IMG/VR virus record: IMGVR_UViG_3300033145_000203
Coordinates: 1-26,123 of that record
Reading direction: 5' to 3' (one strand)
Length of the DNA stretch: 26,123 nucleotides
Origin: a virus
Under the pieces are notes generated by a model. It saw only the letters and a list, made by a program, of their open reading frames with translations, ran no database searches and was not told where the DNA came from. Positions 1 through 26,123 of the stretch are shown in pieces (position 1 is the first letter of the stretch; every line of letters begins with the position of its first letter). The translations under genes were made by a program, and so were the position numbers.

Positions 1-157
1 TTGGTACTTTTTCATTTTTCTTAGGGGTAAAATCTTCTGCTGTTATCCATATTAAGTCATAAGTGCTTTCAATATCACTACACTTGTCGCAGGTATTAAG
101 TTCTCTAGTTTGTAGTTCCTCATGAGTTAGTTGTTTTAATTCTTCTTGGTTTTTCAT
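1..157 (-). CDS. Small early protein with CxxC motif, C-terminus cut off by window edge
   Basis: A leftward reading frame opens at ATG 157-155 and runs off the left edge without a stop, giving 52 visible residues. It starts MKNQEELKQLTHEEL and has one CxxC pair (Cys23, Cys26), which could be half of a zinc-binding site if a second pair lies beyond the edge. An alternative start two codons upstream (163-161) gives MIMKN. It is the last visible member of the leftward run of small genes that begins at 804 and has the same A-rich leader without a Shine-Dalgarno site. Function is not recognised. The frame is credible because it is continuous, hydrophilic and packed tightly against its neighbour. 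Confidence 0.55.
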   Translation of the reverse strand, partial: MKNQEELKQLTHEELQTRELNTCDKCSDIESTYDLIWITAEDFTPKKNEKVP

Positions 158-174
158 AATCATTTCTTTAATTA

Positions 175-321
175 TTAAACTCTTTGATTAATTAATTCTA
201 TTGACCTGACTATTTCAGTATGCAGTCGTTGTAAGCGTTGATAATCCTCTTTATCTTGACGCTTAATAGATTTATCAATCATTTTATTAATTAGTTCTAG
301 TGCATTTTGTTTAGTTTTCAT
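175..321 (-). CDS. Small hypothetical early protein, 48 aa
   Basis: ATG 321-319 to TAA 177-175. The product (MKTKQNALELINKMIDKSI...) is charged, predicted largely helical, with no cysteines and no membrane segment. It lies 7 nt downstream of the next leftward gene (stop at 329) and has a leader (ATAAAACT directly before ATG) nearly identical to that gene's. No family is recognised. Typical of the tiny accessory proteins in phage early operons. Confidence rests on tight packing, the shared leader and unbroken frame, not on homology. Confidence 0.5.
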   Translation of the reverse strand: MKTKQNALELINKMIDKSIKRQDKEDYQRLQRLHTEIVRSIELINQRV

Positions 322-328
322 AGTTTTA

Positions 329-502
329 TTAGTTAGTTAATAGTTCAATACTTTCTAAAATTTCATTTTGTTCTGTTTCGTACTCTTTGGCAAGTTCTTT
401 CCTGCCATTTGTTAGCTCTTTTTCAATAAGTTTTCCATAGTCCTCATTAACATACTCTTTGAGCATATTTATTAAGGTTTGTTTGTTGTAGATGTTTTTC
501 AT
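329..502 (-). CDS. Small hypothetical early protein, 57 aa
   Basis: ATG 502-500 to TAA 331-329. The product (MKNIYNKQTLINMLKEYVNE...) is rich in Glu, Lys and Asn and likely helical. No known domain. There is no Shine-Dalgarno site. The sequence before the start reads CGATAAAACT then ATG, matching the leader of the following gene. It follows a 71-nt gap holding an imperfect hairpin (536-560) after the gene at 574-804, so it is probably co-transcribed with that gene. Confidence 0.5.
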   Translation of the reverse strand: MKNIYNKQTLINMLKEYVNEDYGKLIEKELTNGRKELAKEYETEQNEILESIELLTN

Positions 503-535
503 AGTTTTATCGTTAGTTATTAAATTATTAACTCC

Positions 536-560
536 TAGCCACTATCCAATATAATGGCTA
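536..560 (-). other. Imperfect hairpin between two early genes
   Basis: On the + strand TAGCCACTAT (536-545) and ATAATGGCTA (551-560) pair over 10 positions with one mismatch around a 5-nt loop. On the transcribed (-) strand this lies about 14 nt past the stop of the 574-804 gene and 34 nt before the next start. No U-run follows, so it is not a classical terminator. A processing or attenuation hairpin is possible. Confidence 0.3.
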
Positions 561-573
561 AAGTGTCAATAAG

Positions 574-804
574 TTAGACATGATTCTCTTGTATAGCCTC
601 GTCTAGTGCTTTGATGTCTAGTTTATCACTCCAATAACTTATTCCGTCTTCAGTTTGGGTAACTCCTAAATTGGTCATACCCTCTCTAAATTGTTGAAAA
701 TTCTCGCATTTTTTAGTAAAATTGTACTGGTTTTGGTCATTATTAAACCATAATGCGATATTCCAAGTTTCCCTATTTTTCCACCCATTGTAGTCATTTT
801 TCAT
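574..804 (-). CDS. Phage protein of the NGWxNxETWN family, 76 aa
   Basis: The first gene of the leftward early run. Residues 6-19 read NGWKNRETWNIALW. This is the signature of a small family widespread in phages (from memory, the family named DUF7249; the name was not checked). Its biochemical role is not established. The rest is hydrophilic (NNDQNQYNFTKKCENF). The leader is AT-only without a Shine-Dalgarno site. The gene starts at the edge of the divergent control region 805-1045, so it is probably the most promoter-proximal early gene on this strand. Confidence 0.75.
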   Translation of the reverse strand: MKNDYNGWKNRETWNIALWFNNDQNQYNFTKKCENFQQFREGMTNLGVTQTEDGISYWSDKLDIKALDEAIQENHV

Positions 805-1014
805 AATTTATATATTACTTATTAAAAATAGCCTTTAAGGTAGTATCTCAAAGGCTAAGTTCTAACGTCGATACTACCAACGATTATATTAAGTTGTAAA
901 TGTTACTAACAGTTCTATAAGGTAGTATAATTTATATTTTAGGACTTGTCAAGCATTAAATGCTAGTAAATACCGTTAATAACTATTAAATAACCTACCT
1001 ATTAACTATATAAT
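805..1014. promoter_or_regulatory. Divergent control region with repeated GGTAGTAT motif
   Basis: This gene-free AT-rich stretch separates leftward from rightward genes. TAAGGTAGTAT occurs twice as a direct repeat (836-846 and 918-928), and its core occurs once inverted: GGTAGTATC at 839-847 pairs perfectly with GATACTACC at 870-878. A second inverted repeat, AGCCTTT (830-836) and AAAGGCT (850-856), is interlaced with it. The second direct repeat overlaps a TATAAT hexamer (926-931) that could be a rightward -10 box, though its -35 candidate TTACTA (903-908) is weak. A leftward TTGAGA (851-846) could serve the early genes, but -10 spacing is not ideal. The layout suggests operator sites between divergent promoters. 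No regulator is identified in the window. Confidence 0.4.
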
Positions 1015-1053
1015 TGTGTATAACTATAAAACTTTAAATAAACTTGTGGATAA
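1015..1053 (+). other. Two DnaA-box 9-mers, candidate replication start site
   Basis: TGTGTATAA (1015-1023) and TGTGGATAA (1045-1053) are the exact reverse complements of TTATACACA and TTATCCACA, the consensus DnaA boxes. They have the same orientation and are 30 bp apart, about three helical turns. The flank is very AT-rich and lies between divergent gene sets, a common place for a phage origin. The caution is that 1046-1168 looks coding, and its candidate GTG starts fall inside these two boxes, so the match may be chance. Confidence 0.3.
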
Positions 1054-1168
1054 AGTTTGGCAATTCCTAGACTGGCTGATTGAAAGGCTTGAATATTATA
1101 ACACAAAGGAAGACAATCCTTACTTAAAAGAATACCCTAATTATTCAGATATTAAACATAAAACATAA
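1046..1168 (+). CDS. Small hypothetical protein, 40 aa, coupled to the next gene
   Basis: A frame starting GTG 1046 (or GTG 1016, adding 10 residues) ends at TAA 1166-1168, which overlaps the ATG of the next gene as TAATG. The product (VDKVWQFLDWLIERLEYYNT...) has an amphipathic Trp/Leu-rich first half and a polar Tyr-rich tail, with a natural-looking composition. There is no Shine-Dalgarno site, as with other small genes here. The overlapping stop/start and the composition are the only support; no family is recognised. The exact start is uncertain because both GTG codons lie within DnaA-box-like sequences. Confidence 0.4.
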   Translation: MDKVWQFLDWLIERLEYYNTKEDNPYLKEYPNYSDIKHKT

Positions 1169-1566
1169 TGGCAAGACCCAGAAAGCAGAGCAAAGAATTA
1201 ATGGCTAAATGGCTAATGGAGTATAAGAGGAATGGTTGCAAGGTATATAAAGCAAGTGAATACATTAAGGTAGACCACGAAACAGTAGACACTTGGACTA
1301 AGTTAAACAAAGGTTTCTCGATTGATAAAAAGAGAATTGAACGTATTCATGCCGAAGGATTGGAAGATAACCTTGATAACATGGGCCATAAGTCAGCATT
1401 AGCTAACATAGTAAGACTTAAACATCACAACAATAAGGAAGTAAGGGCACAGTACAGTGATGACCCGGTATCATTAGAGATTAAGCCATCAGCCCTATGG
1501 TTTGCTAACAAAGACAAGCCTAAGAAGTTGGCTAACCCTAGCGAAGAAGATAGTAACGCAGTATAA
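1168..1566 (+). CDS. Helix-turn-helix protein, candidate small terminase subunit
   Basis: The 132-aa product begins with a basic stretch (MARPRKQSKELMAKW) followed by a segment at about 20-50 (YKRNGCKVYKASEYIKVDHETVDTW) shaped like a DNA-binding helix-turn-helix: cells of 'acquire, recognise, bind' pattern with a Cys/Ala-rich first helix and a TVDTW recognition helix. This resembles the N-terminal domain of phage small terminase subunits, which bind the pac or cos site and hand DNA to the large subunit. The Pro/Lys-rich tail is probably disordered. It lies 1.6 kb before the large terminase gene, in the expected order. A transcription regulator is the main alternative; the call rests on motif shape and position. 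Confidence 0.45.
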   Translation: MARPRKQSKELMAKWLMEYKRNGCKVYKASEYIKVDHETVDTWTKLNKGFSIDKKRIERIHAEGLEDNLDNMGHKSALANIVRLKHHNNKEVRAQYSDDPVSLEIKPSALWFANKDKPKKLANPSEEDSNAV

Positions 1567-1604
1567 TACTAATTATACTGATAAACGATATATATACAAA
1601 CCAA

Positions 1605-1629
1605 GGGGGGTACACCCAATAGGGGGGGG
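1605..1629 (+). other. Paired G-runs, candidate packaging-related site
   Basis: Six G (1605-1610) and eight G (1622-1629) are separated by TACACCCAATA within otherwise AT-rich DNA, in the gap after the terminase-like gene. No other gap in the window has such runs. Phage cos and pac sites often lie by the small terminase gene and are GC-rich, so a packaging site is a reasonable guess. A slippery or regulatory sequence is equally possible. Confidence 0.25.
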
Positions 1630-1706
1630 CTAGCGTGTAAGTAACTATATTATGGGATATAAACCATAGGAGTCACAAAGAAAAACCATAGGAATAATAA
1701 AGAAAT

Positions 1707-1874
1707 ATGATAAAAGCTATAAAAAAGCGTTTAAATAATGGTTTAAATAACTTTTCACTTCTCCGTTTGGAATCTTTTATTGAACAAGAGAAAACAAAAT
1801 CCTATAACGAGGGTTATGATAAAGCAAATAAAGATAGACAAAAAAAAGAGAAATTACTAAAAGAATTAGAATAA
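1707..1874 (+). CDS. Small hypothetical protein, 55 aa, basic and helical
   Basis: ATG 1707 to TAA 1874. The product (MIKAIKKRLNNGLNNFSL...) is Lys-rich with a highly charged coiled-coil-like C-terminal half ending EKLLKELE. A weak purine site (ATAGGAATAATAAAG) precedes the start, and the upstream gap repeats AACCATAGGA twice. No family is recognised. It sits between the terminase-like gene and another small phage gene, so it is probably part of the same rightward transcript. Confidence 0.5.
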   Translation: MIKAIKKRLNNGLNNFSLLRLESFIEQEKTKSYNEGYDKANKDRQKKEKLLKELE

Positions 1875-1890
1875 GGGCTAACTTTAGCGA

Positions 1891-1918
1891 AGGGTATAAA
1901 AAGACCCTATTTCATTTA
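1891..1918 (+). terminator. Weak hairpin with T-rich tail
   Basis: AGGGT (1891-1895) and ACCCT (1904-1908) form a 5-bp stem with an 8-nt loop, followed by T-rich sequence (ATTTCATTT), 16 nt after the stop of the preceding small gene. It has the form of a weak intrinsic terminator, but the stem is short. A second imperfect hairpin (TTTCACCA at 1947-1954 with TGGCGAAA at 1960-1967) lies before the next gene. Confidence 0.2.
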
Positions 1919-1986
1919 ACCCCCATAAACATTAGGTAAAAAGAGGTTTCACCATGGGGTGGCGAAATATATTATAACATAAAAAT

Positions 1987-2334
1987 ATGCGCTATAAATT
2001 AGCCAAACAACTTAAAGATGCATTAGCCAAACAACTTAAAGATGCTGGATGGGAACAAGAATTAAATTGGGGAGATTTCTATTATGATGATATAGCTCAA
2101 TTATTTGTAGCAGAAGTTGGTGATGTTATTGATAGGGATAAAGGAGAGTGTAAAGCACCAACCTTATCTGAACTTATAGATGCAACAACATCATTACAAA
2201 CTATACAAAAACACGCTTCTGGTTCAAAATGGTGGGCAAATTCAAGGGATGGTATAGGTCCAGTATGTGATAGCCCAGAAGAAGCAGTAGCTAAACTTTG
2301 GATTAAATTAAATGAAACTAACACTCTCAGATAA
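1987..2334 (+). CDS. Conserved phage hypothetical protein, 115 aa
   Basis: The product has a pattern that recurs in many phage genomes: KQLKDAGWEQ, then GDFYYDD, then APTLSELIDA, ending PEEAVAKLWIKLN. Its function is unknown; such proteins usually sit among small early or middle genes. The first 20 residues contain a perfect tandem duplication, LAKQLKDA twice, caused by a 24-nt repeat (1999-2046), so the ancestral protein was probably 8 residues shorter. The leader lacks a Shine-Dalgarno site and is A-rich, like the other small genes in this part. The 3' end overlaps the next gene by 23 nt. Confidence 0.65.
   Translation: MRYKLAKQLKDALAKQLKDAGWEQELNWGDFYYDDIAQLFVAEVGDVIDRDKGECKAPTLSELIDATTSLQTIQKHASGSKWWANSRDGIGPVCDSPEEAVAKLWIKLNETNTLR
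1999..2046 (+). repeat. Tandem 24-nt in-frame duplication
   Basis: Two adjacent 24-nt units (1999-2022 and 2023-2046) differ only at the last base (GCA versus GCT). The duplication is in frame and encodes LAKQLKDA twice. This looks like a recent slippage or unequal-recombination event at the start of the gene. Confidence 0.9.
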
Positions 2335-2467
2335 AGGGAAGAGGGTCTCAGTGAAGATTGATGAAAGAGACCTAGACCATGCTAAACAAATAGAGTTTAT
2401 AATAAATATTTTATTAAATAGATTAAATGATATGCCAGGAACACCAACAACAGCAGACGATTTGTAA
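2312..2467 (+). CDS. Small hypothetical protein, 51 aa
   Basis: ATG 2312 lies inside the end of the previous gene (23-nt overlap, different frame) and the frame ends at TAA 2467. The product (MKLTLSDKGKRVSVKIDERD...) has a short beta-like N-terminus, then a helical stretch (HAKQIEFIINILLNRL) and a tail MPGTPTTADDL. A GTG at codon 14 is an alternative start. No family is recognised. The composition is protein-like and the overlap is typical of packed phage genes. Confidence 0.5.
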   Translation: MKLTLSDKGKRVSVKIDERDLDHAKQIEFIINILLNRLNDMPGTPTTADDL

Positions 2468-2471
2468 CTTG

Positions 2472-2602
2472 TAATTTGGTTCTTTAATAGGAAATCTAGA
2501 TAGGTCATAACCCATACCTTGTGGGTTCTAGTGTGCCGTAAGGCTTTCCGTTAAGAGGCGGTTAAAGATATTAGTAAAAACACGAACGTGACCACCAAAT
2601 TA
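2472..2602 (+). ncRNA. Candidate structured RNA with closing stem and possible pseudoknot
   Basis: In the gap between two small genes, TAATTTGGT (2472-2480) and ACCAAATTA (2594-2602) form a perfect 9-bp closing stem. Directly inside on the 3' side, GGTCAT (2503-2508) pairs with GTGACC (2588-2593) including one G-U pair. Directly inside on the 5' side, TCTTTAA (2481-2487) pairs with TTAAAGA (2562-2568); these two helices cross, which would make a pseudoknot. Local hairpins include AACCCA/TGGGTT (2509-2514 with 2522-2527) and GCC-GTAA-GGC (2535-2544) with a GNRA-type loop. The segment is less AT-rich than nearby gaps. It does not match a tRNA or hammerhead pattern. It could be an uncharacterised phage RNA, ribozyme or cis-element upstream of the terminase. 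Confidence 0.4.
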
Positions 2603-2626
2603 TAGGTTATTAAATAAGTATATATA

Positions 2627-2743
2627 GTGCCAAACGCAAAGAAGAAGAAACAGAAGAAAGTGAGGAAACACCGTAGAAAGAAGATGTGGAGAAAATCTCG
2701 TCATAAACGGTTATTTGGTAGGTTAAAGAAACGTAAAAAATAA
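2627..2743 (+). CDS. Hyper-basic 38-aa micro-protein
   Basis: GTG 2627 to TAA 2743. Of 38 residues, 23 are Lys or Arg and two are His (VPNAKKKKQKKVRKHRRKKM...). An in-frame stop at 2615-2617 limits upstream extension, and there is no Shine-Dalgarno site; an internal ATG at codon 20 is an alternative start. Such composition recalls small ribosome-associated proteins (THX or COX24-like) and nucleic-acid condensing peptides, but no family can be assigned. The stop TAA is fused to the ribosome site of the next gene (TAAGGAGGG). It may bind the adjacent structured RNA or phage DNA; that is speculation. Confidence 0.4.
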   Translation: MPNAKKKKQKKVRKHRRKKMWRKSRHKRLFGRLKKRKK

Positions 2744-2752
2744 GGAGGGTAT

Positions 2753-3217
2753 ATGAATTTTAGAAAATGGTTTGAAAATGATTATAATTGGTATAGTAGA
2801 AATTCATGTGGAGATAAACTAGATGAGTTTTGGGATGATTTAGTTGAACATGAATTGACTTTTGAAGAAAAGGATATTGCCGAAAAATTTTGTTTTCAAA
2901 GTTTTCATAAAACCCCTAGTTTTAAATTAAAAGTAGGAGAATTAGCACACAAGTTTGATATAATTCATTTTTCTGCTAGATATTGTCAAAGAAAAGAAAT
3001 AACATGGTTAAGTCCTGGTTGTATCTATTTTAAAGATGGATTTCATTCTTCTGGTTATGGTAGACTTGATGAAAAATGGTTTGATTTATATGAATTTGTA
3101 GATGCTGGACTTATTCCATATAACAAAGCCATTAAGTGGATAGAAAATAAATTTTGGGATTATAGAGATGGATTACAAATAAAAATTAAAATGATAAAAG
3201 AAATTGTCATTAGCTGA
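2753..3217 (+). CDS. Hypothetical protein, 154 aa, upstream of large terminase
   Basis: A strong Shine-Dalgarno site (AAGGAGGG, 4 nt before ATG) supports the start. The product is unusually rich in aromatic residues, with many Trp, Tyr and Phe (MNFRKWFENDYNWYSRNSCG, later WFDLYEFVDAG and WIENKFWDYRDG), and has four Cys. No signal peptide, membrane segment or known motif is visible. It overlaps the start of the large terminase gene by 14 nt, which suggests coupled translation. The function is not recognised. The order places it in the late packaging operon. Confidence 0.6.
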   Translation: MNFRKWFENDYNWYSRNSCGDKLDEFWDDLVEHELTFEEKDIAEKFCFQSFHKTPSFKLKVGELAHKFDIIHFSARYCQRKEITWLSPGCIYFKDGFHSSGYGRLDEKWFDLYEFVDAGLIPYNKAIKWIENKFWDYRDGLQIKIKMIKEIVIS

Positions 3218-4556
3218 AGATTTTACACCTAGAAGCTGGCAGGCACAAATAATAGGAAATCCTAAAAAGGACATCCTAGAGGATAAAACAAAATACAAGG
3301 TAATCGTAGCCCACCGTAAGAGTGGGAAGACGGTTATGGCACTTATGTATTTGTTTATGAAAGCTTATCAGTGCCAAGCTGGTTTTTCAAAAGAGGGGGA
3401 CATGAGGGTTCCCCGTTTTACCTATATCGGACCCACTTACAAACAAGCTAAAGATATTGCTTGGGATTTACTCAAAGACATGGTTCCTAAGTGGTGTCTC
3501 CTTAAAAGACCAAACGAATCCAATTTAGAGATTAGACTTACGAATCGATGTATCTTGAACCTTAAAGGGGCAGATAAAGAAGATTCGCTTCGTGGGCCTG
3601 GCCTGTACTTTGCGTTGATGGACGAGTACGCATTCATGAAGCCCCATATATGGGACCAAGTTATTCGTCCTGAGCTAGGTCAAACAGGGGGTGATGCGAT
3701 GTTCATCGGCACTCCCAATGGCAGGGACCATTTCTATGACGTCTTCAAACTTGGGAGAGACGGTATGAATAATTGGAAATCCTGGCTTTTGCCAGCGACA
3801 CTTCCAACGCTCAGCCTAGAAGAGGGTACCCCACGGGGTCAGGATTTGCTCTCCGAAGGGTTCCTCGCCGAACAAAAAGAAACAACAATGGAAAGATTCT
3901 ACAAGCAAGAATACGAATGTGTATTCGATGATGATGCTGGTAGAGTTTTTTCTAAAATAGATAATGCTGTAGTAGATGAATGGAGAGAGTTTCCTGAAGC
4001 AGGTCACAGATACCGATTGGGTGTTGACCCTGCCTTACGTCAGGATTGGACAGTCATTTCTGTGATTGATTTAACTGATTGGAAAGTTAAATATGTTTAT
4101 CGTACTAACAAGGTAGATGCTGAATTGTTATATACAAAGATAGAGAATGAAGCTAACCGTTGGACTACAGATGCAGGGGCTCCAGAGATTCAGTTTGATA
4201 CTACAGGAATGGGAGACCCTATGTATGATTCCCTGACTAAAAAAGGTTTAGGAATCACACCAATAAAATTTACTAATAAATCAAAGATGCAAATGGTAGA
4301 ACAGTTAGAAGTTATGTTCAACCATGGAAATATAAAAATCCCTAGATGTGAGTGGCTGATAGATGAATTAAAAGAATATACCTATGAGAAACTTCCGTCA
4401 GGTAGATACCGCTATGGTGCTCCTTCAGGACGCCACGATGACGGTGTAACTTCTTTGATGCTTGCTACTTACAATCTTCCACCAAAGTTTTCAGTAACAA
4501 GAAGTAGTCAAAATACTAATCAACAATATAAATATAATAAATATACGGGTTATTAA
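3204..4556 (+). CDS. terL: Terminase large subunit (packaging ATPase and nuclease)
   Basis: This protein drives DNA into the prohead and cuts the concatemer. The ATPase domain shows a Walker A motif at 36-43 (AHRKSGKT), an ALMDEYA Walker B with catalytic Glu141, and the coupling motif IGTPNG at 168-173. The RNase-H-like nuclease domain shows its acidic residues in GVDPALRQD (Asp275), FDTTGMGD (Asp332) and RHDDG near 421. The 450-aa length is normal. The start is TTG 3204: an in-frame stop (3195-3197) bars longer forms, and the next residues (FTPRSWQ) match a typical terminase beginning. It overlaps the previous gene and is 2 nt from the portal gene. Confidence 0.95.
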   Translation: MSLAEDFTPRSWQAQIIGNPKKDILEDKTKYKVIVAHRKSGKTVMALMYLFMKAYQCQAGFSKEGDMRVPRFTYIGPTYKQAKDIAWDLLKDMVPKWCLLKRPNESNLEIRLTNRCILNLKGADKEDSLRGPGLYFALMDEYAFMKPHIWDQVIRPELGQTGGDAMFIGTPNGRDHFYDVFKLGRDGMNNWKSWLLPATLPTLSLEEGTPRGQDLLSEGFLAEQKETTMERFYKQEYECVFDDDAGRVFSKIDNAVVDEWREFPEAGHRYRLGVDPALRQDWTVISVIDLTDWKVKYVYRTNKVDAELLYTKIENEANRWTTDAGAPEIQFDTTGMGDPMYDSLTKKGLGITPIKFTNKSKMQMVEQLEVMFNHGNIKIPRCEWLIDELKEYTYEKLPSGRYRYGAPSGRHDDGVTSLMLATYNLPPKFSVTRSSQNTNQQYKYNKYTGY

Positions 4557-4558
4557 TT

Positions 4559-6322
4559 ATGCCTTATAAAGAATCGGGGGACAAATTAACAAGAAAAGTA
4601 AAGCTAGTGAAAGCTTTAGATTTGGTGACAAGTCGTTATAGTGTTGCCTCTGATTTTACGCAATCTTATTTTACAAGATTTCAAGAATACTACGAACTCT
4701 ATAGAAGTTATCTAAGAGAAGGTCAACTTCCATGGCGTTCAAATCTATTCATTCCAAAGACTTTTGAAATTGTAGAGACAATCGCTCCTCGGGTCGCTCA
4801 GGCTCAGAGGACTTTTAAGACCCTACCTGTAGAAGGAACTGACACAGCTAATGCTGAAGCCTTTACAGACTTACTAAAGTTTCAGTTTGCAAGGACTGAT
4901 ATGGAATCTATCATAGAGGAGCTAACCAAAGAAGCCTTGATTTATGGTACAGCAGTAGCGAAGGTTACTTGGAAAGATAATATGCCTAACCCTGAAGTTG
5001 TTGATATATTTGACTTCTTTCCAGACCCTAAAGCTAGGAATCAGGATGAACTTAAATATGTTATCCATAGGGTAGAAAGAGATATTAAAGATTTAGAGGA
5101 GAATCCAAATTATGATAAGAAGGCTTTAAAGCAATTAAAAAAAGGTACTGGCAGTGCACAAGATAATGAAGAAAGGTTACAGAGATTAGGGGTTATGGGA
5201 GTCACAGCAGAAGACGGTACAAGAAAGAGATATGAGGTTTTGGAATATTGGGGAGATTTTCAAGGCAAGAATTATATTATAGTAGTAGCCGATGGAATTG
5301 TACTTAGATGTGATGAGAATCCTTATGCTACTTGGAATCCATTTGTAATAGTAAGGGATACAATCATACCTCATGAGTTCTATGGTATTGGTGAGATTGA
5401 ACCTAACATGAGTTTACAGAATGAGTTAAATGATGTTAGGAATCAGCGAATGGATAACGTGAAGCTCAACTTGAACTCTATGTGGAAAGTAATTGCAGGT
5501 GGCGTTCAGTTTGAAGATGAACTTGTTTCAAGACCTGGTGGAGTTATTCATCTTACAAGACCAGATGGTTTGATTGCAAATGAAAGACAGACTGTACCAG
5601 CAGAAGCCTTTACAGAGGAATCAATTATCAAATCTGATATGGAACGGTCAACGGGTGCTAATAGTCCGCTATCAGGAGCCTTAGTATCGCCTATGGGTGG
5701 TACACAAGGTGGCGTGATTAACAGAACAGCGACTGCATGGCAAGGTGCTATCAATCAAGCTGACAAGCGATTTAACGCTAAGGTTAGCCAAATGAAACAG
5801 GGTATTATCAGAATAGGTAGAAAATTCCTAGAGCTTGACCAACAATTTATGGACCAACCAACTGTTATAAGAATTATAGGTAAAGAAGGGGAAGCCATGC
5901 TTGTTCCTTTATTACCAGAAGATATAAAATCTAACTTTGATTTAGATATAGAAATAGAATTCTTAGATGAATTTCAACAGATGCAACAAGACGTTCAACT
6001 CTTACAGACCTTGGCAAACGTGCCTGGGTTCAATGTGGCTGCTTTGGCTGCTGACATCATTGAGAAATCTGGTAAGAAGAATGTTGAGAAGTATCTACAA
6101 CCACCACAACCACCGCCACCAGAACCGCCAGAAGACCCGAAAGTTAACTTTAGCTTAAAGGGTGATATGATGCCTGATGCTGTAGCTCAGTTATTGGATA
6201 AAAAGGAAGGGATTAAATCTAATCCTGATGAGGTGGCAACCAAGATGAGAGAAAATAAAATATCTAATGCTGAGAAAGCAGCTAAGATACAAGAATCATT
6301 AACAACTAAAACAAACGTATGA
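4559..6322 (+). CDS. Portal protein
   Basis: The portal is the dodecameric ring at one capsid vertex through which DNA enters and leaves. The 587-aa product has the features of this family: an N-terminal region with LPWRSNLFIPKTFEIVET and APRVAQAQRTF (about 57-85), a charged central part, NDVRNQRMDNVKLNLNSMWK (about 291-310) resembling the stem/wing boundary of portals, and GGTQGGVINRTATAWQGA further on. The C-terminus carries a Pro-rich linker (QPPQPPPPEPPEDP) and a Lys-rich tail. The position right after the large terminase agrees. The stop overlaps the next start as ATGA. Confidence 0.9.
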   Translation: MPYKESGDKLTRKVKLVKALDLVTSRYSVASDFTQSYFTRFQEYYELYRSYLREGQLPWRSNLFIPKTFEIVETIAPRVAQAQRTFKTLPVEGTDTANAEAFTDLLKFQFARTDMESIIEELTKEALIYGTAVAKVTWKDNMPNPEVVDIFDFFPDPKARNQDELKYVIHRVERDIKDLEENPNYDKKALKQLKKGTGSAQDNEERLQRLGVMGVTAEDGTRKRYEVLEYWGDFQGKNYIIVVADGIVLRCDENPYATWNPFVIVRDTIIPHEFYGIGEIEPNMSLQNELNDVRNQRMDNVKLNLNSMWKVIAGGVQFEDELVSRPGGVIHLTRPDGLIANERQTVPAEAFTEESIIKSDMERSTGANSPLSGALVSPMGGTQGGVINRTATAWQGAINQADKRFNAKVSQMKQGIIRIGRKFLELDQQFMDQPTVIRIIGKEGEAMLVPLLPEDIKSNFDLDIEIEFLDEFQQMQQDVQLLQTLANVPGFNVAALAADIIEKSGKKNVEKYLQPPQPPPPEPPEDPKVNFSLKGDMMPDAVAQLLDKKEGIKSNPDEVATKMRENKISNAEKAAKIQESLTTKTNV

Positions 6323-6495
6323 AGAATTTAAAAAAAGTAGTAGAAAAAGTAATCATTCCTAAAGGGAGTAAACTTGATGGTATTGAGTTTGACATTAAAA
6401 TTGGTGTCACACATCACGATAACCCAGAAAATGCTGGTTATTTAAGAGGAGAAGTATCAATGTTAGAAAAGTGTAAAAAAGCATTAGGAGAATAA
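6319..6495 (+). CDS. Small hypothetical protein, 58 aa, coupled to portal
   Basis: ATG 6319 overlaps the portal stop (ATGA), and the frame closes at TAA 6495. The product (MKNLKKVVEKVIIPKGSKLD...) has a beta-like middle (GIEFDIKIGVTHHD) and a C-terminal stretch LRGEVSMLEKCKKALGE that is probably helical. The ATGA coupling makes it a real gene of the head operon. No family is recognised. A minor head or assembly factor is possible from context only. Confidence 0.6.
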   Translation: MKNLKKVVEKVIIPKGSKLDGIEFDIKIGVTHHDNPENAGYLRGEVSMLEKCKKALGE

Positions 6496-6499
6496 TTTT

Positions 6500-6805
6500 A
6501 TGCAGGAGGAAAAAACAGAGGTAGAAAGAAATAAAGATATATTAAATCAGGAGATTGGAAGGATTGATGTATATGACCGTTTATTACTCAACCCCGACTT
6601 TCAAATCTTCGAGAAAGAACTCATTGATAAAAAAGTTGAAATGCTTTTCGATATGCTTGAGACTTCCGAAGAAAAAGATTTGGGTAGAATTCGAGGTCAG
6701 ATTGAGGCCTTACGAGGAATTAAAAAAATATTCAGATTTACTCTTGCAAGAAAAGGAGAAATAAGAGAAAGAATGAACCTTTTAAATAAAGGAGGAAAAG
6801 GATAA
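6500..6805 (+). CDS. Coiled-coil head-module protein, 101 aa
   Basis: The product is almost entirely charged helix (RNKDILNQEIGRIDVYDRLL, then EKELIDKKVEMLFDMLETSE and RIRGQIEALRGIKKIFRF). Proteins of this size and shape commonly lie between portal and scaffold genes in phages with N4-gp56-type capsids; their job is not established, though an assembly chaperone is plausible. An AGGAGA site 10 nt upstream supports the ATG at 6500. A 5-nt gap separates it from the scaffold-like gene. Confidence 0.6.
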   Translation: MQEEKTEVERNKDILNQEIGRIDVYDRLLLNPDFQIFEKELIDKKVEMLFDMLETSEEKDLGRIRGQIEALRGIKKIFRFTLARKGEIRERMNLLNKGGKG

Positions 6806-6810
6806 CGTAT

Positions 6811-7596
6811 ATGGATAACGTTCAAGAATCCGCTACAACTACCCCGCAAGGACAAGTAGATGCGGAGACAAAGACGCCCGACACGTCAAGCGATGAAACC
6901 TCGCAAAACGATGCTGTTGGTGTCGAGCAACCAAAGACCCCTGAAAAGGGAGAATCTAAGGAAGTTGAAGAGAAGAAGTTTGAGATGCCTGAGAAGTTTC
7001 AAGGCAAGTCTGCCGAAGAAATTGCTCAATCGTATACCAAACTAGAATCTCAAAACACAAAAGTCGAAATGGAAAGGTCTGAGCTTGAAAAGCTCTTTGT
7101 GGACAAAACTGATGAGACCACCGAATCTACAAGTACACCTGAGAAACAGGTTGCTGATGATGTGAAATCAGTAATTGACCAAGCTCGCCCCGCTATACGG
7201 GAAGAGTTTAACAAATTACTATCACCAACCATCGCAAAACTGGAACTCACGGATATGCTTAATAGGCACGGTGATAGTTTCAAACAGGTTGCCCCACAAG
7301 TAGCTAATAAAGTAAAGGAAAACCCTTCTCTTTCGATGGAAGATGCCTTCAAATTAGTCAGTTATGACAACGTGAAGAGAACATCTCACACCCAAGGCGT
7401 TAATGAGGCCAATGCTAACGTAGAGGCCAAACAAAAAGCCCAAGTAGAAACAGCAAAACCATCTGGCATAAAACCAGTAGGTATTGATGAAGCTATTGCT
7501 GACAAGAATGTTGGCACAGCTGAAATTGCTGATGCTCTTGGACCAGAGTATGAAATGTTTAAAGAGATTTCAGACAGACGCTCAGGGAAGACATAA
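6811..7596 (+). CDS. Scaffold-like head assembly protein
   Basis: Scaffolds guide coat subunits into a prohead and are then lost. The 261-aa product has the usual signs: an acidic, low-complexity N-terminus (Thr, Glu, Gln rich, to about residue 55), then KFEMPEKFQGKSAEEIAQSY (about 56-75), a motif common in phage scaffold and head-morphogenesis proteins, then a helical central part. The C-terminal part ends in a short basic stretch (DRRSGKT), where scaffolds usually touch the coat protein. It directly precedes the major capsid gene. The start follows AAAGGAGG by 13 nt. The family assignment is by composition, motif and position. Confidence 0.75.
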   Translation: MDNVQESATTTPQGQVDAETKTPDTSSDETSQNDAVGVEQPKTPEKGESKEVEEKKFEMPEKFQGKSAEEIAQSYTKLESQNTKVEMERSELEKLFVDKTDETTESTSTPEKQVADDVKSVIDQARPAIREEFNKLLSPTIAKLELTDMLNRHGDSFKQVAPQVANKVKENPSLSMEDAFKLVSYDNVKRTSHTQGVNEANANVEAKQKAQVETAKPSGIKPVGIDEAIADKNVGTAEIADALGPEYEMFKEISDRRSGKT

Positions 7597-7621
7597 ATAA
7601 GGAGGTTAGAAGGCTAAACAC

Positions 7622-8773
7622 ATGGCATTTCCAAGTGGCACACCTTCTACTACAACCGCTGCTTCTTTAGGCAATACAATCACTTCTTACTATGATAAAG
7701 CGATGCTAGAATGGATGAGACCAAACTGGCGTTTCTATACTTTCGCAGCTAAGAAACCACTTCCGCAAAATGCGGGTTCAAGTGTTGTATGGAATAGAAA
7801 AGTTGCATTAGGACAACCTGGATTTGTTCTCTCAGAGGGCTATCCAATGTCTGGCAACAAGACTATTTCTACGAATAAAGTTTCAGCATTGTTACAGCAA
7901 ATCGGAGATACAGTTAATGTATCTGATTATGCAAGACTCACATCGGTAATTAACACTGATGCTTACGCAATGGAAATTATGGCTGACCAAGCCACAGATT
8001 CCGTTGAACAATACATCATTGAAGCTATCGTTGCTGACACACAAGTCAATCACTATGTAAAAGTAGATGGTGGACTATCAGGCAAAACAATCGGTGCGGC
8101 TAATGTAGGCGACCCTCGTCTATCATTACTCTCAGCAGGTATTAATGCCAGATTAGCATTATCAGATATTCGTGTAGCTGTTACTCAGTTACAGTCAGTA
8201 AATGCTCCTACTTATGATAACGAGAATAACTATCTCGGTATCGTTCATCCAAATCAACTTCAGACTCTATATTCTGACTCATCCTTTAGTGGTTGGGCAC
8301 AATATCAGAATCCTGAAAAGATGTATGACTATGAAGTAGGTAAGGTATTTAATTGTCGTGTAATGACTTCGACAAAAACTCCAATAGCTCCAGGTTCATC
8401 TTTATCAGCGGAAATGTTCTCAATGGATTCTGCCTCGGCATACAAGACGTATGGCATGGTAATATTCGGCAAAGACGCTTTCGGTGTTACAGAGATTGAC
8501 GGGGGCTTCAAGACTTATAAGGAATCTGGTTCTCAGAAATCAGACATTCTCAATATGCAGGATGTATATGGTTGGAAAGCCAATATTGCTTCTAAGGTTT
8601 TGAATCCAAGTGCAGTTTGTGTACTTTGGAATCAACTTGGAGAGAAAATCTATACGGGAGATAATGAAGATGTATTAGGAAACTCTGGGCGTTATGCCAA
8701 GGGTCATGGATGTAATGTCCTGTTCCCAAGTACATTGACAGATTTCTTCGAGACGATTTTCCAAGCGTACTAA
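7622..8773 (+). CDS. Major capsid protein, N4-gp56 family
   Basis: The 383-aa coat protein builds the icosahedral head (HK97 fold). Diagnostic for the N4-gp56 family are the beginning with a Ser/Thr-rich arm and ITSYYDKAMLEWMRPNWRFY, the PLPQNAGSSVVWNRK segment (about 48-62), TVNVSDYARLTSVINTDAYA (about 97-116), and the late FGKDAFGVTEIDGG (about 282-295). An AAGGAGG site is 16 nt upstream of the ATG and a second purine site (AGAAGG) is closer. It is followed by two strong hairpins, consistent with the end of a high-expression transcript. No tail-tube or adaptor genes follow; instead glycan genes begin. Confidence 0.93.
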   Translation: MAFPSGTPSTTTAASLGNTITSYYDKAMLEWMRPNWRFYTFAAKKPLPQNAGSSVVWNRKVALGQPGFVLSEGYPMSGNKTISTNKVSALLQQIGDTVNVSDYARLTSVINTDAYAMEIMADQATDSVEQYIIEAIVADTQVNHYVKVDGGLSGKTIGAANVGDPRLSLLSAGINARLALSDIRVAVTQLQSVNAPTYDNENNYLGIVHPNQLQTLYSDSSFSGWAQYQNPEKMYDYEVGKVFNCRVMTSTKTPIAPGSSLSAEMFSMDSASAYKTYGMVIFGKDAFGVTEIDGGFKTYKESGSQKSDILNMQDVYGWKANIASKVLNPSAVCVLWNQLGEKIYTGDNEDVLGNSGRYAKGHGCNVLFPSTLTDFFETIFQAY

Positions 8774-8786
8774 TGTAGTAGAAAAA

Positions 8787-8831
8787 CAAAACTCACAAGT
8801 TTTGATACTAGAGGGAACTTCGGTTCCCTCT
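8787..8831 (+). terminator. Tandem hairpins after capsid gene, second with UUCG loop
   Basis: CAAAACT (8787-8793) pairs with AGTTTTG (8798-8804) around CACA. Six bases on, AGAGGGAAC (8810-8818) pairs perfectly with GTTCCCTCT (8823-8831) around TTCG, the very stable C(UUCG)G tetraloop. The second hairpin is not followed by a T-run; the first ends in TTTTG, which is a weak tail. They lie 14-58 nt after the capsid stop and 13 nt before the first glycan-gene ATG. A role in termination, mRNA 3'-end protection or throttling of downstream expression is likely. Confidence 0.65.
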
Positions 8832-8843
8832 GGGACAAAGTTT

Positions 8844-9743
8844 ATGCGAGTAATGATTAGCGGGTCAAATGGTTTTATAGGTTCACATCTAATGGAGTAT
8901 CTTGAGAATAAGGGATACGAAGTTATTGGGTTGGACAACGGTAGATGGTCTACTAGAAGGATGCACAACACCGTAGAGGGTGATATTAGGGATAAAGGGT
9001 TAGTTGACTTACTTGTTTCTCAGGTAGACGAGGTTTATCATTTAGCGGCTCAGATTAATGTAGATTATGGGAATGAACACCCAGAAGAGACAGTAGATAT
9101 AAATATTCAGGGAACGCTTAATTTATTAGAGGCGTGTAGGAAGCACGGAAAGCGAATGATATTCGCATCAACCAGTGAAGTATATGGCAGTTCGCAAACC
9201 GAAAAAATCACAGAAGAACACCCCCTCGACTGTCAAAGCATCTACGCAGCATCGAAAGTCGGTGCTGATAGACTCTGCAAGTCGTACTCAGATGCCTACT
9301 CCGTGGATGTCCGCATACTTAGAAATTTTAACACGTTTGGACCTTACCAAAGGTTTGATAGTTACGGAGGAGTTATCTCCATATTCACGGATAGAGCACT
9401 ACGTAATAAACCCCCAATTATCTATGGCGATGGAGAACAAGAAAGAGATTACATCTGGATTACTGACGCTTTGGCAGGATATGAATTGGTTGCCGAGAAA
9501 GGAATACCAGGAGAGCCGATTAACGTGGGCTCAGGTTACACTGTCACCGTTAATAGAATCGCAGAACTTATCAGACGTTATACGGGATGTCCTGAACCGA
9601 TACATACAAAACCACGACCAGGGGAAGTCAGGAGGCTCTGTGCAGGAATCGATAAAGCCAAAAGATTAGGTTTTAATCCATCAACAAATTTTGAGAAACA
9701 TTTAGAGGAATATATTATATGGCGAAAAAGTTTGCTCTTATAG
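8844..9743 (+). CDS. NAD-dependent sugar-nucleotide epimerase/dehydratase (extended SDR)
   Basis: Acts on an NDP-sugar through a 4-keto step. The Rossmann motif GSNGFIG is at 7-13; the STSEVYG motif at 109-115 supplies the active-site Thr; YAASK at 134-138 holds the catalytic Tyr and Lys. The Thr-Ser-Glu form is seen in dehydratases and decarboxylases (GDP-mannose 4,6-dehydratase, UDP-xylose synthase) as well as some epimerases, so the substrate is not decided. ATG 8844 is chosen because it begins right at the Rossmann strand; a longer TTG start at 8802 would translate through the hairpins. The end overlaps the next gene by 25 nt. First gene of glycan island 1. Confidence 0.88.
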   Translation: MRVMISGSNGFIGSHLMEYLENKGYEVIGLDNGRWSTRRMHNTVEGDIRDKGLVDLLVSQVDEVYHLAAQINVDYGNEHPEETVDINIQGTLNLLEACRKHGKRMIFASTSEVYGSSQTEKITEEHPLDCQSIYAASKVGADRLCKSYSDAYSVDVRILRNFNTFGPYQRFDSYGGVISIFTDRALRNKPPIIYGDGEQERDYIWITDALAGYELVAEKGIPGEPINVGSGYTVTVNRIAELIRRYTGCPEPIHTKPRPGEVRRLCAGIDKAKRLGFNPSTNFEKHLEEYIIWRKSLLL

Positions 9744-10570
9744 GAGCAGGAGGGTATGTCGCCCCAAAACATTTAAAAGCAATTAAGGATGTAGGCGGTC
9801 AGCTAATAGCTGCCGTAGACAAACATGATTCATTAGGGATACTTGACAGTTACTTCCCTAACGCTGATGTCTTTACAGAGATAGAAAGATTTGAGAGACA
9901 TCTAGAGAAATTAAAACGACAAAATAACCCCGTAGATTATGTATCCATTTGTACCCCAAATTATTTGCACGATTCTCATATCAGGCTTGGCCTTAGAAGT
10001 GGTGCAAATGTTATTTGCGAGAAACCGTTAGTCATTAACCCTGATAATATTTGGTCTATAAGATATATTGAAAAAGAGACTGGTAGAAAAGTTTATCCAG
10101 TCCTACAGCTTAGACTACACCCTAAGATAAAAGAGTTAAAGAAAAGAGAATATAGTTCAGAAAAAAAAGTTAAAGTTTATTTAGATTACCTTACTCCTAG
10201 AGGTAATTGGTATGACGTTTCCTGGAAAGCTAAACCTGAGTTGTCTGGTGGAATGGCAATGAATATAGGAATACATTTCTTTGATATGCTTATCTACTTA
10301 TTTGGAGAGGTTCAGTTGTTTACCCGTAATAAATATTATAAGGAGATAACTGGAAGTTTAACCCTAGAGAAGGCTGAGGTTTCCTGGAGACTATCCATAG
10401 AAGGCAATGAACCAAAAAGGTTTATGTTAATAGATGATGAGGAGATAGATTTCACAGATGGATTTACTGATTTACATACAGAAGTTTATAAAGAGATATT
10501 AGAAGGTAGGGGTAACTCTATAGAAGATACCCATAGTGCAATAGAATTAGTTAATAATTTAGGAGGATAA
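9719..10570 (+). CDS. wlbA: UDP-GlcNAcA 3-dehydrogenase (WlbA/WbpB family)
   Basis: Oxidises C3 of UDP-N-acetylglucosaminuronic acid with NAD, the first step towards diacetamido-uronic acids. It is a Gfo/Idh/MocA oxidoreductase: Rossmann motif IGAGGYVAPKHLKAIKD at 8-24, EKPL at 101-104, and active-site NIGIHFFDML with His186. Several stretches (DYVSICTPNYLHD at 73-85, YPVLQLRLHP, RGNWYDVSWK) are close to the WlbA/WbpB subfamily as I know it, not just the superfamily. At 283 aa it is about 30 residues shorter than usual, with losses in the middle rather than of active-site parts. A GAGGA site precedes the ATG. The next two genes encode the following two pathway steps. Confidence 0.88.
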   Translation: MAKKFALIGAGGYVAPKHLKAIKDVGGQLIAAVDKHDSLGILDSYFPNADVFTEIERFERHLEKLKRQNNPVDYVSICTPNYLHDSHIRLGLRSGANVICEKPLVINPDNIWSIRYIEKETGRKVYPVLQLRLHPKIKELKKREYSSEKKVKVYLDYLTPRGNWYDVSWKAKPELSGGMAMNIGIHFFDMLIYLFGEVQLFTRNKYYKEITGSLTLEKAEVSWRLSIEGNEPKRFMLIDDEEIDFTDGFTDLHTEVYKEILEGRGNSIEDTHSAIELVNNLGG

Positions 10571-10571
10571 T

Positions 10572-11510
10572 ATGATACCACTACTAAGACCACCTATCAC
10601 AAAAAGTGATGCTAAGGCGGTAACAGAACAATTACTCTCTGGTCAGTTAGCTGGAGGGAAAATAGTTACAGTGCTAGAAGAAGAGTTTGCAGAATATGTA
10701 GGTTCTAAGTACGCTATCGCAGTTGATAGTTGTACTTCTGGATTTATTGCAGTTCTTCAGATGTTGAAACCGACAGTTATGAATATGCCGTCAGCAACTT
10801 ATATCTCGATAGCTAATGCAGCTAAACAGATGGGAGTTCAGATAAATTTCCGAGATGGTTGGGTAGCAGGTAAGGCTTATGATATTGTAACTGATAAAGG
10901 TATTATTGTTGATTCTGCTCATGTACTTGAATGGGGCGTTACACAAAAAAATAAAGAAGCTATTTGGTTGTTTTCATTTCATGCTACTAAACTTTTGGCT
11001 ACTGGTAAAGGTGGAATGATAACCACTAACTCAAAAGAACAATATAATTTTTTAAAGACATTAATAAACAATGGGAGAGTTTATGGTAATAATAGTTTTG
11101 AATTTACTGTTCATACTCCTGGGTGGAATTACTATATGTCTGATTTGGTCGCAGCCCTAGCACTATCTCAGCTTAAAAGATTAGATGAAACAAATAAGAA
11201 ACGGGATGAGGTTAAAAAATTATATGATAAATATTTAGTTTCAGATAAACGAGATAATTGGAGTAGATATATCTATCAGGTATGGATAGAGAATTTTAGA
11301 GAATTTTATAAATACGCAAAAGAAGAAGGAATACAAGTATCAAAACATTTTAATCCTATTCATAGACAACCAGCATTTTATACAAAACAAAATTTACCGA
11401 TAGCTGAGGAAATGGCACAGTACATGATTTCTATACCATTTTGGGCTGATATGAAAAAAGAACAAGTAGAAGAAGTATCTAATTTTATAAATAATTGGAG
11501 GGAAAAATAA
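10572..11510 (+). CDS. wlbC: PLP sugar aminotransferase (WlbC/WbpE type, DegT/DnrJ family)
   Basis: Transfers an amino group from glutamate to the 3-keto sugar made by the previous enzyme. The PLP lysine is Lys140 in SFHATKLL, followed by GKGGMITT; the PLP-ring Asp is Asp114 in VDSAH; the N-terminus [17 protein letters not shown] is typical. Length is 312 aa against about 360 for WbpE, the loss being mostly between residues 70 and 110, so it is a trimmed version. A strong site (TTAGGAGG) precedes the ATG, 1 nt after the previous stop. Family membership is sure; the exact substrate is inferred from its place between wlbA and wlbB homologues. Confidence 0.82.
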
Positions 11511-11511
11511 T

Positions 11512-11967
11512 ATGACACAAGCACAAGATTTTTTCCAATACATGGTTTTACAAGGTGGTGAAGTTGGAGAAGAATCAAGGATAGGACATAATTGTGTTAT
11601 CTTTCCTAACGGAAAAGTTGGGAAAAGATGTAATATACAATGTAATACAAATATATATTACGGAGTAACTTTAGAAGATGATGTATTTATAGGTCCAAGT
11701 GCAACATTCACAAATGATTTAAACCCAAGGGCCTTTAAGCCTAAACCACCAGGTAATATGATTCCAACTCTTGTTAAAAAGGGTGCTTCTATAGGAGCAA
11801 ATGCTACTATTTTATGTGGTATCACTATAGGTGAGTATGCTGCGGTAGGAGCAGGAGCATTAGTAATAAAAGATGTACCACCTTATACACTTGTAGCTGG
11901 TAATCCAGCAAGGGTTATCAAAAAAATAACAAAGAATTGGAGCTTAACAAATAAGAAGAAAAAATAA
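11512..11967 (+). CDS. wlbB: UDP-3-amino sugar N-acetyltransferase (WlbB/WbpD type)
   Basis: Acetylates the 3-amino group to give UDP-GlcNAc3NAcA. The whole 151-aa protein is a left-handed beta-helix of hexapeptide repeats ([13 protein letters not shown]-type turns, then [33 protein letters not shown]) closed by [11 protein letters not shown], which is the usual C-terminal signature. The loop [15 protein letters not shown] and the following [15 protein letters not shown] match the WlbB/WbpD group. It starts 1 nt after the previous stop, in an unbroken wlbA-wlbC-wlbB-like series. The length is short compared with about 190 aa for WlbB. Confidence 0.85.
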
Positions 11968-11968
11968 T

Positions 11969-14194
11969 ATGGAGGACAAAAAAATAAGTGTAATCACACC
12001 ATCATATAATGATGGAGACACACTAAAACTACACATTGAGACATTTCTAGACCAAGATTACGAAAATAAAGAGTTAATCTTAGTTGATGATGGTTCAACA
12101 GATAATACTAAGAAAATTTTAAAAAAATATGAAAACAATAAAGAGATTAAAATTGTATATTTCGGGTCTAATCGTGGGGCTTGTCATGCTCGGAATGAGG
12201 GGGCAAAAATCGCTACAGGCGATGTGTATTCGTTTCTACCAGCGGATTCGTTCTTAAAGCCAGGGCTTCTTACAATATGGATGCAAATGCTAGATGAGAA
12301 TCCTGATTGTGGATTTATATATGGTGGTTATTCGTTCGTTGATAATGAAATAAACAAACCTACTTGGGATGGTGGAAGGATGGTAATGCCTTACCATTCA
12401 CAAGATTTTGATGTTCGTGAATTAAAGACTGCTAACTATATAGATGGCTCTTATCCTTTAAGAAAAGAGGTCTATTGGGGAGCTGCTAAGAAAATGGGTA
12501 TGAAAGACGGTTTATGGAATCCCCAGGTTAAATCCTTACAGGATTGGGACTTCTGGTTATCTGTGGTTGTAGATTATGGGGCTAAAGGAAAATATTATAA
12601 TTCCCTATTCTTCGAGACAACCATACCGCACGAAGGTGGCTTATCATTTGATTCTTCAAGAAATTGGTTAGGTAGGATAAAACAGATAAAAGCATTACAT
12701 AACATACCAGAATCTAAGCTTTGTGTTACTGCTCCTTGGGCTAAATTTCATGGAAAAGCTGTAGCTAAAGTATTAGATGCTGATTATCAAGAGTACCCAC
12801 CATATAAAGAACATGATTATAATGTAATTTATGTAGTAGGATTCTTCTGTTATAACTTTGAAGATGCCAAGGGACTATTCATGTCTCCTAAATTCTTGCC
12901 AAAAGTAAATGCTTTAAGGGCAAGTGGAAAATGGGATGGAGTATATCCACTAAGTAGGGGTAAAAGATTAATACATTTTATAGGTTCTGATATTCTAACA
13001 CTACACAAGATGACACTAGAGAGACTTGTTGCTGTAAGAGCATTTTTAAGGACTTGTGAAGTATTCTCTGAAATAGAAGCAACACAATTAGAACTAAAAA
13101 AATTAGGTATTGAATCTGATGTTGTACCTTTCCCACCAAAGAAATGGTATGACGTTCAACCATTACCAAAGAAGAAAGCAATAGCAATATATATTCCGAA
13201 AGCAAATGAATTGTTTTACTTCAGGCACGCTTTTCTAGGACTTGGTAAAGAAAAAGGATTAATACACATGATGCCAGACGTAGATTTCCATGTATTCGGT
13301 AATATACAAGAGATTGCCCCAGTAAAAGCAAAGAATTATAAGAATTGGGGTTATGTAGATGGAGTTCAAGATATTATAAAAGAAACATCTGCGATTATAA
13401 GGATAACCCAACACGATGGCTTGCCAATTAGCGTAGCTGAATGGATAGGTGCAGGTAGAAATGCTTTGACTACGGTTAAGATGCCACACGCTGACCACTA
13501 TAGTTTGCTTGAGTTTGGCAAGAGACATAATAATCAAGGCACAATGCCTCAATTATTAAAAGAACTTAAAGCTGCAATCTATAAAGTATTAGAGAAACCC
13601 CTCAATGAAGAGGGTGCTAAACATTATCGTAAATGGTTAGATGCTGATAAGTATAGAAATACTATCAAGGAGTATTGTACTTATAATGAGAAACGATATT
13701 GGGATAAAAGAGCAGACGCTTGGAACGAACAAACCGAAACAGATGTAGTAAAAAAGGACAAGCTACGAGGGATAATACAATCACTTAGCTTTGATTCTGT
13801 ATTAGATGTAGGTTGTGGTAATGGAAGATTTACTTCGATGTTTGATGATAAGGAATATAGTGGATTTGATATATCAGAACGACTGATAGAAATTTGTAAT
13901 GAGAGATTTCCTAAAAAAGATTTCTTTATTAGTTCGGTTGAAGAAGTTGATAAACACATGGAAGGCAAAGTTGATTTATTATTCTGCTACACAACACTAG
14001 AACACGTACCACATGAAAATATACAGAAAGCGATAGATGCCTTAAAGAAGGTTGGTAAGAATCTCTTGCTTATAGAGCCAAAGGATTTTGTACCTACTGA
14101 TAATTATTGTTTCAATCATGATTATAAGAAACTCTTTAACGTAAGGAAACGCTGGGGCATGGGAGATAAATGGGCTTATCTTATAAAACTATGA
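11969..14194 (+). CDS. Three-domain fusion: GT2, GT4-like and SAM methyltransferase
   Basis: A 741-aa protein with three enzyme-like parts. Residues 5-240: GT2 glycosyltransferase (ISVITPSYNDGD, VDDGSTDN at 39-46, SNRGACHARNEGA); the usual acidic metal site reads PADS rather than DxD. Residues about 283-540: a GT-B/GT4-like part with HFIGSDILTLHK and the late motif HDGLPISVAEWIGAG. Residues about 572-741: class I methyltransferase with motif I VLDVGCGNGRF near 611 and a CYTTLEHVP motif. Such a chain could add two sugars and methylate the end. No transmembrane segments are seen, so it is probably cytoplasmic. It follows wlbB by 1 nt, and its stop overlaps the next ATG as ATGA. Confidence 0.85.
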   Translation: MEDKKISVITPSYNDGDTLKLHIETFLDQDYENKELILVDDGSTDNTKKILKKYENNKEIKIVYFGSNRGACHARNEGAKIATGDVYSFLPADSFLKPGLLTIWMQMLDENPDCGFIYGGYSFVDNEINKPTWDGGRMVMPYHSQDFDVRELKTANYIDGSYPLRKEVYWGAAKKMGMKDGLWNPQVKSLQDWDFWLSVVVDYGAKGKYYNSLFFETTIPHEGGLSFDSSRNWLGRIKQIKALHNIPESKLCVTAPWAKFHGKAVAKVLDADYQEYPPYKEHDYNVIYVVGFFCYNFEDAKGLFMSPKFLPKVNALRASGKWDGVYPLSRGKRLIHFIGSDILTLHKMTLERLVAVRAFLRTCEVFSEIEATQLELKKLGIESDVVPFPPKKWYDVQPLPKKKAIAIYIPKANELFYFRHAFLGLGKEKGLIHMMPDVDFHVFGNIQEIAPVKAKNYKNWGYVDGVQDIIKETSAIIRITQHDGLPISVAEWIGAGRNALTTVKMPHADHYSLLEFGKRHNNQGTMPQLLKELKAAIYKVLEKPLNEEGAKHYRKWLDADKYRNTIKEYCTYNEKRYWDKRADAWNEQTETDVVKKDKLRGIIQSLSFDSVLDVGCGNGRFTSMFDDKEYSGFDISERLIEICNERFPKKDFFISSVEEVDKHMEGKVDLLFCYTTLEHVPHENIQKAIDALKKVGKNLLLIEPKDFVPTDNYCFNHDYKKLFNVRKRWGMGDKWAYLIKL

Positions 14195-14997
14195 GTAAAC
14201 CATTAGTATCAATAGTCTGTCCTTGCTATAACAAGGCACAAACATTAGGACAATCAATTCAGTCTATCATAGACCAGAGCTTTACAAACTGGGAGTTAAT
14301 TTTAGTAGATGATTGTTCCACAGACAATACCCAGGAGTTACTCAATACAATTCACTTACAGGATATTGATGAAAGTAATATAAGGAAGGATAGGCGAATC
14401 AAAAAGGTTTACCTCCCAATGAACATGGGAGTCGTAGCAGCATATAGGCAAGGGATTATGAAGGCTAGGGGTAAGTATATAATGTTTCATGATTCAGATG
14501 ATATGTCCTTACCAGACAGGATAGATAAGTGTTTAGCAAATATAGGAGACGCAGACGTGCTCTATCACGGATTATATCTGATAGCAAAACACGCTATAAA
14601 TCCGACAACAGCTAGGAGATATAAGACAGTTCAGGAGTGGACACCAGATAGAATTTATACAGAACAATATATTCCAGGAATTATCTTTGCAAAAGCAAGT
14701 CTATTAAAGAAGGTAGTTTTTCCCAAAGAAGCTAAAAACGCTTGGGACTGGATGCACCATATACTCTTACACCAGATGGGTGCTAAGTATGTAGCCTTAA
14801 ATGAAGGACTATATGAATATTTTAGATTCCCAGGAAACTCATTGAGTTATAGTAATGAAGTAAGTGGAGCACGACAAAAGTCCATAAAGTGGATTCAGCA
14901 ATATTTGATAAAAAATAAGATAGTAAAGAAAAATCATAAGTTCGGTAAAGGATTTATGGCTTATATTGGAGATAAAAAAGAACAACCTAATATATAA
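14191..14997 (+). CDS. Family 2 glycosyltransferase
   Basis: Transfers a sugar from an NDP donor (GT-A fold). The signature is complete: VSIVCPCYNKAQTL at the start, LVDDCSTDNT for the nucleotide, and MFHDSDDMSLPDRI for the metal. No membrane anchor is visible in 268 aa. The start is taken as ATG 14191, which overlaps the previous stop as ATGA; an upstream in-frame ATG at 14170 would add seven residues inside the previous gene. It is followed at 9 nt by the 2-epimerase gene with its own strong Shine-Dalgarno site. The acceptor is unknown. Confidence 0.88.
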   Translation: MSKPLVSIVCPCYNKAQTLGQSIQSIIDQSFTNWELILVDDCSTDNTQELLNTIHLQDIDESNIRKDRRIKKVYLPMNMGVVAAYRQGIMKARGKYIMFHDSDDMSLPDRIDKCLANIGDADVLYHGLYLIAKHAINPTTARRYKTVQEWTPDRIYTEQYIPGIIFAKASLLKKVVFPKEAKNAWDWMHHILLHQMGAKYVALNEGLYEYFRFPGNSLSYSNEVSGARQKSIKWIQQYLIKNKIVKKNHKFGKGFMAYIGDKKEQPNI

Positions 14998-15006
14998 GGA
15001 GGATAT

Positions 15007-15999
15007 ATGAAAAAGAAAATACTAAGTATTTGTGGGACTAGACCACAGATATTCAAACTAGACCCAAACTTATCAGATGTAATTGTTGACACGGGTCAGC
15101 ATTATGATAAGAATATGGCGGGTCAACACTTTAAGGAAATGAAGATTAAGCCCAAATACAATTTAGGTTGTACTTCAGATGAGGTAGGGAAAATGATAGA
15201 TAAGTTAAGGGATGTCTTAAAAAAAGAGAAGCCAGATGTAGTCTTGGTCTATGGTGATACTTATTCCACCTTAGCAGGAGCAATAGCTTGTTCACTAGAG
15301 AATATACCTTTTGGACACGTTGAAGCAGGATTACGCTCTTATGACAAATCAATGCCAGAGGAAACTAACCGTATTGTAGCAGATACATTAGCTTCATATA
15401 AGTTTTGTCCAACACATCACGCAATAGAAAACCTACAAGAAGAAGGATTGGGTAAAAATTCCTATTATGTAGGAGACCAACTATATTGGTCAATGAATTA
15501 CTTTACTCCAATTAAAAGAGCAAAAGACTTTCAAAAATTTATCTTTGCATCCGTGCATAGACAGGAGAATTTAGAACCTGATAACTTAAAAGAAATATTA
15601 GAAGGTTTTGGGTTAATAGACTTACCAATCTATCTTCCTTTACATCCACACACAGCAAGAATAATAAAGAAGAATAGATTAAAAGTACCCAAGAATATAG
15701 AGATAGTAAAACCTCAAACAAGAAAAAAAACACTAGAAAGAATATTTAATTCAAGTATGGTCATTACAGATTCAGGTGGAGTACAAAGGGAAGCTTACTG
15801 GCTCTTAAAAAAGAGTATCATAATTCGTTCTGTAACAGAATGGACAGAGATAACTGATAGAGGTTGGGGAATGCTTGTAGCACCAAATGCTAAGAGAATA
15901 GTTGATACATATAAGATTTTCAAAGATAAAGAACCAGCAGAGATACCATTACTACCTAAACATAATCCTTATCAAGAAATTAAATATCTATTAACATGA
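15007..15999 (+). CDS. wecB: UDP-GlcNAc 2-epimerase family (WecB/WbpI)
   Basis: Non-hydrolysing epimerase that converts a gluco- to a manno-configured UDP-sugar. Motifs present: CGTRPQ (GTRPE in most), VDTGQHYD at 27-34, Asp84 in YGDT, Glu106 in HVEAGLRS, Glu118/119 in PEETNR, His184 in VHRQEN, and TDSGGVQREA. All catalytic acidic and His residues known for WecB seem kept. At 330 aa it is 30-50 residues shorter than WecB. With WlbA, WlbC and WlbB homologues in the same series, the substrate may be UDP-GlcNAc3NAcA (WbpI/WlbD activity) rather than plain UDP-GlcNAc; sequence alone does not decide. A strong AAGGAGG precedes the ATG. Confidence 0.87.
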   Translation: MKKKILSICGTRPQIFKLDPNLSDVIVDTGQHYDKNMAGQHFKEMKIKPKYNLGCTSDEVGKMIDKLRDVLKKEKPDVVLVYGDTYSTLAGAIACSLENIPFGHVEAGLRSYDKSMPEETNRIVADTLASYKFCPTHHAIENLQEEGLGKNSYYVGDQLYWSMNYFTPIKRAKDFQKFIFASVHRQENLEPDNLKEILEGFGLIDLPIYLPLHPHTARIIKKNRLKVPKNIEIVKPQTRKKTLERIFNSSMVITDSGGVQREAYWLLKKSIIIRSVTEWTEITDRGWGMLVAPNAKRIVDTYKIFKDKEPAEIPLLPKHNPYQEIKYLLT

Positions 16000-17180
16000 A
16001 AAAAATACCAACAATATTCTTCTACATAACGCAACAAGATGGTGTAGGGTATTACCGAATGATAAAACCTGCAAAGATGCTAGAGAAGCTAGGTCTAGCA
16101 AAAATTATAGTAAATCCATTTAGTCCATACGGAAATAAAAAAGAAACATGGTTAGATTTACACCCAGATGAAAAGGGTGTACCAAAGTGTGCTTACAAAC
16201 TTACAAAAGCTCTTGGTAACATAGGAGTAAAACCAAAAGCAGATGCCATTATAATGCAGAGATATGATACTGTCAGTATTTTAGCCTTAGGTATGGCTCT
16301 TAAAATGTATGGGATACCAATTTTACAAGAAACAGATGATTATGTATGGGATGTTCCAGGTTCAAATCCAGGAAGTCTATCGTACAATGAAAAGAAACTT
16401 GAACAACAAAATACTCCAGAAGACCCAAACACAGTAGCTAGAATGACACAAGGTTTATTTGATGGATATATCGTATCAACACCATTTTTAAAAAATTATT
16501 ACAGTACCTTTGCTCCAACTTATGAGTGTCCCAATTCAATAGACTTTTCTAAAAGGAATATGGCTAAAAGAAAAGGGCATAAGGGTATTAGAATAATGTT
16601 CTCAGCTTCTGCTGGACATTTAGATAGTTTGAAATTGATTGAAAGAGCAATGGATATAATATTAAAGAAATATCCTGATGTTACTTTTTATCAGAACAGA
16701 TTTCTACCGAGTATAGGTAAGGGAAGACCTTATAATAGACGGGTAAAATTAATAGACTGGATAAAACCAGAAAAGTATCCTCACCTTATAAATTCACTTG
16801 AGCCAGATATTTGTCTAGCACCATTAAGGGATAGACTCTTTAATAGGGCTAAATCAAATCTTAGACTTCTAGAATATTGGACATCAGGAAAGAACGCAGT
16901 AATAGCATCACCAGTAGGACATTATAAGGATACTGCTACGGAAGGAGAGAATATTCTCTTTGCTAGAGGCACAGATGAGTGGGTAGAGAAGATTGAGCTT
17001 TTAATAAAAGATGAGAAACTCAGAAAGAAGTTGGGTGTTAATGGATATAATTTAGTTAAAAAAGATTTTAATTTAGAAACAAATGCCAGAAAATGGGCAG
17101 ACGCCATCAAGGAATCCATCAAGAATTACGACCCCGATAGGGAGCCACCCAAGCAATTCCTCCCCCCAGAGCTTCGCTAG
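15996..17180 (+). CDS. Family 4-like glycosyltransferase (GT-B fold)
   Basis: A 394-aa GT-B protein. The N-terminal half begins PTIFFYITQQDGVGYYRMI and includes LQETDDYVWDVPG; the C-terminal half has RIMFSASAGHLDSL for the nucleotide domain and the GT4 signature LLEYWTSGKNAVIASPVGHY with DGEN-like EGENILFA after it. GT4 enzymes are retaining and need no metal. The start overlaps the epimerase stop (ATGA). The final segment (EPPKQFLPPELR) is Pro-rich and probably disordered. Last gene of island 1. Confidence 0.85.
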   Translation: MKKIPTIFFYITQQDGVGYYRMIKPAKMLEKLGLAKIIVNPFSPYGNKKETWLDLHPDEKGVPKCAYKLTKALGNIGVKPKADAIIMQRYDTVSILALGMALKMYGIPILQETDDYVWDVPGSNPGSLSYNEKKLEQQNTPEDPNTVARMTQGLFDGYIVSTPFLKNYYSTFAPTYECPNSIDFSKRNMAKRKGHKGIRIMFSASAGHLDSLKLIERAMDIILKKYPDVTFYQNRFLPSIGKGRPYNRRVKLIDWIKPEKYPHLINSLEPDICLAPLRDRLFNRAKSNLRLLEYWTSGKNAVIASPVGHYKDTATEGENILFARGTDEWVEKIELLIKDEKLRKKLGVNGYNLVKKDFNLETNARKWADAIKESIKNYDPDREPPKQFLPPELR

Positions 17181-17208
17181 TCCAGAAGGGGCACAGGTTC
17201 TATTTGGA

Positions 17209-17550
17209 ATGGAATTTCCAGAGGCTACTAACTTAGAGGAATATTATGTTTCTCAAAAGAAGCCTTATGGTTTAGAATACTTTGGAATAGAAGATGGGTT
17301 TGAGACTTATAATACCTATGCACAAGAAATTGATGATTTTATTAAAGGGGAAATAGAGAATAATTTATTAGAAAACTCACTTGGAACTTATAGGGCAATA
17401 ATTGAAGAGTTGATGTTATCAATGGGATTAGATTCTAAGTTAGATACAATAGAGAAATTTAAAAAGGTTCACGGGTGGATTAAGAAAGTAATTAAACCAC
17501 AAAGATTATTGGAGGAAAAAAAGAAGAATATATTATATGGCAAAACCTGA
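17209..17550 (+). CDS. Hypothetical phage protein, 113 aa
   Basis: The product (MEFPEATNLEEYYVSQKKPY...) is acidic in its first half and basic and helical in its second (KFKKVHGWIKKVIKP). The open frame extends back to 17083, but that part is antisymmetric low-complexity sequence inside the previous gene, so the ATG at 17209 is preferred. No family is recognised. It does not resemble glycan enzymes and, with the next gene, it interrupts the two glycan islands. It may be a displaced part of the original late operon (head-tail region). It overlaps the next gene by 14 nt. Confidence 0.55.
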   Translation: MEFPEATNLEEYYVSQKKPYGLEYFGIEDGFETYNTYAQEIDDFIKGEIENNLLENSLGTYRAIIEELMLSMGLDSKLDTIEKFKKVHGWIKKVIKPQRLLEEKKKNILYGKT

Positions 17551-17995
17551 AGCAACACAATTAGATGCACACGAATTAGAGTTACATTCAACGGATACTG
17601 ATAACTTCCCCTACATTAAAATACGGGGGGGTTTATATTGGGATGCTAAAGATGAGAGTTGGATTAAACATCCAGGTCAGATGGTGTTGGGAACCGATGG
17701 AGATAAAGATGCTGATTATGAAATTGCTCTAGTGGCAAATACAGCTACCCAGATTCCAGCAGCTGCTAGTGTACCAGATTACAATTATGTATTGGTGCTT
17801 GGGAATAGAAGTAATACTGATATGGTATGGGGTAATTCAACAACAATAGTAGTTGGTGGGGTTATAGGTATGGGAATACCCATTGTAAGCGTAAGAGGGG
17901 CAATGAATATAAGAATGTCTGCTGATAAATTTATTTATGTAGCCTGTGCCGCAGCAAAAGAAATAAATTATACAATTTTTCAAATAAGAAATTAA
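17537..17995 (+). CDS. Probable virion-associated protein, beta-rich, 152 aa
   Basis: The product is beta-rich and Ala/Val/Thr-rich with no catalytic motif. Segments such as YVLVLGNRSNTDMVWGNSTT and SADKFIYVACAAAKEINYTI look like small decoration or head proteins of phages, where an ordered 'signal of solvent value, unit norm, coordinate' style of alternating strands ends in a hydrophobic edge strand. Similarity is only impressionistic. The start ATG follows AT-rich sequence, with GGAGG about 23 nt upstream. It is encoded between the two glycan islands, like the preceding gene. Confidence 0.5.
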   Translation: MAKPEATQLDAHELELHSTDTDNFPYIKIRGGLYWDAKDESWIKHPGQMVLGTDGDKDADYEIALVANTATQIPAAASVPDYNYVLVLGNRSNTDMVWGNSTTIVVGGVIGMGIPIVSVRGAMNIRMSADKFIYVACAAAKEINYTIFQIRN

Positions 17996-18006
17996 AAGAG
18001 GATAAT

Positions 18007-18861
18007 ATGAAAATATTAATTACTGGTGGCGAAGGTTATATTGGCTCTAAATTAACTCTTGCCTTAGAAAAAAAAGGACATGAGGTAGAAACTTATGATT
18101 TACCTCGAAACATTTTAAATGAGAAAGAGATTGAAAAAGCAATAGAGGGAAAGGATATGGTGTATCACTTAGCGGCTCTAGCAGAATTAGTCTATACTGA
18201 TGGACACCCACAAGAAACCTATGAGGTTAATATAGTGGGAGCAAATAATGTAGCTAGGATATGTGCTGAGAAAAGAGTTTTATTACAGTTTGTATCAACT
18301 TGCTGTATCTATGGAAATCCCTTGGAATATCCATCAAGGGAAGACAGATTAATAAACCCTCTAGACACCTATGCTATGTCAAAGGCTTCTGGTGAATATC
18401 TTATAAAGATGTGGGGATTAGCCAAGGGCTTAAAATATAATATATTAAGATTTGGAACTGTCTACGGACAAAGCCTGGATAAAGATATGAGAGGGGATAT
18501 GTGTGTTCAGATATTTATAGATGCTGCTATTAGAGGAAAGAATATGAATATTACAGGTGATGGTACACAATCAAGAAATTTCGTACATATTGATGATTTA
18601 GTTAGAGCATTGGTTTTGATAGTTGATAAGAAGATTGTAGGAGAAACAATAAATTTAGCTGGAAGTGAAAAGATTTCAATTAATGATATTGCCTGGATTG
18701 CTCAGAAGTTTGGAGCAGGAAAAGTAAAGTATATTCCACCTAGGAAAGATGATTTTACAGACCAACAAGTTTCCCTGAAGAAAGCTAAAGAATTACTTAA
18801 TTGGGAACCAGAAATAAAATTTGAAGAAGGTATGAGGATGTTCTATAAATGGTTAGTGTAA
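18007..18861 (+). CDS. Second NAD-dependent sugar-nucleotide epimerase/dehydratase
   Basis: An extended SDR of 284 aa. Rossmann motif TGGEGYIGS at 6-14; YAMSK at 122-126 is the catalytic pair; the segment that usually reads STSE or SSAA before VYG is STCCIYG at 97-103, an unusual double Cys next to the active site. GDGTQSRNFVHIDDLVRAL is the expected C-terminal substrate-side motif. It resembles GalE-like epimerases more than the SDR at 8844 does, but the substrate is open. GAGG lies 7 nt before the ATG. It overlaps the next gene by 13 nt. First gene of island 2. Confidence 0.85.
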   Translation: MKILITGGEGYIGSKLTLALEKKGHEVETYDLPRNILNEKEIEKAIEGKDMVYHLAALAELVYTDGHPQETYEVNIVGANNVARICAEKRVLLQFVSTCCIYGNPLEYPSREDRLINPLDTYAMSKASGEYLIKMWGLAKGLKYNILRFGTVYGQSLDKDMRGDMCVQIFIDAAIRGKNMNITGDGTQSRNFVHIDDLVRALVLIVDKKIVGETINLAGSEKISINDIAWIAQKFGAGKVKYIPPRKDDFTDQQVSLKKAKELLNWEPEIKFEEGMRMFYKWLV

Positions 18862-19610
18862 TAATACCGTCTTATAAGGACCCCTTACTTCATAAGACAG
18901 TTGAATCTATTTTAGAAAACTTTGAGGGGGAGTTTGAGATTATTGTTGTTTTAGATGGTTATTGGACAGAGACTTGGGGAGACCCAAGAGTTAAAGTTCT
19001 ACACTTAGGAAAAAATAGAGGAATGAGAGGAGCTATTAATGCTGGAGTTAGGATTGCAAAAGGTGATTATATTATGCGAACAGATGAACACTGTATGTTT
19101 GCTAAAGGATTTGACCGTATTATAACTGAAACCTGTAAAGATGATTGGATTGTTACCGCTAGAAGATATTTTCTTAATCCCGTAGATTGGGTGGTAATGG
19201 ATGAGGAACCAATGGATTACGAGAAACTTATTATCCAAAATGGTATAAAATTTGCTGGATATAGATGGAGAAGCAGAGATAAACAACGAAAAGACATTAA
19301 GATTGATGAGACTATGGCTATGCAAGGAAGTTGCTGGATAATGAAGAAGTCCTGGTGGGAAAAGGTTATTGGGGAACTTCAGACAGAGGGTTATGGACCG
19401 CTGTATCAGGACTCACACGAAATGGTATTTAAGACTTGGAAGGCTGGCGGTAGATTGATGCTTAATAAGAATACCTGGTTTGCTCATAAGCACAGAAGTT
19501 ATGCTAGAACTCACAATTACGGAAAGGCAGAAGCAATGGATGGCTGGAAGTATTCACTGGATAAATGGAATGATTATTATAAAGAAATTAAGGCGAAGTG
19601 GAAAATATGA
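18849..19610 (+). CDS. GT2/GT27-like glycosyltransferase with DxH metal motif
   Basis: A GT-A enzyme. It begins VSVIIPSYKDP and has VVLDGYW and NRGMRGAINAG. Its metal motif is Asp79-Glu-His81 (TDEHCMF), the DxH form of polypeptide GalNAc-transferases (GT27) rather than the DxD of most GT2 proteins. Later parts also follow the GT27 layout: AMQGSCWIMKKSWWEKV, then HEMVFKTWKAGGRLML and WFAHKHR, whose His would be the third metal ligand. No lectin domain or membrane anchor, 253 aa. It is a paralogue of the gene at 22456. The acceptor could be Ser/Thr on a protein; this is inference. Confidence 0.82.
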   Translation: MVSVIIPSYKDPLLHKTVESILENFEGEFEIIVVLDGYWTETWGDPRVKVLHLGKNRGMRGAINAGVRIAKGDYIMRTDEHCMFAKGFDRIITETCKDDWIVTARRYFLNPVDWVVMDEEPMDYEKLIIQNGIKFAGYRWRSRDKQRKDIKIDETMAMQGSCWIMKKSWWEKVIGELQTEGYGPLYQDSHEMVFKTWKAGGRLMLNKNTWFAHKHRSYARTHNYGKAEAMDGWKYSLDKWNDYYKEIKAKWKI

Positions 19611-20521
19611 AAGAATTTGGTAATTATCAATATATAGGGGGAGAAATGTCTAAACGAGACAAGCAAGAGGAAGGCAGTAAATTCTGGAATAAGGGAAAGT
19701 GGGATAACTTTGTTTTACCATTCTTGCCTAAGAGTTGTAAGGAAATGACCTTAGTTGATATGGGATGTAATGCTGGATTATTTTTAAAACTCGCTGAGGA
19801 TAAGGGGTTTAGTAAAGTAATTGGAGTAGATGCCAACAGAGAAGCATTTGGGAAAGCACTTGCTTATCGGGAAAAGAACGGTGGTAAGTATGATATACAA
19901 CGTAGATATATGGAAAGAAGTATAGATTATCTTCCTGTATCTGATTTTACCATATTAGCTAATTCACATTATTATCTTCTTGTTGAGCCGTGGTTAAGAT
20001 ATTTAGATGAACTACAGGTCAAAACCCGTTATTGCATAATTGTTACTGCACAAAAGAATCGTGTGTTATGTAAAGCTTCAGCCGCTCCAGATGATATTAG
20101 AAGTTATTTTAAGAATTGGGATGAAGTAAAAACCATAGAGGTTTCCTCTAAGGATGACCCATTCCCAAGACAACTATGGGGTTTGTGTTTTAAAAGCCGT
20201 TTCATAGATAGAATAAAGATAGATACTTTAGATAATGGAAACCGTCAACAAAGAGGTTTTTTTAGAGATTTAGATAAAGGAATTAGTCCTATAAAAACTG
20301 AATATTATAGACGACTCAAAAAGTATAGAAGAAAATCGTGGCCAGTAGATAGACTGATAAAGTATATGCACAAAAGGGTAGAATTATATAAGAGTGTTAA
20401 GAAAAATGGTTTATTAAAACCGATAATTGTTGGTCATGAGAATAGAATTGTTGATGGCAACCATAGGTGTGCAATAATGAAACATTTAGGTTATAAGACA
20501 ATTTTTGTAAGAAAGGTATGA
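19607..20521 (+). CDS. Methyltransferase fused to ParB-like domain
   Basis: The N-terminal part is a class I methyltransferase (motif I LVDMGCNAGLFLKLA near 50-64, VIGVDANREAF for the acidic loop). The C-terminal 50-60 residues match the ParB N-terminal/sulfiredoxin-like domain: ELYKSVKKNGLLKPIIVG, then IVDGNHRCAIMKHLGY and a closing VRKV; DGNHR takes the place of GERR. In ParB this part binds CTP or acts as nuclease; in this fusion the role is unknown and could be phosphoryl transfer or sugar-nucleotide binding. ATG 19607 is chosen for the ATGA overlap with the previous stop; a GTG at 19598 is possible. Its own stop overlaps the next ATG. Confidence 0.78.
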   Translation: MKEFGNYQYIGGEMSKRDKQEEGSKFWNKGKWDNFVLPFLPKSCKEMTLVDMGCNAGLFLKLAEDKGFSKVIGVDANREAFGKALAYREKNGGKYDIQRRYMERSIDYLPVSDFTILANSHYYLLVEPWLRYLDELQVKTRYCIIVTAQKNRVLCKASAAPDDIRSYFKNWDEVKTIEVSSKDDPFPRQLWGLCFKSRFIDRIKIDTLDNGNRQQRGFFRDLDKGISPIKTEYYRRLKKYRRKSWPVDRLIKYMHKRVELYKSVKKNGLLKPIIVGHENRIVDGNHRCAIMKHLGYKTIFVRKV

Positions 20522-21153
20522 CAATAATCTATTATACTTCTAACAGAGAGAATCCTGAGTTTGAAAAAAAGATTCAAGCAGACCTTCTTAAAAAAGCTGG
20601 AGATATTCCAATCGTTAGTGTATCCCAGAAACCAATAAAATTAGGGAAGAATATATGTGTGGGTGATGTTGGTACATCGGGCTATAACGTATGTCGGCAG
20701 ATTCAGATTGCCTGTGAGGCAGCTACGACAGATTATGTGATTGCAACAGAAGCAGATTGTCTATACTCGCCAGATTACTTTACATGGGTACCACCAAAAT
20801 TAGATGTCTGTTATCGCAATTCTAATATTTATGTTCTTAAATATCATCGGGACTACTTTTGTAAAAAGAAACACGTTATATCTTCAATGATAATCGGCAG
20901 AAAGTTTTACTTAAAGAGATTAAATGAATTATTCGGAGATGCACCACGGTGGGATTCTACACTAAAGAATTGGCCCAAAGAATGGGGAAAGAAATTCTTT
21001 GATGGTTGGGAATATTTTGAAACTAAGAATCCGAATATATCAATTAAAACTGGTCAGGGAATGAGACACCATACCTCAACTGGTCCTACGAAATTTTATG
21101 AATTACCCTACTGGGGAAAAGCTAAAGATATAAGAAAACGCCTATGCACATAA
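20518..21153 (+). CDS. GT-A-like glycosyltransferase, paralogue A
   Basis: The product begins MTIIYYTSNRENPEFEKKI and has PIVSVSQKPIKLGKN, SGYNVCRQIQIACEAATTDY and EADCLYSPDYF. The last resembles the acidic metal site of GT-A folds at the end of a strand. The same frame of motifs is found in the protein at 21782, so the two are diverged copies. No named family is recognised. It is 211 aa, with no membrane segment. The start overlaps the stop of the methyltransferase-ParB gene (ATGA) and its own end overlaps the next gene by 10 nt. Confidence 0.68.
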   Translation: MTIIYYTSNRENPEFEKKIQADLLKKAGDIPIVSVSQKPIKLGKNICVGDVGTSGYNVCRQIQIACEAATTDYVIATEADCLYSPDYFTWVPPKLDVCYRNSNIYVLKYHRDYFCKKKHVISSMIIGRKFYLKRLNELFGDAPRWDSTLKNWPKEWGKKFFDGWEYFETKNPNISIKTGQGMRHHTSTGPTKFYELPYWGKAKDIRKRLCT

Positions 21154-21788
21154 AAGAAGGGTTAGATTTACCAGCAAATAAACAAGGAAGGATAGAGATA
21201 CCTAACTGTAGCAGAAGACAATTACCAAGATTCTTTAGAGATATGGGTTATAAGGTTGGAGTGGAGATTGGTGTACAAAGAGCACATTTTCTAAGACGGC
21301 TTTGTTACTATGGGTTTACCATGTATGGTGTTGACCCGTGGAAATCCTATCCAGATTATTATGTTGATGAGGATTTTAAAAATCGTCAGAAGGATATTTA
21401 CAAAGCAGCAAAAAAGAATACTAAGATATATCCTAAATGTACTCTTATTAAAAAAATCTCAATGGAAGCCGTTAAAGACTTTGAAGAAGAGAGTATAGAT
21501 TTTGTTTATATAGACGGACATCACGGTTTTAAATATGTTACAGATGATATATATGAGTGGTCAAAGATAGTACGAAAGGGTGGGATTATTGCTGGACATG
21601 ATTATGCTTTTACCCATCAACCTAAGCACTGGAGAAAGCCATATATATTACAGACAAGATATGTTATAGATGCGTATACAAAGGCGTTTTTTATAAATAA
21701 ATGGTATGTACTCGGTGCTCACAAAAAATCTTTTGAAGGAGAGAAGCGTGATAAATACAGGAGTTGGATGTGGTTTAAAACATGGTAG
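21144..21788 (+). CDS. SAM-dependent methyltransferase (class I)
   Basis: A 214-aa methyltransferase of the Methyltransf_24 kind, seen in many O-antigen and glycan clusters. Motif I is GVEIGVQRAHFLRRL (about 39-53); YGVDPWKSY holds the acidic loop residue; FVYIDGHHGFKYVTDDIYEW and the GGIIAGHDY segment give the core of the fold and the metal/acceptor side. The likely product is a methylated sugar that caps or marks a glycan; the target is not known. It overlaps the genes on both sides by 7-10 nt. Confidence 0.82.
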   Translation: MHIKEGLDLPANKQGRIEIPNCSRRQLPRFFRDMGYKVGVEIGVQRAHFLRRLCYYGFTMYGVDPWKSYPDYYVDEDFKNRQKDIYKAAKKNTKIYPKCTLIKKISMEAVKDFEEESIDFVYIDGHHGFKYVTDDIYEWSKIVRKGGIIAGHDYAFTHQPKHWRKPYILQTRYVIDAYTKAFFINKWYVLGAHKKSFEGEKRDKYRSWMWFKTW

Positions 21789-22513
21789 AAATTATATATT
21801 ATACAAATAACAGACTAGATAAACACCTTTTTCATTTAGTCCAAAGGCAAATACTTAAAAGTGGTTTACCTGTTGTAAGCACTTCCCTTAAACCAATAAA
21901 CTTTGGTAAGAATACAGTCGTAAAAGGACAGAGTGGTTACCTGACAATGATGAAACAGATAATAACTGCATTAGAGGCCTCAACAGCCGATGTAGTCTTT
22001 TTCTGTGAACATGATGTACTTTATCATCCCTCACACTTTAATTTTACTCCATTAAAAGATGATATATTTTATTATAATAATAATCTTTGGAGATGGTGGC
22101 TTGGTTCAGATACATTAATTCGTCATGCTAGAATGTACTCACTTTCCTGTATGTGTGCCAATCGTAAGTTTACCCTAGACCATTATAAAATGAGACAAAG
22201 AAACATAGAGAAACACGGATTAGATGAATTTAAAAGCCGAGAACCAAAATTAGCTAGACGATGGGGATATGAACCTGGAACTAAAAAAAAGAAACGTGGA
22301 GGTCTCACTAATGATGATTTTAACATTTGGGAGTCAGACTTTCCTAATATAGATATTAGACATAAAGGTACATACTCAAGTCCAAAAATAAGACTAGAGG
22401 ATTTTAAACATAAACCAACATGGTGGAGAGAAATAAACATTAATAAAATACCAGGATGGAACTTAGTATCATTATTCCCGCAAGGCACGAAATTTTCCTC
22501 AAGAGGACTATAG
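21782..22513 (+). CDS. GT-A-like glycosyltransferase, paralogue B
   Basis: A diverged copy of the protein at 20518: both start with a IIYYT.NR pattern, then PVVSTSLKPINFGKN, SGYLTMMKQIITALEAST and the acidic motif EHDVLYHPSHF. This copy has about 30 extra residues, including a basic patch (GTKKKKRGG). No named family is recognised; a GT-A transferase is inferred from motif layout and neighbourhood. Its last 58 nt overlap the next gene in another frame, so its C-terminus (KIPGWNLVSLFPQGTKFSSR) shares DNA with the N-terminus of the next enzyme. Confidence 0.68.
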   Translation: MVEIIYYTNNRLDKHLFHLVQRQILKSGLPVVSTSLKPINFGKNTVVKGQSGYLTMMKQIITALEASTADVVFFCEHDVLYHPSHFNFTPLKDDIFYYNNNLWRWWLGSDTLIRHARMYSLSCMCANRKFTLDHYKMRQRNIEKHGLDEFKSREPKLARRWGYEPGTKKKKRGGLTNDDFNIWESDFPNIDIRHKGTYSSPKIRLEDFKHKPTWWREININKIPGWNLVSLFPQGTKFSSRGL

Positions 22514-23385
22514 ATGACATCTTAAAAAATATAGAAGCAGACACGGAGGTTATCGCTGTCTTAGATGGCGAGTGGGCTAAACCAGCAATACCACAACACA
22601 AGAGGGTAAATGTAATTTATCTTCCTGAATCAATAGGTCAACGAGCAGCAACTAACCTAGCTTGTAAATTAAGCAAGGCAAAGTATGTAATGAAGGTAGA
22701 TGCTCATTGCTCTTTTGATAAAGGTTTTGACCGCAAAATGATTGCTGAAATGCACGATGACTGGACAATGGTTCCGACTATGAGGAATCTATGGGCGTTT
22801 GACTGGAAATGTTATAAGTGCGGTTGGAAAAAGTATCAAGGTCCAACACCTGAAAAATGTCCTGATTGTGGTGAAAAGAAAAAGATACATAGAAAAATGA
22901 TGTGGATAGGCAAAGAGAGACCACAAAGCAATTCTTATTGTTTTGACCCAGAACCACACTTTCAATACTTTAGACAATGGAATAAACGATTACAGGGTAG
23001 GAGAGAAATATCAGAAACAATGTCCTTACAGGGTTCTTGCTTTATGCTAACCCGTAAGAAATATTGGGAACTTAATATATGTGATGAAGCCTTTGGCAGT
23101 TGGGGTTCACAAGGAATAGAAACTGCTTGTAAGACTTGGCTATCGGGTGGAAAAGTAATGGTTAATAAAAAGACTTGGTATGCTCACATGTTTAGGACTC
23201 AGGGTGGAGACTTTGGATTCCCTTACGAGAATAAAGGAAGGGCCGTTCAGAAAGCCAAGCGATATGCTAAAGACTTATTTTTTAATAATAAATGGGATAA
23301 AGCAATTCATCCCTTATCGTGGCTCATTGAAAAATTCTGGCCGATTCCTGGTTGGACAGACGAAGATTTAGATAAATTAAAATGA
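22456..23385 (+). CDS. GT27-like glycosyltransferase with inserted zinc ribbon
   Basis: A 309-aa GT-A enzyme. It begins LSIIIPARHE; the metal motif is Asp82-Ala-His84 (VDAHCSF), the same DAHC as polypeptide GalNAc-transferases. GSCFMLTRKKYW (193-204), FGSWGSQGIETACKTWLSGG (213-232) and WYAHMFR with His244 follow the GT27 layout including the third metal ligand. Between the two halves, CYKC (119-122) and CPDC (135-138) form a zinc-ribbon insert not usual in this family. ATG 22456 lies inside the previous gene and is needed to encode the first beta-strand. The stop overlaps the fibre gene start as ATGA. Confidence 0.84.
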   Translation: MELSIIIPARHEIFLKRTIDDILKNIEADTEVIAVLDGEWAKPAIPQHKRVNVIYLPESIGQRAATNLACKLSKAKYVMKVDAHCSFDKGFDRKMIAEMHDDWTMVPTMRNLWAFDWKCYKCGWKKYQGPTPEKCPDCGEKKKIHRKMMWIGKERPQSNSYCFDPEPHFQYFRQWNKRLQGRREISETMSLQGSCFMLTRKKYWELNICDEAFGSWGSQGIETACKTWLSGGKVMVNKKTWYAHMFRTQGGDFGFPYENKGRAVQKAKRYAKDLFFNNKWDKAIHPLSWLIEKFWPIPGWTDEDLDKLK

Positions 23386-26123
23386 ATTATCGGTTAAATA
23401 ATAATACATATTCAGCAACATTAAAAGATAATCCTAAAGATAGGATTAATGTTGAAATTGGTGATAGTAAACAACTCGACTTCAAACCACAGATTAAAAT
23501 TCAGAGATGGGATAATGAAGTTAATGCTTCATTTAGGTTCATTGACAATGAGTTAGAAAATAAAACTCATGTTTTAGATAAGGGTAAGATTAAGATTTCT
23601 AATTCTAAGAAAGAGATTAACTTTTATGAATTACCACCTAGTGATGAATTAAAAGAAGGTGGTTATGAATTTGAGATAATTTTAAAAGAGAAACCAAAAA
23701 GTAATGTTTTGGAGTTTTCTATTGAAACTAAAGGTTTAGATTTCTTTTATCAATCAGAACTTACTCAACAAGAAAAAGATGAAGGTTGTTATAGACCAGA
23801 AAATGTAATTGGCTCTTATGCTGTTTACCACAAGACTAAAGGTAGAATTAATGATAGTACTGGAATGGATTATAAATGTGGTAAAGCATTTCATATTTAT
23901 AGACCTAAAATAACTGATGCTGTTGGGAAATGGGTTTGGGAAGAAATGCACATAGATACAGAAACTGGTATCCAAACAATTACTATTCCACAAGATTTTC
24001 TAGATACTGCTATTTATCCAATAAGAAGCACTGGTGAAACTTTTGGTTATACAAGTGAAGGGGGGAGTGCAACTACTATTGCTCAAAATTCACAGTATTC
24101 TGCAATGGGTGGTAATACATTTAATCTTGCTTCAATAGGAACACTTGATAGTATGCACGTAAATCTATCTAATGATGGTTCTGCTACTGAGACTTTAGAT
24201 ATATTTCTTGCTCTTTATAGGGAAGATAGTGCTGGTTCTGGTTCACATGATTTAGTTGTAGGTGTAGAAGAATTAGATTTGTCAGCAACAGTAGCTAAGG
24301 CGTGGTATCAAATAAATGCTTCTTCAGAAGAATTATCAGCAGATGATTATGTATTAGCAGCGTTAGGAAATGGTGAAGATATTGTGGCAGCAGGAAAAAG
24401 GGTATTTGTTTCTTATGATACATTAGTTTCTCGAAATCGTTATTTTGAAACTACTACTGCTGCTGGTTCTTATGCAACTAGAAAAGGAGAAGACCCGTGG
24501 ACAGAGTCAGCTTCAACTGGTAATAGAGATTATTCTATTTATGCTACTTATACTCCACTATTAGTAGTAACTACACAGGCAGTAGATGATATACTTTCGA
24601 CCACTGCTACTGGAAATGGAACTATTATTTCTGTTGGTGCTGAAAATGTAGATAAAAGAGGTTTTGTATGGGACGAAGCAACACAGGATTTACCAGAAAT
24701 TGAAATAACCGAATTAGATTCAGATAGTTTTGAAGCAGAAGGAGATGGTGATAAATCTTTTGAAGGAAACTGGACAAATGCAGGTGGTAATGCTATTGAT
24801 TGGCAAGCAGAAACAGGAACAACTGGGAGTGGTCAAACAGGTCCTGGTTCTGGTGGAGGCACACAGGATTATGATGGAAGTGTCTTTATTTATACAGAGG
24901 CAACTGGCAAGAATCCAGATGATGAATCTATACTTGAATATAGTGGAACTTTTCCAACAGGAGCTATAGGGCGTGTTACATTTGGTTTAAATATGTATGG
25001 TTCGGATATGGGAGACCTATTTCTTGAAGGCTATAATGTTGATACTTGGGAAACTATTTGGAGTAAAAGTGGAGACCAGGGAGACGTTTGGACAGATGAA
25101 TCAGAAGATTTTAGTACAGATACATATAGTGCTATAAGATTTCGTGGTGTTAGAGGGCGTGATTATAGAAGTGATATGGCTCTTGACTTAATTAAAGTTA
25201 TTAATGTTGATTTAGCTCCAGCTCCAGAAAATTCAGACTACGCTAATTACTCAACATCAACAGGAGATTATAGTGCTGGAGTGTTTGATGATTCAATGAC
25301 AAGCCTATCTCCAGACACAACTTATTATGTTCGTGCATGGGTTTACCAAGCAACAGATGGATATGTTTATGGAAATGAAGTTAATTTTGCAACAGATTTA
25401 GGGGGGTCTACATCCCCATCATTAAGTCCGTCAGTATCTCCATCAGTATCTTTGTCACCTAGTTTAAGTCCATCACTGTCTCCTAGTCTATCACCTAGTA
25501 TCAGTCCATCAGTATCACCCAGTGTTTCCTTATCACCCTCATTATCGCCTAGTCTTTCACCTAGTTTGTCGCCCTCGATAAGTCCTAGTGTAAGTCCTTC
25601 AGTTTCTTTATCTCCCAGTTTAAGCCCTTCCCTCTCACCTAGCTTATCTCCGAGTATAAGTCCTTCTGTTTCCCCAAGTGTAAGTTTATCTCCTTCACTC
25701 AGTCCTAGTCTATCTCCTAGTCTATCTCCCTCTATTTCACCTAGTGTAAGTCCTAGTGTTAGTCTAAGTCCATCTTTATCTCCTTCACTCAGCCCTAGTC
25801 TATCTCCTAGTATTTCACCTTCAGTAAGCCCTAGTGTGAGTTTATCACCATCTCTCAGCCCTTCTTTATCTCCGAGTTTATCACCCTCTATTAGTCCCTC
25901 AGTTAGTCCGAGTGTAAGTTTGTCTCCTTCACTAAGTCCTAGCTTGTCTCCGTCATTAAGTCCTAGTATCAGTCCTAGTGTTTCTCCTAGTGTAAGTCTA
26001 TCTCCTTCGTTGTCACCAAGCTTGTCACCAAGCTTAAGTCCTTCGATTAGTCCTTCAGTTAGTCCAAGTGTGAGCTTATCGCCTTCGCTTAGTCCTAGCT
26101 TGAGTCCTAGTTTAAGTCCTTCA
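23382..26123 (+). CDS. Large adhesin or tail-fibre-like protein, C-terminus beyond window
   Basis: An open frame of 914 codons without stop. Residues 1-120 are a soluble beta-rich domain. Around 125-215, a phage-structural segment (FFYQSELTQQEKDEGCYRPE, GSYAVYHKTKG, GKAFHIYRPK) is found in virion proteins. About 393-445 begins a Fn3-like domain (VVTTQAVDDILSTTATGNGT, KRGFVW) that resumes at about 612-672 (SLSPDTTYYVRAWV, VYGNEVNFAT). Between them, about 450-608, lies a MAM-like domain (FEGNWTNAGG, FIYTEATGKN, LNMYGSDMGDLFLEG). From residue 678 a SPSX repeat stalk continues past the window. ATG 23382 overlaps the preceding stop (ATGA). Probable role: host or matrix binding with a glycosylatable stalk. 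Confidence 0.8.
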   Translation, partial: MNYRLNNNTYSATLKDNPKDRINVEIGDSKQLDFKPQIKIQRWDNEVNASFRFIDNELENKTHVLDKGKIKISNSKKEINFYELPPSDELKEGGYEFEIILKEKPKSNVLEFSIETKGLDFFYQSELTQQEKDEGCYRPENVIGSYAVYHKTKGRINDSTGMDYKCGKAFHIYRPKITDAVGKWVWEEMHIDTETGIQTITIPQDFLDTAIYPIRSTGETFGYTSEGGSATTIAQNSQYSAMGGNTFNLASIGTLDSMHVNLSNDGSATETLDIFLALYREDSAGSGSHDLVVGVEELDLSATVAKAWYQINASSEELSADDYVLAALGNGEDIVAAGKRVFVSYDTLVSRNRYFETTTAAGSYATRKGEDPWTESASTGNRDYSIYATYTPLLVVTTQAVDDILSTTATGNGTIISVGAENVDKRGFVWDEATQDLPEIEITELDSDSFEAEGDGDKSFEGNWTNAGGNAIDWQAETGTTGSGQTGPGSGGGTQDYDGSVFIYTEATGKNPDDESILEYSGTFPTGAIGRVTFGLNMYGSDMGDLFLEGYNVDTWETIWSKSGDQGDVWTDESEDFSTDTYSAIRFRGVRGRDYRSDMALDLIKVINVDLAPAPENSDYANYSTSTGDYSAGVFDDSMTSLSPDTTYYVRAWVYQATDGYVYGNEVNFATDLGGSTSPSLSPSVSPSVSLSPSLSPSLSPSLSPSISPSVSPSVSLSPSLSPSLSPSLSPSISPSVSPSVSLSPSLSPSLSPSLSPSISPSVSPSVSLSPSLSPSLSPSLSPSISPSVSPSVSLSPSLSPSLSPSLSPSISPSVSPSVSLSPSLSPSLSPSLSPSISPSVSPSVSLSPSLSPSLSPSLSPSISPSVSPSVSLSPSLSPSLSPSLSPSISPSVSPSVSLSPSLSPSLSPSLSPS
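25413..26123 (+). repeat. 26-residue (78-nt) Ser/Pro repeat array, at least 8 full copies
   Basis: After a 12-residue lead-in, eight full units of 78 nt (25449-26072) and a partial ninth follow. Each unit encodes SL, three times SPSL, SPSI, then twice SPSV, with no amino-acid change among the complete units. The DNA is not so well kept: Ser is encoded by both TCN and AGY sets at the same site (the first Ser is TCT, TCC, TCT, then AGT five times, then AGC), and Ile uses ATC, ATA and ATT. The array continues beyond the window. Confidence 0.95.

Follow-up and report, generated by a model that had tools for sequence, protein, structure and literature searches.

The locus raises the question of whether an intergenic segment shortly before the terminase gene of an uncultured virus folds into an RNA of its own and, if so, what that RNA might do there. 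The window (the whole stretch of DNA analysed, a record of 26,123 bases from an uncultured virus) carries an upstream 51-aa ORF, the segment, a microprotein gene and terL, all on the + strand. The earlier note had pointed to a hyper-basic microprotein and packaging genes beside the segment, and both are found there, with terL ~600 nt downstream. It had also proposed a candidate new structured RNA at 2472–2602. That proposal is borne out by three observations: no Rfam match, a diverged homologue with compensatory changes, and no reading frame common to the two copies, in agreement with a region that is not translated. We regard it as very probable that 2464–2610 on the + strand is a real structured RNA.

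The limits of the element are wider than first drawn. The perfect 9-bp stem 2472–2480/2594–2602 is present, but it is only the inner part of a closing helix, P1, which runs uninterrupted for 17 bp (2464–2480/2594–2610) with some G-U pairs. Within these limits the + strand folded to –43.9 kcal/mol (z-score in Table 1), whereas the limits of the earlier note gave a z of only –2.22. The – strand of the same segment gave a z of –0.95. For the homologous copy described below, z was –3.57 on the + strand and –1.61 on the – strand. With the 5' motif held fixed, the adjacent layout of P1, P2 and P2a was recreated in 4 of 20,000 shuffles of the remainder of the element, and in 0 of 20,000 for the homologous copy.

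TerL and portal searches of IMG/VR yielded a small phage group with 64–72% identical TerL. One related contig, L082 (IMGVR_UViG_3300028920_000646; TerL 72% identical), holds a second copy, which has GGTTTGGTTCTTTAAGTAGGG... from ~1051 and sits between a UDP-glucose dehydrogenase-like gene and the small terminase (TerS) gene. A window-only covariance model retrieved this copy over its whole length, L082 1048–1167 being the sole non-self locus in 736 kb (28.7 bits, E 0.0025). Over P1, P2 and P2a, 10 of 25 aligned pairs were altered on both sides and still paired, and one was broken (n = 2 sequences). Compensatory changes occur in the closing stem, in the helix 2503–2508/2588–2593 abutting it, which pairs as the earlier note had described, and in the 6-bp hairpin 2509–2514/2522–2527, which is present and extends to 8 bp. 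The third proposed helix, 2481–2487/2562–2568, crossing the second, did not hold up in the same way: the window has the perfect 7-bp complement, but L082 has UUAUCUAA in place of UUAAAGA, without a comparable partner, and the helix is not maintained.

In the alignment used for pair counting, which was fitted to the structure of the window and is biased towards it, 98% of cells paired, 0 of 500 shuffles reached these values, and sliding the partners by 1–3 columns lowered pairing from 98% to 30–41% (about 40% for a shift of one column). Independent folds of L082 and an inverted-repeat search gave the same P1, P2 and P2a without that alignment. P1 of L082 also extends outwards, with 20 of 22 positions pairing when G-U is included (arms judged by inspection). 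No tool alignment of the two copies brought the 5' motif into register together with the 3' strands of P1 and P2. Each copy is a single metagenomic assembly, and two sequences give covariation, no phylogeny.

Table 1. Features of the element and its flanks in the window, with the corresponding L082 features where given
Feature	Position	Strand	Remarks
Upstream ORF	2312..2467	+	51 aa, ends PGTPTTADDL; stop inside P1
Whole structured RNA element	2464..2610	+	~147 nt; z –4.39, 0/200 shuffles equally good; homologue L082 1038–1177
P1 5' strand	2464..2480	+	17 bp; includes TAA stop 2465–2467 of upstream ORF
Conserved TTTGGTTCTTTAA-TAGG	2475..2491	+	Inner P1 and the 5' bulge separating P1 from P2; 13 bases unchanged in L082
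Earlier note's crossing helix, 5' side	2481..2487	+	Partner 2562–2568; present, not conserved
P2 5' strand	2503..2508	+	6 bp; 6 aligned pairs (window vs L082): 3 both-sided changes, 1 one-sided, 0 broken
Hairpin P2a	2509..2527	+	8 bp, CCU loop; L082: 7 bp, CCC loop; 8 aligned pairs: 4 both-sided changes, 1 one-sided, 1 outer pair broken
Hairpin GCC-GUAA-GGC (GNRA)	2535..2544	+	A hairpin is also possible at this site in L082, with other stem and loop
Conserved CC-(G)TTAAGAGGCGGTTA	2548..2564	+	SD-like purine motif in weak hairpin
A-rich single-stranded linker	2575..2587	+	Before P2 3' strand; UAAAAACA in window, UAAAACAA in L082
P2 3' strand	2588..2593	+	Abuts P1 on 3' side
P1 3' strand	2594..2610	+	Partner of 2464..2480; 11 aligned pairs (window vs L082): 3 both-sided changes, 1 one-sided
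Downstream basic microprotein	2627..2743	+	GTG start 16 nt after P1

Comparison of the two copies shows an architecture in which a long P1 is stacked on P2, followed by P2a and a UAAGAGGNGGUUA segment, with an unpaired 5' bulge UUCUUUAA..UAGG. On the 3' side, P1 and P2 follow each other directly or almost directly in both copies; on the 5' side a bulge of 15–23 nt lies between them, which opens with the invariant single-stranded UUCUUUAA and has UAGG inside it. A second single-stranded stretch conserved between the window and L082 is UAAGAGGNGGUUA, and TAAGAGGNGGTTA is identical in L082 in all but one base. The GNRA-capped hairpin that had been pointed out is there in the window sequence, but its GNRA loop is not kept in L082; nor is the helix 2528–2534/2568–2574 conserved. 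Weak alternative pseudoknots can be drawn as UUUAA/UUAAG in the window and as UUUA/UAAG and UAGGG/CCCUA in L082, where the bulge UAGGG is able to pair with the loop CCCUA; the window has AGG/CCU only. The letters of these alternative pairings show no informative variation, which leaves the comparison neutral as to a pseudoknot.

Further copies were sought widely. The window-only covariance model gave no match in a further 844 kb of loci and only the L082 contig again in 727 kb. A structural descriptor applied to 3.06 Mb of loci placed the two copies top (58 and 56, background 54 and below), and a third copy was absent from these fetched loci, all of them covered by the descriptor and most by the covariance model. 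Exact-pattern scans, which would miss copies with altered motifs, returned only L082 as real from IMG/VR, the other matches being judged coding or chance by their context and P1 pairing, and 0 copies from 84,980 species genomes. A genome search with the window model missed even the known L082 copy, and its empty result shows nothing. When each copy was compared with phage records by blastn, nothing significant emerged; a 115-aa ORF query found no relatives, and no close cultured relative was found for this phage group.

Among the relatives, the RNA is absent upstream of terL in L083 and L084, and in L198 and L199 a PGTPTTADDL-type mini-ORF lies upstream of terL without the RNA or the microprotein there. 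In L199 the flanking genes are present and the insert is missing. With four relatives lacking it at this place, the RNA appears optional in the phage group; the absence refers to this place, as most relatives are fragments and could carry the RNA elsewhere. Its neighbours are not fixed among relatives. The mini-ORF end PGTPTTADDL, or a near form of it, was seen upstream of terL at 2427–2467 in the window, 414–460 in L198 and 2104–2148 in L199. A homologue of the microprotein (RHKRLFG core) occurs at a different locus in L085 (~3590–3698), with an ATG start and no such RNA in front.

Several other features were seen in the window and its relatives. A second non-coding block (window ~1600–1700, L082 ~190–330, L083 ~1390–1560, L199 ~1545–1660) has G-runs and then CTATATTxTGG..CACAAAG..CTATATTACA in all four contigs with sequence there, and its place relative to TerS varies. 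It folded no better than shuffles and may therefore be a signal at the DNA level, either cos/pac or regulatory. At its start, the 115-aa ORF has a tandem duplication (window ~1990–2045, LAKQLKDA repeated). An HNH endonuclease gene lies between terL and portal in L082 (3399–3815) and not in the window. Downstream of the capsid genes, window 8802–22513 carries sugar-nucleotide, glycosyltransferase and methyltransferase-like genes, a run partly common to L082 (translations read by eye).

The element belongs to none of the families searched. Rfam 15 gave no match at gathering thresholds, and a permissive search of 2300–2800 gave chance matches only, all outside 2464–2610. The statement that tRNA and hammerhead patterns do not fit agrees with our searches: ARAGORN found no tRNA or tmRNA in the window, and no self-cleaving ribozyme family in Rfam matched. 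The EAR (epsC) covariance model did not match either, no reverse transcriptase Pfam match that would point to a retron ncRNA was present in the neighbouring ORFs, and no described terminase-adjacent structured RNA was found in the literature. Examples of orphan structured-RNA motifs known from phages and metagenomes are manA and wcaG (PMC2864571). Like them, the present element emerged from structural comparison in uncultured phages and has a function not assigned from sequence; unlike them, it comprises only two copies, does not lead a sugar-metabolism gene, and matches neither motif in sequence or structure.

We next consider the function of the RNA. Both copies lie in sense orientation 0.6–0.9 kb upstream of terL, and in both the stop codon of the upstream gene falls within the P1 5' strand, the upstream genes being unrelated (the 51-aa ORF in the window and the UDP-glucose dehydrogenase-like gene in L082). 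The distance from the end of P1 to the next start is 16 nt in the window (2610 to GTG 2627) and 18 nt in L082 (1177 to ATT 1196), and the downstream start is non-AUG in both copies where homologues have ATG, although rating such starts as unusual rests on a small sample. The downstream genes also differ, microprotein in the window and TerS in L082. For the L082 TerS (1196–1588), homology begins at the ATT behind AAGGA, right after the RNA; there is an in-frame stop just upstream of the ATT and no ATG, GTG or TTG before 1337, and the ATT could be an assembly error. The terL of the window itself starts with TTG.

This recurring stop/start geometry suggests a cis action on the ribosome or on mRNA fate between cistrons. 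Our preferred reading, held tentatively, is that 2464–2610, a compact structured RNA domain presumably transcribed with the late packaging genes, may act as a cis intercistronic element. Since the stop codon sits in the P1 5' strand, ribosomes translating the upstream gene would keep P1 open. Upon termination P1-P2 would close, which would bring the upstream stop spatially near the weak non-AUG start just past P1, and in this way re-initiation at the downstream cistron, or its protection, would be tuned. With only two copies, the spacing and start-codon coincidences could be due to chance. The differing downstream genes are odd for a cis regulator, and close relatives do without the RNA at this position.

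A more specific version of cis action seems unlikely to us: the two copies would represent an undescribed phage RNA family that hands a terminating ribosome over ~130 nt of folded RNA to a non-AUG start. It is just as doubtful that the long helix would join stop to start with a conserved ribosome-docking motif, and that this would be a bacterial termination-reinitiation element that needs neither an AUG nor a strong Shine-Dalgarno nearby. The anti-SD duplex of the SD-like core was –9.5 in the window and –16.2 in L082, where it is the best + strand anti-SD site of the 11.6 kb contig. In the window, 89 sites match the 16S tail as strongly as the core does, which weakens a general Shine-Dalgarno reading of it; because the core is unremarkable there, ribosome docking is not a general explanation. 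In T4 gene 60 and calicivirus TURBS, structure beside a stop codon influences the fate of the terminating ribosome. The present element shares with gene 60 bypass and TURBS the structure next to a stop codon, and differs in that its flanking genes are separate proteins and no matched take-off and landing codons were seen.

The nearest competitor to the cis element is a trans-acting phage small RNA, which would be cut from the late transcript and would either act on targets of host or phage or bind a protein or the 30S subunit. We hold this possible but less probable, and likewise its corollary that P1 joins the ends of the RNA while binding would occur via the conserved unpaired motifs. The long helix does join the 5' and 3' ends, the most conserved bases are largely in bulge and loop, and the RNA is optional within this group of phages. 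Because the two copies share neither of their neighbouring genes, a trans-acting RNA is nearly as likely as the cis element. On the other hand, a consensus scan found no promoter-like site directly before the element and no terminator after it, and the element directly adjoins both flanking genes, P1 itself containing a stop codon. It is this stop codon, together with the non-AUG start 16–18 nt beyond P1, that leads us to favour the cis mRNA element.

Processive antitermination and packaging are less likely than either. EAR/epsC and HK022 put are structured cis RNAs inside long operons, and the present RNA likewise lies within a long operon. An antitermination element of this type (HK022 put, Bacillus EAR) near the late operon head would fit the sense orientation before terL and ~20 kb of co-directional genes, sugar-modification genes included, as well as the non-conserved neighbours. 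We nevertheless consider it improbable, as the RNA has no Rfam match although the EAR (epsC) family is in Rfam, and downstream terminators are not above chance: terminator-like sites in 3200–23190 numbered 14 against 10.8 expected, with only three on the + strand, all within the terL coding sequence.

A packaging RNA, or a structured pac/cos signal used by the terminase, is highly improbable. Known pRNAs have a gp16-type ATPase partner and assemble by interlocking loops (PMC6765105, PMC5340915). The element resembles phi29 pRNA in being phage-encoded, of similar size, with its ends joined by a helix and near packaging genes (in both phages its surroundings include the TerS, TerL and portal genes). 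Here, however, the motor is an ordinary one, as the earlier note had said, a Terminase_6N/6C TerL with a TerS-like gene rather than a phi29-type gp16 packaging ATPase; the two copies differ in where they lie relative to TerS, the Rfam phage pRNA model does not match, and close relatives whose TerL is 64–72% identical have no such RNA at this place. The comparison with packaging RNAs drawn earlier thus finds no support. A DNA-level inverted repeat or mobile element end is about as improbable: presence is patchy and L199 carries the flanking genes but no insert, yet each genome has a single copy, only one strand shows the G-U pairs and the fold excess, and covariation extends over three separate helices.

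The locus thus adds a new phage RNA with comparative support that is in no library. If it governs the translation or stability of packaging genes, RNA architecture would control the terminase operon in an ordinary TerL/TerS phage, and the AUU-started TerS behind the RNA in L082 is a specific, testable case of unusual initiation.
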